Of a stretch of DNA of 64,000 bases, positions 1 to 64,000 are shown in pieces. Position 1 is the stretch's first letter, and the number at the start of each line of letters is the position of its first letter. Source of the DNA: a virus; the IMG/VR virus record IMGVR_UViG_3300042398_000686, positions 1 through 64,000 of that record; one strand, 5' to 3'. The translations under genes and the position numbers were made by a program. A model generated the notes under the pieces. That model was given only the letters and a program-made list of their open reading frames with translations. It searched no databases and was not told the origin of the DNA.

Positions 1-31
1 TGCCATAAAAGTGTATTATATGGATAAATAT

Positions 32-59
32 GAAAAGCCCTACTTTCGTGGGGCTTTTG
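32..59 (-). terminator. Rho-independent terminator after the tail-assembly gene
   Basis: On the minus strand AAAAGCCC pairs with GGGCTTTT around a GAAA-type loop, and a T-rich stretch follows. It overlaps the last codons of the small downstream frame, so it probably ends the sheath-tube-gp26 transcript. Confidence 0.75.
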
Positions 60-300
60 CTGTATATGTTGGTTTAGTTGATGGTTTAACAGTTGTTGCT
101 GTTTTAGATTGCATCATTTTTTGTTGTTTTTCGGAATCCGTTTTTTGTTTATCGTAATGTTCACGAATTTTATGATAAATAAATTCACGATACATTATTG
201 GTAAATTGTATATAGTATCCCAATCATAACCACCCTGTCCATAAAAGCATATTTCATGGATTTTAGTGAATAAGTATTCTCTATACTTGGAAGTCAGGCC
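40..300 (-). CDS. Frameshift-accessed C-terminal extension of the gp26-type protein
   Basis: This 86-codon open frame lies in the +1 frame relative to the gp26-type gene and overlaps its end. It has no ATG or GTG near its beginning. An in-frame TAG lies only a few codons upstream of the overlap, so its early codons can be reached only by ribosomal frameshifting or by a very unusual start. The peptide looks genuinely coding: it begins GLTSKYREYLFTKIHEI and continues through GGYDWDTIYNLPI and YREFIYHKIREHYDK. That is the type of aromatic helical segment seen at the ends of phage tail-assembly chaperones. The tail is basic and low in complexity (KTATTVKPSTKPT, ending APRK). The first ATG is at about residue 36 and would cut the conserved-looking block in two. 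That it is translated is likely; the mechanism is inferred. Confidence 0.7.
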   Translation of the reverse strand, partial: GLTSKYREYLFTKIHEICFYGQGGYDWDTIYNLPIMYREFIYHKIREHYDKQKTDSEKQQKMMQSKTATTVKPSTKPTYTAKAPRK

Positions 301-1042
301 AAAAAAAGCTAATCCCTATAGGGATAACTACGCCCTCCTGTACGTATCCATCCTTATCAATAGTGACTGTGGTATCTATGTCAGGTGAAATATCGTTGTA
401 ATATTTTTTAAATGCTCTTGAATCTGGTGCTAGTAAATAATTGTCTATAAAATCATATATTGGTACCTTGTCTGTTTTTCCATTAACAGATGTAATCATA
501 TGTTTTAAACGTGTTATGTTTTCATATGAAGCATTAGCATCTATTTTTTGTAAACCTTTAATTTCAGCATCAATAGATTTTTCATCTTTACCTGTTAATA
601 ATTTAAATGTTACTTTATTTCCTGATTTAGGAAGTGTAAAATCAAATTCATTTTTACCTTGAGTAAATAATGCCTCGTCTATTGGTTTTTCTTCTAGTTT
701 AGTTAAATCAACAGTGTAATCTTCATCTTTTCCAGTAGCTTGGTTTCTAAACTGGAATGTGTAGTCGTGTCCGTATCCTAATACACGAGCAGCAAATAAG
801 ATTGCATTTTTATCTCCTGTTACTAAATCATCAATATCAACAGGTGATACTACAAGTGATTTTAACAATTTATCAATTGCTGTTCCTTGTTTAATAAAGT
901 TAATATTGGTTAAAATATCTTCATCTTTAGCGCTCATATAGCGCATTTCAATTTCACCTTTAGCTAATAGTGATGTTTCAGGATAAACAAGACCTTTAGA
1001 GGGTAAAGTAATAATTTCGGTTGGAAATTTGAAATCTGTCAT
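281..1042 (-). CDS. 26: gp26-type baseplate hub / tail-assembly protein
   Basis: This 253-residue protein matches the T4 gp26/gp51 baseplate family as I recall it. It opens with a PTEIITLPSKGLVYPETS block, has a central MRYMSAKDEDIL motif (residues 34-45), and ends in the characteristic SFFWPDF. T4 gp26 is a baseplate hub component of about 208 residues. Family members probably act on hub and tape-measure assembly in the cytoplasm rather than as abundant virion parts. It follows the tail tube gene after a terminator and has its own upstream ATATTTATA motif, so it is probably transcribed separately. The last codons run over a T7 tract from which an overlapping frame continues. The family call is fairly sure; the exact role in this phage is inferred. 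Confidence 0.8.
   Translation of the reverse strand: MTDFKFPTEIITLPSKGLVYPETSLLAKGEIEMRYMSAKDEDILTNINFIKQGTAIDKLLKSLVVSPVDIDDLVTGDKNAILFAARVLGYGHDYTFQFRNQATGKDEDYTVDLTKLEEKPIDEALFTQGKNEFDFTLPKSGNKVTFKLLTGKDEKSIDAEIKGLQKIDANASYENITRLKHMITSVNGKTDKVPIYDFIDNYLLAPDSRAFKKYYNDISPDIDTTVTIDKDGYVQEGVVIPIGISFFWPDFQV
298..310 (-). promoter_or_regulatory. Candidate programmed frameshift site (AGC TTT TTT TGG C)
   Basis: The zero frame reads AGC TTT TTT TGG. A Phe-tRNA on the second TTT can slip one base forward onto another TTT and continue at GGC in the downstream frame. A shift of minus two also re-pairs perfectly on TTT. The next zero-frame codon is TGG, and the zero-frame stop lies five codons further on. 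A product of about 333 residues would result. Confidence 0.65.
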
Positions 1043-1066
1043 AAACTTAAATTTTATTTTTATATA

Positions 1067-1075
1067 TATAAATAT
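1067..1075 (-). promoter_or_regulatory. ATATTTATA late-promoter-like motif before gp26
   Basis: The coding strand reads ATATTTATA 24 bases before the start codon. It is one of a repeated set of such motifs in this window. Confidence 0.5.
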
Positions 1076-1095
1076 AACGAAAGAATGTTTCTCAT

Positions 1096-1123
1096 AAAAA
1101 AACCCGATATTTCTATCGGGTTC
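1096..1123 (-). terminator. Rho-independent terminator after gp19
   Basis: The minus strand forms AACCCGATA-GAAA-TATCGGGTT followed directly by T7. It sits just after the tail tube stop codon and before the gp26-type gene. Confidence 0.85.
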
Positions 1124-1147
1124 TTTATATTTAATATAATTCTTGTA

Positions 1148-1639
1148 TTAGTAATTCAAGATACAATAATCCATTCCAATTGTTAGAGTAAGATTTACGG
1201 CTTCGGTATATGTTGACCAATCGTAATCATCAAAGTTTCCTGTTTTAATAAAAGCTCCTTTAATTACCCACTCTGATACTACATCCCCTACAGGACCTAA
1301 TACGTTGAATGTTATATCTTTTTTATAGAAATCCGAGTAACCTGCTCTACCTGTGATAGATTCATATGCTAAACGAGCCCATTCCATTACTACCTGTGCA
1401 CCTGATGGAGCAATTGGGTCAAATAATGTAAATGTCATGTCTCCCCATAATCTTTTTCCACTACGGATTTTTCTATAAGTGTTGATGTGATCTAGAATAA
1501 TTTCACCATCATCAAAATTTACGGCACTTACTCCTTTGATTATATATGATGGGATACCGTTTACATACATTATAAACCTGTTTGGAACTTTAGGTTCATA
1601 TTGAGTAAACATCATCTGGTTTGCGTTTAATATCGGCAT
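1148..1639 (-). CDS. 19: Tail tube protein (gp19)
   Basis: At 163 residues this is the same length as T4 gp19, the monomer whose hexameric rings build the inner tube of the contractile tail. Family features are visible: an N-terminal MFTQYEPKVPNRFIMYV segment (residues 10-26), the GDMTFTLFDPIAPSG core, and a C-terminal block YTEAVNLTLTIGMDYC. It lies directly downstream of the sheath gene, the order seen in T4, and has its own ATATTTATA motif. A strong terminator follows. Assignment is high confidence. Confidence 0.92.
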   Translation of the reverse strand: MPILNANQMMFTQYEPKVPNRFIMYVNGIPSYIIKGVSAVNFDDGEIILDHINTYRKIRSGKRLWGDMTFTLFDPIAPSGAQVVMEWARLAYESITGRAGYSDFYKKDITFNVLGPVGDVVSEWVIKGAFIKTGNFDDYDWSTYTEAVNLTLTIGMDYCILNY

Positions 1640-1667
1640 GTTCTCTGTGTATTTATTGTTTGTTAAT

Positions 1668-1676
1668 TATAAATAT
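1668..1676 (-). promoter_or_regulatory. ATATTTATA late-promoter-like motif before gp19
   Basis: The exact nine-base motif lies 28 bases before the tail tube start, in the 40-base gap after the sheath stop codon. Confidence 0.5.
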
Positions 1677-1679
1677 TAA

Positions 1680-3464
1680 TTAAGATGGGAACTCAACACC
1701 AGTTGGTAAAATTGTGAAATCTAATATTACGAATTCAGCAGTTTTAGTTGGTTGGATATAAATTTGACCAATTAATTGATTTCTATCTACTACACTTGGT
1801 GTATTATTTGACTCATCCATTACTACTTTATAAGCAAATAAACCTTGTCTTTGTACTACACTGTCTAAGTATGGATTAATTTGATTTAAAAATGCATTTC
1901 TTGTAGTAGCAGTGTTTTGTTCAAATACTAATCCACGAGCTACACCACCAATAAATCCTTTTAATGCAATTAACAATCTTCTAACATTTACTCTATCTAA
2001 AGCTGTTGCTTTTTGTTGTAATGTTTTCTGACCAAATACTACAACACCGTTTCCAGGGAATGTAGCTAATGGGTTTACATTATCTAAATATAAGTTGTTT
2101 CTGTCGTTTAATGACAATCTTCTTTCAACTCTTGTTACATTTGGGATACCACCTCTAGTAATACCTGCTGGTGCAAACCATGGAGCAGCTACTTCATCAT
2201 TGAAAGCAAATACACCTCCCATTAATACTGAAGAAGGAACCCATACTAATTTACCCATTGCTGAGCTAAATACTTGACACCATGGCCAGTATGTTGCTGC
2301 GTAGCTTGAATTTGAAGCATTTGCTGCTGTTTTAGCGCTTGTTATTGAACCACCATAAGGTACTGGGTCAACTACTGCTAAAGCATCTGCTCTTCCTTCA
2401 CATAATGCGATTGGATCAGCTCCGTTTGAACCTATTGCAGGTGCAGTACCAGCATTAAGGAATAAACCAGGAGTCATTAATAAATTAAATTGATATTCGT
2501 CTGTGTTGTTTAATAAATTTAAAGCAACAGCATAATCTGCAGCTGTAAATCCTTGAGCATTTGTAGCAGCTGTTGTTATGTTTTCAAACATAAATTTACC
2601 TAAGTTAGTATCTGCAATACCACCATTAAATGCTCCTGCTAATGAACCACTTCCTAAGTTTGGTAAACTACCACTAAATGAAGCAGATATATAATTTCCA
2701 TTATTGTCAAATGTATTATATTGTGCTTGAGCAACATCTGCTACTCTTATATATCTTGAAGCATTCGGGAAATCACCTTGAACATCAATATATCCTTGAC
2801 CATCAGCTGCTGAGTAAGTATATACTGGTTTAGTATTACCAATTACTCTAGCAATATAGTTAGGTTGATTAACATCCATTGATAGGTTGTTCCATGTTTC
2901 AAGAACATTTGGTTGAGCAGCATTATCATTACCACTTCTAACTAATAAAGTAAATGTACCTCTTGAGTAATCTACTTGATTAATTTCCCAACGAACGTTA
3001 GTAGCACTTCCTGTTACTAGAGCTCCTGAAGATAATACACTTCCTGAGTTGTTCATTTGGTTACCCCATGCTAAAGTTTCTAATTCAAAACTTGATGATG
3101 CTGGGAATTCTGATGCTGTAGAACCACTTATCGGAATACTTGCAGATGCAAATGATTGCAATGCTGATGAACCTGTCCCAGCATGTGTAATTCTTGTTAC
3201 TAACAATGTGTTTCCACCATTGTCAAAATAATTTTTAGCTGCTAATGAGGTAAAATATTCAAAATTACCGTTAGCACCACTTTCAAAAGTACTTCCAAAT
3301 TTTGCAACATAATCACTATATGTAGTAACTAATGTTGGAATATATGGAATACCATTAACTGTAGGACCTACAATAGCTGCTCCAGCTTCGATTGGGCCTT
3401 GAGTTACTGCACTCTGGTCATTTTCATTGGTGTAAACACCAGGAGAAATAATTGCTTCTGCCAT
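1680..3464 (-). CDS. 18: Tail sheath protein (gp18)
   Basis: This 594-residue protein is the contractile tail sheath subunit; T4 gp18 has 659 residues. The N-terminus has the sheath signature AIISPGVYTNENDQS, which forms the inter-subunit strand. The C-terminal third carries the conserved sheath domain with RGLVFEQNTATTRNAF and ends in ILPTGVEFPS. The variable middle (about residues 100-380) is Ala/Ser/Asn-rich and is the part that usually faces outward. It lies between the neck genes and the tail tube, as expected. Confidence 0.93.
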   Translation of the reverse strand: MAEAIISPGVYTNENDQSAVTQGPIEAGAAIVGPTVNGIPYIPTLVTTYSDYVAKFGSTFESGANGNFEYFTSLAAKNYFDNGGNTLLVTRITHAGTGSSALQSFASASIPISGSTASEFPASSSFELETLAWGNQMNNSGSVLSSGALVTGSATNVRWEINQVDYSRGTFTLLVRSGNDNAAQPNVLETWNNLSMDVNQPNYIARVIGNTKPVYTYSAADGQGYIDVQGDFPNASRYIRVADVAQAQYNTFDNNGNYISASFSGSLPNLGSGSLAGAFNGGIADTNLGKFMFENITTAATNAQGFTAADYAVALNLLNNTDEYQFNLLMTPGLFLNAGTAPAIGSNGADPIALCEGRADALAVVDPVPYGGSITSAKTAANASNSSYAATYWPWCQVFSSAMGKLVWVPSSVLMGGVFAFNDEVAAPWFAPAGITRGGIPNVTRVERRLSLNDRNNLYLDNVNPLATFPGNGVVVFGQKTLQQKATALDRVNVRRLLIALKGFIGGVARGLVFEQNTATTRNAFLNQINPYLDSVVQRQGLFAYKVVMDESNNTPSVVDRNQLIGQIYIQPTKTAEFVILDFTILPTGVEFPS

Positions 3465-3507
3465 TTTATGTTATTGTTTTTAATTTCTAATAGAGTTTTG
3501 TTCTAAT

Positions 3508-3516
3508 AATAAATAT
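3508..3516 (-). promoter_or_regulatory. Variant ATATTTATT motif before gp18
   Basis: One base differs from the recurring motif, and it lies 43 bases before the sheath start, further than usual. It is the only candidate promoter element in this 81-base gap. Confidence 0.3.
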
Positions 3517-3545
3517 TCTAAAAGAACTGTAAAACAACATTTATC

Positions 3546-3815
3546 TTATCCAAGTTCGCCTGTTTCTAAATTAACTTGTTTGTCACCGTATTTATCACCT
3601 AAATTTTTAACTATTTCTAATCTCTGCTCATTTACTTTAAAAGCATGTTCAGCTAAACGATTTTTCTCTTTAGTTAAATTCTCTAAATCTAATGCAATTA
3701 ATCCAACATTAAATAAAGCTGTTTGATATTCTTGATGAATATCTCTAAATTCTTGTAACTCTTCTGGGGTTAAATGTGTTTGGTTTTCTGTTTGTTTTTC
3801 CGTTTGTTTTATCAT
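3546..3815 (-). CDS. Small predicted coiled-coil protein
   Basis: I do not recognise this 89-residue protein. It is highly charged, with a Lys/Glu/Gln-rich start (KQTEKQTENQTHL). A long helix follows (about residues 17-75) with heptad-like hydrophobic spacing (FNVGLIALDLENLTKEKNRL), then a short acidic tail. It sits between the cysteine-rich protein and the sheath gene, among late structural genes. An assembly factor or minor structural role is possible, but nothing in the sequence proves it. Confidence 0.65.
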   Translation of the reverse strand: MIKQTEKQTENQTHLTPEELQEFRDIHQEYQTALFNVGLIALDLENLTKEKNRLAEHAFKVNEQRLEIVKNLGDKYGDKQVNLETGELG

Positions 3816-3831
3816 AATTATAACTTTTTAT

Positions 3832-4074
3832 TTATTCATCCCATTTATTTGCGGGACATGGGTTTACTTCTGGGTTTTTTAATGAAAATATTTTTTTATT
3901 TAGTGGACATAAACATATACCACAATAATAAAATTCAATTATATTTTCATTTTCTTGTCTGTATTCACACCCGTTACACACATTTAGTCTTTTTTCAGCT
4001 AATTCTTTTTCTTCTGGTGTCGGGTTGGCTGCTGTTATCCAAGCGCTTGCTATTTCTTTAAATTTTCTTAACAT
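3832..4074 (-). CDS. Small cysteine-rich, probably zinc-binding protein
   Basis: This 80-residue protein has cysteines in a metal-site pattern: CNGC (residues 33-36), CGICLC (about 51-56) and a final NPCPANKW. Small phage proteins ending in a CPANKWD-type motif recur in T4-like phages of marine and freshwater bacteria, as I recall, but have no assigned function. The N-terminus is a basic helix. It is encoded between the gp15-type fusion and the coiled-coil gene. Metal binding is inferred from the cysteines. Confidence 0.65.
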   Translation of the reverse strand: MLRKFKEIASAWITAANPTPEEKELAEKRLNVCNGCEYRQENENIIEFYYCGICLCPLNKKIFSLKNPEVNPCPANKWDE

Positions 4075-4126
4075 AACGTAACGTTTTTTATATTATACGA
4101 AAAATATTTTAAATATCCAAATTTTT

Positions 4127-6031
4127 TTAAAAAGGAGTATCAGAACTCCATGTTACCCCATTAATATTATTTACAACTATATTCAATCCACTTGAGTCTG
4201 TTAATAATCCAGCATTATCTGTAGCTAATAACAATAATTTAGTGTTAGCTGATGGTGATAATGGTGCTGTTGGTGGTGTAAAATCACTGTTATATAAGGC
4301 AGTTCCGTTAACAAAATTAAAGTTAGTTATTTTTCCTGGGAATTTCCAACTTGACGGAGTTCTTCCTGTATTTCCAATGATTAATTTTGATAATAATGGT
4401 TGTAAATTTACATTTCCTAAAGTATAATCACTTGGGTTAGCAAAAGTACCATTAATGTATATTTTTAATGAGGTTCCTACTCTAACAAGTGCAATATGAG
4501 TCCAGTCTAATAATGTTGTAAGAGGTACGTTAGTATCAAAAACATATTGTTGGAATGTATCATTTACCACTGGGTTGATGTAACACCTTATATTAGGAGC
4601 ACCGTCATCTTGAAGAGTAAAATATAAAAAATCTAAGTCTGAATTGTATATAGAAAATGGAGTTATATTATTAAGGGTATCATCGAAAGTAGTAAGTTTT
4701 TGGAACCATTCAATTGTAAAATCATTATATCCTAATGAATAATTACTATTTGTTAAATTTGTAATAGCATACCTACCTAATTCATTCCCAAAATCTATAC
4801 TACCCCCAGTAGTAGGTGCTGAACTTAGTGATGGTGTTATACTAGGCGTTACACTTGGTGTAATTGATATACTTGGTGTATTACTTGGTGTAACACTAGG
4901 TGTTACAGATATACTAGGTACAATTGATGTACTTGGTGTAATACTAGGTGATATACTTATACTTGGTGTTACACTAGGTGTGATTGATATACTTGGAGTA
5001 ATACTTGGTGTTACAGATATACTAGGTATAATTGATGTACTTGGTGTAATACTAGGTGATATACTTATACTTGGTGTTACACTAGGCGTAATTGATATAC
5101 TTGGTGTAATTGATATACTTGGTATTACACTAGGTAAAGGTTGACTAACTCTTGGGGCAGTAGGAGCTGCTATTCTCCCATCAGCATTAACTGAAGTTTC
5201 GGCGGTAATGGAAACAATTGATTTAGAGAAGAATTGTTTTTTACCATTTGTAGCCATATCTCTATTGATAGTGTCAGGAATAATATAACCATAAAGTGTT
5301 AAATTCATACTTGTTTTGGCTATACGTTGATCACTCACACCATATTCATTTGTAGAGTCAAATCTATCAATATATGTTCTAAATTGAAAACGATTTTTAT
5401 CACCCCAATACGAATCTGACGCAAACTCTACTGATTCGACGATTTTGTTGTTTTCTTGAATAAAATTGGTAATAATGGCGCATTCGTACGTTATATTAAC
5501 ATAATCTGGTACAGGAGTTAAATAGAATTTCTCAGATGGTGTTACGTTATTTAAAACATCAAAATTGGTGTATTGATTTTGAGAATTATACCTAGCTCTA
5601 GCAACAGCAAAGTTATTTACATTATTACCATCTAATTTATTTGCTAATGTTCTATTTTTTTCAAATCCAGTTCTTCTTACAATAATGTATGGATGCATTG
5701 CTTTTCCATTCTTATCTCTAAAATACCCATCTTTTTGAACAGATACCCATCTTTCAGCAGAAGCATAAGAAACAGGTACAGGTATTTGATTACCATTTTG
5801 AACTATTGTTGGTTTTATAATATTATTAAAGTAAAAGAATACAGCATCATCAATATCTTGTAATCCAATTGAAAATGGTTTAACATCGTTTTCAATATCA
5901 ACAGATATTTGACTAGCTCTAGTTATTAAATCTTCAGGTAATATAGGTTTTGTACCTGGTATGTACGGTTCTATATATTCATTTAAAGCACGAGCTGGTG
6001 TATTTGGTAATATTGGTAATTGATTTGCCAT
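4127..6031 (-). CDS. 15: gp15-type tail terminator fused to a Pro/Ser/Thr/Ile stalk and a LamG-like domain
   Basis: This 634-residue protein has three parts. Residues 1-290 match the plan of T4 gp15 (tail terminator, 272 residues): PVSYASAERWVSV (compare T4 PITYASKEHF), the LTPVPDYVNITYECAIITNF strand (T4 SPIKMIYELSIFTRY), and NLTLYGYIIPD near the end (T4 LTFEVNGWMYPP). Residues 301-402 are repeats of the type [12 protein letters not shown]. Residues 410-634 look like a concanavalin/LamG jelly roll: DFTIEWFQKL, DWTHIALVRVGTSLKIYING, and a closing TDSSGLNIVVNNINGV. The start codon overlaps the gp14-type stop as TAATG. gp15 caps the tail below the head, so the fusion would place a binding domain on the neck. 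The gp15 call rests on remembered T4 sequence and gene order. Confidence 0.75.
   Translation of the reverse strand: MANQLPILPNTPARALNEYIEPYIPGTKPILPEDLITRASQISVDIENDVKPFSIGLQDIDDAVFFYFNNIIKPTIVQNGNQIPVPVSYASAERWVSVQKDGYFRDKNGKAMHPYIIVRRTGFEKNRTLANKLDGNNVNNFAVARARYNSQNQYTNFDVLNNVTPSEKFYLTPVPDYVNITYECAIITNFIQENNKIVESVEFASDSYWGDKNRFQFRTYIDRFDSTNEYGVSDQRIAKTSMNLTLYGYIIPDTINRDMATNGKKQFFSKSIVSITAETSVNADGRIAAPTAPRVSQPLPSVIPSISITPSISITPSVTPSISISPSITPSTSIIPSISVTPSITPSISITPSVTPSISISPSITPSTSIVPSISVTPSVTPSNTPSISITPSVTPSITPSLSSAPTTGGSIDFGNELGRYAITNLTNSNYSLGYNDFTIEWFQKLTTFDDTLNNITPFSIYNSDLDFLYFTLQDDGAPNIRCYINPVVNDTFQQYVFDTNVPLTTLLDWTHIALVRVGTSLKIYINGTFANPSDYTLGNVNLQPLLSKLIIGNTGRTPSSWKFPGKITNFNFVNGTALYNSDFTPPTAPLSPSANTKLLLLATDNAGLLTDSSGLNIVVNNINGVTWSSDTPF
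4826..5131 (-). repeat. Coding repeat: SISITPSVTPS stalk in the gp15-type protein
   Basis: About 100 codons of alternating Ser/Thr-Pro units separate the N-terminal domain from the LamG-like domain. Codons vary between units, so the DNA is less repetitive than the protein. One block of about 46 residues, running from [16 protein letters not shown], is nearly duplicated. Confidence 0.85.
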
Positions 6032-6531
6032 TATCTAGTTTGAGTTAATCCTAATGATTCTGGTGATACATAATGTGCATTACAAATTATTGAAAAACTT
6101 GCTCCAAAATCATCTAAGTAAGCCCCTCCATAATTGTATTGAGGTACTTTACCTACTATGTCTTGGTTTTCGTTTACTAAATTAACTTCATAATAATCAT
6201 TATTCCATAAAACAACATCACCTATTTGAGGTACTACGTTTTGGTCAACTAAATCTCTTCTTAAAAATCTAAATGAAAAATTTCTAGTAAAGTCAGGTCC
6301 GATTTGAGCATCATAATCACCTTCATAATCACCTCTGTCAATTAAACATTGAATTAAAACAGGCGGATAGTACATTTTAGTACCATTAGCTGCTTCACCA
6401 TATACATTTACAGAGGTTTCATCTAGTGATATTTGATAATATCCTATGTTTTGTTCAATGATGTTATGAATTAACTCTCTGTTAATAACATGAAAAAATG
6501 AAATATCTCTAGATGAACCGTATAAAGCCAT
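6031..6531 (-). CDS. 14: gp14-type neck (head completion) protein
   Basis: At 166 residues it is shorter than T4 gp14 (256) but resembles the gp14-type neck proteins of distant T4-like phages. Visible features are LYGSSRDISFFHVINRELIH at the start, an LDETSVNVYGEA segment, QIGDVVLWNNDYYEVN (like T4 gp14 GDLIYFPMDNSLFEIN), and a final SIICNAHYVSPESLGL. gp14 joins gp13 at the portal and connects the head to the gp15-capped tail. Its stop overlaps the gp15-type start, so the two are probably translationally coupled. Confidence 0.75.
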   Translation of the reverse strand: MALYGSSRDISFFHVINRELIHNIIEQNIGYYQISLDETSVNVYGEAANGTKMYYPPVLIQCLIDRGDYEGDYDAQIGPDFTRNFSFRFLRRDLVDQNVVPQIGDVVLWNNDYYEVNLVNENQDIVGKVPQYNYGGAYLDDFGASFSIICNAHYVSPESLGLTQTR

Positions 6532-6548
6532 ATTGTTTATTTAATATT

Positions 6549-7913
6549 TTAAAAACATGTAGAAAATAATGTTCCACCAATTGTTATCGTTGTAGAAGTT
6601 GAATTTACTACATATTGTTGATAAACATCTTCCATAAAGAATGGATCGTAACCTACAAGTTGATACCAGTTCTCAGCTATAGAATACAGTAATGTAAAGG
6701 TATTTCCACCATCATCTGAAGCATAATATTTACCGTCACTACCTGAAAATATATTATAAGCAGGAGTGTTACATGGGCCAAAAGGAGTCCAATCATTAGC
6801 ATAAAATGAATATGATATACCTGGTGGTGTTGTACTTGGAGTGATACTTGGTGTTACACTTGGTGTTACACTAGGTGTTTTACTAATCGAAATTGAAGGT
6901 GTTACACTAGGCGTTACACTAGGTGTTTTACTTATACTAATACTAGGTGTTGTACTTGGTGTTACACTTGGTGTTCTACTGACACTAATACTAGGTGTTG
7001 GTGATGGTGGCGGACATAGATTTATAGCTGTACATTCATTACAATTCACATATCCTAAATTACCATCCCATGTTACAGTTGCTGTTGGTTCAATAGAACT
7101 ATTTACAAAGAAACATTCACCTGTTGTTGATATTACAGTCAAACCTATAAATGCATCTGATATTAACATTCCTTCTTTTCTACTATTACAACAACTATAA
7201 ACTGAATGTATTTGAAGTGGTGGAGAAGTTGATGGTGTTCTACTTGGTGTTGTACTTGGTGTTATTGATGGTGTTATTGATGGTGTAACACTTGGTGTTG
7301 TTGATACTGATGGGTCATCGCAATATCCTTGAATATAGAAATTACCTGCATTATCCCATATATCTATACTAAGAGCACAAATACTAGGACCAAACTCTCC
7401 GTTAGGTACAGTAGCCATATTTCCTGATACTCCGTTACAATCTGTGTAATATACTGTTACAGGTCCTATTAATTCCCAGTTATAACAATTTGTATTAGAT
7501 GGGCATGAATTTCCAGTTAAATTCAATGATCCTGGGTTGGATACATAAGATATAGATTTAGCACAAAATGATCCTGAAAATCCGAATCCTGCTATTATTT
7601 CTTGAGGATTTCCATTACAATCTACATAACTTATATCTAAAAATGATCGTCCTACATTATTAACAAATGAATAGTTAAAACAACATTCACCTAAATTAAC
7701 AGTAAAATTAGCAGTCATAGTTGTATTATCTATAAGTTGCCATCCTGTTAATGGAATATCAGTATCAGTATAATTTACAGGTGTCCCATCATATGGCCAA
7801 TTTATAATTTCCCAATAAGGTCCAGTCCATATCATTTGCATACCATATTGAGTTGATGTCCAATATGGGCGTCCATTTAAGTATCCTGTGAATGTAAAGC
7901 TTATGTTTAACAT
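6549..7913 (-). CDS. Modular repeat adhesin (454 residues)
   Basis: The N-terminal 200 residues are beta-rich with paired cysteines (NLGECCFN, DISYVDCNGNPQ, VYYTDCNGVSG) and aromatic runs (GRPYWTSTQYGMQMIWTGPYWE). Pro/Ser/Thr repeats occupy residues 201-232 and 303-363. Between them lies a cysteine module beginning SCCNSRKEG (237-300). The last 89 residues (YANDWTPFGPC to the final CF) form a second module. Both modules have close counterparts in the 871-residue protein near 55 kb, so the two genes share parts. It is encoded between the protease and the gp14-type gene. A virion surface adhesin is likely; no ligand can be inferred. Confidence 0.8.
   Translation of the reverse strand: MLNISFTFTGYLNGRPYWTSTQYGMQMIWTGPYWEIINWPYDGTPVNYTDTDIPLTGWQLIDNTTMTANFTVNLGECCFNYSFVNNVGRSFLDISYVDCNGNPQEIIAGFGFSGSFCAKSISYVSNPGSLNLTGNSCPSNTNCYNWELIGPVTVYYTDCNGVSGNMATVPNGEFGPSICALSIDIWDNAGNFYIQGYCDDPSVSTTPSVTPSITPSITPSTTPSRTPSTSPPLQIHSVYSCCNSRKEGMLISDAFIGLTVISTTGECFFVNSSIEPTATVTWDGNLGYVNCNECTAINLCPPPSPTPSISVSRTPSVTPSTTPSISISKTPSVTPSVTPSISISKTPSVTPSVTPSITPSTTPPGISYSFYANDWTPFGPCNTPAYNIFSGSDGKYYASDDGGNTFTLLYSIAENWYQLVGYDPFFMEDVYQQYVVNSTSTTITIGGTLFSTCF
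6825..7313 (-). repeat. Coding repeats: TPS-type stalks of the 454-residue adhesin
   Basis: Two Pro/Ser/Thr repeat tracts (6825-7007 and 7218-7313) flank the cysteine module. Units such as [17 protein letters not shown] recur. Confidence 0.8.
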
Positions 7914-7922
7914 TTATATATT

Positions 7923-9200
7923 TTAATTACAAGGGTTAGTATTGCTGATTGTTCCTACCTGCCAATAAATATTATCATTACAATTTATTGTTTTATCATA
8001 GCTACCACCCGGTGTTGTTCTAAATTGTCTTGAACCTGTATTAAAATAGTTTTTAGTAGTTCCATCCCAAGCTGATATATTTAATTGAGATGCTACTTCA
8101 TCTATTCTACAAGCAAATCCATAATATTCACTTGCAGCAAATACTAACCCTATGATTTTGTAAACTCCATTAAAATCAGCTATTAAAGCTGATCCTGAGT
8201 CTCCACCTACTACAGGAAAAGGGCATTGTACACTAGTTCTAGTAAATCCTATAATTCTACTAAAAGTTACAGGAACCTTAGTTCCATCTAAATTATAACC
8301 AGATGGTGGTGGTGGGCTTGATGATCCTACAGGTACTGTCATATTTAAAGCAAAAGTTGTTAACCCACATAACCCACCAAATTTTACTCCTGATGTTCTT
8401 CCACTACTATATATAGGAGGATTAGTGTATAACAATTGATCAATTTCTGCTGCTGTAGCAAAAGGCATTGGAGTACTATAAGCTAAACCATATTGTTTAA
8501 ATGATTCAGCATTAGTTACGGTTGAAGGTGCTATAGTAACTAATGCTCCATCTACTTGATTATAAGCATTAGCATGTATAGGAACATATCTTGCTACTTC
8601 TCCTATTACATATGCTGAGTTTGTGTTTGGCGGGTTAGTTTCCCAAGGTGAAGGCTGCCATACTATATCTTGATATTCATTTACAGGTGAGGCGTTTCTT
8701 AATGCTGTGTAAAATGCATTTCCTATTACAACGTGGTTATTAGTTACTCCTACTAAGGCATTCTTTGTATTATCTACTGCTATGAATCCTAATGTACCCA
8801 TGTAACCTGATTGGTTCTGTGATATTGAAGAAATACCTCCTTTTAAAGGTCTAATGTATCCTCTATTTCCTGGTGGTATATTTAACCCATATTGTACTCC
8901 ATCATATATAAAGGGTGCTCTCCAATTATAGCAAGTATTTAAAGTAGTAGTACTACATGACATTAATTCTATTTTTCCAATTTCAACAACATCGGTTTTA
9001 TAAATAACACCATCAATTTCAATTTCCTTAGGTAATAATTCATCTTCAGGTATTTCTTCAATAGGACGTTTTTTATCTACAGTAAAAATAATAGCATGTT
9101 CTTCTGTATATTCTCTATTTTTAAGTCTAAAACCGAAACCTACCCCAACATAGTTTGGGGTAGATTCGTATAATTCTTCTATTTTTTTATTTGTTATCAT
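7923..9200 (-). CDS. Chymotrypsin-like serine protease with Nal1-type N-terminus
   Basis: This 425-residue protein carries a complete trypsin-fold triad: His156 in GVTNNHVV, Asp217 in NQVDGALV and Ser335 in GGDSGSAL. Residues 17-75 (VGVGFGFRLKN, AIIFTVDKKRP, IDGVIYKTDVVEIG) match the N-terminal region of bacterial trypsin-like peptidases related to plant Nal1, as I recall. There is no signal peptide, and a Cys-containing tail follows the catalytic domain. Its start forms an ATGA overlap with the giant adhesin upstream, which suggests coupled translation. Roles could be maturation of neighbouring adhesins or digestion of host surface protein. It could also be a catalytically active surface decoration. 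Protease identity is strong; substrate is unknown. Confidence 0.85.
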   Translation of the reverse strand: MITNKKIEELYESTPNYVGVGFGFRLKNREYTEEHAIIFTVDKKRPIEEIPEDELLPKEIEIDGVIYKTDVVEIGKIELMSCSTTTLNTCYNWRAPFIYDGVQYGLNIPPGNRGYIRPLKGGISSISQNQSGYMGTLGFIAVDNTKNALVGVTNNHVVIGNAFYTALRNASPVNEYQDIVWQPSPWETNPPNTNSAYVIGEVARYVPIHANAYNQVDGALVTIAPSTVTNAESFKQYGLAYSTPMPFATAAEIDQLLYTNPPIYSSGRTSGVKFGGLCGLTTFALNMTVPVGSSSPPPPSGYNLDGTKVPVTFSRIIGFTRTSVQCPFPVVGGDSGSALIADFNGVYKIIGLVFAASEYYGFACRIDEVASQLNISAWDGTTKNYFNTGSRQFRTTPGGSYDKTINCNDNIYWQVGTISNTNPCN

Positions 9201-12200
9201 AAAATATCTAAATATTTGTAAATTGTATTAACTCCTACATTAGGTGACACTGGTGGTGTTAAACTAGGTGTTGGTGTTGGTGATAATGATGGTGGTGGTG
9301 GTGCTGGATTTAATGCTACTGTATTACAGTTAATTGATGAATTAAAATAAAAATTTCGTTGATCTATACCACTCCAAACTTGAGTAAATATATATGGAGA
9401 ATTTAAATTAACTTCATATGTTATACTTGGTGCGCCAATAGTTTGTGCTGCTACTTTTGCATAAATTTTTCCATTACCTGATTCAAATAAAGCAACTAGG
9501 TATGTAGTACCTCCATCTCCTGAAGAGGGAAGATAATTATTTAAACTTACCTCTAATTCTAAAGCACCATCAGGATAAGAATATTGAGATAAATAATAAT
9601 TATTATAATTAAATGGATTAATTCCATTACCTCTTCTTCCAATGATTATTAATTTATTATTAGTAGTTAATAAAAGTGCATCTACATTACCTGCAGGTGC
9701 ATAAACGTTAAATAATGGTGTTTGTTGAGCAGAACCAACTATATTAGTAGTGCTGCTTATATCAAATAATGTTATAGTATTTATCCAATTACCAAAATAT
9801 ATATTTTCTGGGGTATTAGGTATAGTGTAGTTTGCACAAACTAACAATGTATTATCATCTATAGCCTGCATTTTATTCCATTGTTTTTGATCATTACCAA
9901 ATGGAAACGGGAATCCTTGTATTGTTATTGTTCTATTTAATGCTAACACATTAGGTGTAGAAGTGGTATTCCATTCCTTAATAGTACCCCATCTATTACC
10001 TCTCCAATATTTAGTAGAAGTATGAGTATCTGTAATAGCTTGAATACTAGGATTTGGTTGTTGATCTACAGGAAGAGTAACAGATGACGATGTATTATTA
10101 TTAACATTATATAAGTAAGTTAATCCTGTTGTAAAACTACTCATATAAACACATCCTAAAGCATTAGATGGTTGTGGTATTATACTTCCTGAGCATATAC
10201 TAAATACTGAACCCTGATTACCTCCAGGTGATGTTAAAGTTAATGTTGTGTAATTTAATGGAGCTGATATTGTTATTATTCCTCCACCAGCTTGTTGAAT
10301 TTCACCTAAATTAATATTCCCTGATGAAGAGCCGGTTACTGTATTTCCATTTACTGTTTGATAACATCCTTTACATAATGATATATTAGGAACTCCTACA
10401 TTTGTATTCCAAGTAAATAATTCACCTGGGTTAGGATTACTATTAGTTCCACCATATGATATTTTAATATTATTTACTGGTTGGCTAAAATTTAAAGAAT
10501 ATGTATAATCTCCAGAAAGGTTTCCTAGAAAAGCAGAATATGATGGATATGTTGTAACATTAGTTCCTTCACAAACTGGCATTCCTAAGGTACTTAATGG
10601 GAAAAAATTATCAGAAGCTACTGGTCCTGTGTATGTAGGAATTATATTAATTCCATTATAATTCATAGGAGTTGATAGTTTTAAAGGTAATGTTAAACAT
10701 TCAGAACAACTTGATGTAGGTAAATTTACATTAATACAACTTGCTAATTGCGAAGCCGCTACTAATTGTGTTTGCGGTGATTGAACTAATGTTAATGCAA
10801 ATGTTGTAGGATTAAACTTATACACATTATACCCCATTAAATATATTTCATTATTTACTTGAGCTAAACCACAATCTGTTGTTATAGTAGGTGATATTTG
10901 TTTTCTAAATTCTAATACTCCTGTATTGTAATTATATTGATTTAAAAAATGATAATTTTGGTATTTAGTAAGTACTATAAGTTTATTATCTGAAGTTAAT
11001 AGTAAATCTCCTGCTGGATCTTCTTGTGGAGGTAACTTAACTTTAAGAGTCCAAGTAGCTACATTTGATGTAATATCATATTCTACTACCATTACACCAT
11101 TAACATATTTAGCTGAAGGGCTATCTACTACATCTTGTTGCGATGCTATAGAACGTAATTGGAGACCACCTATTCTATTTACAGTCCCTATTAATTTTGT
11201 ATTACTAATAGCAAATAAACCAGTTCCTGGATAGAACTCTGTTCCCCCTGGAAAAGTAGATTCTGGTGCTTGGGGTAAAGCAATATATCTGTTAATAGTT
11301 GCGGTGAATGGGTTACTTGTTGTATTGTATTCTACTATACTATTATTATTTAAACCTCCACCGTTAACATTCCATGTGTAAGACCATAATTTATTAGAAG
11401 TACGGGCTAGTGGTGCTATAGAAATACCTAATGAAGTTGCAACACTATCAAATGGTGCAGCAGGTACATTTAATAATGTAGATGTATTAGTTGAAAAATT
11501 ATATAAATAATATTGATTTCCTTGTGTTTTATATAATATGGTATTACATGTAAGTGGATTTGGAACGTCTTTAATTAAACGTACATAATATCCACTAGTT
11601 TTACTAAAGCCTTTAAAATCAAGTAGTTGATTGAAGCTATATAGGTCGATATAGGTTGCTAAATTAGTAAACCCAGGATTTGGATTTGGATCAGGTGTAG
11701 AAGTCCAATAAGGACCAGATATACCTTTTGAATTAAATTGTCCATTTGATCTCCCCCCTCCTGGTAATCCAGTCCAACCTGTTTCATTTGTTGCACCTGC
11801 ATTAGGACTGTTCCAAAGTGTGGTTCCTGTTGATTTTAATTTACCCCCTGCTACATTTGTACCTCCTAAATAATTAGCTAATGTTCTAAATTCAGCCTCT
11901 GTTGGTACATGATACCCAACCGGAGCTAATCCACGAGGATCAGTCACCGCATACCAGTTATATAATTTATTATAGGTACAACCATTTATAGAGTTATTAT
12001 CATAGTAACACCATGCCCCTGTTGTAAGATTTTCCCATTGAGTAAGATCAGTTACTTGTGGAATTATGTCACCATTTCTATAAGTAGTAACATCTAAATT
12101 ACATGCTGTCCATGTTTGTGCTCCAATAACAACATCAGGTAAAGCACATGGTGTACAAGGTCTCGAAGTAGATGGAGTTGGAGTAATAGAAATACTAGGT

Positions 12201-13429
12201 GTTCTGCTTGGAGTAATACTTGGCGTTACACTAGGTGTTACACTAGGTGTACGTGATATACTTGGTGTTTTACTTGGTGTTCTACTTGGTGTTAAACTAG
12301 GTGTATTACTAACAGATATACTAGGTGTATTACTAGGAGTAAGACTTGGTGGAGGCGGTGGATCAGTACTACTTGGTGTAACTGATGGTGTAATCGATGG
12401 TGTAATTGATGGTGTAACACTTGGAGTAGTAGAAGGAGTAATACTTGGTGTTACACTAACTGAAATAGTTGGTGTTATACTTGGTGTTCTAGTTGGTGTT
12501 ATACTTGGTGTTACAGATGGTGCTGCTCCAAATTGAACATTCATACATAAACCAGCTATAGTTGGTATAGCTATTGGTAATGAAGTAGATGGTGTTGGAG
12601 AAGGGCTAGTTCCGTTTGATGGTGTAATACTAATACTTGGCGTTACACTAGGTGTCTTACTAACACTTGGTAGTGGTGTAAGAGACGGAGTTTTAGACAC
12701 ACTAATCGTTGGAGTAGGTGTCATAGTAGGTGGTATTGTTTTACTAGGTGATATAGTAGGTGTAATACTAATACTTGGTGTTCTACTAGGTGTAATAGAA
12801 ATACTTGGTGTTACACTTGGTGTATTACTTGGCGTTACACTAAAACTAGGAGTAATACTTAATGATGGTGTAGGTGTTGGTGTAAATGGAATACAACGTC
12901 TACCAACACAATTTCCTAAAATTTGAATAACTACATCACCATCTACTACTCCAGGATCACTACCACATAATGTTATAGAATCACTAGGTTCTAAAGCAAG
13001 AATATTTGATGATACATTATCACATCGTGTATATGAAACAAATGCTTCTTCTGATAGTGACATATTAGTAAAACTAATACAATTACATGGATACAACGGT
13101 GTTGTAGATGGTGTAGGAGATATAGATACTGTTGGAGTTACACTTGGTGTTGGTGTTGGTGCAATGCACTCCCCATCAGCGTTTACTGTACTGTTAGCTG
13201 TGATAACTTCTATGTCTTCAAACGAATAAGTAATAACAATCATTTCAGAATCATCAGCACAAAAAGCATTAGAATATGTTCCTGCTATGGAATAAGCGAT
13301 ACTTTCAGGATTTCCATTACAATCTGTAAAGCTAACAAATACCTTTCCATCTAAATTTGGGTCTGGATTGTTTATAGCATTGTCTAAATCTACTTGTCTA
13401 ATTCTAATATTATAATTTTTACAAGCCAT
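9197..13429 (-). CDS. Giant modular adhesin with FISUMP domain (1410 residues)
   Basis: The order is: two short cysteine-containing beta domains (about residues 1-180, with a short TPS stalk between them), a long TPS-repeat stalk (about 180-425), and a Fibrobacter succinogenes major paralogous (FISUMP, TIGR02145-like) domain (about 426-625). Two long beta-rich segments follow (about 640-900 and 1140-1385) with a cysteine domain between them, then a short final Pro/Thr stalk. FISUMP signatures are VVIGAQTWTACNLDVTTYRNGD, NKLYNWYAVTDPRGLAPVGYHVPT, TGWTGLPGGGRSNG, YWTST and a closing YYVRLIKD. The beta-rich segments repeat the pattern LLxTxNNKLIxxxxxx, resembling a beta-propeller. FISUMP domains are typical of Bacteroidota and Fibrobacteres surface proteins, so this supports the host inference. 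It follows a small protein after gp13. Virion attachment is inferred from context. Confidence 0.8.
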   Translation of the reverse strand: MACKNYNIRIRQVDLDNAINNPDPNLDGKVFVSFTDCNGNPESIAYSIAGTYSNAFCADDSEMIVITYSFEDIEVITANSTVNADGECIAPTPTPSVTPTVSISPTPSTTPLYPCNCISFTNMSLSEEAFVSYTRCDNVSSNILALEPSDSITLCGSDPGVVDGDVVIQILGNCVGRRCIPFTPTPTPSLSITPSFSVTPSNTPSVTPSISITPSRTPSISITPTISPSKTIPPTMTPTPTISVSKTPSLTPLPSVSKTPSVTPSISITPSNGTSPSPTPSTSLPIAIPTIAGLCMNVQFGAAPSVTPSITPTRTPSITPTISVSVTPSITPSTTPSVTPSITPSITPSVTPSSTDPPPPPSLTPSNTPSISVSNTPSLTPSRTPSKTPSISRTPSVTPSVTPSITPSRTPSISITPTPSTSRPCTPCALPDVVIGAQTWTACNLDVTTYRNGDIIPQVTDLTQWENLTTGAWCYYDNNSINGCTYNKLYNWYAVTDPRGLAPVGYHVPTEAEFRTLANYLGGTNVAGGKLKSTGTTLWNSPNAGATNETGWTGLPGGGRSNGQFNSKGISGPYWTSTPDPNPNPGFTNLATYIDLYSFNQLLDFKGFSKTSGYYVRLIKDVPNPLTCNTILYKTQGNQYYLYNFSTNTSTLLNVPAAPFDSVATSLGISIAPLARTSNKLWSYTWNVNGGGLNNNSIVEYNTTSNPFTATINRYIALPQAPESTFPGGTEFYPGTGLFAISNTKLIGTVNRIGGLQLRSIASQQDVVDSPSAKYVNGVMVVEYDITSNVATWTLKVKLPPQEDPAGDLLLTSDNKLIVLTKYQNYHFLNQYNYNTGVLEFRKQISPTITTDCGLAQVNNEIYLMGYNVYKFNPTTFALTLVQSPQTQLVAASQLASCINVNLPTSSCSECLTLPLKLSTPMNYNGINIIPTYTGPVASDNFFPLSTLGMPVCEGTNVTTYPSYSAFLGNLSGDYTYSLNFSQPVNNIKISYGGTNSNPNPGELFTWNTNVGVPNISLCKGCYQTVNGNTVTGSSSGNINLGEIQQAGGGIITISAPLNYTTLTLTSPGGNQGSVFSICSGSIIPQPSNALGCVYMSSFTTGLTYLYNVNNNTSSSVTLPVDQQPNPSIQAITDTHTSTKYWRGNRWGTIKEWNTTSTPNVLALNRTITIQGFPFPFGNDQKQWNKMQAIDDNTLLVCANYTIPNTPENIYFGNWINTITLFDISSTTNIVGSAQQTPLFNVYAPAGNVDALLLTTNNKLIIIGRRGNGINPFNYNNYYLSQYSYPDGALELEVSLNNYLPSSGDGGTTYLVALFESGNGKIYAKVAAQTIGAPSITYEVNLNSPYIFTQVWSGIDQRNFYFNSSINCNTVALNPAPPPPSLSPTPTPSLTPPVSPNVGVNTIYKYLDIL
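12165..12890 (-). repeat. Coding repeats: long TPS-type stalk of the giant adhesin
   Basis: About 240 codons of [12 protein letters not shown]-type units are broken once by a short non-repeat stretch (near 12525-12595) containing GLCMNVQFGAAP. Smaller tracts of the same kind lie near 13085-13165 and 9240-9300. Confidence 0.8.
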
Positions 13430-13434
13430 TGTTG

Positions 13435-13767
13435 TTAGTAATTTCTAATTTTTAATATTGTTTTTGTTCTAACCTCAAATTTTACCAATCCTGGTATTTT
13501 AAGAGCTTCTGATTTGATGCCTTTTGCCGTTTCAACTGCATTTCCTTCAGAAATGTATTTTATTTCTAATAAAGAATAATTATACAAATCATTAGAAGCG
13601 GCATTTAATTGTTCATTATCGATTACTTTAACAACAATTACATCTCTTATACCTCTAACTTGATTATAAATTTCAGTAAAATTAAAATCATTCTTCATTT
13701 TAATAATTACTTGAACGAAGAATGTTTCAAATGTTGCTTCACTTAATAATTTTTCTAAAGATACCAT
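13435..13767 (-). CDS. Small conserved-looking protein between gp13 and the adhesins
   Basis: I do not recognise this 110-residue protein. It alternates helices and strands (FFVQVIIKMKNDFNFTEIYNQ, GIRDVIVVKVID, YSLLEIKYI, VKFEVRTKTIL), which could give a small alpha/beta sandwich. Its first residues, VSLEKLLSEAT, fit the Leu-x-Glu before Ala pattern of candidate capsid-targeting peptides in this genome. It begins one base after the gp13 stop. A minor neck or head role is possible. Confidence 0.6.
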   Translation of the reverse strand: MVSLEKLLSEATFETFFVQVIIKMKNDFNFTEIYNQVRGIRDVIVVKVIDNEQLNAASNDLYNYSLLEIKYISEGNAVETAKGIKSEALKIPGLVKFEVRTKTILKIRNY

Positions 13768-13768
13768 G

Positions 13769-14941
13769 TTAAAATATATATAGTCCCATAGGAACGTCGT
13801 TTAAAACTTTTAATAAATTCTCAGAATTAGCTGCTAGTTTTTCTAATTGTTTTTGTCTTCCTGTTTGATCTAATGTTTCTCTTAATTGAGCTAGTAATGA
13901 TTCTTTTTGACTTCTAGCATCTGTCAATAAATCATTTTGATTTAATGTTACTTCTGAACCAGGAATAGGTACAGTTGAATATTTTCCTCGAACATATCCT
14001 AAAACTTCTCTACAAAGTGCTAAAGTATATTGATAAACCCACATTCTTCCTACAGAATTTATATAATTGTAGTTAGGATTTGTATAAGGTACATTAGATG
14101 TATTAGTAATTAAATTAGTTTGTGGAACACCTTCAGAGTTTCGTCCACCTATAGCGCTATCTCTTTCAGATCCTTTAATATATTGGAACCAAAGTGGATA
14201 TTTTTGTAATGGGACTGGGAATATTTTTAATTGGTTATTGTGGATTTCAAATGAAAATTGTGCTCTTCTAATTTGATCGTTTAATTTAATAGCTTGAATA
14301 CGTTGTAAGTCAAAAAACAACGGCATTAATAAGAATGTAATAGCAGGAGAATATGCTCCAAAACCAAAACTATTTAGCAATCCTTCGTAACTATAACCGA
14401 TACCTACGTACGGGTCAAAGTATCTTAACGCAGCTGGCGGCGCTTCAAAGAATACGCGTTTAACTTCAATGTAATCGCCAGAAGCTAGCGAAGCTGATTC
14501 GCGTGCCCACTTATTTAAGTCGTATTCTTGGACACCTCCTTCTAATAGAATAGAACCACTATACCAAGTTACATTACCCCCTACTCCTGCTTCTTCAGCA
14601 TAATTTTCTGCTATACGAATAGCACCTCCTAATGAAGGAGTTAATAATAGTTGGTTGTAAGGAACTGAACCTGTTTGGTTTCCTTCAAGAGAAAGCATGT
14701 TTTCTCTAATTTGAAATTGATAAACTTCATTTCCATACACAGTAACTGCTTCTTCAAAAGCAGTATATATTTGAATTGGTTGTAATTCAACTACTTCTAT
14801 AGGCCATCCTAAACGTTGAGTAACAAAAGTTACAATCTTATCAGCATCTATTTGAAAATCATATTGATAATCGTAGAAACCAAAGGCTGTATCTCCTGGA
14901 AAGAATTGAGATGAACCATTATATACTGGGATGTCTGCCAT
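13769..14941 (-). CDS. 13: Neck protein gp13
   Basis: This 390-residue protein fits the gp13 neck family (T4 gp13 has 309). The C-terminal signature CREVLGYVRGKYSTVPIPG followed by SEVTLNQNDLLTDA is the most conserved block of gp13-type proteins, as I recall. The N-terminus binds near the portal side and contains a Trp-rich beta region (GGNVTWYSGSILLEGG). gp13 joins the packaged head to gp14. In this phage gp13 and gp14 are separated by more than 7 kb of adhesin and protease genes. Confidence 0.85.
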   Translation of the reverse strand: MADIPVYNGSSQFFPGDTAFGFYDYQYDFQIDADKIVTFVTQRLGWPIEVVELQPIQIYTAFEEAVTVYGNEVYQFQIRENMLSLEGNQTGSVPYNQLLLTPSLGGAIRIAENYAEEAGVGGNVTWYSGSILLEGGVQEYDLNKWARESASLASGDYIEVKRVFFEAPPAALRYFDPYVGIGYSYEGLLNSFGFGAYSPAITFLLMPLFFDLQRIQAIKLNDQIRRAQFSFEIHNNQLKIFPVPLQKYPLWFQYIKGSERDSAIGGRNSEGVPQTNLITNTSNVPYTNPNYNYINSVGRMWVYQYTLALCREVLGYVRGKYSTVPIPGSEVTLNQNDLLTDARSQKESLLAQLRETLDQTGRQKQLEKLAANSENLLKVLNDVPMGLYIF

Positions 14942-14960
14942 TTTTTTACATATTGTTGGG

Positions 14961-14969
14961 TATAAATAT
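14961..14969 (-). promoter_or_regulatory. ATATTTATA late-promoter-like motif before gp13
   Basis: The exact motif lies 19 bases before the gp13 start, in a 55-base gap with no other clear signal. Confidence 0.5.
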
Positions 14970-14996
14970 TACAATATGCTTATTTCTAGGCGTATA

Positions 14997-15299
14997 TTAA
15001 ATTAAAGTTGCATTTAATATATTGGCAGCTATGTTTAAAGCATTGTTTTCATCTTGTTTTACTAAATCAAGATCATTCCCTGTAAGTATATGTTTATTAC
15101 CTTTTAAAAGTGTATAAGGTAAAGTTTCATTTGTATTATTTTTAGATACATAATTTGTTGTTTGTGTTGTATCTACTAAATAACAAAACATTTCACATTG
15201 AGTTTCAGTCATAGCAGATGTGTTAAGATTTACTACAATCTGATCTGCTGTTTTATTACCTACCTGGGTAGGTTGTATTTGTTGAATTTTTTGTATCAT
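14997..15299 (-). CDS. Small protein of unknown function (100 residues)
   Basis: I chose the ATG at MIQKIQQIQPTQVGNK, which lies just after the stop of the upstream gene. A TTG start eight codons earlier would overlap that gene. The protein is soluble-looking, rich in Asn and Thr, with NLNTSAMTETQCEMFCYLVD in the middle and a hydrophobic end (NIAANILNATLI). It sits in a run of three short genes between the methyltransferase and gp13. No family is recognised. Confidence 0.6.
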   Translation of the reverse strand: MIQKIQQIQPTQVGNKTADQIVVNLNTSAMTETQCEMFCYLVDTTQTTNYVSKNNTNETLPYTLLKGNKHILTGNDLDLVKQDENNALNIAANILNATLI

Positions 15300-15310
15300 A
15301 TTATTTAATT

Positions 15311-15631
15311 TTAATTGCTCCAAGGAGCTGGTAATACTTCTGTTACTGGGTTTTTAATTAAATCAATTTGAGTTGCTATATTTACTTCTAAAGCATCTAC
15401 ATCCATACTGCTTTCCATCCATCCTATTACTTGTTCTTCTGATATATCTGGAAATGGTGTAAATGCTTCTGGGTTTGGTTGTCCAACAGATTGAGCACCA
15501 TATATAGTTGCTGATATGTTGTCTTCATCAGTACCTGTTAGTATCCAATGTACTGTTGTTACTACTGTTTGTAGTCCGTCTTCATCGATTACGCAATCGA
15601 AAGCGGGAAATGTCCATGTGTAATTTATCAT
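15311..15631 (-). CDS. Small conserved phage protein (106 residues)
   Basis: It starts INYTWTFPAFDCVIDEDGLQ, continues with VVTTVHWILTGTD, and ends with a helix leading to NPVTEVLPAPW. This layout matches a widespread unnamed phage protein family with a central VHW motif and a C-terminal LPW, often encoded near tail genes. No enzymatic motif is visible. A minor structural or assembly role is the likeliest reading, but family membership rests on memory. Confidence 0.65.
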   Translation of the reverse strand: MINYTWTFPAFDCVIDEDGLQTVVTTVHWILTGTDEDNISATIYGAQSVGQPNPEAFTPFPDISEEQVIGWMESSMDVDALEVNIATQIDLIKNPVTEVLPAPWSN

Positions 15632-15654
15632 AATATTTAGTTTTAATTTTATTT

Positions 15655-16341
15655 TTAATTGAATACTCCTAATACTCTAGTTATATATAATTTTGGTACT
15701 CCGTCTACATTAGCCATATTGGCAGCAATTATTCCGTTTACTGTTTGTCCATATTCATAACTTGTATAATCTAGATATGGAATAAAACTAGCGTAGTTAT
15801 ATCTATATTCTGTAGAAACTACTACAGTTGGGTCTGTTAGGTTGTTAAGATAGTCGTAGTCGTAGTAATTGTCTCTTACCACAAAATTGATATAATTTTC
15901 ATCCTGAGCAGTAGTTACTGCAGCTGCATTTAACTCTATATTCATCCAACCTACTGAAGGACTAAAGGGATCTGAAAAAACTTGTTCGTCTACATACTGC
16001 CAGTCTGAAGTAGCTAAAACTGTTGATGTATTAGGAGAAGGTGTGGACTGTATAATTGCATCTGGGAAATTTGATACAGCTTCAACATATATGTTTAGCG
16101 AGAGAGCTGTAAGTGCTCCTGGGATTGTAGATGTGTCAAATGTTAAATACCCTCTCCTACTAAACCATGTTCCTCCTCTAGCTGATGTATATCCGGTTAA
16201 TGAAAATATAGTAGAAGGACTTGTAACATTAGTACCGGCATTTGTAGTATTTAAAATAAGGTCTTCCCATATGTTAAAAGAAGCGGCGGCATTCAGAATA
16301 AGGTATCCTCCTTGACTTGTTGCTGTATTTATTGTTGGCAT
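15655..16341 (-). CDS. Predicted beta-sandwich structural protein (228 residues)
   Basis: The pattern RRGYLTFDTSTIPGALTALSL followed by alternating strands resembles DNRLRE-type or carbohydrate-binding beta sandwiches. Tyr and Asp are frequent (DNYYDYDYLNN). The start forms TAATG with the methyltransferase stop. It is encoded just downstream of the 1527-residue fibre and methyltransferase, so it may be a fibre-associated or head-surface protein. Specific function is unknown. Confidence 0.6.
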   Translation of the reverse strand: MPTINTATSQGGYLILNAAASFNIWEDLILNTTNAGTNVTSPSTIFSLTGYTSARGGTWFSRRGYLTFDTSTIPGALTALSLNIYVEAVSNFPDAIIQSTPSPNTSTVLATSDWQYVDEQVFSDPFSPSVGWMNIELNAAAVTTAQDENYINFVVRDNYYDYDYLNNLTDPTVVVSTEYRYNYASFIPYLDYTSYEYGQTVNGIIAANMANVDGVPKLYITRVLGVFN

Positions 16342-16937
16342 TAGAACTGTATTTTTGGTAAGTAGTAAACGTCGTGTTTAAAGTAATCGTTATCTGGTAC
16401 ATTTATTCCTGATAGGTCTATAATATCGTAGGTAAGTTGTTCGTTTTCAACTTTCCTCTGACCTGTGAATGGGTAAGGTAGCGGATTCCATAAGGTAAAT
16501 CTTCCTCCTTTATTTAATATCGATATACAAAAATCTACTATTTTTTTTTCATTGTCATCTCCATAAGCATCGTAAAAGATTCCATCATAAGGACCTCTTT
16601 CTTCTATTTGACTTTTTATCTTATACCAATCTCCTTCTAAAACTGTTATTCCTTCTCCTCCCTTTGACCATCTTCTTGCTTGACTAGCTATTTCAGGATG
16701 TATTTCAACTACTGTATGAGAGGTAGGTCTGAATGATTGTATGTAATTTGCTGATATTCCCATACCATATCCTATCTCTAGAATATTTCCTCCATTCTCT
16801 GCTACGTACTGTGCCGAAGCATACATGATAGGATCTTCCCAATCCATCATTACTGCTTTCTCTCCAGTAGGTGATGTAGCGTCTGCGAAGTATATTTTAC
16901 TTTCTTGAAATACTAATTCTTTTTCTATATATGCCAT
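16341..16937 (-). CDS. SAM-dependent methyltransferase
   Basis: The 198-residue reading starts at MAYIEKELVFQ, one base after the fibre stop codon. A longer frame would overlap the fibre gene by 68 bases. The class I methyltransferase signature is clear: NILEIGYGMGISANYI (motif I), HTVVEIHPEIASQARRW (motif II), and GPYDGIFYDAYGDD (motif III/IV). The preceding VMMDWEDPIMYASA resembles guanidinoacetate/arginine N-methyltransferase relatives, where this region contacts a guanidino substrate. Substrate here is unknown. Its tight coupling to a fibre gene raises the possibility that it modifies a virion or host surface molecule. Confidence 0.8.
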   Translation of the reverse strand: MAYIEKELVFQESKIYFADATSPTGEKAVMMDWEDPIMYASAQYVAENGGNILEIGYGMGISANYIQSFRPTSHTVVEIHPEIASQARRWSKGGEGITVLEGDWYKIKSQIEERGPYDGIFYDAYGDDNEKKIVDFCISILNKGGRFTLWNPLPYPFTGQRKVENEQLTYDIIDLSGINVPDNDYFKHDVYYLPKIQF

Positions 16938-16938
16938 A

Positions 16939-19900
16939 TTATAATAATGTAACCCAAGTTGTATCTGGGCAGAAATAAATTTGATCATTTGCTGTACTTT
17001 GTACATATCCTATTATTCTAACGACATCTCCTGTACCTGTTGGTGCTGTTTGTGAAAATGCTCCGGCTGTTGTCGATACATATAATTTTGCTCCTACTGT
17101 AGTAGTTCCTGTAAAACTTGATACTCCTGTAAATCTAGCATGTCCTCTTAATAGTATTCCTACTGTTGAAGCTGTTCCTGCTGCTAATGCTATTCCTAAC
17201 ATTCCTGTTGATGTAGATTCAGCATCAGCATCTGCTGCTGTCCAGTTTCCTGATGAATCATAATAGTATAGTGTTCCTGCTGCTACTGTTCCTCCTCCCC
17301 AATATGCTATTTCTCCATTTACGTTAGAAGTAGATAATGAGCTATTATAAGAAAGACTACTAGTTACTTGTAAAGAACCTGTAAATGAAGTTGCAAATAC
17401 ATTTCCATTTACTTGTAAAGTTCCTAAGGTAGGTGTTGATATTCCAATACCTACATTTCCAGATGAAGTGATACGCATTTTTTCTGAATTATTAGTTCCA
17501 ATGCGAATATCTGTTTCTGTAAATTGAACAGCTGAACCATCCTGTACTCCTAAAAGTATTGGTTTAGTTGTAGCATTAACTATAACTGCACTATCTGCTA
17601 CAGTTATTCCATTAAAATTTGCTACCCCAACACGAGGGTAAATTCTTACAGCTCCAGTAGTAAGGTCAGATGTTGAAAATCTAGCCGCTTCTTGTGTACC
17701 TTGAGCACTATCAAATGTTGTAAAGATAGCGGTTGCAAGTTCCCCTGAAAAAGCAGATGCAAACACTCTAGAGTTTATATTTGTACTACCAACACCAAAT
17801 CTAGCATTTGTTAATAGATCGCTTGAAAATCTTCCAGTGCCATTAACATCTAATTTATATAATGGATTTGTTGTTCCAATACCAACGTTGCCGTTTTCTG
17901 CAATTGTTAACTTAGAATCAGCTAAAGTAGCACTATCTGCATTTCCTTGAGGCCCGTTTAATATGTGTACTTTTCCTTGAGCGTTATTTGATGTTAAATC
18001 TGTTCTTTCAAAGACTATTGCAGATTTTCTATACAAGTTATTAGCACCTTCTGCATATCCAAAATGAAGACCAGCCCATTGTCCAACTGCTACAGCATCT
18101 ATCCCCACAGAAACAAAATTATTAGCTCCTGATATTACGTCTAGTTTTCTTTGCGGTGTTGTCGTTCCAATACCTACGTTACCTGATGAATTAATCACCA
18201 TTCTATATGAAGATGCAGTATCATCATATACAATAAAATTACCTACAGAATCCGAACCTATTGTTGTATTTCTATAACTTGAAGCATTTAGAGCTATTAA
18301 TCCTGATGTTGTTCCAGCTACTGTTAATAGCCTGTTAGGACTTGTTGTTCCAATTCCTACATCACCTGCTGAAGTGATTCGCATTCTTTCACTACCTCCT
18401 GCTAATGTAGTTGCATTTGTATAAAAAATAACTCCATCATATCCTGCTAATTTTGCATTATTTGTAGACCTTGTTAGAGAAAGTATATGCGTACCTCCTG
18501 CCGTACCAATAAATCCGTTGTTGTCTCCATTTGCATAAGCTCCAATATCTCCTAAAACATCTAATTTATAAGATGGACTTGTTGTTCCAATACCTACGTT
18601 ACCGTTTCCTTTTATAGTCATTCTTGTAAACAAATTACTATAAATATCAGCACCTGTCTTAAAGTCCATCTGCCCATAGTACGGAGAGTCTTCTGTAGTT
18701 GTTGAAATTGCACCACGAATACCGTTTATAGGACCATCTCCAAACATTAAAGCGGTTGAACTACCAATTGCTAATCCATTATTATTTACAATAATATGTC
18801 CACCTAATCCGCCAGAATTTCCTCTATATACCTCTAATGGCCCTAATGAACTTGTCGTTCCAATACCTACGTCACCACTACTAGAAATAAACATTCTAGT
18901 TGTTCCATTAGTCTCTAAAGCAAGTGGTTGATTATCATTTGTTCCTAATAATGCTGTTGTTCCAAATGAATTTCCGTTTTGTATAAAGGCGTTTGTTGTA
19001 CTGTTTAAGAATGATGCTGTTTGAGCAAATGATGCTGTCCCTAATAAAGAACCTGTTATTGATGTAGCTACAATTTTTGAAACCTCTAATTCACCTGCCC
19101 CACTAAGGCGCATAGGAGTAGTAGCTTCATAGCCTCCATAAGTTTTTTTATTTCTCCATATCCATTCACTACCGGCAGTTTCTATATCATCGTTTACCTC
19201 AAATACCATACTTACCTGATTAGTAGCAGCAGATTCTGCATAGAATCGTATAGCGTCATTATCACCTGCTCCTTGATTTATCATATATGGAGGAGAGGCA
19301 GACACACCATTTCCATATGTAGTACCTGTAGGGTTTTGAGGAAGAATAATATTACCAGCAATATAAGCACTTCCGCTTACATCTAATTTTTGAGAAGGGC
19401 CTGTTGTTCCAATACCTACGTTACCGCTATTACTTAATGTAAACGGTAATGTGTTATCAGTTATATTGCTCCAATAAGTATTACTATTATCACTAACAAA
19501 ACCCCATTTCTTAGCAGATACACCTGTTCTTTGGTAAATTATAGATGTTGCATTTGTATTCTCAATATCTAATGGAGCATCAGGCGAAGTTGTTCCAATT
19601 CCTACGTTACCATCTCCTCTTACGTTAAGGTAGGTTGTTGAATTTGCTGCGTTATTTACATTAAAAGCAACATCTGAACTATTTGTTCCACCTCTTACAA
19701 TTGCTCCATAAGATTGGCCAGTTGTTGTATTTCCTGTAAAGCTTCCTGCCCAATTATTTGCTGTCCCAACTACTTCAAGCCTATTTCCACCATCTGTGGT
19801 TGTACCTATTAGTACGTTACCTGCTGAAGTAATACGCATTCTTTCTGTGTCACCAGTTCCAAAAATTAATGGTTTGGATTGAGTAACCCCTATAAAGATT

Positions 19901-21522
19901 GCGTCTAACCCTGAGTTTGGGTTTATTACTCCTGTTCTTGTACCATCACTTACTTCAAATTTGTAAGTTGGACTTGTTGTACCAATACCTACGTTACCAC
20001 TCTGCATTACTTTAACCTTACTAACCCAATTAGCATGAGATACTGTACCTGATGAGTAATATCCTATATCAACTAATGAAGCTCCACTAGTATAATCTCC
20101 AACAAGCCTAAGACCAGCATTTGATTGATCCATACCAATTCCACTCCAATCCCCATAAGTATTTATAAATAAAGGATTATTAGGAACACTATTACCAAAA
20201 GTTAATGCGAGGCCAGAACCTGCACCAGAAATATGTAATTTACCTCCAGGACTTGTTGTTCCAATACCTACGTTACCGTTTGGAAATATAACTTTACCTT
20301 GGGAACCAGCATTGTTAACAGCTAATTGTAATAAAGGTAAAGCCTCAACTTCAATTTCTAAACTTTTTCCAGCAGTGTAAAATGTATTTGAATAGTTTTG
20401 ATAAAATTGTGTTGTTCCGTAAGCAAATTTAGATAAATTTAAAAGTAAATCTTTTGTATTTGATTCAATTCCTCTAATTTCTAACTTACCATTTGGACTT
20501 GTCGTTCCAATACCTACGTCCCCACTACTAGAAATAAACATTCTAGTTGTTCCATTTGTTTCTAAAGCAAGTGGTTGATTGTCGTTTGTTCCTAATAATG
20601 CTGTTGTACCAAATGAATTTCCGTTTTGAATAAATGCATTTGTTGTACTGTTTAAGAATGATGCTGTTTGAGCAAAAGAAGCACTTATTACACTGTTAGA
20701 ACCAAATGGCCCAAATACGTTTGATCCTGTTACAAATGATGCTGTTTGTGCTGTTGAAGCAAATGAAGATGTTCCAAATAATGAACCTGTAAATACTCCT
20801 GTAAATGAGCCTGTAAATGAACCTGTGTTTGATAAGAATTGATCTACTCTATTTGCTGTTACTATTACTGAAGGAATACCTGGTACTACTCCAAATTCAG
20901 GTTCTGCGTGTAAGCGTACGTTAGCATCCGGTGAATACCACATTAATTGATAATAATCATTTGCAGCTGAATTAACAAAGAAATTCCATGCTGCTACATA
21001 ATGAGCTTCATTACCAACTAATTGTATCGATGTTGCAGTATCTGTTAAATTTGTTCCATTTTTTCTTAACCAAATCCATATTTCATCTGTACCACTATCT
21101 GTTTTATCTACTTGAGCAGAAAATTGTATATCATATACACCTGCATTTTCAGTCTTGATATAAGTGTTAAAAGGATTTGTTGATCCTGATATTGATACTC
21201 CATTTGTAATATCTGTCGTATTGAAAGACATTGAGCGAGCAGTACCTGCTACATTAGTTTGAGTTGTAGTATCGTAAAAACTACCGTAAGATCCTGTTGC
21301 TGTATTAAAGCCACCTCCACCACTAGTTGATGAAACTGTAACTTGACCTTTACCATTTGTTGGTGATAATGTTATGTTTGGTCCTGCTAATAATTGAGTT
21401 ACACCTCCATTAGAGGCAAATGAAGCGGTCCCAAATAAAGAACCTGTAATTCCGTTTGAAACATTAAGAGAATTTAAAGCAGCATTCGAGCCGCTAATTA
21501 TGACTTTTTTCCAACTAGGCAA
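16939..21522 (-). CDS. Large tail fibre / fibre-like protein with VGIGTTSP repeats
   Basis: The 1527-residue protein opens PSWKKVIISGSNAALNSLNV, closely paralogous to the 342-residue protein further upstream. It carries about a dozen NVGIGTTSPxxKLDV units, the repeat seen in Bacteroidota fibres and surface proteins, alternating with RMRITSAGN-type strands. A ~60-residue block (FLNSTTNAFIQNGNSFGTTA and onward) occurs twice. The C-terminal 130 residues (IAYWGGGTVAAGTLYYYDSS to WVTLL) are Ala/Thr/Gly-rich and probably form a trimer tip. The start is TTG, preceded by an unusually strong AAGGAGG. Receptor binding is inferred. Confidence 0.82.
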   Translation of the reverse strand: MPSWKKVIISGSNAALNSLNVSNGITGSLFGTASFASNGGVTQLLAGPNITLSPTNGKGQVTVSSTSGGGGFNTATGSYGSFYDTTTQTNVAGTARSMSFNTTDITNGVSISGSTNPFNTYIKTENAGVYDIQFSAQVDKTDSGTDEIWIWLRKNGTNLTDTATSIQLVGNEAHYVAAWNFFVNSAANDYYQLMWYSPDANVRLHAEPEFGVVPGIPSVIVTANRVDQFLSNTGSFTGSFTGVFTGSLFGTSSFASTAQTASFVTGSNVFGPFGSNSVISASFAQTASFLNSTTNAFIQNGNSFGTTALLGTNDNQPLALETNGTTRMFISSSGDVGIGTTSPNGKLEIRGIESNTKDLLLNLSKFAYGTTQFYQNYSNTFYTAGKSLEIEVEALPLLQLAVNNAGSQGKVIFPNGNVGIGTTSPGGKLHISGAGSGLALTFGNSVPNNPLFINTYGDWSGIGMDQSNAGLRLVGDYTSGASLVDIGYYSSGTVSHANWVSKVKVMQSGNVGIGTTSPTYKFEVSDGTRTGVINPNSGLDAIFIGVTQSKPLIFGTGDTERMRITSAGNVLIGTTTDGGNRLEVVGTANNWAGSFTGNTTTGQSYGAIVRGGTNSSDVAFNVNNAANSTTYLNVRGDGNVGIGTTSPDAPLDIENTNATSIIYQRTGVSAKKWGFVSDNSNTYWSNITDNTLPFTLSNSGNVGIGTTGPSQKLDVSGSAYIAGNIILPQNPTGTTYGNGVSASPPYMINQGAGDNDAIRFYAESAATNQVSMVFEVNDDIETAGSEWIWRNKKTYGGYEATTPMRLSGAGELEVSKIVATSITGSLLGTASFAQTASFLNSTTNAFIQNGNSFGTTALLGTNDNQPLALETNGTTRMFISSSGDVGIGTTSSLGPLEVYRGNSGGLGGHIIVNNNGLAIGSSTALMFGDGPINGIRGAISTTTEDSPYYGQMDFKTGADIYSNLFTRMTIKGNGNVGIGTTSPSYKLDVLGDIGAYANGDNNGFIGTAGGTHILSLTRSTNNAKLAGYDGVIFYTNATTLAGGSERMRITSAGDVGIGTTSPNRLLTVAGTTSGLIALNASSYRNTTIGSDSVGNFIVYDDTASSYRMVINSSGNVGIGTTTPQRKLDVISGANNFVSVGIDAVAVGQWAGLHFGYAEGANNLYRKSAIVFERTDLTSNNAQGKVHILNGPQGNADSATLADSKLTIAENGNVGIGTTNPLYKLDVNGTGRFSSDLLTNARFGVGSTNINSRVFASAFSGELATAIFTTFDSAQGTQEAARFSTSDLTTGAVRIYPRVGVANFNGITVADSAVIVNATTKPILLGVQDGSAVQFTETDIRIGTNNSEKMRITSSGNVGIGISTPTLGTLQVNGNVFATSFTGSLQVTSSLSYNSSLSTSNVNGEIAYWGGGTVAAGTLYYYDSSGNWTAADADAESTSTGMLGIALAAGTASTVGILLRGHARFTGVSSFTGTTTVGAKLYVSTTAGAFSQTAPTGTGDVVRIIGYVQSTANDQIYFCPDTTWVTLL
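18851..19030 (-). repeat. Internal duplication in fibre gene, copy 1
   Basis: This 180-base segment is nearly identical to 20498-20677 and encodes the block with NGNSFGTTALLGTNDNQPLA and ISSSGDVGIGTT. The two copies differ at only scattered positions, which suggests a recent duplication or gene conversion. Confidence 0.85.
20498..20677 (-). repeat. Internal duplication in fibre gene, copy 2
   Basis: This is the second copy of the segment at 18851-19030, about 1.6 kb upstream in the same gene. Confidence 0.85.
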
Positions 21523-22231
21523 AATGACCTCCTTCCTTATTTAATAGTTTTGACCAAACAAAACCTCCAGATGTTTTATATTTTCCATTTACACATTGTG
21601 AAATAGAACTAGTTTTAATTTTTAACATATGAGATGCTTCTTTTATATTAGTCCATGTTTTTATAAAATTGCCTTTTAAATCATATTGATTTATAGGATT
21701 ATAATAAGGAGGTATTTTTTCTTTTTTAAATTTTTTAACTATATGTTTAGGAGACTCATTTATAGGATTATCTATATGTCTCCATTTAAACCCATATATA
21801 CTTTTTCTAATCCCTCTACAACATTCCGTAATGGCTGCTGGTGAATTTTTTCCAAAAAATTGGGAAGCTAAAGTAGCACTTTCCCATCTTTTTACAAGAT
21901 TTCCTTGTAAATCATATTGAAAAATAGGCTTTGATAATTTTAATATAGTTTCAGGTTGGTGTGAATGACCTCCCCAACCAGTTTCTTTTCTTATATTAGT
22001 AAGATTTTTATAACCAATTTGGTTACAAAATTGGGATTCTATTTCAAATGCTTTTTCTTCAGATATATTATTAATTAAAATAATAGATACAAACCCATGT
22101 TTATTAACTATTTCATTCCAGTATCTATTTCGAGAAGAAGAAGTAAAGGCTCTATTTCCTGTTCCTTTACCTATATAAAAACATTTTCCATCAGTTTTTT
22201 TAATGTGACTGTACACGTAAAAGTTATTCAT
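21515..22231 (-). CDS. GIY-YIG homing endonuclease with NUMOD-type repeats
   Basis: This 238-residue protein has an N-terminal GIY-YIG-type nuclease domain: FYVYSHIKKTDGKCFYIGKGTGNRA, then the catalytic-type Arg and a Glu in EIESQFCNQIG. Two DNA-binding NUMOD1-like units follow: IFQYDLQGNLVKRWESATLA with GFKWRH, and INQYDLKGNFIKTWTNIKEA with GFVWSKL. Such proteins cleave intronless alleles and spread with neighbouring sequence. The gene lies directly before the fibre gene and overlaps its start by eight bases, so its last codons supply the fibre's Shine-Dalgarno sequence. Confidence 0.87.
   Translation of the reverse strand: MNNFYVYSHIKKTDGKCFYIGKGTGNRAFTSSSRNRYWNEIVNKHGFVSIILINNISEEKAFEIESQFCNQIGYKNLTNIRKETGWGGHSHQPETILKLSKPIFQYDLQGNLVKRWESATLASQFFGKNSPAAITECCRGIRKSIYGFKWRHIDNPINESPKHIVKKFKKEKIPPYYNPINQYDLKGNFIKTWTNIKEASHMLKIKTSSISQCVNGKYKTSGGFVWSKLLNKEGGHFA
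21528..21534 (-). promoter_or_regulatory. Strong Shine-Dalgarno (AAGGAGG) before the TTG start of the fibre gene
   Basis: AAGGAGG lies five bases before the TTG start of the 1527-residue fibre. Most other genes here lack such a site. It decides the start in favour of TTG, because no ATG occurs nearby in frame. Confidence 0.7.
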
Positions 22232-22391
22232 ATTAAGTAGTATTATGATTGGTTACAGGATTGCCTGCCCACTTCCCATTAGGGATCTATAATATATAAT
22301 ATAAATATATGCGATCTAAACAAATAAAATATAAGAAGTATATTACCTCGCACCAATGTTGATACCATTGATGTAATGCATTTTATTTATG
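22232..22391 (-). other. 160-base gap between a small gene and the homing endonuclease
   Basis: It contains one exact ATATTTATA motif, a 12-codon ATG frame (MHYINGINIGAR), and a 17-codon stretch PNGKWAGNPVTNHNTT just before the endonuclease start that has no start codon. The last could be a relic of a gene end displaced by the endonuclease. No stable RNA is evident. Confidence 0.4.
22300..22308 (-). promoter_or_regulatory. ATATTTATA motif upstream of the homing endonuclease
   Basis: The exact motif lies 68 bases before the endonuclease start. It may originally have served the fibre gene before the endonuclease arrived. Confidence 0.4.
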
Positions 22392-22628
22392 TTATTTTGT
22401 GGGTCTTTTGTTAATTTTTTGATCTTCTTTTATAGCGTCTTGAAGACTTTCCATTTTTTGAGTTTCTGCGTCTTGAAGCATACGTTTTACTTCTTCAATT
22501 TCTTGCTCTAATTTCATTTGTAGTGAAGCTACAAAACGAGCATCTCTACCTTGAATAGAAATAGGATCTAAAGCAGATCTTAAAAAGGTCAATTCATTAA
22601 AAGTAAGGTTGATTTCAAATAAATCCAT
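22392..22628 (-). CDS. Small helical protein (78 residues)
   Basis: I do not recognise this protein. It begins with a hydrophobic FEINLTFNELTFLRSALD segment. It continues as a long charged helix (LQMKLEQEIEEVKRMLQDAE) and ends in a basic tail (KINKRPTK). It forms a pair with the next small gene upstream, which also looks helical and shares the idea of a short EIxLLxSLI-like hydrophobic helix. They may be chaperones or minor components for the fibres around them. Confidence 0.6.
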   Translation of the reverse strand: MDLFEINLTFNELTFLRSALDPISIQGRDARFVASLQMKLEQEIEEVKRMLQDAETQKMESLQDAIKEDQKINKRPTK

Positions 22629-22636
22629 AACTTATG

Positions 22637-22843
22637 TTATTTTGTTTGTTCTAAATATTGGTTTTGTAGTTTAATAACCATATTGTACAAAGGTTCTAGG
22701 TCTTCTCCAAGGAAAGTTGATCTTCTTATTAAAGAAAGTAAAATCTCTATCTCCTTCACATTTAATTGATTAGGAGATAGAGTATTTTCTATATTAGATG
22801 TAGTTTTGTCTTTTACAACTACGTTTTGTGCATTAAAGCTCAT
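22637..22843 (-). CDS. Small helical protein (68 residues)
   Basis: The ATG giving MSFNAQNVVVKDKT is preferred, because the longer frame would need a TTG start and overlap the upstream gene. The body is VKEIEILLSLIRRSTFLGED followed by EPLYNMVIKLQNQYLEQT, probably two helices. It lies between two fibre-like genes. Function is unknown. Confidence 0.6.
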   Translation of the reverse strand: MSFNAQNVVVKDKTTSNIENTLSPNQLNVKEIEILLSLIRRSTFLGEDLEPLYNMVIKLQNQYLEQTK

Positions 22844-22860
22844 AACAATTTTTTTATTTT

Positions 22861-23889
22861 TTATGAATATATCCAAATACTTTCGTCGCCACTTGATACG
22901 TAAATATTACCTACTGCGTTATATCTGGTTGCTGGTGTTGGTGTTGTTCCTGCTGCTGTTACAACGGCGGCCATATAAGCGTCTGGTGTAAATGCAGAGT
23001 TATTTGCTGTAAATGAACCTGTTACTGCCCATCTTGATGCTCCTGAATCCCATCCAAATAATTCACCAATGTTTTGTGTGTCTTGTTGTACTACAATACC
23101 ACCATCTCCAGTTGTATTCGAACCAGAAGCCATTAAGATAAATCTATCAGCTACTTCTAAGTTAGTTGTATTTTGGAAAGATGCTGTACCTTGTACTGTT
23201 AAGTTATTAGTTACAACTAAATTATTTGATATAGTTACGTTACCTCCAGCTGAAGTTACTGTTAAGTCTCCAGTTGTTGTAGTAATTGTATTATCATTTG
23301 TAACACCTACTGTAACATTACCTGCTGTTACACCTGCGAATGATGGACTATCTCCTGTTTCTAATCCTAAATCAATTGTAGAACCTGCTACACCATTTGT
23401 AGTAAGTAAAGCTTGACCTTGAGCTGGTGAAGATAAAACAGAAGATGATATTATATTTGCTGGTACTCCTGTTATTCCTGAATAGTTAATTTGAGATGAT
23501 CCTGATACTAATCCTGCTGGTAATTGAGCTGATCCTGAAAATACTCCTGAACCTGCTAATATAGTAGCTTGTGTAATACTTCCACCTAATGATACTGATG
23601 TACCTGCTATTGTGATAGCTGAATTGGCTAAACTATTGTTAGGTATAGCGGATAAACCAAATGTTAAAGTATCTGATCCAGCATTAGCTGTAATAGTTAA
23701 ACCTTGTCCTGACGAAGATGCAAAATTTAAACTTCCTGAAGGTGAATCTGCTAATAATAATGTACCGTCAAACGATGCTGTACTAAAAGCGTTAGGGGTT
23801 ATTAATGTACCTGCCGTTAAATAGTTTGCATCATTGTTTAGTTGAGAGACGTTACTACCGGATACAACGACTTTTTTCCAATTTGCCAT
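22861..23889 (-). CDS. Fibre-like structural protein (342 residues)
   Basis: The N-terminus ANWKKVVVSGSNVSQLNND is nearly the same as that of the 1527-residue fibre, suggesting a shared attachment peptide. The rest is Gly/Ser/Thr/Val-rich beta repeats (TVGVTNDNTITTTTGDLTVT, NNLVVTNNLTVQGTASFQNT) typical of trimeric fibres. The final domain (FGWDSGASRWAVTGSFTANN to the end) resembles tip regions in related phage proteins. It is probably a short fibre or the proximal part of a fibre complex. Confidence 0.75.
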   Translation of the reverse strand: MANWKKVVVSGSNVSQLNNDANYLTAGTLITPNAFSTASFDGTLLLADSPSGSLNFASSSGQGLTITANAGSDTLTFGLSAIPNNSLANSAITIAGTSVSLGGSITQATILAGSGVFSGSAQLPAGLVSGSSQINYSGITGVPANIISSSVLSSPAQGQALLTTNGVAGSTIDLGLETGDSPSFAGVTAGNVTVGVTNDNTITTTTGDLTVTSAGGNVTISNNLVVTNNLTVQGTASFQNTTNLEVADRFILMASGSNTTGDGGIVVQQDTQNIGELFGWDSGASRWAVTGSFTANNSAFTPDAYMAAVVTAAGTTPTPATRYNAVGNIYVSSGDESIWIYS

Positions 23890-23908
23890 TTTATATTGTT
23901 TTTATGTT

Positions 23909-23917
23909 GATAAATAT
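23909..23917 (-). promoter_or_regulatory. Variant ATATTTATC motif before the 342-residue fibre
   Basis: This is a one-base variant of the recurring motif, 19 bases before the start codon. Confidence 0.4.
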
Positions 23918-23923
23918 TTATTT

Positions 23924-24529
23924 TTAATCGAGCCCTACAAAAAATGAATTAGAGGTAAAATACATTCCTCCATTTGGTGCCGGATTTGATAATTCTACAG
24001 ATTGAGTTGCTACTACTATAACACCACTTTGACTTACAGTCAATACATTTATGTTATTTTGATTTTGTATTAAAAATATAGTAGCAGCTGTGCTTTTTAT
24101 TGTTGCAGCTCCTTGAGCATTTATTAGAAATAATGATGTATTAGATTGATTTGTTACTCCAAATGAACCTGTTACATATACATCTGAGTTTCTACTAATA
24201 CTTCCATCAATAGATCCAGTCCATTTTGATATAGGTAAACCAGTTAATCCACTACCATCACCTATAAAAGAACCTGTAAATGATCCTGTGTTATATGATG
24301 AAGTAAAAGCATTAAATGATGAAGTAGAAACAAATGAGCTAGTAAATATACTAGGGTCACCTGCTGGTCCTGGAGATCCCTGAGGGCCAGGAGTATTGAT
24401 CTCAATTATTTTTACTATTTCTTGAGGTACAATAACAATATTACCATTGCTGTTATCAACATCAACGGTATTTATCGTGTTTTCTACATTAACACTATTA
24501 AAAGTATTGTTAACTTCAATTTGACTCAT
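23924..24529 (-). CDS. Fibre-like protein with short collagen-like segment (201 residues)
   Basis: An Asn/Val-rich start (IEVNNTFNSVNVENTINTVD) precedes a short collagen-like GPQGSPGPAGDP stretch (residues 69-80). Ser/Thr/Phe-rich repeats with SFTGSFIGDGSGLTGLP follow, the last a motif common in phage fibres. The C-terminal part forms strands (ATIFLIQNQNNINVLTVSQS). The start overlaps the upstream stop. It is a probable fibre or connector in the same complex as its neighbours. Confidence 0.72.
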   Translation of the reverse strand: MSQIEVNNTFNSVNVENTINTVDVDNSNGNIVIVPQEIVKIIEINTPGPQGSPGPAGDPSIFTSSFVSTSSFNAFTSSYNTGSFTGSFIGDGSGLTGLPISKWTGSIDGSISRNSDVYVTGSFGVTNQSNTSLFLINAQGAATIKSTAATIFLIQNQNNINVLTVSQSGVIVVATQSVELSNPAPNGGMYFTSNSFFVGLD

Positions 24530-24906
24530 TAACTAATTACAGTAACTTCTTTACTAAGTTTAACTTTACCTTCAAGGATTCTAGTAACCACAGGACAATC
24601 TCCACTTCCCGATATTATATCTAAGTCATATATTGCTGTGTCAAAATTAAACATAGAAGAAGTACAAGATGCAATGTATATTTCTATAGCTCCCGATGCA
24701 GCATTACTCATATTTAACCCAGTACCATCAGCATTAAGACTACTACTTAAGGTTACAATAGGTGCTGAACCATAAGTTAGCCTAATTTGCATTTTTGAAT
24801 TATATGTGGATAGATTGACAGGGACTCCAAACGAATCTTTGTATACTATTACAAAGTCTACGGTTGATCCTTGTTCAATTGTGAATGAATATTTACCTGC
24901 TGCCAT
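24529..24906 (-). CDS. Virion protein, BppU-N-like beta domain (125 residues)
   Basis: The layout KYSFTIEQGSTVDFVIVYKD, VNLSTYNSKMQIRLTYGSAP, AIYDLDIISGSG and VTRILEGKVKLSKEVT matches a common small phage domain that anchors fibres to a baseplate or head. It resembles the N-terminus of lactococcal BppU as I recall. It is the first gene of the fibre operon after phoH and has its own late-promoter-like motif. An anchoring role for the following fibre proteins is inferred. Confidence 0.68.
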   Translation of the reverse strand: MAAGKYSFTIEQGSTVDFVIVYKDSFGVPVNLSTYNSKMQIRLTYGSAPIVTLSSSLNADGTGLNMSNAASGAIEIYIASCTSSMFNFDTAIYDLDIISGSGDCPVVTRILEGKVKLSKEVTVIS

Positions 24907-24926
24907 TTATTGTTAGAATTACTACC

Positions 24927-24935
24927 TATAAATAT
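24927..24935 (-). promoter_or_regulatory. ATATTTATA late-promoter-like motif before the fibre operon
   Basis: The exact motif lies 20 bases before the start codon. Confidence 0.5.
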
Positions 24936-24948
24936 TAAAAAACCCTAA

Positions 24949-25641
24949 TTAATCTCTGAACTCTTGGTATACTTTCAATATTGGAGCTACTATGTCATGT
25001 CTGTGGTTTTGTTTTAAAGCAAATATTTTAAATCCAGCTACTTGTTCTTCAATTCTTGTTAAGAAAGAGAAACCAGTTTCTTTTTTTACTTTTAAATCAA
25101 TTTGAGCTAAGTCACCACAAATCACCATTTTAGAATTTTTACCAAGTCGTCCTAATACAGTTTCCATTTGATCTTGAGTAACGTTTTGTGCTTCATCTAC
25201 AATGACAAATGAATCAACAAATGTTCTACCTCTCATAAACGCGAATGGTACAATTTCTATATTACCACGTTCTAATTCTTTATCTACTTTATCTTTACCA
25301 TATAACATGTATAGATTGTGGTAGATTGGTGCTAACCATGGGTCCATTTTTTCTTTAAGATCGCCTGGTAAGAAACCTAATTCTTCTTTAGCAACTGTAG
25401 GTCTAGTAATTACTATTTTGTCTACTTCTTTATTAAACAACATATCAAGTGCCGCTTGAACAGCAACTAGGGTTTTACCTGAACCTGCCATTCCTTTTAA
25501 AACGACAACTGGGTTTTCAATGATAAGTGCTTTTGCTAATTTTTGTTCTTCATTTAATACTAAATTAAATTTTATAGGAGATTTGGGTTTTCTTTTTTCT
25601 TTAAACACTTTTTGTGCCTCTAATGTTCTATTATGATCCAT
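24949..25641 (-). CDS. phoH: PhoH-like P-loop ATPase
   Basis: This 230-residue protein carries the PhoH family features: Walker A GMAGSGKT (residues 50-57), KIVITRPTVAKEELGFLPGD, Walker B VIVDEAQN and GDLAQID. PhoH is an ATPase, in bacteria linked to RNA metabolism and phosphate stress, and is very common in phages of aquatic bacteria. Its role in infection is not settled. It lies downstream of gp23 and a homing endonuclease. Confidence 0.92.
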   Translation of the reverse strand: MDHNRTLEAQKVFKEKRKPKSPIKFNLVLNEEQKLAKALIIENPVVVLKGMAGSGKTLVAVQAALDMLFNKEVDKIVITRPTVAKEELGFLPGDLKEKMDPWLAPIYHNLYMLYGKDKVDKELERGNIEIVPFAFMRGRTFVDSFVIVDEAQNVTQDQMETVLGRLGKNSKMVICGDLAQIDLKVKKETGFSFLTRIEEQVAGFKIFALKQNHRHDIVAPILKVYQEFRD

Positions 25642-25654
25642 ACTTAATTTTAAA

Positions 25655-26260
25655 TTAGTTATTATACTTCCAGATATATCCTCCGACTTTTTTATATTTT
25701 CCCGAGCATGCTCCCGAAATACTGGTTTTGTTAGTTTTGGTTTGTAAAGCTGCTTCTTTTATGCTAGTAAAAGTATTAAGTAAATTACCATCAATATCAT
25801 ATTGTAATACAGATTTTGATAATGATTTACTAATAATTTTACAAGTTTGAGAGGTATGGGTTTGACCTTTAAATGGTGATGGTTTATTCAAATGAGATTT
25901 GCTCATTTTTAAACGTGTTTCAGAAGTAATAATTTTACCTTTATGAGATTTACTTAAATTATTTTTCCAATTTTGGTCTTTGCTTCTTAAATATCGACCT
26001 TTTGAAGGTCCTCCTCCACCATTATTTTTATTATCTAATTTAAATTCCCAAGTTTTAAATAATTCTATATAAAATTTTTCCCAATATTTCCATTCAGAGT
26101 TAGGTACTTTATCTATTATAGTAAATTGTATTACATTTTTAGATTTTTTATGGGAATAAAATCTATGAGAAGGATTAACAGTTTTACCTATATATACTTT
26201 ATTATCTTCTAATTCTAATAAGTAAATAAAAACCTCATCAGTGTGATGGTTTGAACTCAT
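25655..26260 (-). CDS. GIY-YIG homing endonuclease with NUMOD3 and NUMOD1 motifs
   Basis: The 201-residue protein has FIYLLELEDNKVYIGKTVNP (GIY-YIG core) and a Glu in YWEKFYIELFKTWEF. A string of NUMOD3-type units follows (WKNNLSKSHKGKI, RLKMSKSHLNKPSPFKGQ) and a final NUMOD1-like VLQYDIDGNLLNTFTSIKEA with GGYIWKY. It sits between gp23 and phoH, a common place for homing genes next to an essential capsid gene. It is downstream of a terminator and an ATATTTATA motif that may have belonged to phoH. Confidence 0.87.
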   Translation of the reverse strand: MSSNHHTDEVFIYLLELEDNKVYIGKTVNPSHRFYSHKKSKNVIQFTIIDKVPNSEWKYWEKFYIELFKTWEFKLDNKNNGGGGPSKGRYLRSKDQNWKNNLSKSHKGKIITSETRLKMSKSHLNKPSPFKGQTHTSQTCKIISKSLSKSVLQYDIDGNLLNTFTSIKEAALQTKTNKTSISGACSGKYKKVGGYIWKYNN

Positions 26261-26281
26261 ATATATAACGTTTTAGTTTCG

Positions 26282-26290
26282 TATAAATAT
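26282..26290 (-). promoter_or_regulatory. ATATTTATA late-promoter-like motif before the endonuclease/phoH unit
   Basis: The exact motif lies 21 bases before the endonuclease start and directly after the gp23 terminator. Confidence 0.5.
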
Positions 26291-26291
26291 G

Positions 26292-26322
26292 AAAAAAAAG
26301 AGCCGAGCTTGCGCTCGACTCT
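26292..26322 (-). terminator. Rho-independent terminator after gp23
   Basis: The minus strand forms GAGTCGAGC-GCAA-GCTCGGCTC (one G-T pair) followed by T8. It lies 24 bases after the major capsid stop, as expected for an abundantly transcribed gene. Confidence 0.9.
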
Positions 26323-26345
26323 AATTTTTACTAAGTAATTAGTTA

Positions 26346-28025
26346 TTAGTTAATACCTAATGCATTTAAACCGTTAACGAATACTTTACCGTAGAATTCA
26401 GGACGTACCATTTTCTTAGCGTAACGAGTCATAATACCTTTACGTGGTGTAAATGTTTCTGGATCGTATACTAATGGAGTCATTAATAACGGAACGTATG
26501 GAGCATAAACAGCACCTGATTCTAAGAATTGAGCACCTTTATAACCCATTAAAATTACGTTATCACTGAAGTAAGGGTTTACATATACTTTGTAACGAGA
26601 ATTTAAAGTACCAATTTTTTGGCTACCAAAGTTGAATACTTTATCTAATTCAGCACCTGCATCTGAAGCATATCCTGGAATTGATTGCATAATAGTTGCA
26701 ACCGCTGGAGATATTACTAAGAAGTTAGCTTGACCTCTAAGAGTTTTCTGTAAGATTTTGTTAGATACTGATTGTAATACTGTACCTAAAGTTGCGAACC
26801 AACCACCTTGTGTGTTATAGAAACCACCTGTTGTAGTTGAAGTTTGAACGAATGATGAACCATTCCAGATTTTGTTGTTTTCTGCTGACCAGTATCCTGT
26901 AGTAGCTGCCTCTTCAGTCAACATACCTAAGATTTCTAAGTCAATCTCCATAGCGATGTATTGAGATAATAATCCAGTTAATTCAGCTTCAGCATCGATG
27001 TTTTGGTAAGCATTTAAATCTTGAGCTAACTCAGGAGTCCATTGTGCTTTTAATTTTCTTGTTTTAGCAACAATAGCATCTGATTTCATTTGGATGTTTA
27101 CTGTTGGGATAACAATTTGGTTATCATCTAATGAGTTAGGTACTGATGTGTTAGTTCTATCTGCTTCGAAATCACCTCTTTGTGCAGGAGTTGTTTGTTT
27201 GCTGTAGAATAATACTGTAGTTGCTGCACCTACTGATGGAGCTGCGTTAGTAATGAATGTTAATGCAGTAGCACCTGATCCACTTGAGTAGTTAGTAAAC
27301 TGTTGTAATACGTTTGCTGGGTTAACACCTGAACCACTGATGATGAAAGCAGAAGCTGCTAAGAAATCAGGAAGATCTAAAGTTGCTAATTGAGCATCAG
27401 AAATACTTACTCTGTATAAAGTTGATGAAGTTCCAATGTAACGAGAATCGTAGTTTACGTATGGTGCTAATGAATCAGAAGCAGCAGTAGCATAAGATGC
27501 TGTAGTTACTGTTACAGAAGCAGAGAACTGGTTCATAGAGTAACCATATCTACCTTGACCGTAAAGACCACCTGTTGGGTTAACGTTTGTAATATCATAG
27601 TCAGTAGCTTGAACATCAGCTAATGAACCGTAAAGTGATTGTCCAGCTACGAATGGGTTTTTGTTATCACCATATTGAAAGTCTAAGTAGAATACAAGAC
27701 CAGAAGGCATAGCCATTGGTTGTACTGAAACGAAGTCTTTAGCTACGATTTCAGCGAATACTCTACGTACTAATGGTAATGCAATACCAGCCCAGTTTTC
27801 ACCTGTACCACCTAACATTGAATTTGTACCAGCAGTTACGTTAGTTTCAACAACTAACTGTTTTGCTTGGTTTTCAAGGATAACAGCCATATTGTTTTTC
27901 TCAATATCACTTGTTAATCCTTCAAGAAGTCCACTTTTAGCCCATTTGTTAGCTGTTTTTGCAGCTTCTGCTTGTTGGCTTTTCCATGGATTTACTCCTT
28001 CTAAAAGAGTGTTTAAATTTTCCAT
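26346..28025 (-). CDS. 23: Major capsid protein (gp23)
   Basis: This 559-residue protein follows the scaffold gene and matches gp23 (T4: 521). The early segment TGENWAGIALPLVRRVFAEI and the LVFYLDFQYG block are family hallmarks, as is the C-terminal TPRKGIMTRYAKKMVRPEFY. Residues 1-51 form the propeptide: LLEGVNPW resembles the T4 LLEGEG stretch, and VILENQAK gives a likely gp21 cut after Glu51, like T4 IFE/N. Highest-expression gene of the head block, followed by a strong terminator. Confidence 0.95.
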   Translation of the reverse strand: MENLNTLLEGVNPWKSQQAEAAKTANKWAKSGLLEGLTSDIEKNNMAVILENQAKQLVVETNVTAGTNSMLGGTGENWAGIALPLVRRVFAEIVAKDFVSVQPMAMPSGLVFYLDFQYGDNKNPFVAGQSLYGSLADVQATDYDITNVNPTGGLYGQGRYGYSMNQFSASVTVTTASYATAASDSLAPYVNYDSRYIGTSSTLYRVSISDAQLATLDLPDFLAASAFIISGSGVNPANVLQQFTNYSSGSGATALTFITNAAPSVGAATTVLFYSKQTTPAQRGDFEADRTNTSVPNSLDDNQIVIPTVNIQMKSDAIVAKTRKLKAQWTPELAQDLNAYQNIDAEAELTGLLSQYIAMEIDLEILGMLTEEAATTGYWSAENNKIWNGSSFVQTSTTTGGFYNTQGGWFATLGTVLQSVSNKILQKTLRGQANFLVISPAVATIMQSIPGYASDAGAELDKVFNFGSQKIGTLNSRYKVYVNPYFSDNVILMGYKGAQFLESGAVYAPYVPLLMTPLVYDPETFTPRKGIMTRYAKKMVRPEFYGKVFVNGLNALGIN

Positions 28026-28048
28026 TTTTAAGAATAATTTTTAAATTT

Positions 28049-29140
28049 TTATTTAATATTTGCTAATTTTTGCATTCTAGTAACAAATTCGTTACTTTCT
28101 ACAATTGTTGGTTTTGCAGCTACACCAGCGGCTTTAGATGCAAATCCTAGTGACTCTTTGATTTGGCGTTTTTCTGTTCTAGCATTAAACGTTGTTGACA
28201 ATGATTCGTAAACAAGTTTAGCTTCTTTAGCAGATTCTGCTTTATCAAATGCTTTAATAACTGTTAATTTTTGAGATTCGTTTAAGTTTTTAGCTTTAAA
28301 GATTTTATTAACGTATAATAATTTAGCGTTTAACAAGTTAACTTCGTTAAGTTCTGAACGAAGAGTATTAACAGCTTCTAAAGCTAATTTTAAATCTTCT
28401 TCCATTTTTTTCTTTTTGTAGTCTTCAACTCCTTCTTCTTCAGCAGTGTCTTTTTTATCACCACGTTTAGCATTAGGAACATCTCCTTTATTACCGCCGT
28501 ATTTTTTACGTTCGTCTAAATCATCTTTTTCACCCATTAACTCAGCTAAGATTTCTTCTAAATCGAAATCTTCTTCAGCTCCGTCAACTGCCATTTCTGC
28601 GTCTCCCATGTCATCCATAGCATCTACAGCCATTTCGTCTTCGTAGCCTTCGCCATCGCCTGTTTCTTGTGAAATGATGTCTCTAATTAAACTTTCTAAC
28701 TCATCCATAGATAAGTCTTTAACTTCTTTGTCTTCCTCTTCGTCTTCTTTAGCATCGTCTGCTACGTCTTCAACTTCTTCTTCAGCTTCGATTTCTTCTT
28801 CGTCTTCTTCGCCTTTAGCTTCGTTTAATTCGTTTTCTAATTCTGCTAAGATTTCATCAAGGTCGATTTCATCTATAGAATTATCGCGATCAGCAAATTC
28901 TTCCTGAGTCTCTTCTTCCATAGGGATGTCATCCATCATGTTTTCTTTGGCCATCTTGTCTTTCATTTCGTCTAATTCCTCTTCATCGTCATATGCTTCT
29001 TGTAATTTAGTTTGAAACATAGATTGTAAACGTGGAGTAAACGCTTCTTCAAGAGCAAGTTTAGCTTGAGCTAAGGCTGTCTCACGTACAGTTTTAGCAT
29101 CAGCAATAGCCTCTTTTAAAAGTGCTTTTGTGTCTTTCAT
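28049..29140 (-). CDS. 22: Prohead core scaffold protein (gp22)
   Basis: The 363-residue protein is extremely acidic between residues 50 and 215 (runs such as EGEDEEEIEAEEEVED) and ends in a helical, basic domain (FNARTEKRQIKESLGFASKA). This is the layout of T4 gp22, the internal core around which gp23 assembles and which gp21 later degrades. The N-terminus DTKALLKEAIADAK contains a candidate gp21 site, LKE before Ala. It lies immediately upstream of gp23. It is longer than T4 gp22 (269) owing to the acidic section. Confidence 0.9.
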   Translation of the reverse strand: MKDTKALLKEAIADAKTVRETALAQAKLALEEAFTPRLQSMFQTKLQEAYDDEEELDEMKDKMAKENMMDDIPMEEETQEEFADRDNSIDEIDLDEILAELENELNEAKGEEDEEEIEAEEEVEDVADDAKEDEEEDKEVKDLSMDELESLIRDIISQETGDGEGYEDEMAVDAMDDMGDAEMAVDGAEEDFDLEEILAELMGEKDDLDERKKYGGNKGDVPNAKRGDKKDTAEEEGVEDYKKKKMEEDLKLALEAVNTLRSELNEVNLLNAKLLYVNKIFKAKNLNESQKLTVIKAFDKAESAKEAKLVYESLSTTFNARTEKRQIKESLGFASKAAGVAAKPTIVESNEFVTRMQKLANIK

Positions 29141-29212
29141 TTTTTGTCCTAAAATTTTGTTTTGGAAATAAGCTTATTGATTAAAAAGCTTAATAGGGAT
29201 TATAGTTTAATG

Positions 29213-29242
29213 ACGAATCATATAGAAATGATTCATTAGTCA
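29213..29242 (-). promoter_or_regulatory. Hairpin in the gp22 leader
   Basis: Inverted repeat GAATCAT/ATGATTC with flanking partial pairing lies in the 120-base leader of the scaffold gene. It is not followed by a T-run, so it looks like a leader structure rather than a terminator. Confidence 0.4.
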
Positions 29243-29244
29243 AG

Positions 29245-29253
29245 CATAAATAT
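29245..29253 (-). promoter_or_regulatory. Variant ATATTTATG motif before gp22
   Basis: A one-base variant of the recurring motif, 104 bases before the gp22 start, just after a terminator. It would give gp22 and gp23 a long leader. Confidence 0.4.
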
Positions 29254-29264
29254 GTACAAGAAAC

Positions 29265-29289
29265 AAAAAACCGCAACATCGTTGCGGTT
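29265..29289 (-). terminator. Rho-independent terminator between head gene groups
   Basis: The minus strand forms AACCGCAAC-GAT-GTTGCGGTT followed by T-rich sequence. It separates the protease group from the gp22-gp23 unit. Confidence 0.87.
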
Positions 29290-29293
29290 CTTT

Positions 29294-29440
29294 TTAATTT
29301 CCTTGACCTGTATATAGTTTTTTGTAATTCTTTGAATTTTTTAACTTAGATGTTTTACTTTTTGCATGAACACCTGGTCTTTTTCTTTTTGGTTTCGCTA
29401 TATAACTATTAACGGAACTGGTTTTTGCCTTTGCTGCCAT
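29294..29440 (-). CDS. Small very basic protein (48 residues)
   Basis: This short frame starts AAKAKTSSVNSYIAKPKRKR and ends YKKLYTGQGN. About one third of its residues are Lys or Arg. The arrangement PKRKRPGVHAKSKTSKLKxSKNYKK looks conserved-type rather than random, and I recall similar small proteins in T4-like phages near the head genes. It lies between a small structural gene and a terminator. Nucleic-acid or capsid-interior binding is plausible from charge alone. Confidence 0.7.
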   Translation of the reverse strand: MAAKAKTSSVNSYIAKPKRKRPGVHAKSKTSKLKNSKNYKKLYTGQGN

Positions 29441-29456
29441 TATTTAATATATTAAT

Positions 29457-29723
29457 TTATGAGAAGAATAATACTGGAGCGCTTGTAGCATCTAATGAAG
29501 CGCTAGTTATTGTAAGTTCTATTACAGTTCCGGGAGGCACAAACATCCCACCTGCTGGAGTAATATTATTACCTCTGACATCTTTTAAAGCTGTAAAATG
29601 AGCTACAGCACCCGCTGATGCTCCTACTACAGAACCTGAAGCCATTACTTGCATTTTATAAAATGAACCTGTTATAGATTGACCATTCATTAGAAGGCCG
29701 GCTGATGGAAAATACGATGCCAT
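29457..29723 (-). CDS. Small structural protein, possible head decoration (88 residues)
   Basis: A compact, beta-rich, Gly/Ala/Ser-rich protein (SITGSFYKMQVMASGSVVGA, GGMFVPPGTVIELTITSASL) with few charges. Small proteins of this type in head operons are often capsid decoration or cement proteins, but no specific motif confirms this. It lies between the DUF5856-like gene and the basic protein, in the protease-scaffold-capsid group. Confidence 0.6.
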   Translation of the reverse strand: MASYFPSAGLLMNGQSITGSFYKMQVMASGSVVGASAGAVAHFTALKDVRGNNITPAGGMFVPPGTVIELTITSASLDATSAPVLFFS

Positions 29724-29724
29724 A

Positions 29725-30096
29725 TTATTGTAAATTAGTTAGTTTGTATTTAGTAGAGTAAATAAGTTCGTCAACAGCATCTATTTGATTTTGTAAATAA
29801 CTATCAGCTAAATTAGGTGCTTGTCTTAATGTTTTAACAATCATACATAATTTATCAAAATAATCTATGATATTTCTAGTATCACAGTTATTATCTAAAT
29901 TGATTACTGGTTTGAATTGGATTAAGCCGTATTTACCTTGGTAAGTTTCTACTAATCCATCTACTACACCATCGATACTTTCATAATATTTTTGAAGTGC
30001 TTTATGAGCAGCGTATGCTCCTGGTCCACTTACTCCTAAATGAAATATATGAGTTTGTGTTTGTGAGTGTAATAAAATTGATGCTAATTCTTCCAT
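29725..30096 (-). CDS. DUF5856-like four-helix protein (123 residues)
   Basis: The sequence has HSQTQTHIFHLGVSGPGAYAAHKAL, then YYESIDGVVDGLVETYQGKYGL, and ends in a helix with YLQNQIDAVDELIYSTKYKL. This matches a small phage family, DUF5856 as I recall, with a ferritin-like or Dps-like helical pattern and conserved His, Asp and Glu. It is common in T4-like phages of cyanobacteria. Whether it binds metal is not known. It sits two bases after the prohead protease. Confidence 0.7.
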   Translation of the reverse strand: MEELASILLHSQTQTHIFHLGVSGPGAYAAHKALQKYYESIDGVVDGLVETYQGKYGLIQFKPVINLDNNCDTRNIIDYFDKLCMIVKTLRQAPNLADSYLQNQIDAVDELIYSTKYKLTNLQ

Positions 30097-30098
30097 AA

Positions 30099-30734
30099 TT
30101 ATTGTCCTGGTAATTCACATGAGCAAAATCCTGCTCTGTTACATAATATTTCTGTTATTAATTCGTTTACTTTTTGGTATTTGTCTGTTTTAACAGCATT
30201 TGGATTAAGTGATTCATTTACAATTTCCATAAATGCACCTTGAGTTGATGGTGTTGAAACAAAATCCCAACATACTAACTCTAAATCGTCTTGTACTTCA
30301 ACAGTTTCTCCGATTTGTTTTACAGAACCCATAGCACGAGATGAAATACCAACAGTAATACCAGCTATCAATAGTGCTTTTAATATATTTCCTGATGGTG
30401 TAGGTAATATTTCAATTTTACCCATTACATCATCACCATTCCACCATAAATCTAAGATGTTATGACATACATTTTTTAAATTAATAATTGGAGACTCAGG
30501 ATGATCTAATTCTCCTAATGCTCTATTTTCTTTAATATATGTAGCTTTATACTTATCAATTTCTCTTTCTAAAGTATCTTTAGGATAAACGCGACCATTA
30601 CCATTTTTAGCATCTGCACGTTGTACTACTCCCTCAACAATCAAACGCCCGTTGTTTTTTACCGCAGATTCTTGCAGTAACTGCGGGGTCAGTGTAAAGG
30701 TGGATACTCGTTCTATTAATAGTTCTTTGCTCAT
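30099..30734 (-). CDS. 21: Prohead protease (gp21)
   Basis: The 211-residue protein matches the T4 gp21 serine protease (212 residues). The catalytic His is in RALGELDHPES (His78), and the Ser is in GISSRAMGS (Ser131 or Ser132). A third conserved acid lies in ELVCWDFVSTPS. It matures the prohead by cutting scaffold, capsid and targeted internal proteins after Leu/Ile-x-Glu. Its own N-terminus has LLQE before Ser, a possible self-cleavage site. The start overlaps the upstream stop. A Cys-containing tail (NRAGFCSCELPGQ) is unusual. Confidence 0.92.
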   Translation of the reverse strand: MSKELLIERVSTFTLTPQLLQESAVKNNGRLIVEGVVQRADAKNGNGRVYPKDTLEREIDKYKATYIKENRALGELDHPESPIINLKNVCHNILDLWWNGDDVMGKIEILPTPSGNILKALLIAGITVGISSRAMGSVKQIGETVEVQDDLELVCWDFVSTPSTQGAFMEIVNESLNPNAVKTDKYQKVNELITEILCNRAGFCSCELPGQ

Positions 30735-31504
30735 TATCTCGCAGATTTTTTCGATAATGTTTCGTTCATTACTTTATTAACTAAACGTTCTAAAACTGAT
30801 TCTTTTTTAAGTACTTTATTTAATACGGCTCCAGCTACACGTTTTCCTGCTTCTTCTGAACCATATTCTTTACCTGCTGCCTTAGCTATTTTTTCAAATC
30901 CTTTACCTGGTTTGCCTATGTCAGTACCTTTTTTGAAACGCGCTTCATCTAAACCACCTAATTTTTTTAGTAAAAGTTTAAATAATTCCTCTTGAGATAT
31001 ACCCATTTTATCAGCCATTGCTTGAATAGATGATCTGTTTTGAGAAATTTCAACTTCAGCAGTTTCGATTTCTTCAGGTGCCATATTTTCTTTAACGACT
31101 TTAACTTTTTTTAATTCGTTTTTAGTGTCATTATCTTTAATTGGTTCTAAACCGTCAGAAGTATTTTTAACTTTTTTATAAGTTTTTGTCTTAGGAATAT
31201 CAGTTATTGTTGTAGCAGGATAAATACCATCTTGTTCATCTACTTCAGGTGATTGCTCAACTTTTTTATATTTGATTTTATCATCTGGAGTTAATGAATC
31301 ATATGTTGGTTCTTTATCTGGTGTTCCTTTTACAGCATCACCTTCATTAAGCATTCCTTTTTGTTTTAGAATTGCAACCGAATCATCAAATGAATTATGA
31401 TTAGTTACAAAATTAGGAAACATCATTCTTGCGTTACGCAAAAATTGAGCTTTGTTCATTTTACCTTCTAATAGGTCCTGATATTGTCCGCTTATATTTT
31501 TCAT
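30734..31504 (-). CDS. Probable head-assembly or internal protein with LLEG leader (256 residues)
   Basis: I do not recognise this protein. It starts KNISGQYQDLLEGKMNKAQF, in which LLE before Gly fits the gp21 cleavage pattern. The middle is charged and probably disordered (LTPDDKIKYKKVEQSPEVDE). A helix AMADKMGISQEELFKLLLKK follows, then a basic region ending LVNKVMNETLSKKSAR. It is in the portal-protease interval where T4 has the core proteins gp67 and gp68. A prohead core role is a reasonable guess. Confidence 0.6.
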   Translation of the reverse strand: MKNISGQYQDLLEGKMNKAQFLRNARMMFPNFVTNHNSFDDSVAILKQKGMLNEGDAVKGTPDKEPTYDSLTPDDKIKYKKVEQSPEVDEQDGIYPATTITDIPKTKTYKKVKNTSDGLEPIKDNDTKNELKKVKVVKENMAPEEIETAEVEISQNRSSIQAMADKMGISQEELFKLLLKKLGGLDEARFKKGTDIGKPGKGFEKIAKAAGKEYGSEEAGKRVAGAVLNKVLKKESVLERLVNKVMNETLSKKSAR

Positions 31505-32004
31505 TATTCTTCTTCTTGGTTTTCTTTAATTCCTGTTAATTTCTCTAATATAGCCGTTAAAGTATCTTTTATTTCGTCTGTAGGGAAAACAACAGCGAAT
31601 GAATTTGGATTATCTTTATAGAATTTTTCTGTTTCTTTTTTAGCTTTAGGTAGTGCTTGTTTCAATTTAGTTACAAGTTCAATTAACTCACCAAAAGATT
31701 CAATACGAGATTTTTGTAATTCATCTCTTTCTTTAGCTTTTTTAGGATCTTCCTCTTTTTCTTCAGCTAACGATGATAAAATATCTTCTAACTGTAATGA
31801 TTCTTGTTCAGTTCTTAATAATCTATCATATGCTTCTTTCATATTACGATATCCCTTCATTAATTCAGCGATATCAGTTTTATGAGCACCTTCAGTACCA
31901 TTACCTTTTTTGGCTTCAGCTACACGGTATTTTATTTCTTCACCTAAAGTATCTAATTTTCCTTTAAGTTGTTCTTTAGTTAACTTTTTTTTCTCGTTAT
32001 CCAT
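31504..32004 (-). CDS. Charged coiled-coil protein in the head operon (166 residues)
   Basis: The sequence is almost wholly helical and highly charged (LTKEQLKGKLDTLGEEIKYR, ESLQLEDILSSLAEEKEEDP). It ends in a short domain with FAVVFPTDEIKDTLTAILEK. No family is recognised. Position between the portal and prohead protease suggests a prohead core component, comparable in place but not visibly in sequence to T4 gp67/gp68. Start and stop overlap its neighbours. Confidence 0.6.
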   Translation of the reverse strand: MDNEKKKLTKEQLKGKLDTLGEEIKYRVAEAKKGNGTEGAHKTDIAELMKGYRNMKEAYDRLLRTEQESLQLEDILSSLAEEKEEDPKKAKERDELQKSRIESFGELIELVTKLKQALPKAKKETEKFYKDNPNSFAVVFPTDEIKDTLTAILEKLTGIKENQEEE

Positions 32005-32557
32005 TAGATAGTTTTTTTATGTTTTTAGATAATTGGTTTAACTTTTCTGATAACACATTTAATTGTTCTAATTTAGAATCCCAAAAATTACCACGTTTGA
32101 TAACATTTTCAGTTTTTAATCGATTAGAATATTCAATGACTTGTTCTATTTCTTTAACACGTTTATTAACTTCACTTAAAGCACGTGTAATTTTACGTTC
32201 AGGGGAAACTTTATTAACACTTTCACTAAAACGTCTGTATGATATTTCGTTAAGTTGTTCTTCTTTATAAAGTTTATATCTTTTAGGTTTTGGATCTGCG
32301 GGGAATTGTTTGTAATCGTATACTTTAGAATCAGATGGCATTCCTTCTGGGGCTTTTTTAAATCCGTCTTTAGTATAAGAACTAATATTAGCTTTTCCTG
32401 CAGCTGTTGTAGGTGTTTTTCCTTCTAGTTTTTCTGGTTTTTTAAGGAAAAATTTACTGTTGTAAGCTTCCCCAGCACCAGTTGTACTAACACCATCTTC
32501 AGACATTAATTTATTTACTGTTTCTTCTATGAATTTTTTTAAATCTTCTGGTGTCAT
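31997..32557 (-). CDS. Probable internal/core protein with targeting-like leader (186 residues)
   Basis: The start TPEDLKKFIEETVNKLMSED is an amphipathic helix ending in Met-Ser-Glu before Asp, fitting the candidate gp21 pattern. The middle is Lys/Pro-rich and low in complexity. The C-terminal 80 residues are helical (NRLKTENVIKRGNFWDSKLE to the end). No enzymatic motif is visible. It is in the head operon between two unknown helical proteins. Confidence 0.6.
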   Translation of the reverse strand: MTPEDLKKFIEETVNKLMSEDGVSTTGAGEAYNSKFFLKKPEKLEGKTPTTAAGKANISSYTKDGFKKAPEGMPSDSKVYDYKQFPADPKPKRYKLYKEEQLNEISYRRFSESVNKVSPERKITRALSEVNKRVKEIEQVIEYSNRLKTENVIKRGNFWDSKLEQLNVLSEKLNQLSKNIKKLSNG

Positions 32558-33405
32558 GTTGATTTGATTTCATGGATTAATTCATGAAACTGTAAGATAT
32601 TTAATATATCTTCATCTTTAGCTGATTCTGTTTTTTCTAGAGGTCGAATAATTGATATTAACTCAGTCAATTTGATTTGAGTTCTTTTATCTTGTACAAA
32701 TGATTGTAAAGACGTTAAAGAATTTTTAATATGGTCTAACTCTTGATTAATGAATTCACGTAATGATACAGTATTTGTTATATTATTAATGTATGTTTTT
32801 AATACACTACGTTGCTCAGGAAGTAAATCAGCATATTTCTCATTAAATTTCTCAATCATTATTTTAGAAATTAAAGCACGAGTTGCTTTATCTTGAGAAG
32901 CATATTCTTTTATTACTTGGTCTTCTACTTTATTTTTATCTATGTCTTGTTTAGTTAAAAATTCAAGTAAAGTTACTTTATTTGTAATGATAAATGAAGG
33001 ATCTATAAATTCTAAACTAGTTTGTGCCTCCAATAAATTAGAAACAGCAGCATATGCCTTATAGTTGTGAATTTTAGCTTTAAAAAATTCTTCTAAATCA
33101 TAATGTTGTTTAATTTCTTTAATTAAATTATACTTTTCCTTACGAAGAGCAGTACGATTTAAACGTTCAGCTAATTTAACAGTAGAAGAAATGATACTTT
33201 CAGCTTTTGCTTCATTTAATGAAGTAGCTTTAGTTAATGCTTGGTATATTTTATATTCTTTTACTAATTCTCCTTTAGAAAAGTATTTTTTAACAATGTT
33301 AACAGCAGATGATTCTTTATTAGACATGATATCCGATGTTATCTGTCTAGTTAACAATTCAAATAATATACCCGTGTTTTTATATTTATTATGTTTTGGC
33401 TTCAC
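32554..33405 (-). CDS. Helical head-operon protein (283 residues), GTG start
   Basis: The start codon is GTG (KPKHNKYKNTGILFELLTRQ). The opening block KYKNTGILFELLTRQITSDI looks conserved-type, and I recall similar openings in T4-like phage proteins near the portal gene. The protein is nearly all helix, with Ala/Lys/Leu patterns and no catalytic motif. It follows the portal directly and has its own upstream ATATTTATA. A core or portal-assembly role is inferred from position only. Confidence 0.65.
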   Translation of the reverse strand: MKPKHNKYKNTGILFELLTRQITSDIMSNKESSAVNIVKKYFSKGELVKEYKIYQALTKATSLNEAKAESIISSTVKLAERLNRTALRKEKYNLIKEIKQHYDLEEFFKAKIHNYKAYAAVSNLLEAQTSLEFIDPSFIITNKVTLLEFLTKQDIDKNKVEDQVIKEYASQDKATRALISKIMIEKFNEKYADLLPEQRSVLKTYINNITNTVSLREFINQELDHIKNSLTSLQSFVQDKRTQIKLTELISIIRPLEKTESAKDEDILNILQFHELIHEIKST

Positions 33406-33422
33406 GATGTTAATTTACTGGT

Positions 33423-33431
33423 TATAAATAT
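33423..33431 (-). promoter_or_regulatory. ATATTTATA late-promoter-like motif after the portal gene
   Basis: The exact motif lies 17 bases before the GTG start of the 283-residue protein. Confidence 0.5.
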
Positions 33432-33438
33432 ATACTTT

Positions 33439-35301
33439 TTATATGCCTTTAATATTTGATTCATCTAATAATGAAGACTTTTTATTATCCTTATCAAACA
33501 CATTAGATTTTTTAACCATTTCTTCTAACATATTTTTATTTTGCAAGTATATTGATTTAGTTGCTTCTAAAGCTAATGGTGATCCTCCTTTAGGTTCCGG
33601 TGCTTTTGCGCTATCTGGTGATATATCTACTCCTTTTCCTAATGGATCTTTTCCTAATACTCGTTTTTGAGTATTATAAACTGATGTTTTTTCTTGAGGT
33701 CTTCCAACTGGGTTAGTTTCATCATATGCTGGTGGAACTCCCATATCGTTTCTGCCTTTACCATATAGTGAAGCTAAATCATGTGGTGTTCCATATGATT
33801 CTCCACTTGTTACAGGGTCATTACCTTCGTTTTCGATTTGAGCTAATCTGAACATTCGTTTTTTATCTTCGATAACTAAATCTCTCATATCATCATATTT
33901 GTCTTCACTCATATGGAAGATATAATCATAAATGTAGTCAGAAGGGAATAAACCAGTTTCTTGGATTTGTCTAGCTAAATCAACTTTTTCTTTCATTAAT
34001 GCTACTCTTTCTTGATCATAAACGATAGATGGAGTAGTTAATTCAAGTTCAAAATTTGTTAAGTTTTCATCAGTATATCCTTGAGAATACAAATGTACTA
34101 ATGCTATTTTAGTTAATTCAGATACTACAATACGTTGAATACGTTCAATTGTACGAGCGAATCTAATATCTTGTTGTGCTAATGTAGATTTACCTTCAAC
34201 GTCAGCTTCATATCCGATAAATGCTTTAGGTACTTTAACAGCAGCTAACATTTTGTCTCTTAAGTAAACAACGTCTTCAATAGCATTATATTCAAGACCA
34301 GGTAAAGTATCTATTTTAGTTGATGTGTTTCCACCTTTTGTAGGAATGTAAAAATCTTCATTTACAGTCATCATATTATAACGAAGATTATATTCACCAG
34401 TTTTAGGATCAACATAAGGAGTACGTTGTGTTTGTCCTTTTAATTTCTCCATGTATGCAGGAATTTCATTTGGTGGAATATTTCCTGTATCCACATAATA
34501 AACTCTACGTTGTGGTGCTCTTAATATACGGTGAATTAACATAGCGTCTTCCATTAACGCTAATTGTTTAAATATTTTACGAGCTGGTTCAATGTATGAT
34601 CTTCCGTATGGTAAGAAGTTGTAATCTCCTAATAATCTAAAGTTAGCAACTTCATAGTTTTGGAATACCATATCATCTTTATCAAGTCCTCCTAATACAC
34701 CAGTATATGAAGCATTTGGTTCAACTCTAAATTGAACATAAGATGGGTTTTTAGGATCTAATCCTTCTTCTCTAATTACGTTATAAACGTTAAGAGGAAT
34801 TACTTGATATACACCATATTTTTCAGCGATGTGTAGGTGTAAATAAAAGTCACCATATTTACACATTGAACGAACCCAACCCCAAAGGTTAAATTCGATA
34901 TTAAGTACATCATAGAATAAATTATATAGTATTCTTTGAATATTTTCATCTGGTGATTTAATAGCTAATACTTCTCCAGCACCATTTTTAAGTGTAGATT
35001 CATCAGCAACAATATCTAATACAGATGCTATGATTGGATCACCATCCATTACCTCATAATCATTATATAATTGAGGTCTTAATATTGTAAAGTTAGAGTG
35101 AGGAGCATTACCAACATAAGTACCTAACCCTCCAGTATAGATACGTTGGTATCGTTCAGGGTACATGTTTGTTTGTACTACCCCAGAGGATTGTATGTGG
35201 TCACTGTCGATTACTTTAACTTGACTCCCACCAACGTTTCTAATAATTACGTCGTTTGAGAATAATCGTTTTAATCTACCAAATAAAGATGTGTCTATCA
35301 T
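33439..35301 (-). CDS. 20: Portal vertex protein (gp20)
   Basis: This 620-residue protein is longer than T4 gp20 (524) but has its features: YEVMDGDPIIASVLDIVADE near residue 80, NEDFYIPTKGGNTSTKIDTL, and GLEYNAIEDVVYLRDKMLAA with KVPKAFIGYE. gp20 forms the twelve-part ring through which DNA is packaged. The C-terminal 130 residues are Pro/Lys-rich and account for much of the extra length. It lies directly downstream of the terminase. Confidence 0.93.
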   Translation of the reverse strand: MIDTSLFGRLKRLFSNDVIIRNVGGSQVKVIDSDHIQSSGVVQTNMYPERYQRIYTGGLGTYVGNAPHSNFTILRPQLYNDYEVMDGDPIIASVLDIVADESTLKNGAGEVLAIKSPDENIQRILYNLFYDVLNIEFNLWGWVRSMCKYGDFYLHLHIAEKYGVYQVIPLNVYNVIREEGLDPKNPSYVQFRVEPNASYTGVLGGLDKDDMVFQNYEVANFRLLGDYNFLPYGRSYIEPARKIFKQLALMEDAMLIHRILRAPQRRVYYVDTGNIPPNEIPAYMEKLKGQTQRTPYVDPKTGEYNLRYNMMTVNEDFYIPTKGGNTSTKIDTLPGLEYNAIEDVVYLRDKMLAAVKVPKAFIGYEADVEGKSTLAQQDIRFARTIERIQRIVVSELTKIALVHLYSQGYTDENLTNFELELTTPSIVYDQERVALMKEKVDLARQIQETGLFPSDYIYDYIFHMSEDKYDDMRDLVIEDKKRMFRLAQIENEGNDPVTSGESYGTPHDLASLYGKGRNDMGVPPAYDETNPVGRPQEKTSVYNTQKRVLGKDPLGKGVDISPDSAKAPEPKGGSPLALEATKSIYLQNKNMLEEMVKKSNVFDKDNKKSSLLDESNIKGI

Positions 35302-35304
35302 ATG

Positions 35305-35313
35305 TATAAATAT
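35305..35313 (-). promoter_or_regulatory. ATATTTATA motif between gp17 and gp20
   Basis: The exact motif is only three bases before the portal start codon, so it may act for a downstream site or may be incidental here. The extended palindrome ATAAATATTTAT is present. Confidence 0.3.
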
Positions 35314-36906
35314 TTATCCTAATAGCCAAGTAATGTCTTCGTGACCTCCTTGTTCCATTTGAATTTTCCATGGGTTATTATTATTATTATATCCTCTAGC
35401 GTTGTAGGGATTCATCGTTCCTCTATCTACTGATATAGAGTCTACTATTGCTCTATCAAATTCTATATTTGATTTTCTAAATCTTAAAGCCGTGTCTCTT
35501 AAATATAGACCCATACTAAAAGACATTACTAAATCATCATTATATCCTTCTTGTGCTTGTGCTTTACTATTCTTCCAAATAAATACTTTCATTTCTTCTA
35601 GTGTTCTTTTAGAACGAATAAAGCATGCTTTTTCTTTAGTATATTCTCTAAATTTTTCAATCATTAAAGGACGTGTTTTTACTGATGTTGTAAAACCAGC
35701 TACTAAACTATCTTGATTTTCATTACGTCTAGACCATTGATCTGATGTATATGCTTCTGTTTTAGGTGAGTAATATAAATTTTTATATCCTCTATCAATT
35801 GCAGTTTGCACTGTATCCCAACCCACATTAGCATTCTCTATAGCGAGTAAAGCATCATTGTATTCTGCTGCTAAACCTACTAATAAATGTCCAAAATCAC
35901 GAGTTCCTATTTGCCCCTTATATTCAGCTACTTGTGTTGCTGTTTCTAAATCAAATACATGACATGCAGAATGGTCTTTTCCGTCTCCTCTAGCAACGTC
36001 GGCTGTTACTAAATAACTTCTATTGTAATCTGGTTGTTCCCAAACCCATAAGTTACCATCTACATTACGTTTTTCAATTGGTTCCATTAAATTAGCTTCA
36101 ATCCAATCAATTAATTCAGGTTCAAATACTGTATCTCCAGATGTGCTAAAATCACAATCACATTCTTGTGCTGCCATTCTAATTCCTAAATCTTGATCCT
36201 GTAAACTTCTCCAGTCTTGATCTCTTTCAGGATGCACATTCCATTTTAACTTAATAGGAACGAATGAATTAGCTCCTAATTCTGATTTAGACCATGTTTG
36301 ATGAAACCAGTTTCCGGTACCATTAGGTGTAGATAATGCTATACATCCTCCACCCGTTGCTAATGTTTGTTGAGCAGAAGCAAATATCTCATGTATGTTA
36401 TCAATGAACGCGGCCTCGTCAATTATAAGTAAAGAAACGGCTTCTGATCGACCAGCATCGCCTGCTGCTGATGTTGCTTTTACTTGAGAACCATTTGGTA
36501 ATTTAAGTAAGAGCTTGTTGTTCTCCAAGGGTTTTTCGGTTCCTTTTAACCAAGAAGGTAAATTATCGTACATAAATCGTACTTTAGTTACCATGTTTTT
36601 AGCAGTTTCTTGTTTTGTAGCGATACAAAGTATATTTTTATCTCTATGAAAAATCATCATCCATAAAGAAAAACCAGCTACTAAAGTTGAGATTCCTAGC
36701 TGTCTAGATTTTAAAACTATACTATAATTGTTTTTTTGAAATTGGTGTAATACACCATCTTGAAAGGGATATAAATTAAATGGAATTCTACCTTTTGTAG
36801 GGTGTTGAATCATACAATACTTCTTCATGAAGTGGGCAGGATCAGTCATACATTTAATGTATTCCTGTTTAATTATATCTTTTATATTTTGATTTTGTTC
36901 ACTCAT
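35314..36906 (-). CDS. 17: Terminase large subunit (gp17)
   Basis: The 530-residue protein has an ATPase half with VLKSRQLGISTL, Walker B SLLIIDEAAF and a coupling motif IALSTPNGTG, then an RNase H-like nuclease half. The nuclease acids appear in YLVTADVARGDGKDHSA, LLAIENANVG and GYNDDLVMSF. The Walker A lacks the usual Lys before Ser/Thr (Ile-Ser-Thr instead of Lys-Thr-Thr in T4), with a Lys at the start of the loop. It packages DNA through the portal. No small terminase is seen in this window. Confidence 0.93.
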   Translation of the reverse strand: MSEQNQNIKDIIKQEYIKCMTDPAHFMKKYCMIQHPTKGRIPFNLYPFQDGVLHQFQKNNYSIVLKSRQLGISTLVAGFSLWMMIFHRDKNILCIATKQETAKNMVTKVRFMYDNLPSWLKGTEKPLENNKLLLKLPNGSQVKATSAAGDAGRSEAVSLLIIDEAAFIDNIHEIFASAQQTLATGGGCIALSTPNGTGNWFHQTWSKSELGANSFVPIKLKWNVHPERDQDWRSLQDQDLGIRMAAQECDCDFSTSGDTVFEPELIDWIEANLMEPIEKRNVDGNLWVWEQPDYNRSYLVTADVARGDGKDHSACHVFDLETATQVAEYKGQIGTRDFGHLLVGLAAEYNDALLAIENANVGWDTVQTAIDRGYKNLYYSPKTEAYTSDQWSRRNENQDSLVAGFTTSVKTRPLMIEKFREYTKEKACFIRSKRTLEEMKVFIWKNSKAQAQEGYNDDLVMSFSMGLYLRDTALRFRKSNIEFDRAIVDSISVDRGTMNPYNARGYNNNNNPWKIQMEQGGHEDITWLLG

Positions 36907-36919
36907 ATAATCATTTATA

Positions 36920-36928
36920 TATAAATAT
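36920..36928 (-). promoter_or_regulatory. ATATTTATA late-promoter-like motif before gp17
   Basis: The exact motif lies 13 bases before the terminase start, just after a hairpin. Confidence 0.5.
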
Positions 36929-36930
36929 AC

Positions 36931-36956
36931 AAAAGGCCTGATGTTGGTCAGACCTT
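36931..36956 (-). terminator. Probable terminator between the membrane-protein pair and gp17
   Basis: The minus strand forms AAGGTCTGA-CCAACA-TCAGGCCTT followed by TTGTATATTT. The T-run is weak, so termination may be partial. Confidence 0.65.
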
Positions 36957-36977
36957 GTATATTTTATTATATGTTTG

Positions 36978-37379
36978 TTATTTTACCAATAGGTATGAGG
37001 TAGTAAGTATACCGGCGAACGTTCCTACTTTCCATAGAAATGTTTTAGTCCTTTGTCCTTTTAACTCTTTATGTAATTGTTCTGAAAGTTCTTTAGATAG
37101 TTGTAATTGATCTTTCTGAGTGTTGATAATAAATTGGTTGTTTTTATCTTTACTCTCTAATAGGGAAATGATAGTATCTTTTTGAGTTTCTCTTGCTTCT
37201 AACTTAATAACTTTATCTTGAGTAAATTTTAATTCTTGAGCACATCCATCTCCTTTAAGAATGTCTTTAATAACTAATTTTGCTACAGGTGTTTTAATTT
37301 GAACCTTTGTCGTATCTGTTTGTGAAAAACTGCTCAAGCTCGTTAGCAGTAAAACTATCAACACTATTAATTTTTTCAT
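36978..37379 (-). CDS. Exported protein with C-terminal membrane segment; possible lysis protein
   Basis: This 133-residue protein begins KKLIVLIVLLLTSLSSFSQT, a signal peptide of flavobacterial style. A charged helix follows (residues 45-110, ELKFTQDKVIKLEARETQKD), then a C-terminal membrane segment (about 116-132, KVGTFAGILTTSYLLVK). There is no lipobox. Its start lies 86 bases inside the upstream gene in another frame, an arrangement recalling Rz/Rz1 spanin pairs. Lysis function is a hypothesis. An envelope protein of another kind is possible. Confidence 0.6.
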   Translation of the reverse strand: MKKLIVLIVLLLTSLSSFSQTDTTKVQIKTPVAKLVIKDILKGDGCAQELKFTQDKVIKLEARETQKDTIISLLESKDKNNQFIINTQKDQLQLSKELSEQLHKELKGQRTKTFLWKVGTFAGILTTSYLLVK

Positions 37380-37641
37380 CTGTTTGTTGTTTAAGTATAG
37401 ATATGTTATTATCTATGTGGTGAATTTCTTTAGTAATATTAATTACGTTATCTTTTACTGAGTCTATTTTGACATCAATTTTTTCGTTAACTGCTTGTGC
37501 TGAGTCTACTTTAGTTTGAAGAGCTTCAATTTTATCTTCATATCCTTTTACATCAGTTCTAATACTGTTTGTATTGAATATATTATACAAACATAACAAA
37601 GCAATTATTATTAATACTATGTCTTGTTTAGTTGCCTTCAT
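37294..37641 (-). CDS. Membrane-anchored coiled-coil protein; possible inner spanin
   Basis: The 115-residue protein has an N-terminal membrane segment (IVLIIIALLCLYNIF, residues 9-23). A long periplasmic-looking coiled coil (KIEALQTKVDSAQAVNEKID to the end) follows. This is the usual shape of an inner-membrane spanin. The downstream exported protein starts within its final 86 bases. No endolysin or holin gene was recognised nearby, which weakens the lysis reading. Confidence 0.6.
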   Translation of the reverse strand: MKATKQDIVLIIIALLCLYNIFNTNSIRTDVKGYEDKIEALQTKVDSAQAVNEKIDVKIDSVKDNVINITKEIHHIDNNISILKQQTDEKINSVDSFTANELEQFFTNRYDKGSN

Positions 37642-38089
37642 TGTCTATTTTAAGAATAACTTTAACTAAATCTCTAACATCTTCCGGATTTACTACTATT
37701 TCTTGTCCGTTGTCTTGTGTCAATATAATAAAATTACCATCTTTTCTTACTTCAATTTGGTATCTAGATCCTGGTGCTACATTGGCGTTTATTTCGTATA
37801 TTTCATCATACATTTTAGCAATATCACCACCATCTGATGAATCAACATCTTCTACATCTTCGATAATTGTATTATCGTCATCATCTAAAAAATCTTCTTC
37901 TCTAATAACTTTAACAGCGTTTTTTTCTGTTCCTATTGTTGGGTCTCCTTCTTTTGCTCTTAGTGTTTTTATTTTCTGGCTTATTTGAGGGTCTGTTAAA
38001 GGTGCTCCTGTTTGTTGAATAATTACAGCTTCACCCATTTTTTTACGTATAATACCGCGAATATTTTCTTTTAATTCACTTACTTTCAT
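37628..38089 (-). CDS. Acidic protein with targeting-like leader (153 residues)
   Basis: The leader KVSELKENIRGIIRKKMGEA closely resembles those of the 161-residue protein at 47.2 kb and the internal segment of the 1021-residue protein, and ends in Met-Gly-Glu before Ala. The middle is very acidic (EEDFLDDDDNTIIEDVEDVD). The end is a small beta-like domain (GSRYQIEVRKDGNFIILTQD). I do not recognise the family. A packaged internal protein is suggested by the leader. Confidence 0.62.
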   Translation of the reverse strand: MKVSELKENIRGIIRKKMGEAVIIQQTGAPLTDPQISQKIKTLRAKEGDPTIGTEKNAVKVIREEDFLDDDDNTIIEDVEDVDSSDGGDIAKMYDEIYEINANVAPGSRYQIEVRKDGNFIILTQDNGQEIVVNPEDVRDLVKVILKIDNEGN

Positions 38090-38114
38090 ATTTTATATAT
38101 AAATGTTAATTTAA

Positions 38115-38123
38115 TATAAATAT
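38115..38123 (-). promoter_or_regulatory. ATATTTATA late-promoter-like motif
   Basis: The exact motif lies 25 bases before the start of the 153-residue acidic protein. A second near-match lies closer to the start. Confidence 0.5.
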
Positions 38124-38653
38124 TAAGTAGGAATCACTTCTAGTATTTGTTTTATACGTTCTTCTGTTGTGCCTGATATCATGAAAAGATTCTTTATTCT
38201 GTGTGGATAAGCACCAATTAATGCTCTGATAGTATAATCAATTAAATTTCTATATTCAGCATTTGTTTCTCGTACACCATTATTTTCTATCTCTACTCCT
38301 TCAGGAGACACATAAAAAATATAATCATATTCATTAATAAAATTACGAGCATATTCGTCAAATGATTTTTTATCAGTTGGGTGTATAGACTCAGCACATT
38401 GAGTAAACGCCATTACATCTATAACTGTTCTGTCTGTAATTAAATTTTCATGCATTAATTCAGATACACGTTCAGCTAAAAATATAGTTTGACCTTTTAA
38501 TGTTGAATCTGTATTTAATGGGATACCTAAATCTCTTAAATACTTACTACGTTCAGTAGCAAAATGATAATCTTTAAATTGTGGTAATTCTGCTAAAGCA
38601 TTAACTAATGTAGTTTTACCTACAGATACAGTACCTACTAATCCTATTTTCAT
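38123..38653 (-). CDS. P-loop ATPase/kinase, NadR-like (AAA_28 type)
   Basis: The 176-residue protein starts with a P-loop, KIGLVGTVSVGKTTLVNALA, followed by HFATERSKYLRDLG and LITDRTVIDVMAFTQC. It ends with SGTTEERIKQILEVI. This matches the NadR-type/AAA_28 nucleoside or nucleotide kinase group as I recall. Phages use such enzymes in nucleotide or NAD metabolism. Substrate cannot be told from the sequence. It forms a small group with the FAD-dependent oxidoreductase and two short genes. Confidence 0.8.
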   Translation of the reverse strand: MKIGLVGTVSVGKTTLVNALAELPQFKDYHFATERSKYLRDLGIPLNTDSTLKGQTIFLAERVSELMHENLITDRTVIDVMAFTQCAESIHPTDKKSFDEYARNFINEYDYIFYVSPEGVEIENNGVRETNAEYRNLIDYTIRALIGAYPHRIKNLFMISGTTEERIKQILEVIPT

Positions 38654-38654
38654 A

Positions 38655-38939
38655 TTATCTAAAACTATTTTTAAACAATGGGTTTTTTGCTGGTGGTAAT
38701 CCTGTGTGGTTACGTTTTAATTCTCTAATTACTTCAGGTGTATTACCTTGATAAATTCCCCAGAAATAGTATTCTTTTTTTCCATCAGGTTTAATTAAAG
38801 CAGGACCATCTGTATTATGTAGTACCCATTCTTCTTTATAAGCATCATCAGCGTTCTTGTCTTTTACGCCCTCTTTTAGCTTTCTCGTTTTCGACAGGTA
38901 CATTATCTGTCCCTCTGGTGTTTTTATTTTTCTTTCCAT
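38655..38939 (-). CDS. Small phage protein with WVLHNTDGPA motif (94 residues)
   Basis: The core EEWVLHNTDGPALIKPDGKKEYYFWGIYQG resembles a short motif found in many phage and bacterial proteins that pair HxxDGPA with a xYYxxG turn. The N-terminal part overlaps the upstream gene by 92 bases. A later ATG (MYLSKTRKL) would reduce but not remove the overlap. Function is unknown. Confidence 0.65.
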   Translation of the reverse strand: MERKIKTPEGQIMYLSKTRKLKEGVKDKNADDAYKEEWVLHNTDGPALIKPDGKKEYYFWGIYQGNTPEVIRELKRNHTGLPPAKNPLFKNSFR

Positions 38940-39072
38940 TTGTTGGTTCGTTTTTACTTTTAATTTCTACTGATATTGGTCCGTGGCTGTAATAATCTAG
39001 ATCGTAAGTCCATGTTACTTTTTCATGTTCATCTTCATAAACACGTGTAAATTTGCTTTCACCTTTTGTCAT
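38848..39072 (-). CDS. Small basic-tailed protein (74 residues)
   Basis: It starts TKGESKFTRVYEDEHEKVTW, contains WTYDLDYYSHGPISVEI, and ends in a Lys/Arg-rich tail (KAKRGRKRQER) that lies wholly in the overlap with the next gene. I do not recognise it. The N-terminal half looks like genuine coding sequence. The tail could be shaped by the overlapping frame. Confidence 0.55.
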   Translation of the reverse strand: MTKGESKFTRVYEDEHEKVTWTYDLDYYSHGPISVEIKSKNEPTNGKKNKNTRGTDNVPVENEKAKRGRKRQER

Positions 39073-39086
39073 AAAGATACAAAAAA

Positions 39087-40412
39087 TTACTTAGATTTCA
39101 AAATATCTTCTGATACATAAATCCCATGTGCGCCACTTACTGTTATACCTCTAGCGGAAAGTGCATCACCAACAAAATGTACGTTAGGATACTTGGTCAG
39201 GGCTAAGTTAGTATAATCAACAAGCGGCTCAGGTGATAGATATTTTACTTCAGGTATATAAATACCCCAATTGTCTTCTAATGTTGGGAATACTTTTTTC
39301 ATATCTTCGATAAAATCTTCAATATAATCAAAGTACCCTTCAAATGTTCTTCTAACATCCATCATATCAGCATCTGATATTTGATGTGCTTCTACGTGTC
39401 CTCCTTCAGATGTAAGTGATACTTTACGTGATGGAGAGTAATATAAACCTTTACCATCTACTGATTGTAATTGTGATACAACATTTCTTGACCATTCAAA
39501 TGGATTTTCAATACCATTTAACTCCATAATAATACCAAAGTTAGTCATATCGTTTCTATACTTCTCATCTTTTTTAGCATGACCATTGTAAGTATAGTTT
39601 CCGTATGTTTCTTCTACTGCAACATAAGCAGCATTATTATTAGTACAGAATGAACGTAATGATACTCCTTTATTGTCGAATTTTCTATATAATTTAAAGT
39701 CATATGAAATATCAATTAAGTTTTGAAAGTGGTGTTGTGGTGCTTCAAATCTAACACCAATTTGTACTGATTTAGGTTCAGTTGGTAGATCATATTTTTC
39801 AGCTAGTTGTTTACCAAAGTCAATACCCGATTTACCTACACCAAAGATAAGTGTATCATATGATATAATTCCATGATCCCATGTAATTTCGTTTACTGGG
39901 TCTGCTTTTAATGTTTGGTTAACAAATGCAATTTCCGTTACTTTAGTTTCCCAAATAAAGTTAACACCCTTATCAACTAAATATTCATACCAATTTTTAG
40001 CAATTTCTAATAGATAATCAGTTCCAACATGCCATACAGGAAACAATCTTAAACCAAAATATGGTTTAATAAAATCAGGTTCAGCATCTGGGTTTGAACA
40101 TTGTACTTCTTCAGGTTTAGGATGGAAACGTTTAAAGTTAGTTATAACTTGATCCATCAATTCCATTGCTTTATCTTCACCACAGTATTTAGAAAGTTGA
40201 CCTCCAATGGCTGTATGATAAGTTAATTTACCATCAGACCAACCACCAGCACCTAACATACCAGTCATTACTTCACTTGGTAATCTTTTATGAGGATCTT
40301 TCCCCATATCAATAATTGTAATTAAATGACCAGGATAGCCATTGTCTACTAATTTAGTAGCAGCATTAATACCTGCTACTCCTGCACCTACTATTACTAT
40401 TTTTTTACTCAT
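39087..40412 (-). CDS. FAD-dependent oxidoreductase, COG2509-like
   Basis: I start at SKKIVIVGAGVAGINAATKL, which places the FAD-binding GxGxxG at the usual distance from the N-terminus; an upstream ATG would add 21 unlikely residues. The 441-residue protein has the COG2509 signature GAGGWSDGKLTYHTAIGGQL, then VWHVGTDYLLEIAKNWYEYL, and a closing NVHFVGDALSARGITVSGAHG. Family members are uncharacterised flavoproteins of bacteria. It has two nearby possible signals: a terminator before it and the next genes downstream. A flavin oxidoreductase among late phage genes is unusual and suggests a host-derived metabolic gene. Confidence 0.85.
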   Translation of the reverse strand: MSKKIVIVGAGVAGINAATKLVDNGYPGHLITIIDMGKDPHKRLPSEVMTGMLGAGGWSDGKLTYHTAIGGQLSKYCGEDKAMELMDQVITNFKRFHPKPEEVQCSNPDAEPDFIKPYFGLRLFPVWHVGTDYLLEIAKNWYEYLVDKGVNFIWETKVTEIAFVNQTLKADPVNEITWDHGIISYDTLIFGVGKSGIDFGKQLAEKYDLPTEPKSVQIGVRFEAPQHHFQNLIDISYDFKLYRKFDNKGVSLRSFCTNNNAAYVAVEETYGNYTYNGHAKKDEKYRNDMTNFGIIMELNGIENPFEWSRNVVSQLQSVDGKGLYYSPSRKVSLTSEGGHVEAHQISDADMMDVRRTFEGYFDYIEDFIEDMKKVFPTLEDNWGIYIPEVKYLSPEPLVDYTNLALTKYPNVHFVGDALSARGITVSGAHGIYVSEDILKSK

Positions 40413-40442
40413 GTTTATATCTTTTGAACTGTTAAATATACG

Positions 40443-40478
40443 AAAAAAAGATGTGGTCTCAAAAACTGAGGCCACATC
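40443..40478 (-). terminator. Rho-independent terminator before the oxidoreductase
   Basis: The minus strand forms GATGTGGCCTCA-GTTTT-TGAGACCACATC followed by T7. It ends the unit containing the 215-residue protein. Confidence 0.9.
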
Positions 40479-40503
40479 TCTCTAAAATTTATCTCTTACG
40501 AGC

Positions 40504-40524
40504 GACTAGGATATGAATCTAGTC
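40504..40524 (-). other. Hairpin GACTAG...CTAGTC downstream of the 215-residue gene
   Basis: A six-pair stem around ATTCATATC lies between the stop codon and the terminator. It superficially resembles a tRNA T-arm, but no tRNA body is present. Confidence 0.4.
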
Positions 40525-40530
40525 TGTATG

Positions 40531-41178
40531 TTAGAATTTTTTATTATTGATTTGAATAATTTTAGCTATAGATTTTTTATAAATTCTATCATCATTATCT
40601 CTAGTTACAAATACATTTTTCTTATCACCAGCTACGTTTTTAGCGTAATAAGTAGTTTTATCATCTTTAAAAAATAAACGAGTACCTTTACCTATATCTT
40701 CTGGTTTAGCGTTTTCATCTAATTCAGGTTCATCTGATTCCGCTATGGCATCAGGAATAATGTATTCGTTTTTACCAATTTTAAGGTTTTTAATAGTATT
40801 AGCATTAACCATTCTATACCCTTTAGCACCCATATCATATACTGTGATGTAATTGAATTCAGCTGGGTCATATGCTAATGTTCCTCCTTTTAGATATTTT
40901 TTAACACCTAAACGAGCATTCATTACACGCTCACTACCATCTTTTTTAATAAATGTTACAGTAAAGAATTTACCTTTAGTATCGAATATTAATTCTTTAG
41001 CAGTTTCTTTATCTATTTCACCTGATGGTTCAGACGGTGTTTCAGCTGGTACAGCAGGAATTTGAGCTAATGGGTCATCAGCTGGTATTCCTTCTGCTTC
41101 TGGTTGTTCGTTTAGTATTTGTGAGTTTCTAGTCATTTTATTTTCAACTAGAAAACGTTTTAAGTCAAAATTATCCAT
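40531..41178 (-). CDS. Probable internal protein with leader and beta-domain (215 residues)
   Basis: The leader DNFDLKRFLVENKMTRNSQI continues to ILNE before Gln, giving two Leu-x-Glu sites. A Pro/Glu-rich linker follows. The main domain reads FFTVTFIKKDGSERVMNARL, GVKKYLKGG and YITVYDMGAKGYRMVNANTI, a small beta-barrel-like layout that I recall from several phage proteins without assigned function. A second short beta region with TRLFFKDDKTTYYAKN ends the protein. No catalytic motif is visible. Confidence 0.62.
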   Translation of the reverse strand: MDNFDLKRFLVENKMTRNSQILNEQPEAEGIPADDPLAQIPAVPAETPSEPSGEIDKETAKELIFDTKGKFFTVTFIKKDGSERVMNARLGVKKYLKGGTLAYDPAEFNYITVYDMGAKGYRMVNANTIKNLKIGKNEYIIPDAIAESDEPELDENAKPEDIGKGTRLFFKDDKTTYYAKNVAGDKKNVFVTRDNDDRIYKKSIAKIIQINNKKF

Positions 41179-41201
41179 TATTTATTGTTTAATTATTTAC
41201 A

Positions 41202-41210
41202 TATAAATAT
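41202..41210 (-). promoter_or_regulatory. ATATTTATA late-promoter-like motif
   Basis: The exact motif lies 23 bases before the start of the 215-residue protein, at the very end of the exonuclease gene. Confidence 0.5.
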
Positions 41211-41990
41211 TTACTCTTCCTCTTCCCCTTCAAACTGTTTAGCAATTATTGCATCATATGTTCTACTAGCAACAGTATGATATTTGTGACAATCATTACA
41301 TTGCATTTGAATACGTGGAGTTCCAGCAGCAGAATAACGAGTTTGTGAATGTCTTAAATCAGTTGATCCACATTCAGGACAACATGTTTTTTCTCCTGTC
41401 TCTAAAGCACCATAATGTGTTTTATGTGGTACATAATTTTTAATGTGATTATATACTTTTTCAAGTATTATAACGTCATTCTTACAATAATCAACCATTG
41501 TTGTCATTGCGTCTTTATCGTTGTTTAAAACGATGTTTTTCCATAAATCAAAACCACCTGTTTCAGATTTTTCACCCACACCTAAGTATTGAGCAATATA
41601 ATCTAAACGATTACTATTAAATCTAAATTTAGATCTTGCATGTTTTAAAGTGTCAAGTGTAGTGTAGTTTGGGAAACATGGTATACCATGAAATAAACAA
41701 CGTGTTCTGATCCAAGGTAAATCAAATCGATCACCATTATGTCCTACTAATTCATGAGCTTCGTTAGCTACAACCATGAATTTTTCTAACATAGATTTAT
41801 CGTTTTGATTTTTATCCCAATGTAAAGAATATACTTTATCATCATCTGCCCATTTATAGCAAATGCAAATAATAGCTCTTTCTTTAATTATATTGGTATA
41901 TGGGACATTTAATTTGTATCCTGATTGCCAGAAAAAGCCAATGTTTGGACTTGTTTCAATGTCGAAAAATAATCTTTTCTTTTTATTCAT
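41211..41990 (-). CDS. RNase H-like 3'-5' exonuclease with C-terminal zinc ribbon
   Basis: The 259-residue protein has DEDDy-type motifs: FFDIETSP (Asp10, Glu12), GHNGDRFDLPWI, and YCKNDVIILEKV (Tyr and Asp of motif III). This matches predicted exonucleases of the YprB/DnaQ-like group. The C-terminal 60 residues form a zinc ribbon (CCPECGSTDL and MQCNDCHKYH), probably for nucleic-acid binding. It may act in replication or repair. A terminator separates it from the upstream unit. Confidence 0.83.
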   Translation of the reverse strand: MNKKKRLFFDIETSPNIGFFWQSGYKLNVPYTNIIKERAIICICYKWADDDKVYSLHWDKNQNDKSMLEKFMVVANEAHELVGHNGDRFDLPWIRTRCLFHGIPCFPNYTTLDTLKHARSKFRFNSNRLDYIAQYLGVGEKSETGGFDLWKNIVLNNDKDAMTTMVDYCKNDVIILEKVYNHIKNYVPHKTHYGALETGEKTCCPECGSTDLRHSQTRYSAAGTPRIQMQCNDCHKYHTVASRTYDAIIAKQFEGEEEE

Positions 41991-42020
41991 AACGTAATTA
42001 TAAAATTAGAGTTTAAATGT

Positions 42021-42042
42021 AAAAAGGCTCCCTGAGGGAGCC
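42021..42042 (-). terminator. Rho-independent terminator
   Basis: The minus strand forms GGCTCCC-TCA-GGGAGCC followed by T5. It lies just after the 159-residue gene and before the exonuclease. Confidence 0.9.
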
Positions 42043-42050
42043 AAATTTTC

Positions 42051-42530
42051 TTATAATTCTTCCGGTTCTACTGGAGGTGTTGATGATTCTCCTTTAGCTG
42101 GTGTTAAATTTTGTTGTGCTAAGTCTTCAGGTGACATGTTAGCATTTATAGGACCGTATTGTATTAGTTCAGATATGGATTTGATTGCTCTTTCTCTTTC
42201 TTGAAGTGTTAGCATGTCATATTTTTTACCGGCTACTTTAACAATAAAGTCTTCTGTATTCCAAATTAAATTAAAATACTGTTTATTAGGTAATATTACT
42301 TTAAATGTAGTAGGTCTTGGAGCAACCCATTGAATATCATCAACAAACAATCTAAATTGCATTGTTAATAATTTTTCTAATGTTTGTCTCAATTGAGGAA
42401 AACGTTGAAGTATTAAATTCATAGGTGAATTTGGATCACCTTGATATGCTTCTTCTGCTGTTTTTCCTAACAGTTGACGAACTCTACCTCTTACGTAATC
42501 TTCTAATTCTTGTTTTGAATTAAATTCCAT
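42051..42530 (-). CDS. Protein of unknown function (159 residues)
   Basis: I do not recognise it. It opens with a helix EFNSKQELEDYVRGRVRQLL that resembles the other leaders but ends in AEEAY rather than a clean Leu-x-Glu site. A small domain with FRLFVDDIQWVAPRPTTFKV and YFNLIWNTEDFIVKVAGKKY follows, then a helix and an acidic Pro-rich tail. Start overlaps the upstream stop by one base. Virion association is possible from the neighbourhood. Confidence 0.6.
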   Translation of the reverse strand: MEFNSKQELEDYVRGRVRQLLGKTAEEAYQGDPNSPMNLILQRFPQLRQTLEKLLTMQFRLFVDDIQWVAPRPTTFKVILPNKQYFNLIWNTEDFIVKVAGKKYDMLTLQERERAIKSISELIQYGPINANMSPEDLAQQNLTPAKGESSTPPVEPEEL

Positions 42531-43111
42531 TATTTACGTTTTATTATATTTTCTAATTGATAGTCTGATGCAGGTCCAGCGTATGCTCTTCTATCACTTT
42601 CTAATTTACTTTGTATATTAGTTAATATACCTAAAACAGTATTTAAACCTTCAGCAATATCATCAGGTTGTTCTACACCAAAATCCATTGTTTGTTCTAC
42701 TCTAGATAACATACCTCCGATCATACGGATTGTATTTACTAGTTCTGGTCCTTTCATTTCTTGTAATGAGTCAATAGCTGCTACTTTTTCTTCGCCGTCT
42801 AGATATCCATAAGCGCTTTGTAAATAATCATATGCTTTAATGATTTTAGCTTGCCACCAATGGGGAAAATCTACTTCTCCTCCTATTTTATCATAGTTAT
42901 CTAACTGCTTGTATAACATAGAAGCCATTTTAGCTATTCTATATACATCGCTTTTAAGCATTTTTGGTTCGTCGTCTTGATGACCTACGTCTAAGTCTTC
43001 ACTTTTAAGTTTAACTCCTCTACCTTTTAAGATATCTGCTCTAGTTACTTTACCATCACCTGTTAAATCAGGGAATTTACTTTCATTAAGTATATTTTCT
43101 AAATTAAACAT
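42530..43111 (-). CDS. Helical protein with ILNES leader (193 residues)
   Basis: The first residues FNLENILNESKFPDLTGDGK contain Leu-Asn-Glu before Ser, a candidate gp21 cut. PDLTGDGKVTRADILKGRG looks like a calcium-binding EF-hand or dockerin-type loop (DLTGDGKVTRAD). The rest is helical with no recognised family (YRIAKMASMLYKQLDNYDKI). It begins a three-gene group with its own late-promoter-like motif. Confidence 0.62.
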   Translation of the reverse strand: MFNLENILNESKFPDLTGDGKVTRADILKGRGVKLKSEDLDVGHQDDEPKMLKSDVYRIAKMASMLYKQLDNYDKIGGEVDFPHWWQAKIIKAYDYLQSAYGYLDGEEKVAAIDSLQEMKGPELVNTIRMIGGMLSRVEQTMDFGVEQPDDIAEGLNTVLGILTNIQSKLESDRRAYAGPASDYQLENIIKRK

Positions 43112-43125
43112 AATTGTTATTTTGT

Positions 43126-43134
43126 TATAAATAT
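43126..43134 (-). promoter_or_regulatory. ATATTTATA late-promoter-like motif
   Basis: The exact motif lies 14 bases before the 193-residue gene and overlaps the stop codon of the gene upstream. Confidence 0.5.
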
Positions 43135-44144
43135 TAATCTAAATCAGATAATCCAGTATCATCTTTTTTAAGGTCATCTACAATATCACGCATTGAATCA
43201 CTAGCCCATTTCTTTTGATCGTTTGTTAATTCATTGTTTATAGCATTTTCTATAAATTCAATAAATTCGTCTTCAGGTAACCTATATATTTCTGTAAATA
43301 ATAATTCTCTAACTCGTGGATCATTTATATTACTGTCATTATATATGTCTGAAATTGCATCATAAATGAATTTTCCATATTGAAAATCTCTAGGTTCGTT
43401 TTCTAATTTATCTACAGCACCTACGATTGCTTGATTTTTTTCTTTATCAGATCCAAATCCTTCAGTACCTACTATTTCATATAATCCTTTTACGATTTCA
43501 TGAACTAACATAGGAAAACAAATAGCTCTAGCTTTAATAATGAATTGATCTTCATCTTCATCATACACCATTTCGCTTTCACCTCCAGGGATGTTTTGTT
43601 TTTGAGCAATCATTGCTAATAACATAGCAATAGCTTCCTCACTATCATAGATACCAAATGATAATTTTAATATTTCACTATATTTAGCTACTAAAGCTTC
43701 ATCAATAGCATCTAGATAATCTCTAAACAATAAAAATGCAAATGAACCTCTAATAGAGGCACCTTGAGTAATACCGTTTATAATACGACGTTTTGCTTGT
43801 TGCGCTTCAGGTGGTGCTTCATCCGCTGGAACTTCATCCTCACTTGGTGGTGGGATTTGAATGTCGTTCATAGGAACTATTTTAGCATCGATTTTAATAT
43901 TAGCATAATCAATAATAGGATATGCTTGTGTTACAATATCAGCTGCTAAAAATTCTAAACTATCACGATATCCCTCTTCAGCTTCAACTAATTCAGGTAC
44001 TAAACCAGAAGAACGCATTATAGCTTGTTGAAGATTTTTATCCCCTAACATTTGTCTTAATGATTCACCTGACTTACCTTTTAAGGCAGCCATGGTTTCT
44101 GGTTTGAATATTTTTTCGTATTCTATTTCTAATAAATGAGCCAT
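43134..44144 (-). CDS. Protein of unknown function (336 residues)
   Basis: The protein is largely helical and acidic, with AHLLEIEYEKIFKPETMAAL at the start, a Pro/Glu linker near residue 110, and FIIKARAICFPMLVHEIVKG followed by LYEIVGTEGFG. The LVHEIVKG segment has a His and Glu but not HExxH, so I do not call a protease. It starts at the stop of the 1021-residue gene. I do not recognise a family. Confidence 0.6.
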   Translation of the reverse strand: MAHLLEIEYEKIFKPETMAALKGKSGESLRQMLGDKNLQQAIMRSSGLVPELVEAEEGYRDSLEFLAADIVTQAYPIIDYANIKIDAKIVPMNDIQIPPPSEDEVPADEAPPEAQQAKRRIINGITQGASIRGSFAFLLFRDYLDAIDEALVAKYSEILKLSFGIYDSEEAIAMLLAMIAQKQNIPGGESEMVYDEDEDQFIIKARAICFPMLVHEIVKGLYEIVGTEGFGSDKEKNQAIVGAVDKLENEPRDFQYGKFIYDAISDIYNDSNINDPRVRELLFTEIYRLPEDEFIEFIENAINNELTNDQKKWASDSMRDIVDDLKKDDTGLSDLD

Positions 44145-44392
44145 TATTTTTTAGATTTAAAACGTGCTACAATTTGTTTAATAATTTCTTGCTCATTTTC
44201 ATTCATCGCTTTAGGTCTTGGTTCCACATTTGGGTTACCAATTCTACGACGTTTTTTCTCTTCTTCAGTACCTCTATCAGGAATAGTTTCAGTCCCACGT
44301 TCAGGTGTTTCTCTTGAAGGTGCTGGTTGGTTTTCTGCTAGTTTTTTCTTAATTACTTCCCTAACTAGAGATTTAAACTCATTTATTTTCAT
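44144..44392 (-). CDS. Possible nested gene at the 3' end of the 1021-residue frame (82 residues)
   Basis: An internal ATG, preceded by A-rich sequence like the leaders of other genes, would give a separate 82-residue protein. It starts MKINEFKSLVREVIKKKLAE, almost the same leader as two stand-alone genes. It then has a basic, Pro/Arg/Glu-rich middle and ends QEIIKQIVARFKSKK. Either it is translated internally as well, or a formerly separate gene has fused to its neighbour. Confidence 0.4.
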   Translation of the reverse strand: MKINEFKSLVREVIKKKLAENQPAPSRETPERGTETIPDRGTEEEKKRRRIGNPNVEPRPKAMNENEQEIIKQIVARFKSKK

Positions 44393-47209
44393 GTTTTTAT
44401 TGTTAGATTGTTTACGTCTTGCTAATTCATCCTTAACACCTTGTATTTCTTTTTCATTACCTTCATATCTTGAAAGGTTTATGATCATATCTGTTAAAGC
44501 GTCATTTGAATAATCTTTAAAACTTTCTTCTGCGCTATATGTTTCTTTCATTGGTGTTTTATTTTTTAAATTTTTCATTTCCTCTATCATATATGGATTT
44601 TCTTGTAAATGTAATTTAACTAATGATGTTCTCAAAGTCTCTAGTATATTTCTGTTTTGTAAGAAACTTACTAATTCACGTGGTGAATTTAAAGAATATG
44701 ATCTATCACCCACTACTACATAATTTCTATTTCCTGGTTGTATGTTTATAGATGCTATTCGTGTATCATTATTTAATCTAATGAAGTATATTTTACTTGG
44801 TCCTACACTAATAACATTAGTAACTCGACCTTGTCCAGTTAATAAATTATCTCTAGCCGAAGCTCCTCTATCACCTATTCTGTTTAAAGCAACAGCATCT
44901 GTAACATTTAATCTTCTAAAATCATTTCTAGGTAGACTACCAAATCCAATTCTTAAACCTCTTTCACTAAAAGCATCTGCTATGTTTACATCACCTCTTT
45001 GTCTTTCTTGTGGAACACGAGGTGTATTCCCTACACCAGCTGGTCTTCCTCTCCTAGGAGCCCCATCTTGTGGTGCTACTGGTGCTTGAGGTGCTGTTTG
45101 TTGAGCGGCTGCTGGCGCTTCTGGTTCTGCTTGTTGTGCTTGTGCTCCTAATAAACGTCTAGCAGCAGTAGCATTAATATTTGCTTTAATTAGTTTACCT
45201 GATGTATCAGATAATTTTTTACTATCAGCGGGGTTTCTAGTATTAATTAAATATACTGTATCATTATATTCTACAGGACGATATATGTTTGTGTCTTGTA
45301 AAGGTAAATTTGGGTTTGTTAATATTGATCTTTTAAGATCAGTTGGCATCCCATATGATGAAAGAGCATTAATTAAACCTTCATCTGTAAATGTTTGATT
45401 TAATCCTCTTAAATAAGCAAAATAAGCATCTAACATTTCGGGGGTGAAGCGTTCATTGATAGATACATTTCTCCAATCGCTTTTTTTTCCATATACTGTT
45501 TTAGAATAAAAAGGATTTTCTCCTCGAACATTAGGAAGAGCAGTAGTTGTAAATATTAATGGATTTTCTTCATCCGTTGTTAGTATAACTAGGGGATAAT
45601 TAGAATAATCAGTATTACTAATTATCCTTTTTTCATTTGAAGTTGATTTTAAAATAGAAGTTAAACCTACTCTATCTATTTGAGAAGGTATATTTTCTCG
45701 AGAAGTAAATAAATTTATTACATTTTGTTGAAAAGATTCATTGTCGTCTTGTTCGTCAAATATAGCTTGTACTTCTTCACTATCAAATGGTATTTGATTT
45801 ATCTTACCATTTTCTATTTTATATGAAGCAAATGAATTTGAATCAACAATAATCTGTCCATTATCGGTATCTTTAACTATAATAGCAGAATTTGGATTGT
45901 TTTTAGCTGTTTCTAAAGTTTGGTCTAAAAGTGTCTGGTCTATTATTTCATCAGAGACTAATTTAGCTAAATCTCTAAATGGTATTTTATCTAATTCAGG
46001 ATAATCTGTTATATATTTTGATGTTCTTTTATTTAATTTAATACTAGGATAATCATCTTCAGCAGTATAAATACCCGCTGTAATATTATCTCCTAGTTCT
46101 AATTTAACAATAGCGTTACCATCTTTAGTAACGTATATTCTTTCATTATTGTTTAATTTCCATTTATCTAATGTTGTTAATAATTTTTTAACATCAAATG
46201 GTAATTTATCTGCTTTTAGTTCAGATGTATCTATTTTGTCTCGCATGTTTGCGATAATAGATCTTCTATCACTATTTGAAAAACTTTCTAAATGTTTTAA
46301 TAATTCTTCAGTTTCTATTATCCCAGGAGTAATAGCAATAAATTCAGCTAGTTGAGGTAATTTAGATAAATATTTAGATAAAAATTCATCATTTGAAATA
46401 TCATCAAATAATTTTCTGCCTTTTCTAACTACTAAATATTGTTGTTTAACCTCAAATGGTAATTTAATCCATTCTCTAATCCCAATAGGTTTATTTTTAT
46501 ATTGTTGGGTTACTTTTTCTCCTGTATTTAGTGGTATATATTTAAGTACTTGTTGAACGTTTGGTATTTCACGTAACCAAGGAACTTCTCTCTCTAATTG
46601 AGTAAAACTCATTGGTTGAGATTCATGAGGAGAATTAGATCGGTTTGTATAAACGTATCTTTGGTTTTCTGAAGTTGTTTTGGGGTCTCTGACTTGTATA
46701 GCAACAAAGCTTAAAGGATCATTATTTGATAAATTATTATTTTGAGCTAAATAGAATGTTGGATATGATCTATCCCCACTGTATCTGTAGTTTCCATAAG
46801 AACCTCTTGTAATACACCATCTTTCACCTCGACCATAATTGACACAATTGTCTTCTTTAGAACCATTATAAACAATAATAGTATCATCATCATTATGATA
46901 TACTACATCAGGAGTAATATCTACTGTTTCAGGTGTTTCTGCTCCTTTAGAAGAAGTAACTAATCGAATTAGTTGTGATAATGAATATTTAAATAAATCT
47001 TTTTCAGGAATTTTAGGGGAATTTTTTAAAACATCAAAACGTTCAATATATTTTTTTAATTGTTCGTCATTGATTTCTATATTTAAATCATCTGCTTCCT
47101 CTTTAAATTTATCCATTAATTTAGTCATAACAGAAGGAGCATAAGCTTCATTCAGCCCATTCTCCCAGTTATGAATAACATGTAATATAAATTTATCTAT
47201 TGGTCTCAT
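44144..47209 (-). CDS. Large multidomain protein with targeting-like leader (1021 residues)
   Basis: The first 30 residues (FILHVIHNWENGLNEAYAPS) include Leu-Asn-Glu before Ala. Residues about 100-220 hold a domain with DDTIIVYNGSKEDNCVNYGR, then GERWCITRGSYGNYR, YPTFYLAQNNN and FVAIQVRD. A WC-containing domain of this sort recurs in large phage proteins, as I recall, without known function. The middle is long and helical-beta mixed. A Gln/Ala/Pro linker lies around residue 690-740. The C-terminal 140 residues look like two small proteins joined on, the last starting KINEFKSLVREVIKKKLAEN. It could be an internal or ejected virion protein. Confidence 0.7.
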   Translation of the reverse strand: MRPIDKFILHVIHNWENGLNEAYAPSVMTKLMDKFKEEADDLNIEINDEQLKKYIERFDVLKNSPKIPEKDLFKYSLSQLIRLVTSSKGAETPETVDITPDVVYHNDDDTIIVYNGSKEDNCVNYGRGERWCITRGSYGNYRYSGDRSYPTFYLAQNNNLSNNDPLSFVAIQVRDPKTTSENQRYVYTNRSNSPHESQPMSFTQLEREVPWLREIPNVQQVLKYIPLNTGEKVTQQYKNKPIGIREWIKLPFEVKQQYLVVRKGRKLFDDISNDEFLSKYLSKLPQLAEFIAITPGIIETEELLKHLESFSNSDRRSIIANMRDKIDTSELKADKLPFDVKKLLTTLDKWKLNNNERIYVTKDGNAIVKLELGDNITAGIYTAEDDYPSIKLNKRTSKYITDYPELDKIPFRDLAKLVSDEIIDQTLLDQTLETAKNNPNSAIIVKDTDNGQIIVDSNSFASYKIENGKINQIPFDSEEVQAIFDEQDDNESFQQNVINLFTSRENIPSQIDRVGLTSILKSTSNEKRIISNTDYSNYPLVILTTDEENPLIFTTTALPNVRGENPFYSKTVYGKKSDWRNVSINERFTPEMLDAYFAYLRGLNQTFTDEGLINALSSYGMPTDLKRSILTNPNLPLQDTNIYRPVEYNDTVYLINTRNPADSKKLSDTSGKLIKANINATAARRLLGAQAQQAEPEAPAAAQQTAPQAPVAPQDGAPRRGRPAGVGNTPRVPQERQRGDVNIADAFSERGLRIGFGSLPRNDFRRLNVTDAVALNRIGDRGASARDNLLTGQGRVTNVISVGPSKIYFIRLNNDTRIASINIQPGNRNYVVVGDRSYSLNSPRELVSFLQNRNILETLRTSLVKLHLQENPYMIEEMKNLKNKTPMKETYSAEESFKDYSNDALTDMIINLSRYEGNEKEIQGVKDELARRKQSNNKNMKINEFKSLVREVIKKKLAENQPAPSRETPERGTETIPDRGTEEEKKRRRIGNPNVEPRPKAMNENEQEIIKQIVARFKSKK

Positions 47210-47215
47210 TCAATA

Positions 47216-47701
47216 TTATTTTAAATCTAATTCAATACCTGCTTTTTTTGCTGCTTGTAAAAGTTTTTGTTTATATGTTTCTTTTTCTTCATCACTCATA
47301 TTAGAATGTTGTTTTACTCGTTTCCATATATCCATTGCTTTAACATAATCAGATGTTTCTTCACCTTCTGTAAGTTTAGGGCGTAAAGTTGTATTTACTC
47401 TATCTATTAAGTTTTGAATTTCTTCATCTTTATAACCACTTACTCCCTCTTTTTCTAGTTGATTTTTTACATACTCAAATGTAAATTGATCAATATCAAC
47501 AGCAGATGGGGATGATATTAATGTTCTATTAGGAATAGCTCCTAATCCTGGGTTGTGAATTGCAAGTTTAACACTTCCGTTATTATATAATGTAGCGTCT
47601 AAAGATCCTTCTTTATTAGAAACCGACCCTACACCATTTATTTCATTTAATTTAGATTTAACTATATTTCTTATAGCTTCTTTTAATTGTGATGTTTTCA
47701 T
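47216..47701 (-). CDS. Protein with targeting-like leader (161 residues)
   Basis: The leader KTSQLKEAIRNIVKSKLNEI is the clearest example of the shared helix, ending Leu-Asn-Glu before Ile. The body has SLDATLYNNGSVKLAIHNPG (beta-like) and helices, with SDEEKETYKQKLLQAAKKAG near the end. No family is recognised. It is grouped with the 1021-residue protein. Confidence 0.6.
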   Translation of the reverse strand: MKTSQLKEAIRNIVKSKLNEINGVGSVSNKEGSLDATLYNNGSVKLAIHNPGLGAIPNRTLISSPSAVDIDQFTFEYVKNQLEKEGVSGYKDEEIQNLIDRVNTTLRPKLTEGEETSDYVKAMDIWKRVKQHSNMSDEEKETYKQKLLQAAKKAGIELDLK

Positions 47702-47713
47702 ATTATAATTTAA

Positions 47714-48103
47714 TTATTTTGTTTTACCCCAAGAGTCACCTTTACCTTTATCCTTACAAGCAGCTGGCGTTGGTCTGCAAGATGGGTATTTTGAACGTTG
47801 TTCACCTGCTTTACGTCCACATGATTTACATTTACCATCTCGACATGTATTACAATCAACCCAACCTCCTTCTTTACCTGGTGCTCCTTTACGTTTGAAC
47901 CAAGTGCGAAGTGTTTCTTTTTGTTTTTCGTCTAATTGATCTAACTGTTCTTTAACACCTTTCCAAATATCACCTTTACGGCATCTAACAATAGCACCAG
48001 ATTTGTAAGCAGATGGTTTATCGTATTTACGATCTGCAATGCGTTTACATCTGTCCTCTTTTTCTTGGATTATTTGTTCTAATATTTCGGAGAGTTTAAT
48101 CAT
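47714..48103 (-). CDS. Cysteine-rich protein ending in a YPSCRPTP motif (129 residues)
   Basis: After the leader IKLSEILEQIIQEKEDRCKR comes AYKSGAIVRCRKGDIWKGVK and then the strongly patterned WFKRKGAPGKEGGWVDCNTC, KCKSCGRKAGEQRSKYPSCR, PTPAACKDKGKGDSWGK. This Cys/Arg/Lys block recurs in phages and bacteria as a small unnamed domain. It may bind metal and nucleic acid. The C-terminal YPSCRPTP tail is the family mark as I recall it. Confidence 0.7.
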   Translation of the reverse strand: MIKLSEILEQIIQEKEDRCKRIADRKYDKPSAYKSGAIVRCRKGDIWKGVKEQLDQLDEKQKETLRTWFKRKGAPGKEGGWVDCNTCRDGKCKSCGRKAGEQRSKYPSCRPTPAACKDKGKGDSWGKTK

Positions 48104-48359
48104 ACTTTTTTATCTTAACAAGTAAAGGTCCTGTACCTTTTATAGTACGGTGATACACATGTTTAGGTATAAATATTGGTTTATCTAGTAATATAGGAAG
48201 AGAGTCATCTAATTGTACTAGCCAATCAGTTGACTCTAAAGCTTCTACTAATCTATCTTCATTATCCATATGCCACATAAGTTCTACAGGATCTATATTC
48301 TCATCAAATTTACGAATTATATATTCGTCTGTAGTTTCTATATTTGTATATGGTTCCAT
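48096..48359 (-). CDS. Small conserved phage protein with WH...D and YHR motifs (87 residues)
   Basis: I start at the ATG (MEPYTNIETTDEYI) that overlaps the upstream stop as TAATG; a TTG two codons earlier is less likely. The protein has ELMWHMDNEDRLVEALEST, DWLVQLDDSLPI and IPKHVYHRTIKGTGPLLVKI. The regularly placed His and Asp and the strand pattern resemble a small cupin-like fold. Similar proteins occur widely in phages and marine genomes, as I recall. No function is known. Confidence 0.65.
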   Translation of the reverse strand: MEPYTNIETTDEYIIRKFDENIDPVELMWHMDNEDRLVEALESTDWLVQLDDSLPILLDKPIFIPKHVYHRTIKGTGPLLVKIKKYD

Positions 48360-48994
48360 TACCAATAACCTGAAAATGTTGTTTTAAATCCTAGCATTTT
48401 AGCATAACGTGGTAATCTACAAGACCAATATGATGCTTTGGTTCTATCTTTTTTATTAGCACAATCATGACGTTTAGCAAATGCTTGACGTGCTTTAGAA
48501 TTATTTAATTTAGCTTTTAATCCAGTAGTGTCACCAAATGATACTTTTTTAACTTTGTCTCCGTCTTTAACGTAAACATAGAATTTTTTAGAACCACCGC
48601 GTTTAGGTTTCCCAATAGATACTTTTTTACCTTTAAATTCAGCTTCATCTATTTCTTGTGATTCATGTAGTTCTAACAATTCATCAAGTGATATAGGATA
48701 ATCTAAAGGTACTTTTATACCTTCATAAATACCATATTCACCTAAATTTGATTCTAATAATTCAGCATCATCTTCTACTACGGATAATAATCCTTCATTA
48801 TATAATGCTCTGGTTTCTCTAACTAGAGCCATGTAGTTAGAAGATAAAGGTCTATAAATGTTATGTATTAACATTCTACCTTCTTGTATGTGATAACTTA
48901 GCCCTTCAGAAAGTAAAATATTATTTTTACCTTCGTTAAGCATTAATTTAGGACCATTACATCCACAGTCGTCAATAGGAGTTATATTATTCAT
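48359..48994 (-). CDS. Protein with RHxCxxKxDRTKASYWSCRLPRYAK motif (211 residues)
   Basis: The N-terminus has two candidate gp21 cuts (LMLNE before Gly, LLSE before Gly). The C-terminal domain reads KKFYVYVKDGDKVKKVSFGD, then ARQAFAKRHDCANKKDRTKA and SYWSCRLPRYAKMLG. This Cys/His/Arg-rich block is common in phages of aquatic bacteria, as I recall, often at the end of capsid-associated proteins. It looks metal- or nucleic-acid-binding. Exact role unknown. Confidence 0.68.
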   Translation of the reverse strand: MNNITPIDDCGCNGPKLMLNEGKNNILLSEGLSYHIQEGRMLIHNIYRPLSSNYMALVRETRALYNEGLLSVVEDDAELLESNLGEYGIYEGIKVPLDYPISLDELLELHESQEIDEAEFKGKKVSIGKPKRGGSKKFYVYVKDGDKVKKVSFGDTTGLKAKLNNSKARQAFAKRHDCANKKDRTKASYWSCRLPRYAKMLGFKTTFSGYW

Positions 48995-49003
48995 ATTTTA
49001 TTA

Positions 49004-49414
49004 TTATGTTAAAGGACCACCAACAACCCAAGCATCACATGTTCGAGCTGCAGCACATTTAAATTTTAAAAATCTGCAATACCCTAATTTACCTGCTTTA
49101 ATTACATCAAATGGATCTTCTGATCCTTCATCATTTCCGATTCCTGTAGCAATGCAGTTTAATGTTTTAGGTGTAATATCAAAAGCAGCACAGTTAGCAC
49201 ATAATGATTTTTTAGCTTCTTCGACCGAATCTAACTTCCACATATTCATTTTGGCTTGCCAAAATTTTTCGTTTGGTTCATTTGGATTTAAAGGTCCATA
49301 TCCATATTCATTAATAGCTTTCTGTCTATTATCAAGATTAAGTTTTATATTTTGGGTTGGAGCAGGGCATTTATTTAACTCTACCTCATTTAAAATATTA
49401 AATAATTTTATCAT
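49004..49414 (-). CDS. Cysteine-rich protein with ILNE leader (136 residues)
   Basis: The start IKLFNILNEVELNKCPAPTQ carries Leu-Asn-Glu before Val. The C-terminal half has eight Cys in LCANCAAFDI, LNCIATGIGN, LGYCRFLKFKCAAARTCDAW and ends VVGGPLT. This CxNCxAF...GYC...CxxxRTCDxW pattern is a recurrent unnamed phage family resembling small metal- or iron-sulfur-binding proteins. Cofactor is not known. Confidence 0.68.
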   Translation of the reverse strand: MIKLFNILNEVELNKCPAPTQNIKLNLDNRQKAINEYGYGPLNPNEPNEKFWQAKMNMWKLDSVEEAKKSLCANCAAFDITPKTLNCIATGIGNDEGSEDPFDVIKAGKLGYCRFLKFKCAAARTCDAWVVGGPLT

Positions 49415-49415
49415 T

Positions 49416-49988
49416 TTATTCTGTTTTAGTTGCTTCTTTAATTTTTTGAAGTTTCTCTAAAATTTGTTGTTTTAATTGAACAGTATCCAATCCATTACCA
49501 ACCCAATTTTGAATAGTTCCATCTTCCATAACATAAGCACCATTAACTAAATCATCTAAAAAATCATCTAATCCATTTGATACTGTTTCAGCAGCATAAC
49601 GAGCATTATTCATTATCATATTACGTTCATACTCTTCGTATTCGCCCTTCATTTTTAATTCACTTTCCATTTCAGTAACACAATGTAAACACATTTGATG
49701 AATGTTATACATTCTTTTATCTAAATGATGATTCATAGGTGTACCGCAATTAGGACATAATAAAGGCATAGCTAACGAAGCTGTTTTTCTTACATTACGC
49801 TTTATACCATTTTTAATGGTCCACGTACGCCCATTTTCTTCCCACACATCCCCATCTTCATGTAATTCATCTGCTTTAGTATAACCTACAGAAGTTACAG
49901 TTTTATCATTGTATTTCTTCTGTATAATGTTTCTTATACGTTTTAAATCACGTTCTGAGAATTGTTTTTTTAATTGTGTTTCTTTCAT
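49416..49988 (-). CDS. Zinc-binding protein of unknown function (190 residues)
   Basis: A leader of the charged-helix type (KETQLKKQFSERDLKRIRNI) is followed by GDVWEENGRTWTIKNGIKRN and a four-Cys zinc site: CPNCGTPM and MCLHCVTEME. The C-terminal 90 residues are helical. The combination WEENGRTWTIKNGI...CPxCG is one I recall from phages of aquatic bacteria without function. Its stop overlaps the next start by four bases with the metalloprotease upstream. Confidence 0.65.
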   Translation of the reverse strand: MKETQLKKQFSERDLKRIRNIIQKKYNDKTVTSVGYTKADELHEDGDVWEENGRTWTIKNGIKRNVRKTASLAMPLLCPNCGTPMNHHLDKRMYNIHQMCLHCVTEMESELKMKGEYEEYERNMIMNNARYAAETVSNGLDDFLDDLVNGAYVMEDGTIQNWVGNGLDTVQLKQQILEKLQKIKEATKTE

Positions 49989-50986
49989 AACTGAGGTTTG
50001 TTGTATATTGCAATTATATCTTCTCCATCATTGGCTTCTGCTTCAAATGAATATTGAGAAGGTAAATTATTTTTTATGTATGTTGATACTATATTAAATC
50101 TTCTTCTATCTAAAGGTACTATATAAATCATAGTAAAATCAGGAGTACGTTTCATAAAATCTAAAGTAATAGCCATTACAGTAGCATTAATTTGTAACGG
50201 TTTTCCTTCTTTAGTATCTTCGTAATTAGTACCTAAAGGTCTATTTGTTGTATGATATACGCGTTCATATGTGCTTTCACCATCTGGTTTAAATGCTACA
50301 GTATAATCGTTGTTTTCTGTTTTAAATCTATATTCGTTGTATTTACCTCCAATGTATTCGAATGGTAAAGCTTTACTTAAATCACCACCTAATTCAGTAA
50401 CTAAATGTTCAAATAAACTAGGTTTTGCTTGGGCAAAATTACGCATAATAATAGCTGCTCTAGAATTTGCTTCATTTTCAACATCACTACCTGTTTTACC
50501 ATCACCTGGATTTAAACGTCCAGTAATATCTTGTTTGTAATGAACTAATTCATGTGCCAATGTTCTAAATATATCAGCCGGGTGTCTTTTAGCTATTACA
50601 ATTTGAATAGACTGTTCACCAGGCATATAACCACCCCATGATTTATTATTAATAGCTTCTTGGGAGTCATTAGAAAAATTTATTTGAGGTAAAGAATCTA
50701 ATTTAAGTTCACTCATAACATGTCTCATGAATTCTTTAACTAGATCTTTATTTAATGAAGATTTATTTTCTTCCAATTTAATTTTAGCTAATTTAGTATA
50801 ATATTTAGGATCTTCAAATAAATGATCAAGAGCAATTCTAGTAGCGGTTTTAATGTTACTAGTATGCTCTTGTTCTACTTTTATTCCTTTTTTAAGTTCA
50901 GACCTAAGTTCACTATCTTTAACACCATGCTTTTTAGCTATGTTAAGTAAACTCATATGATCCGAAATATGTCCTTGTTTTTTCAT
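49985..50986 (-). CDS. HExxH metalloprotease with DUF5661-like N-terminus (333 residues)
   Basis: The N-terminal block SLLNIAKKHGVKDSELRSEL, GIKVEQEHTSN and IALDHLFEDPKYYTKLAKIK matches DUF5661 as I recall. The central domain has the zinc site RTLAHELVHYKQDITGR (HExxH), with a third ligand probably Glu in DVENEANSRAA. The C-terminal 130 residues form a beta domain (FKTENNDYTVAFKPDGESTY). It is a probable zinc peptidase. Targets might be virion proteins or host wall-linked protein. It is the first gene of the cysteine-rich group and has its own promoter-like motif. Confidence 0.8.
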   Translation of the reverse strand: MKKQGHISDHMSLLNIAKKHGVKDSELRSELKKGIKVEQEHTSNIKTATRIALDHLFEDPKYYTKLAKIKLEENKSSLNKDLVKEFMRHVMSELKLDSLPQINFSNDSQEAINNKSWGGYMPGEQSIQIVIAKRHPADIFRTLAHELVHYKQDITGRLNPGDGKTGSDVENEANSRAAIIMRNFAQAKPSLFEHLVTELGGDLSKALPFEYIGGKYNEYRFKTENNDYTVAFKPDGESTYERVYHTTNRPLGTNYEDTKEGKPLQINATVMAITLDFMKRTPDFTMIYIVPLDRRRFNIVSTYIKNNLPSQYSFEAEANDGEDIIAIYNKPQL

Positions 50987-51008
50987 TTAATGTGTAGTAA
51001 GTGCTACA

Positions 51009-51017
51009 TATAAATAT
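51009..51017 (-). promoter_or_regulatory. ATATTTATA late-promoter-like motif before the metalloprotease
   Basis: The exact motif lies 22 bases before the start codon. Confidence 0.5.
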
Positions 51018-51025
51018 CTACGGAA

Positions 51026-51811
51026 CTATTCTATCTTACAAGTTGTTGGTAACGTTTCCGTTGCCGGTTTAGCGTCAGGGTTTTCTAAGGTATAAATGTC
51101 ATATATCTTAAGAAACATTTCAAAATTTCGTTCAATTTCGTCTATCTCTTTTAATTGCCATCCTTTACCTTGTATTTTCTTACCGCTTTTATCTTCACCA
51201 CGAGTGGCTGCTTTTAACCATAAAATACCAGTTCGCTCAATTTTTTCATCATGGGTTTCGTTCCATGCTTTAGCATAAGATGCTAATTGTAAATCCATTG
51301 ATGTATGTAATGAATTAGATGTTTTATTATCTAATAACCATAATTGTTCATTTAAACGACATACAATGTCTGTTGTACCTGCGTATTTATGTTCATCTGA
51401 AAATAAATGATATTCTGTCGCTACTAATTCTGGTTTGTGTGTGTTCCAAAAGTCAGCAAATTTTAAAATCATTTTCCAAACGTCAAGAGAATATTTAGCA
51501 TTACCCCATTCATCTAACCAATTAATTTCTTCTCCATTTAAAAAATCATCAATAGCAGTGTGTACTTGAGTACCTTCGGCTGCTGCTTTAGATGCAATAA
51601 TGTCTGAATTATGTCCTACATCTTTTAACCAAGAATGAAAAAATTGGTTTTTAGGGAAATAATTTAAAATACTGGATACAGATGGGTAATATTCTCCATT
51701 TCGTCTATAAAAACGTTGGTCTAACACGTTAATTTGTTTATTATCTGCGCTATACTCAACGATTCTTTTTATTTTAACGTCTTTTATGACGTTGGCATTT
51801 CTGTCGATCAT
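51026..51811 (-). CDS. PD-(D/E)XK nuclease (RecB/Cas4-like)
   Basis: The 261-residue protein has YPSVSSILNYFPKNQFFHSW, EGTQVHTAIDDFLNGE, TEYHLFSDEHKYAGTTDIVC and WLLDNKTSNSLHTSMDLQLA followed by SYAKAW. This is the RecB-type nuclease layout: GTxxHxxxE/D, Asp in the GTxD motif, and D-x-K in LDNKTS, then QLxxY. It probably trims or processes DNA during replication, recombination or packaging. Start overlaps the primase stop. Confidence 0.85.
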   Translation of the reverse strand: MIDRNANVIKDVKIKRIVEYSADNKQINVLDQRFYRRNGEYYPSVSSILNYFPKNQFFHSWLKDVGHNSDIIASKAAAEGTQVHTAIDDFLNGEEINWLDEWGNAKYSLDVWKMILKFADFWNTHKPELVATEYHLFSDEHKYAGTTDIVCRLNEQLWLLDNKTSNSLHTSMDLQLASYAKAWNETHDEKIERTGILWLKAATRGEDKSGKKIQGKGWQLKEIDEIERNFEMFLKIYDIYTLENPDAKPATETLPTTCKIE

Positions 51812-52767
51812 ATCAATTCTATTTTTTTATTTATAAGTGTTGAAAAATTAAGAGGCTGGGTTTGTTCAATGGTATTTAGGAAATTTTCAAATCCTATTTC
51901 ATTAGCATCTTTACCTCCTAGTTCAACTAGATATACTTCCTTACCATAAGAAAGTAGTGTTTCACAATGTTTGATGGCTTGTTTTAAAGCATCATTATCT
52001 AGAGCAATATATATTTTTTGTACTTGAGAACCAACTATTTTCTTCATTAATGTTTCAGAAATATCTTTACCAAATAATGGTATAACATTTCGTTTAATGG
52101 TTAAAGCATCAAATATACCTTCAACTAAAATCAAAGGAACATCCCAGTTAATATAATATTCCCAACCAATAATATTTCTTCCTACAGATGGATTTTTGTA
52201 TTTTTGAGATTCATCATCACGATAAGTTCGAGTGCTAAAATAATTTAAATCACCATTAGCATCATGAGAAGGTACTACAATGCGATGATCATATGGACCA
52301 CTAGGGCAAAAACCAATATTATATTTTAAAATGTCGTTTTCGGTAATTCCTCGCTTTTTTAAAAATTTAATAGCGTGTTTAGCTTCAATAGCCGTTATAG
52401 TATCTAAAGAATCAACATTATATAAAGAAATAAATTCTTTAGGTAGAGAAACCGTTTGGTTAACTTCTACCATTTTACTACCCGGTTTAATTAAATTATT
52501 TAATTCTTGAATTCGGTGAGAAGGTGCCTTTACTTTTTTAAATAATGAAATAAGTGTCTTACCTTTTTCACCACATACCCAACAATGCCAAGGATTTTCC
52601 TTTTTTTCATTGGTGTGAAGTTGAATTTCTAATTTAGGTTTAGAGTGATGGCAAAATGGACATGGGACGGCAATATTACGACGTGCCGTAGATTTACTCC
52701 TTCCTAATACCGATTCTATTACCGTTAGAACCATTTTTTCTCTTATTCCCTCTTCTTTTATTTCCAT
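51808..52767 (-). CDS. 61: DnaG-type primase (T4 gp61-like)
   Basis: The 319-residue protein has an N-terminal zinc finger, PCPFCHHSKPKLEIQ with WHCWVCGEKG. A TOPRIM catalytic core follows: VPLILVEGIFDALTIKRNVI (Glu) and KIYIALDNDALKQAI (Asp-x-Asp). A basic linker with FLKKRGITENDILKYNIGFC between them is typical of DnaG. The length fits T4 gp61 (342). It would lay primers for lagging-strand synthesis with the replicative helicase, which is not in this window. Confidence 0.88.
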   Translation of the reverse strand: MEIKEEGIREKMVLTVIESVLGRSKSTARRNIAVPCPFCHHSKPKLEIQLHTNEKKENPWHCWVCGEKGKTLISLFKKVKAPSHRIQELNNLIKPGSKMVEVNQTVSLPKEFISLYNVDSLDTITAIEAKHAIKFLKKRGITENDILKYNIGFCPSGPYDHRIVVPSHDANGDLNYFSTRTYRDDESQKYKNPSVGRNIIGWEYYINWDVPLILVEGIFDALTIKRNVIPLFGKDISETLMKKIVGSQVQKIYIALDNDALKQAIKHCETLLSYGKEVYLVELGGKDANEIGFENFLNTIEQTQPLNFSTLINKKIELI

Positions 52768-52831
52768 TTTTTTATGTTTTCAAACCCTGTAGGGCGAAGG
52801 TAATAAAGATTTCTGGGTTTTCCAAGCGGGT
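52768..52831 (-). other. 64-base gap before the primase
   Basis: It holds GGGTTT/AAACCC inverted segments that could form a weak hairpin, but no clear T-run and no ATATTTATA motif. I see no gene. Confidence 0.4.
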
Positions 52832-53263
52832 TTAAATTAAGTCTTTGCGGAAGAATTTACCTAATATATTGTCATTATATGAATTATAATTAAGTAAGCA
52901 TTCATTTATGCACTGATAATGTAATTCGTAATATGTTAATTCTTTTTTATCTTTACAAAGTTTTAGAATAATACATTCAAACATTTCAGTTCCTAATTCT
53001 TTAACATCTTGTTGTAATTCTTTAGATGAACCCCAATAAGATCTCCAGTCACTTTCCTTAATTACTTGCTTTGTAGTCGATTTTCTTCCTCGAGTCACGG
53101 GAAGTGCTGCTAATTCTTTTTTCCCCAATTTAACATTGGAAGTATGGTAGAAATATTTCTTACCAATATAGAATTTACTGTTAGTAAGATTTGTAATTTT
53201 ATATACAAATCCAAAGTAGTCTTGAGGATCAAATTCCTCCGAGTGTAACCATTTATTTTCCAT
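52832..53263 (-). CDS. GIY-YIG nuclease (putative Seg-type homing endonuclease)
   Basis: The 143-residue protein reads FGFVYKITNLTNSKFYIGKK, then WRSYWGSSKELQQDV and ECIILKLCKDKKELTYYELH. This is a compact GIY-YIG domain (GFVY...YIGKK, Arg in RSYWGSS, Glu in YYELHY) like the Seg endonucleases and related phage nucleases. There is no NUMOD tail. It lies between a tail structural gene and the primase, so it may be a free-standing homing nuclease or a replication-associated enzyme. Confidence 0.8.
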   Translation of the reverse strand: MENKWLHSEEFDPQDYFGFVYKITNLTNSKFYIGKKYFYHTSNVKLGKKELAALPVTRGRKSTTKQVIKESDWRSYWGSSKELQQDVKELGTEMFECIILKLCKDKKELTYYELHYQCINECLLNYNSYNDNILGKFFRKDLI

Positions 53264-53277
53264 AACGTTAATTTATT

Positions 53278-53628
53278 TTATTTATCGTATTTTATGACAA
53301 AAGTCATATCTGTATTTTGTGATATAGGTAATGCTTGAGATAATTTAGCAACAGCTAATAAGTCGTTTTGTTCATTATATAATCCTATAGTTGTAACATA
53401 AGGTTCAAAATATGAAGATGTTGCAAAATATTTTAATTCAGGTAAAGGTGTATTTAATGATTGTGATATAAAAGTACTTCCTGTAAATAAATTATTTTGT
53501 AATAATGTTGGGTTATATGAAGCATTAAATTCATTATCCTTAACATGACATATTACGTTTTGCTCATAGATTATCACTTCGTTTTGAAACGAAATGTTAA
53601 AACTTGGTGGCGGTGGAGAATATCCCAT
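53278..53628 (-). CDS. Small tail structural protein (116 residues)
   Basis: The final 40 residues, YVTTIGLYNEQNDLLAVAKL and the following SQALPISQ, closely match the end of the 340-residue protein (YITTVGMYNDQNELLAVAKL), so the two share a domain. The start is Pro/Phe-rich (YSPPPPSFNISFQNEVIIYE). It belongs to the tail/baseplate group although it is the last gene of it. A baseplate or adhesin-attachment role is inferred from paralogy. Confidence 0.68.
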   Translation of the reverse strand: MGYSPPPPSFNISFQNEVIIYEQNVICHVKDNEFNASYNPTLLQNNLFTGSTFISQSLNTPLPELKYFATSSYFEPYVTTIGLYNEQNDLLAVAKLSQALPISQNTDMTFVIKYDK

Positions 53629-53651
53629 ATTATTATTTTATTATAATTATA

Positions 53652-54392
53652 TTAACAAATAGTAGAATTTAAAATAAGTCCTGAAGTGCCTATTTGGATT
53701 ACACCTACTATGGGTCCAATTCCTAGATATGATAATGCAACCCATCTGTCAAATCCATTAACAGGTATTGTAAGAGCTGCATCTCCATATACATAATTTC
53801 CAGGTGCTATACCTCCCACTGAATTAACATAATAGGCAGCGTATGCAAATGCTGGATATGCATTACAAGCTAAATAAGCTTGAGTATAAGCTCCAGAAGG
53901 AGTACCTATATACAACAAACTAGATGCGGGTGGTGTAACTGATGGTGTTCTGCTAATTGATATAGAAGGAGTTGGTGTTAATGAAATAAGAGGTGTTTCA
54001 CTTGGGGTAACACTTGGGGTAACACTTGGTGTATTACTAGGTGGTGGTGTTACACTAGGTGTTACACTAATAGTTGGACTAGGAGTTACAGTTCTAGTTG
54101 GTGTTACAGTAACAGTTGGTGTTATACTAGGTGTTATACTAATCGATGGTGTAATAGATATAGATGGCGTTGGAAACGGTACTATATCTTGTGTAGCACA
54201 ACCAAATGACATATTAACTACAACAATAGACGATGAAGTAAACCCACTAGGAAGAGTAATAAAATATCCTCCATCCAATTGAGCTTGAGTTACTCCTGAA
54301 GCATATAATTGCAATCCTGAAGTTCCTGATAAGTAAATATCAAATGGTCCAGGTGAATTTCCTTCTTGATAGTATATTTGAAAATCTGGCAT
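53652..54392 (-). CDS. Short TPS-repeat adhesin (246 residues)
   Basis: The N-terminal 83 residues form a beta domain ([35 protein letters not shown]). Residues about 84-155 are TPS-type repeats ([20 protein letters not shown]). The C-terminal 90 residues form a small beta domain ([20 protein letters not shown] to [11 protein letters not shown]). It is the shortest of the five repeat proteins and lies next to the 871-residue one. A virion surface role is inferred. Confidence 0.75.
53930..54170 (-). repeat. Coding repeats: TPS-type stalk of the 246-residue adhesin
   Basis: About 75 codons of Pro/Ser/Thr/Ile/Val units, with more variety ([13 protein letters not shown]) than in the other proteins. 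Confidence 0.8.
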
Positions 54393-54415
54393 AAATTATT
54401 TTATATTAAATATTT

Positions 54416-57031
54416 TTAAAAACATGTGAACGGTAATTGTCCCTCATAGTTTATTATTGTTGATGTAAAATTTACTGAATACTCATCATATACATCAAAT
54501 CCAAAAAATGGGTCATAATATTGATATTGGTACCAAAATTCTGCTAAAGAATACATTAATGTAAATGTAACGGCACCATCATCAGTAGCATAATAATAAC
54601 CGTCACTACCTAACCATATACCATAAGCAGGACCACAAGGTGTACCAGGAGTCCAATCATTAGCATAGAATGTATATGATATACCTGATACTGATGGTGT
54701 TATACTTGGTGTAATTGATGGTGTTTTACTAATACTAATTGAAGGCGTTACACTTGGTGTTTTACTAATACTAATTGAAGGCGTTACACTTGGTGTTTTA
54801 CTAACCGATATTGATGGTGTTACACTTGGAGTAGCACTAGGTGTTCTACTTACACTAATAGATGGCGTTATACTAATCGATGGTGTTATACTTGGAGTAA
54901 CACTAGGTGTTCTACTTACACTAATACTTGGAGTAGTAGATGGTGATGGTGGAGCAGGGCATGGATTAAATGCTGTACATGCATTACAATCTTCAAACCC
55001 TAAATCACCACTCCACGTTATAGTTGCAACTGGTTCAATATTACTGTTTATAAAGAAACATTCATCTGTTGTTGATGTTACTACTGTTCCTATAAATGCC
55101 GCTGGTATTACCATTCCTTCTTTTCTAGAATCACAACAACTTATTGCTTGGCGAATAACTGATGGTGATGAAGTAGAAGGTGTTCTACTTGGTGTTACAC
55201 TAGGTGTTTTACTAACCGATATTGATGGTGTTATACTTGGTGTAACACTAATCGATATACTTGGTGTTATGCTAGGAGTAACAGATGGTGTAGCACTAAT
55301 CGAAATCGATGGTGTTATCGAAATTGAAGGCGTTACACTTGGTGTAACACTAGGTGTTTTGCTTATACTAATCGATGGTGTAATACTAATAGATGGTGTA
55401 ATACTAATCGATGGTGTACTTGATATATTAGGCGTTACACTTGGAGTATTAGAAATAGAAATACTAGGAGTAACAGATGGTGTTGCGCTAATCGATATAC
55501 TAGGTGTAATTGAAATCGATGGCGTTATACTAGGAGTAACACTTATAGAAATTGATGGTGTAACAGATGGTGTTGCACTTATACTAATACTAGGCGTAAT
55601 ACTAGGAGTAGCAGATGGTGTAACAGATGGTGTTGCACTTATCGAAATTGAAGGTGTTATACTAATAGACGGTGTTATACTCGGCGTTATACTTGGTGTA
55701 GCGCTTATCGAAATTGATGGTGTTACACTTGGAGTAGCACTTATCGAAATCGAAGGTGTAATCGATGGTGTTGTACTAGGAGTAGCACTAATCGAAATCG
55801 ATGGCGTTATCGAAATTGAAGGCGTTACACTTGGAGTTACACTTGGTGTAGCACTTATTGAAATTGATGGTGTTACACTAGGTGTTGCACTAATTGAAAT
55901 CGAAGGCGTTATTGATGGTGTTATACTAGGTGTTCTACTTGGTGTTACTGATGGTGTTCTACTAACACTTATACTTGGTGTAGGACTTACTGACGGTGTA
56001 GCCGATGGAGTTCTACTAACAGATATAGTTGGTGTTGTTGTTGGTGTAACAGTTGGAGTAACAGATATAGTTGGTGTTGGTGTTACAGATGGTGCTGGTG
56101 GTGAAATTTCTATAATACCTATTTCAAATTCACATTCTGGATCTGTTACATTTACTGTTATACTTCCTGTACCACTACGTAAAGGAGCACAATAAGAACC
56201 AGTAACTAAAAATGTATAAAAAGTTTGATATGTCCCTACTCCTAAACCAGAGAAAGACATAGATACAGTGTTACTAGAACCTGTACTAAAGAATGATATA
56301 TCCCCTCCAAATAAAGTAATAGATTGATTTACTAATGTATTACCCCTTAAATCATCATTTATTAAAGGATTAAATGAGAATGTTGCTGGGTTAGGGTAGT
56401 CACTTCGTATAATTGTGTAATTATCATCGTACGCTACTGGAGGTAATACAAATAATGTTTGAAAATCTTGACTAGTAATTACTACTGTACCTTGTTCATA
56501 AAAAATATTACCTACGTGAGCTGGTGGATTACTATTAAAGTTATCATAAACATTACCCTTACCATCATCATAAAAATTATACTGAGATGATGACATTTGG
56601 AAAGTATAAGGTAATAATCTACTTCCGTAAGCTTTAGGTGATATTTGTATTACCTTTATTTCCTCATTTGCTCCTGTTGGGAAATTAGAAATAAAAGCAG
56701 GGTCATTGTTATAGTTAAAATATGAAGCAGTAGGGTGACTACTGCTAGCTGATTCATAATATAATGATGATGCTAATGAAGATGTATTTAAACTACCTGA
56801 AAAGTCATGGTAAAATAATTGGTTAATCTGTCTATACGTTAACCTATCATAATGTCCATTAGTTATCCAATCCTCATTAGGATTAAATAGATCTGTTGAA
56901 TTTATACCATTATAATACGAAACATAAGGGTCATTAGTTGGAACCGGACAATAATTAAAGTTCCAACTTTTATTTGCTACAACAGGTACTGTTATAACAT
57001 CCGAAGATTTTAACTTTTTGAATGAACCCAT
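54416..57031 (-). CDS. Large TPS-repeat adhesin (871 residues)
   Basis: Residues 1-310 form the N-terminal region (KKLKSSDVITVPVVANKSWN, CPVPTNDPYVSYYNG), probably the part that attaches to the tail, ending in an Ig-like VPPVAYDDNYTI-type domain. Residues about 311-620 are a long stalk of SISISATPSVTPS repeats. A cysteine module beginning SCCDSRKEG follows, then more repeats, then an 89-residue end module (YANDWTPGTPC to the final CF). The last two modules match the 454-residue adhesin. It lies between the 246-residue adhesin and two tail structural proteins. Confidence 0.8.
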   Translation of the reverse strand: MGSFKKLKSSDVITVPVVANKSWNFNYCPVPTNDPYVSYYNGINSTDLFNPNEDWITNGHYDRLTYRQINQLFYHDFSGSLNTSSLASSLYYESASSSHPTASYFNYNNDPAFISNFPTGANEEIKVIQISPKAYGSRLLPYTFQMSSSQYNFYDDGKGNVYDNFNSNPPAHVGNIFYEQGTVVITSQDFQTLFVLPPVAYDDNYTIIRSDYPNPATFSFNPLINDDLRGNTLVNQSITLFGGDISFFSTGSSNTVSMSFSGLGVGTYQTFYTFLVTGSYCAPLRSGTGSITVNVTDPECEFEIGIIEISPPAPSVTPTPTISVTPTVTPTTTPTISVSRTPSATPSVSPTPSISVSRTPSVTPSRTPSITPSITPSISISATPSVTPSISISATPSVTPSVTPSISITPSISISATPSTTPSITPSISISATPSVTPSISISATPSITPSITPSISITPSISISATPSVTPSATPSITPSISISATPSVTPSISISVTPSITPSISITPSISISATPSVTPSISISNTPSVTPNISSTPSISITPSISITPSISISKTPSVTPSVTPSISITPSISISATPSVTPSITPSISISVTPSITPSISVSKTPSVTPSRTPSTSSPSVIRQAISCCDSRKEGMVIPAAFIGTVVTSTTDECFFINSNIEPVATITWSGDLGFEDCNACTAFNPCPAPPSPSTTPSISVSRTPSVTPSITPSISITPSISVSRTPSATPSVTPSISVSKTPSVTPSISISKTPSVTPSISISKTPSITPSITPSVSGISYTFYANDWTPGTPCGPAYGIWLGSDGYYYATDDGAVTFTLMYSLAEFWYQYQYYDPFFGFDVYDEYSVNFTSTIINYEGQLPFTCF
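55160..56100 (-). repeat. Coding repeats: long SISISATPSVTPS stalk
   Basis: About 310 codons of tandem units, the longest such tract in the window. A second tract lies at about 54690-54955. Unit spacing is irregular and codon choice varies, so the pattern is kept at the protein level. Confidence 0.85.
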
Positions 57032-57056
57032 TTATTAACATTTGTTATTGATTAAA

Positions 57057-58079
57057 TTAGTAATCTAATTTTACTTGAATTAATGCTTCTTTTGTAAAAT
57101 CTTTTACCAATGGTCTACTTAATTTAGCAACAGCTAATAACTCATTCTGATCATTATACATACCTACAGTAGTAATGTATGTTTGAGGATTGTTAATTAA
57201 TGTAGTATATATTAAATTACCATTAGCATCAATAATAGATGGGTTAGTAGTGTAATTAAAGTCTTGATTTTTAACTCTAGTAAAGAACAAATGAGAAGAG
57301 ACATTCTCCTCAGATTGTAAAGCAAAATAAGAACTCCCAGACATTATCTGATATATTCCTGTTTGAATATTGTTATTAGTTCCAGGTGCATTTACTGTAG
57401 GATTATAAGATATACCTCCATCTACAATAGATTTACTTAAAGCTGTAGGATTTAAAATAATAATATCACTATCTGGGTATAAGTAACCATACACAGAAGC
57501 ATTAGTAGCTGCTGTAGCTGCCGTACCTGCACTACCTGAAATTAAAGTATAATATAAAGTACCTGCTGTTGTATAATTTGTTGTACTAGATATTTGACTA
57601 TTATCTGTTAAAGAAATTTCATTAAATCCATTTTTCAATTTTAATGTCATTGAACCTGGTTGAATGTGTTCTTTATATCTATTTCTAGCAACATTTATGA
57701 TGTAAATACCATTTGGGTTGTCATTATTAAACTCAAAACTACCACTTTCAGTCCCTAATAATAATGTCCTATATTGACCATATACAACTCTAGAAGTTGT
57801 AAGTGATGAACCATCCGGTAAGACAGTTGTAACTCCGTTATTTATATAACTAGAACCACTTCCATATTTGTTACCATATTGAATAGCTAATTGAACTGAC
57901 TCCGTAGTAGAAGTTAAAGCTCCTGGATAATTGGAGTAGACATTTAAGTAAAAAGGACTTGTAATAGCACTAGAAGTGTAAAATGTAGATAATACATTTT
58001 CATCACCACTCCACATTGGTCTTACAATAGCCTCAGTACTTACTACAGAATCTTCTGGTGTGTATCTTACGAATGACAT
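57057..58079 (-). CDS. Tail/baseplate structural protein (340 residues)
   Basis: The protein begins SFVRYTPEDSVVSTEAIVRP with WSGDENVLSTFYTSS, and has TVLPDGSSLTTSRVVYGQYR and GIYIINVARNRYKEHIQPGS. It ends with the domain shared with the 116-residue protein (YITTVGMYNDQNELLAVAKL). The layout matches large structural proteins found next to baseplate genes in T4-like phages of aquatic bacteria, as I recall. Its exact position in the particle is unknown. Confidence 0.75.
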   Translation of the reverse strand: MSFVRYTPEDSVVSTEAIVRPMWSGDENVLSTFYTSSAITSPFYLNVYSNYPGALTSTTESVQLAIQYGNKYGSGSSYINNGVTTVLPDGSSLTTSRVVYGQYRTLLLGTESGSFEFNNDNPNGIYIINVARNRYKEHIQPGSMTLKLKNGFNEISLTDNSQISSTTNYTTAGTLYYTLISGSAGTAATAATNASVYGYLYPDSDIIILNPTALSKSIVDGGISYNPTVNAPGTNNNIQTGIYQIMSGSSYFALQSEENVSSHLFFTRVKNQDFNYTTNPSIIDANGNLIYTTLINNPQTYITTVGMYNDQNELLAVAKLSRPLVKDFTKEALIQVKLDY

Positions 58080-58085
58080 ATATTA

Positions 58086-58748
58086 TTATGAGTTTGATTT
58101 AGTTATTGTTAATGGTATTGTTATTCTAGCTCCACTATCTCTACCTAATACTGTAATTGTAGTTGTGATTTGATTTAAACCAGAACCAAATAATGTATTA
58201 ATAGTAGTACCAGTTAATGTAAACGAAGTACCTATAATAGTTTGACTTAATTGTGAACCTACTGTTGATGTAATACCTGTTGGTGTAGTTTCAGAACCAG
58301 CAACACCCGTTGCTGAGAATGTAGATAAGAATCTAACATCCGCAATTGTAACAGCGTACCCGTTAGCTTCAAATGTACTAGTAGCACCTAAGTAATTCAA
58401 TGTTTGAGGAGTAATTGTTAAAGTAGCTCCTTGTTTCAATGATATACTGTTATAACCAACATTAATAACAGGTAATTTAGATGTACCTCTAGGTAAAGTT
58501 GCTAATTTGTAAATCATTATCTGCGTATCATCAGGAAATGCTTCCATTACAGGCATAGCTTCAATAGCTTGTCCATAAAAAGCTGATCCTGAAGGGTGTT
58601 GTGGATTGTATAATGTATAATCTACTTCGTCGTCTGCCAAAGAGAATTGAGTGATTCTAAATGAACCATCATTTCTAGCTAATAATTCTCTTCCTTTAGC
58701 TGTTAAAATAGCATCTACGGTTACTGTATTATTGTTTAATATAGCCAT
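58086..58748 (-). CDS. Tail/baseplate structural protein (220 residues)
   Basis: The start AILNNNTVTVDAILTAKGRE followed by LLARNDGSFRITQFSLADDE and VDYTLYNPQH is a pattern I recall from structural proteins of T4-like cyanophages and relatives. The rest is beta-rich and Thr/Ile-rich, with an Ig-like end (TTTITVLGRDSGARITIPLT). It is a likely baseplate or tail component. It has its own promoter-like motif. Confidence 0.78.
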   Translation of the reverse strand: MAILNNNTVTVDAILTAKGRELLARNDGSFRITQFSLADDEVDYTLYNPQHPSGSAFYGQAIEAMPVMEAFPDDTQIMIYKLATLPRGTSKLPVINVGYNSISLKQGATLTITPQTLNYLGATSTFEANGYAVTIADVRFLSTFSATGVAGSETTPTGITSTVGSQLSQTIIGTSFTLTGTTINTLFGSGLNQITTTITVLGRDSGARITIPLTITKSNS

Positions 58749-58764
58749 TATTAATTAATTTGTT

Positions 58765-58773
58765 TATAAATAT
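58765..58773 (-). promoter_or_regulatory. ATATTTATA late-promoter-like motif
   Basis: The exact motif lies 16 bases before the start of the 220-residue structural protein, after the 1615-residue gene. Confidence 0.5.
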
Positions 58774-58790
58774 TATATATTTTAATTTTT

Positions 58791-61700
58791 TTATTGAGTT
58801 AAATTGATTCCTGCGTCAATTAATTGTTGTTTAGTATTAACTGTTATGACATCTATATTGTTTAAAACATTTTGTGCTATGTTTTGAGGGATTGAAAATC
58901 CATAAGATGTTTTTCCATTTGGTTTAATTAGGTTAACTATAATATTGGTTTCGTCATTTACACGTTTTAAGAAAATAATTTTAAAAAATTTATTACAACG
59001 ATCCTCAAAATACCCACTTATATCTTCTTTAGTTTGTATATAAACAATACCATTTCCACTATATATAATATTACTAACTGTGTATTCCAAGAAAGGTCCA
59101 TTTTCATCTATTACTTGAACAATAATTTTATCATTTTCTTGTAAAGCAAATGGATATAAAATATCTCCATATTCTAAATATAAATTAGCATATGATGAAG
59201 ATATTAAAGTATCTAACGGGTTAAATATATAATTAGTACTAAAGAAAGGGGATAACTGAGGTGATAGATAAAAAGAATTAGCAGCTTGATTAACACATAC
59301 AGACGAAGTTGTCACTAATAAAGAGTCATTAGTAGGAACTACCTGTAATATGCTATTATTAGTTCTAAGAAGAGAAGCTGTTACTGGGCCTACATTAGAT
59401 TCTACAAAAAATCTAAATCCAATTTTATCACCTACTACATAATTAAATTGGTCAATTTCTACTAGGAAATTTCTATTAAAGTTTAATGTTTGAGGTTGAG
59501 GTCCTGAAAATGGTCGTGATATAAATGTATATTTAGGAGTAGTAGGACTTCCTGGTATTCCTGACCCATCTTTTATCCAAATGGTCCCAGCAAAATAGCT
59601 TTGAATAGGAACATTATTTTGATCTATAAGTACAGGATTACCAACACCAACACCATCAATATCACTACCACCAATATCACTGTTAGAGGAGTCATCAAGA
59701 GCATTACCAATATAAACATAAACATTATAAGCAGAATATAGAGTATCTGCTAAAAACGTCTCCGTGCTTATTGGATTTGGGTTTATTCCATCATATGAAT
59801 ATAATATATACCCATTTAATAGTGTTTTATTTTGAGTAGGATCTGGTACGTATTGGGCCGGTCCTGAAAAATCTTCAAAAGAAGACAAAGTTCCATTATA
59901 GTAATTAGTTCTCATTTTAGCTGTTAAGCTTTGAGTACTTTCTGTTAACATACTTATACCTGAAGAGCCACTTTTCCATAATTGCATACTAGCTGTTAAT
60001 TCTGAGTTTAAAGGACCTTCTACAAAAATACTAAAATTGTATGTGAACATATAGTCCCCTTCTGTAGCTAATGTATAATATGAAGAAGTTAATACATTTC
60101 CAGCACCCGGACCAGTTCCAAAATTATAATATAATCCTAGATTGGAGTTAGGAGCCGTTAAACTAAACATATTCCAGACTTCATACTTATTTCCTGTTCC
60201 TAAATAACTTGAAGAAACATATTGGGTTGATGGATTTACTCCACCTGATACTATAAGACCTCCAGAGGGATATAGAGTAAAAAATCTATCAACAATTGCT
60301 GAGTTTCCTCCTCCTACAGTATTAAATATAGATTGTGATTCATAACTTGCAGATTCAAAACCAAACATGTAAAAAGTAGGGAAATAAGAATATCCACTTT
60401 CGTAAATAACTTTATTACCATTAGTTTGTGCTTGATTTGAATATTGTTGTGAATTAAATAAAGATACGTTTAATGAATTACCTGCTTTAAATGTGTTTTG
60501 TACTTCTTGCCAGTTTCTGTTTCTCTGGTTTAATTCAGTAAATCCTCCAACTTCATTAACTAGATATTTTAATTTAACATTTGATTTATAAGGTAATATA
60601 CTGTTTACAACTTCTGTAAATAATCCTAATTTTTTAGTATTATGAGTAATAACTGGAGATTGACCATATGCTACATCTCCTGGTGTCCATACATTATAAA
60701 ATCTACCAAATAATTGAACTCCATTATATCTTGAATTTACATGTGCATGTAAGCTTAAATATGAATCTTGTAGATCTACAGGTTCTTCAATAGAATATGA
60801 TGTAAAAACTCTTCCTAAACTATCAGTTGACATAATAGGAGTTAATTTTTTTCTAAAGCTAGATTCTAAACTTTTACTTACATTATTAAATAAAGCATTA
60901 AAACTTGAATTATAGAAAAAATTCTCATAAAATACGGCATTATAATCTAATATAAAATCAGTATTCCCACCCATAAACCCAGGAGGTACTACTCCTGCTG
61001 TATTGTTGACTAAATAAGGATTTATATTGTTTTCTTCAAAATATATGTAAGTATCAATAAATGAACCTGTAATTTCACCATTATAGTAAGCTACTTTATC
61101 TCCTGATAGATATTCGTAATATGGATCATATATAGGGATTATAGCAGCACCCGTTATAGCACCATCTAAATCTATCTGAACATTGGATACAGGTCTAGCT
61201 TCTGGTACTTTAGGGCGTTCTAATACTGGTGATTTAATAGATACCCCTGTCCAAGTATTACCTCTAGCAGGAGTAAAATCTTTAACCATTTTAAATAATG
61301 AATTGTCAAAGAATTGAATTAATCTAATAAACCCAGCATAGTCGAATCCTTCATTTGGATGTGTAAATGTTTGACCAAACCAATAATCTCTTTGGTATGA
61401 TAAAGAAGGATAATTATCTAAATATAAAGCTTGAGGATATGCTATATAGTCATCTATAACCCATGATGGGTTAGAAGCAGCTATAGAAGCAGATACAGCC
61501 TCATCTATTTGTGTTTGAGGTGAAAAAGATACATCAATAAAATGTAAATCTTGACTTTTAATTGCTCTAGATGATGTTGTAGTGGTTTCTAAACGTTTTA
61601 TAGGAGATAAAATACTTCCTGTGATGTTATTAGAACCAATTGATATTTTATCTGTTGTATATCCTTTTAAATCTTGGTAGTCGTTCATCCCACCATATTC

Positions 61701-63638
61701 TTTAATAGGAAGAATTGAACCAGTAATACCAAATAAGGTAATTAAGCCTTGTAAACCACCATGTGCACCTTTTCCTTTAAATAAGTAAGGTAAATTATGA
61801 TAAAGTCTTTTATAAGTATCTAGTACTAAATCTTTTCTAGGTACATTATTTAAAAAACTACTTGATGGTGAATAATCCCCATTATAACAAGGTCCTAAAT
61901 CTGTTACTGTAATTCCTGAAGTTAATGGTAAATAGCTTCCCGATATAGCGCATACTTCTGAAGTTCCATTAAATGGTGGTACGGATACAGCATCTGGGGT
62001 TCCATTACATGAGGTATAAGTTTGAAATAGAAAATTACCTGAGGTGTTAGTAAATCGGTAGCTAACACAATTAGGAGCAAAATCAACACTACCACTAAAT
62101 CCACCTACATTATAATCTAATACACTTTGGTTACCTTGAGAATTGTATAATTTCATCCCAAACGATTGTAACCAATCATATACTAAATCTTGAGATATAC
62201 CTTCATTTAGATTGTTATTATTATCCCATACATCTGTTAATTTATCTATATAAATCCAAACATTATCAAAATATTGACCTATCATTTCAACAAATACAAT
62301 ATATGGTAGATAATTGTCTGGATCATCTGTTATATATGATGGTATTGTGTTAACTAATATATCTTTATTTGTTAAATCAAACTCACCAGCTACTTCAATA
62401 GTATCGTTATACCAAGATTGAACTATAACTGATGATGAAGCATATAATGTGTATGGTTTTGTACTGTTAGATTTTGGATAAGGAGCAACGTTATAAATAA
62501 AATATGATCCTGATTCTAAAGCATATGTTGTTATACTTGAAGTTAAAGAACTAGAAGTATAGTATAAGTAAGTTTCAAATCCATCAAAACCACCTATTAC
62601 TGTATTTAAACTAGAACTTGCTCTTGTTACTTGATTTACTAAAGAAGCATTACTAGATGTTAATGGTGAAAGAGTACTAATTTCATATTGGTATCCTTCA
62701 ATTTCACCTATCTTATTTAAAAAATTATTTACTCTACTTGTAGCTGAACTGTAGTGAACAAATTCATTAAATGCACTATAATCTACATTTATATTTACAT
62801 TTTGATTTGTTAATGAATTTAATACGGCTTGATAAGATGAGCCTGTAAAAGATGTTACTAACTGATTTAAATTACTATATGGAGTAGGTACTACTTCTTT
62901 AATTTCTAAATCAATATCAAAATTAGGTCCTTTTAAAAAAGGTTGAGGAAGTGGAGTTGTTAACTTATCTAAATTAAGATCAAACACATAAGGATTAACA
63001 ATTTCTTCTACAATCCAAAATGTTGATTTTAAAGAAATATTAGCTGGTAATGGTTCATATAATTTAAATAATATGCTAACATTACCTGTTTGATCTACTT
63101 CACTTACTATATTTACAGCTACTACTTGATTATTATCACCGAAATTTAAAATAACATAGTAATAATAAGGAACATCAAGCTGTTTAGTAGCAAAATTTTC
63201 AGCTATGTCAATTAAGGCTTCATCAGTTAACTCAGTAGAATCTACACGTAATTCAGTTCTATCTGTAGATATTTGTTGAATAAACAATTGATTACTAAAT
63301 GGTTCACCTGATATTTTTCTAAAGAAATTATAACGAGATACAACTTCCCCAGACTCATATCCTAAATCCTGTATATCTTTAATAGGATCTATTTCAATAT
63401 CAGGAAGTAAGCTTTGTGAATATGCTGAATTGGATGGTAATTTATATGAATTATAATTGTAATCTGAATTAAGGATGTTTCCTCCTTGATCAAATAAAAA
63501 GTATTCAATATAATCCTGAGGTAAACCAAAGGTTTCCTGGTTTAAGATAGGATTAAGTAATTGTTCCTCTTGAGCAGTATAACGATTTATACGCTCAATA
63601 TCTGTAACTTGTCCTACTATTTTAATATTATCGGCCAT
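58791..63638 (-). CDS. Very large baseplate/tail structural protein (1615 residues)
   Basis: The protein starts ADNIKIVGQVTDIERINRYT. It contains an adaptor-like region about residues 450-660: VEMIGQYFDNVWIYIDKLTD, ISQDLVYDWLQSFGMKLYNS, and later YKRLYHNLPYLFKGKGAHGG with GLITLFGITGSILPIKEYGG. That layout resembles tail protein I/baseplate wedge proteins. The long rest is Ser/Asn/Tyr-rich beta structure. It lies upstream of two structural genes and an adhesin. A baseplate wedge to which fibres attach is likely. No single T4 gene can be named safely. Confidence 0.78.
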   Translation of the reverse strand: MADNIKIVGQVTDIERINRYTAQEEQLLNPILNQETFGLPQDYIEYFLFDQGGNILNSDYNYNSYKLPSNSAYSQSLLPDIEIDPIKDIQDLGYESGEVVSRYNFFRKISGEPFSNQLFIQQISTDRTELRVDSTELTDEALIDIAENFATKQLDVPYYYYVILNFGDNNQVVAVNIVSEVDQTGNVSILFKLYEPLPANISLKSTFWIVEEIVNPYVFDLNLDKLTTPLPQPFLKGPNFDIDLEIKEVVPTPYSNLNQLVTSFTGSSYQAVLNSLTNQNVNINVDYSAFNEFVHYSSATSRVNNFLNKIGEIEGYQYEISTLSPLTSSNASLVNQVTRASSSLNTVIGGFDGFETYLYYTSSSLTSSITTYALESGSYFIYNVAPYPKSNSTKPYTLYASSSVIVQSWYNDTIEVAGEFDLTNKDILVNTIPSYITDDPDNYLPYIVFVEMIGQYFDNVWIYIDKLTDVWDNNNNLNEGISQDLVYDWLQSFGMKLYNSQGNQSVLDYNVGGFSGSVDFAPNCVSYRFTNTSGNFLFQTYTSCNGTPDAVSVPPFNGTSEVCAISGSYLPLTSGITVTDLGPCYNGDYSPSSSFLNNVPRKDLVLDTYKRLYHNLPYLFKGKGAHGGLQGLITLFGITGSILPIKEYGGMNDYQDLKGYTTDKISIGSNNITGSILSPIKRLETTTTSSRAIKSQDLHFIDVSFSPQTQIDEAVSASIAASNPSWVIDDYIAYPQALYLDNYPSLSYQRDYWFGQTFTHPNEGFDYAGFIRLIQFFDNSLFKMVKDFTPARGNTWTGVSIKSPVLERPKVPEARPVSNVQIDLDGAITGAAIIPIYDPYYEYLSGDKVAYYNGEITGSFIDTYIYFEENNINPYLVNNTAGVVPPGFMGGNTDFILDYNAVFYENFFYNSSFNALFNNVSKSLESSFRKKLTPIMSTDSLGRVFTSYSIEEPVDLQDSYLSLHAHVNSRYNGVQLFGRFYNVWTPGDVAYGQSPVITHNTKKLGLFTEVVNSILPYKSNVKLKYLVNEVGGFTELNQRNRNWQEVQNTFKAGNSLNVSLFNSQQYSNQAQTNGNKVIYESGYSYFPTFYMFGFESASYESQSIFNTVGGGNSAIVDRFFTLYPSGGLIVSGGVNPSTQYVSSSYLGTGNKYEVWNMFSLTAPNSNLGLYYNFGTGPGAGNVLTSSYYTLATEGDYMFTYNFSIFVEGPLNSELTASMQLWKSGSSGISMLTESTQSLTAKMRTNYYNGTLSSFEDFSGPAQYVPDPTQNKTLLNGYILYSYDGINPNPISTETFLADTLYSAYNVYVYIGNALDDSSNSDIGGSDIDGVGVGNPVLIDQNNVPIQSYFAGTIWIKDGSGIPGSPTTPKYTFISRPFSGPQPQTLNFNRNFLVEIDQFNYVVGDKIGFRFFVESNVGPVTASLLRTNNSILQVVPTNDSLLVTTSSVCVNQAANSFYLSPQLSPFFSTNYIFNPLDTLISSSYANLYLEYGDILYPFALQENDKIIVQVIDENGPFLEYTVSNIIYSGNGIVYIQTKEDISGYFEDRCNKFFKIIFLKRVNDETNIIVNLIKPNGKTSYGFSIPQNIAQNVLNNIDVITVNTKQQLIDAGINLTQ

Positions 63639-63655
63639 TAACCATCAATTATTTA

Positions 63656-64000
63656 TTATTCAATTCTACCTGTTTGGGCTTCCAATGTAGCATTAGTTGT
63701 TTCGGCCTCCAACAGTTGTTGTCTTAAATCTGTTATTTCTTGTAATAAAGCTTGTATTTCATTATCATCTGATATTCTTACTCCCAAATACTCTGCTTCA
63801 CGTTCTAAAATAAATCTATGTGAATCTACATCTCCCTCTCTAGGTATTTCAGTAAATAATTCATCATATAATTCAAAAAAATTTTCTAAAGTTGTTTCAG
63901 GTGTTGTTGGTGGAACAGCATTAAGTTCACTAAATTGAGTATTAATTACTTTAGCAAACGTGTCTTTGTTATAAACTAAATTTCTAATTGGAATTACTTC
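63656..64000 (-). CDS. Partial structural gene entering from the right edge
   Basis: The last 114 residues of a gene that starts beyond the window. They read EVIPIRNLVYNKDTFAKVIN, then ENFFELYDELFTEIPREGDV, DSHRFILEREAEYLGVRISD and IQALLQEITDLRQQLLEAET. I recall this end in structural proteins of T4-like cyanophages (xxPxEGDxxSHRxILxxEADYLG). It ends in a coiled coil. It is probably a baseplate or tail component read just before the 1615-residue gene. Confidence 0.72.
   Translation of the reverse strand, partial: EVIPIRNLVYNKDTFAKVINTQFSELNAVPPTTPETTLENFFELYDELFTEIPREGDVDSHRFILEREAEYLGVRISDDNEIQALLQEITDLRQQLLEAETTNATLEAQTGRIE

Follow-up and report, generated by a model that had tools for sequence, protein, structure and literature searches.

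The prohead protease gp21 of phage T4 cleaves after the motif L/I-x-E, and the internal proteins of T4 carry 10-residue leaders that are removed by this enzyme (PMC9026906). Residues 1-10 of IPIII are enough for targeting proteins into the T4 head, an Asp at the final position of the IPIII leader prevents its processing, and both ends of Alt are removed (PMC9026906). Other T4 precursors (gp22, gp67 and gp68) are converted by gp21 into several fragments (PMC9026906). In SPN3US and phiKZ, the prohead protease removes propeptides from head proteins after a short x-x-E motif (PMC5694885). Finally, the polyvalent proteins of phages and plasmids are multidomain proteins that are likely packaged in the head and for which processing has been proposed (PMC5512222).

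Here we analyzed a 64,000-nucleotide stretch of viral DNA (hereafter the window), which belongs to a virus record of 71,694 bases. Its head genes resemble those for T4 IPI-IPIII and Alt in presenting short N-terminal leaders with an end of the L/I-x-E kind, a gp21 homologue and small, variable payloads. The T4 internal proteins are separate genes, however, whereas payloads are here also chained in one ORF through LxE joins, with a leader that is internal. The gp22, gp67 and gp68 fragments are scaffold peptides that are mostly removed from the head, but the pieces found here are independent genes in relatives. The head proteins of SPN3US and phiKZ differ in their motifs (A-x-E and S/A-x-E) and in their propeptides, often longer than 100 residues, and the papers that we read on them do not describe chained cassettes. 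As in polyvalent proteins, several domains share one polypeptide, both in the fused protein with its extra cassettes in relatives and in gp079 of Flavobacterium phage immuto. Processing of polyvalent proteins has been proposed to occur via built-in metallopeptidase domains (PMC5512222), whereas the joins described here bear prohead-protease motifs. Conflict-related or peptidase domains were not found in the window's fused protein with Pfam and PHROGs, and an ExoX-like_C domain is present in one relative (L097).

The head block and the 1021-residue protein

The window encodes a prohead protease of the gp21 type and a T4-type major capsid protein, the nearest isolates of the latter being Flavobacterium phage immuto (55% identity) and Microcystis phage Mel-JY01 (49%). 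In our own reading, based on position and sequence, terminase-, portal- and scaffold-like ORFs complete a T4-type head block. The host likely belongs to Bacteroidota. The features needed below are as follows:

26346-28025: major capsid protein, T4-type
30099-30734, minus strand: prohead protease of the gp21 type (Peptidase_S77), presumed to make the cuts (PF03420, E=1.1e-29; phrog_207 head maturation protease, E=2e-57)
44144-47209, minus strand: large head-block protein fused to a leader-bearing module, 1021 residues (ORF list; homologues split or fused)
47147-47209, minus strand: leader at the N-terminus of the large protein (M1-E21), with a final LNE (10-sequence alignment; structure model)
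44393-44557, minus strand: segment of about residues 885-939, past the point where the large protein usually ends and ahead of the module (alignment, ORF tails)
44393-44412, minus strand: A-rich start-like context AACAATCTAACAATAAAAAC (score 4.44)
44390-44392, minus strand: ATG of M940, kept in all fused relatives and corresponding to the start codon in split relatives
44333-44392, minus strand: capsid-targeting-type leader M940-E959 (MKINEFKSLVREVIKKKLAE), kept in relatives; low-confidence model helix 942-959 between disordered stretches
44333-44341, minus strand: predicted gp21-type site LAE (957-959), expected cut E959/N960 (relatives' P3; T4 gp21 motif, PMC9026906)
44147-44332, minus strand: payload N960-K1021, 62 residues, charged and proline-rich, predicted to be mostly disordered
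43134-44144, minus strand: downstream 336-residue gene, whose ATG overlaps the fused stop codon (TAATG)
47216-47701, minus strand: 161-residue protein with the same leader type, MKTSQLKEAIRNIVKSKLNE (ORF list)
37628-38089, minus strand: 153-residue protein with the same leader type, MKVSELKENIRGIIRKKMGE (ORF list)

The C-terminal 82 residues of the large protein (M940-K1021, reading MKINEFKSLVREVIKKKLAENQPAPSRE...KSKK from the methionine) constitute a complete leader-bearing gene that is in frame with its upstream neighbour. An earlier note on this DNA had remarked that the leader at residue 940 resembles the starts of separate proteins; indeed, the leaders compared begin the ORFs of the 161- and 153-residue proteins. 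The leader DNA CTAACAATAAAAACATG (44390-44406, minus strand) occurs once in the window, with 0 copies expected from shuffled sequences, and the out-of-frame TAA noticed in it is readily seen from the frame of the ORF at this point (AAC AAT AAA AAC ATG). The remark on this leader thus proved accurate in all its details and, because many related genomes carry a separate gene homologous to the segment, it is more than chance.

The large protein also has a leader of its own at the N-terminus, which the earlier note had missed: L19 and E21 of its terminal LNE are invariant across an alignment of 10 sequences, and the structure model presents a helix at residues 3-14 and disorder at 18-23. This AlphaFold model of the entire protein is of modest quality (mean pLDDT 69, pTM 0.43) and no PDB match to it had an E-value below 0.28. 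It is helical at 942-959 with low-confidence stretches at 934-941 and 956-1002, which suggests that LAE lies at the end of a helix beside a probably flexible region. Searches of Pfam and PHROGs returned no match for the 1021-residue protein and, for the other two leader proteins, none that passed a curated cut-off. Using tblastn against phage isolates, no relative of the large protein was found, and the 336-residue neighbour yielded two partial matches only, both in uncultured phages.

Several other ORFs of the window were noted in passing. A 462-residue oxidoreductase-like protein (39087-40475, minus strand; KKIVIVGAGVAGINAA) lies within the head block and is kept in relatives. ORFs resembling GIY-YIG-type homing endonucleases, recognized by eye, are found among the structural genes (21515-22231, 25655-26260 and 52832-53263, minus strand). 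Tail-region proteins (54416-57031, 9197-13429, 4127-6031 and 6549-7913, minus strand) present long repeats of a single type (12 protein letters, not shown), which is common to at least four genes.

Fused and split forms among relatives

Viral contigs were scanned with the large protein and its 336-residue neighbour, which is a conserved neighbour of the module among relatives. This yielded 137 loci, the window's own included. Counting a single genome for each distinct neighbour protein, we found the large protein in frame with the module in 9 genomes and the two in separate frames in 49; in 26 further genomes the contig stops short of the large gene or the gene is absent. We built a tree from residues 1-880 of the large protein, leaving out the module (64 rows), and scored a relative as fused only if the module shares the frame. 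The earlier note had proposed to look for split versions in related phages, and these are present in most of them: 54 of the 64 distinct relatives on the tree are unfused and 10 are fused, rather than all presenting the long form with a conserved junction, which the note had named as the refuting outcome. The starred branches of the tree force at least four changes between the two states, located at the window's clade, at the clade of L011, L012 and L016, at L110, and at the unfused L006, which falls, along with L046 (likewise unfused), within the window's clade or next to it. Based on these sequence comparisons, the fusion is real and recurrent.

The same note had suggested that the fusion was recent. 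The existence of split relatives and of more than one event shows a fusion, but its recency does not hold up: identity to the window's large protein drops to 58% among the fused members of its clade and, since the large proteins of these members thus differ by up to ~40%, the fusion in this clade is not especially recent. The segment found between the two parts in the fused window clade varies in sequence from member to member, which indicates that separate fusions within the clade are possible. We considered whether an assembly or sequencing error could have merged two genes, as a single base change or indel could delete a stop codon. A second record (L001) presents the identical fused sequence (100% identity), however, and the fusion is also seen in diverged relatives (58-81% identical), whose inserted segments differ, which makes such an error extremely improbable.

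In most split genomes, the module adjoins the large gene through an ATGA stop/start overlap, a short overlap or a gap of one to two bases, and ATGA overlaps and gaps of +1 or +2 are among the commonest spacings in the split relatives where the module is traceable. Wider gaps separate the two genes by 44 bases in L006, by 819 bases in L113 and by ~4.4-5.3 kb at eight loci. Several split relatives present AAA AAA TGA with the ATG one base back, such that a -1 frameshift at the A-run before TGA might produce the fusion and both forms would always be made. The A-run is not conserved, however: L015 reads AAA ATA AAA TGA, L008 and L009 have TAA two bases before the ATG, and L006 has its 44-base gap. 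We therefore rejected programmed frameshifting as a conserved mechanism, and we regard it as very improbable that the split relatives produce the fused form in this way.

All fused forms keep the methionine and an LxE motif (LAE, LSE or LME) immediately before a body starting with N-x-PA. Leader residues 2-9 are highly variable (MKINEFKSL, MTKEDLKNY, MRINEFKSL, MKEDLKKY, MKLNELKNL, MDKSKLKEI). Across the contexts of 68 distinct relatives, 61 have L, I or M at P3 of the site, six have T and one has V. The six with T count against cutting at this site, and LxE, being short, often arises by chance (at ~1% of positions). A further exception that counts against it is the split module of L123 (L123:8595-8849, plus strand), in which SAN replaces LxE before the body.

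The conserved methionine raises the alternative that internal initiation is the main route, with ribosomes starting at M940 to produce an 82-residue, leader-first protein in addition to the long protein. Bacteroidota mRNAs are devoid of Shine-Dalgarno sequences (PMC6847099), so that an A-rich context would be expected of a start. We scored starts with a position matrix derived from the window's 62 called gene starts relative to all internal ATGs. Among the 265 ATGs that lie in frame inside the window's genes, only 1.1% are as good as M940 (score of 4.44, better than 98.9% of them), which bears out the earlier impression that the DNA before M940 looks like a gene leader. This score corresponds to the 73rd percentile of the window's real gene starts, each scored with itself left out, and is the best among the twelve in-frame internal ATGs of the ORF; the corresponding contexts in eight other fused loci score 2.3-8.8. 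In addition, T4 gp21 itself possesses a second internal start at Met45 (PMC9026906).

The leader helix is retained in the fused proteins although it would be needless if only the cut mattered, and this counts against a model based on cutting. Indeed, a cut needs LxE only, yet the whole leader and its methionine are retained in all fused lineages, which hints that an internal start is still in use in addition. However, the A-rich context is partly inherited from the separate gene and partly due to the Asn and Lys codons of the linker, and the fused forms may not have existed long enough for its loss. An internal start at M940, and thereby a dual use of the module, is consistent with the conserved methionine and the start-like context; as the main route, we hold internal initiation to be a tentative possibility. 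The leader is N-terminal in split relatives and is internal in the window's protein unless M940 is used, as its context may indicate.

LxE motifs at domain joins

In relatives, the module gains extra small domains, which either separate the leader from the body or follow the body. At the joins to the body, E is the last residue in nearly all cases and P3 is L, I, M or T, as in LAE/NQPA (L043), INE/NQPA (L070), LSE/NSPA (L112) and TNE/AAAPAPS (L055). C-terminal additions behind the module present [LIMT]xE at their start in 10 of 11 cases, a count from which L028 and L102 were left out as they are not C-terminal additions. The segment VTPAQERYRV...NLGE precedes the leader in the fused L102, whereas the split L047 carries it after the leader, in the form VTAAQLRYAV...DLDE. 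Several relatives carry an ExoX-like_C domain (PF20600, E=1.1e-10 in L097) before the leader, together with ...KEN-MKIKQLREAIR.

Two further arrangements were observed. A module with two tandem leader-like segments (MTKQQLYESIRRNIKSSIQENLQEAYIKQLREGIRRIIRQELNE) is found at L043:4913-5431 (plus strand) and possibly reflects a leader duplication. The protein TTDEYIIRKFDENIDPVELMWH... (48096-48365, minus strand) is separate in the window and constitutes the C-terminal part of homologues of the 336-residue protein in L010, L013 and L014, where it is joined at LEGLDE or LEDLDE; this is a second fused/split pair.

We then compared all ORFs of at least 50 residues from the loci and the window against each other (1537 distinct proteins). 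A boundary was defined as the start of a single local alignment that is preceded on each side by seven or more unaligned residues, with lengths differing by at least 20. Among 140 non-redundant homology boundaries, 42 present L, I, M or V at the start. An E was found two residues further on in 22 of these 42 hydrophobic starts when 3.2 were expected from composition (P=2e-14), although BLAST alignment starts are imprecise and related boundaries were incompletely removed. At offsets 1 and 3-7, E was found 2-5 times, as expected, and no other residue was enriched at offset 2, save for one His (0.4 expected). Boundaries with a non-hydrophobic start presented E at offset 2 in three cases relative to 7.4 expected. 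A looser test over a wide range of positions yielded a modest excess (31% vs. ~21%) and the excess became sharp with exact offsets. Bulk counts of [LIM]NE were raised in the window's head block (18 vs. 6.9 expected, P=3e-4) and marginally so in the head block of immuto (11 vs. 6.2 expected, P=0.05). Because the counts in immuto are only weakly raised, our claim rests on the position of LxE at boundaries and not on its frequency. On the basis of these alignments, LxE sites mark domain joins in the head-block proteins of these phages, and we consider this result to be weightier than the fusion itself. The processing of internal proteins by gp21 is known; what is new is the presence of LxE sites at the joins of head-block domains.

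Flavobacterium phage immuto is a cultured relative (host Flavobacterium sp. LMO8) with a genome of 160,410 bases and a prohead protease, gp070. Its gp079 (L138:19007-21532) is an 841-residue protein annotated as hypothetical, and two proteins that are separate in the window match parts of it:

42530-43111, minus strand: 193-residue protein with leader MFNLENILNE, whose body corresponds to gp079 residues 309-414 (71% identity over 106 residues)
42051-42530, minus strand: 159-residue protein homologous to the C-terminal part of gp079

Homologues of the window's 159-residue protein (L004:10473-10958 and others) match gp079 residues 704-817, residues 194-248 match a cassette located behind the module leader in L069, and more stretches match other separate genes. 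Six LNE or MNE motifs are found in gp079, with [LIM]NE at residues 198, 256, 389, 483, 532 and 610; other immuto proteins have two at most. From these matches, gp079 resembles a natural chain of five or more cassettes, and some of these (several) are separate genes in the window's relatives. Two immuto proteins were discarded as homologues of the window's pair: gp079 occupies the syntenic place of the large protein but is not homologous to it, sharing cassettes with other window genes instead, and gp078 is syntenic but not homologous to the 336-residue protein. A second leader type (MENFDLKKFLVENKLT...) is common to unrelated proteins of these phages. The ORF at 40531-41178 (minus strand) of the window presents this type (MDNFDLKRFLVENKMTRNSQILNE), which is nearly the same on the unrelated immuto proteins gp076, gp092 and gp003.

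These patterns bear on a simpler explanation, namely that the module stays uncleaved, as a tail at the C-terminus of the large protein, and that its leader is a relic. The single open frame without a stop and the variable, linker-like segments inserted between the two parts would be expected in this case. LxE and the methionine are kept in every fused lineage while nearby leader residues change, however, LxE is found at many other homology boundaries, and a gp21 homologue is encoded. We consider a plain fusion of this kind unlikely.

Proposed organization of the internal head proteins

The best explanation, and probably the correct one, is that the module was formerly a gene of its own, which encoded a small internal head protein; this gene became fused, and its product is cut by the prohead protease at LxE. 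The module would comprise 20 leader residues of the T4 capsid-targeting kind, with LAE at their end, followed by a payload of 62 residues. The stop codon before it would have been lost here and, independently, in other lineages, which would generate a single 1021-residue precursor. This precursor may enter the prohead via its own N-terminal leader, and the gp21-type protease would then cut after LxE at LNE21 and LAE959, thereby freeing the same mature payload that the separate gene yields. Fusion and splitting would be nearly neutral if the cut precursor gives this same payload, and the fusion would be tolerated because the protease can separate the pieces. Release of the module by gp21 is well supported indirectly, by the gp21 homologue, the conserved LxE and the LxE sites at many other fusion points. 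We infer packaging, cleavage and ejection with the T4 gp21 system as our model, and a role of the payload after ejection would be a guess only, drawn from the T4 internal proteins.

More generally, many head proteins may be built as cassettes, that is, as capsid-targeting leaders and payloads linked by LxE, and joins that the protease can cut would allow cassettes to be fused, split, inserted or swapped at little cost. We did not find such an arrangement of cassettes in a polyprotein processed by the prohead protease described in the open-licence literature that we searched. If it is true, an LxE motif at a homology boundary would predict the ends of mature head proteins, likely including ejected ones, from metagenomic sequence, such that proteins lacking annotation would become a readable code. 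It would also offer a simple reason for the recurrent gene fusion and fission in these phages, and the idea is testable in the cultured phage immuto. For this T4-like lineage, probably one of Bacteroidota, we give about even chances to the broader proposal that internal head proteins are cassettes punctuated by prohead-protease sites, that recombination at LxE shapes the cargo of the head, and that a single ORF may be a polyprotein of ejected proteins.
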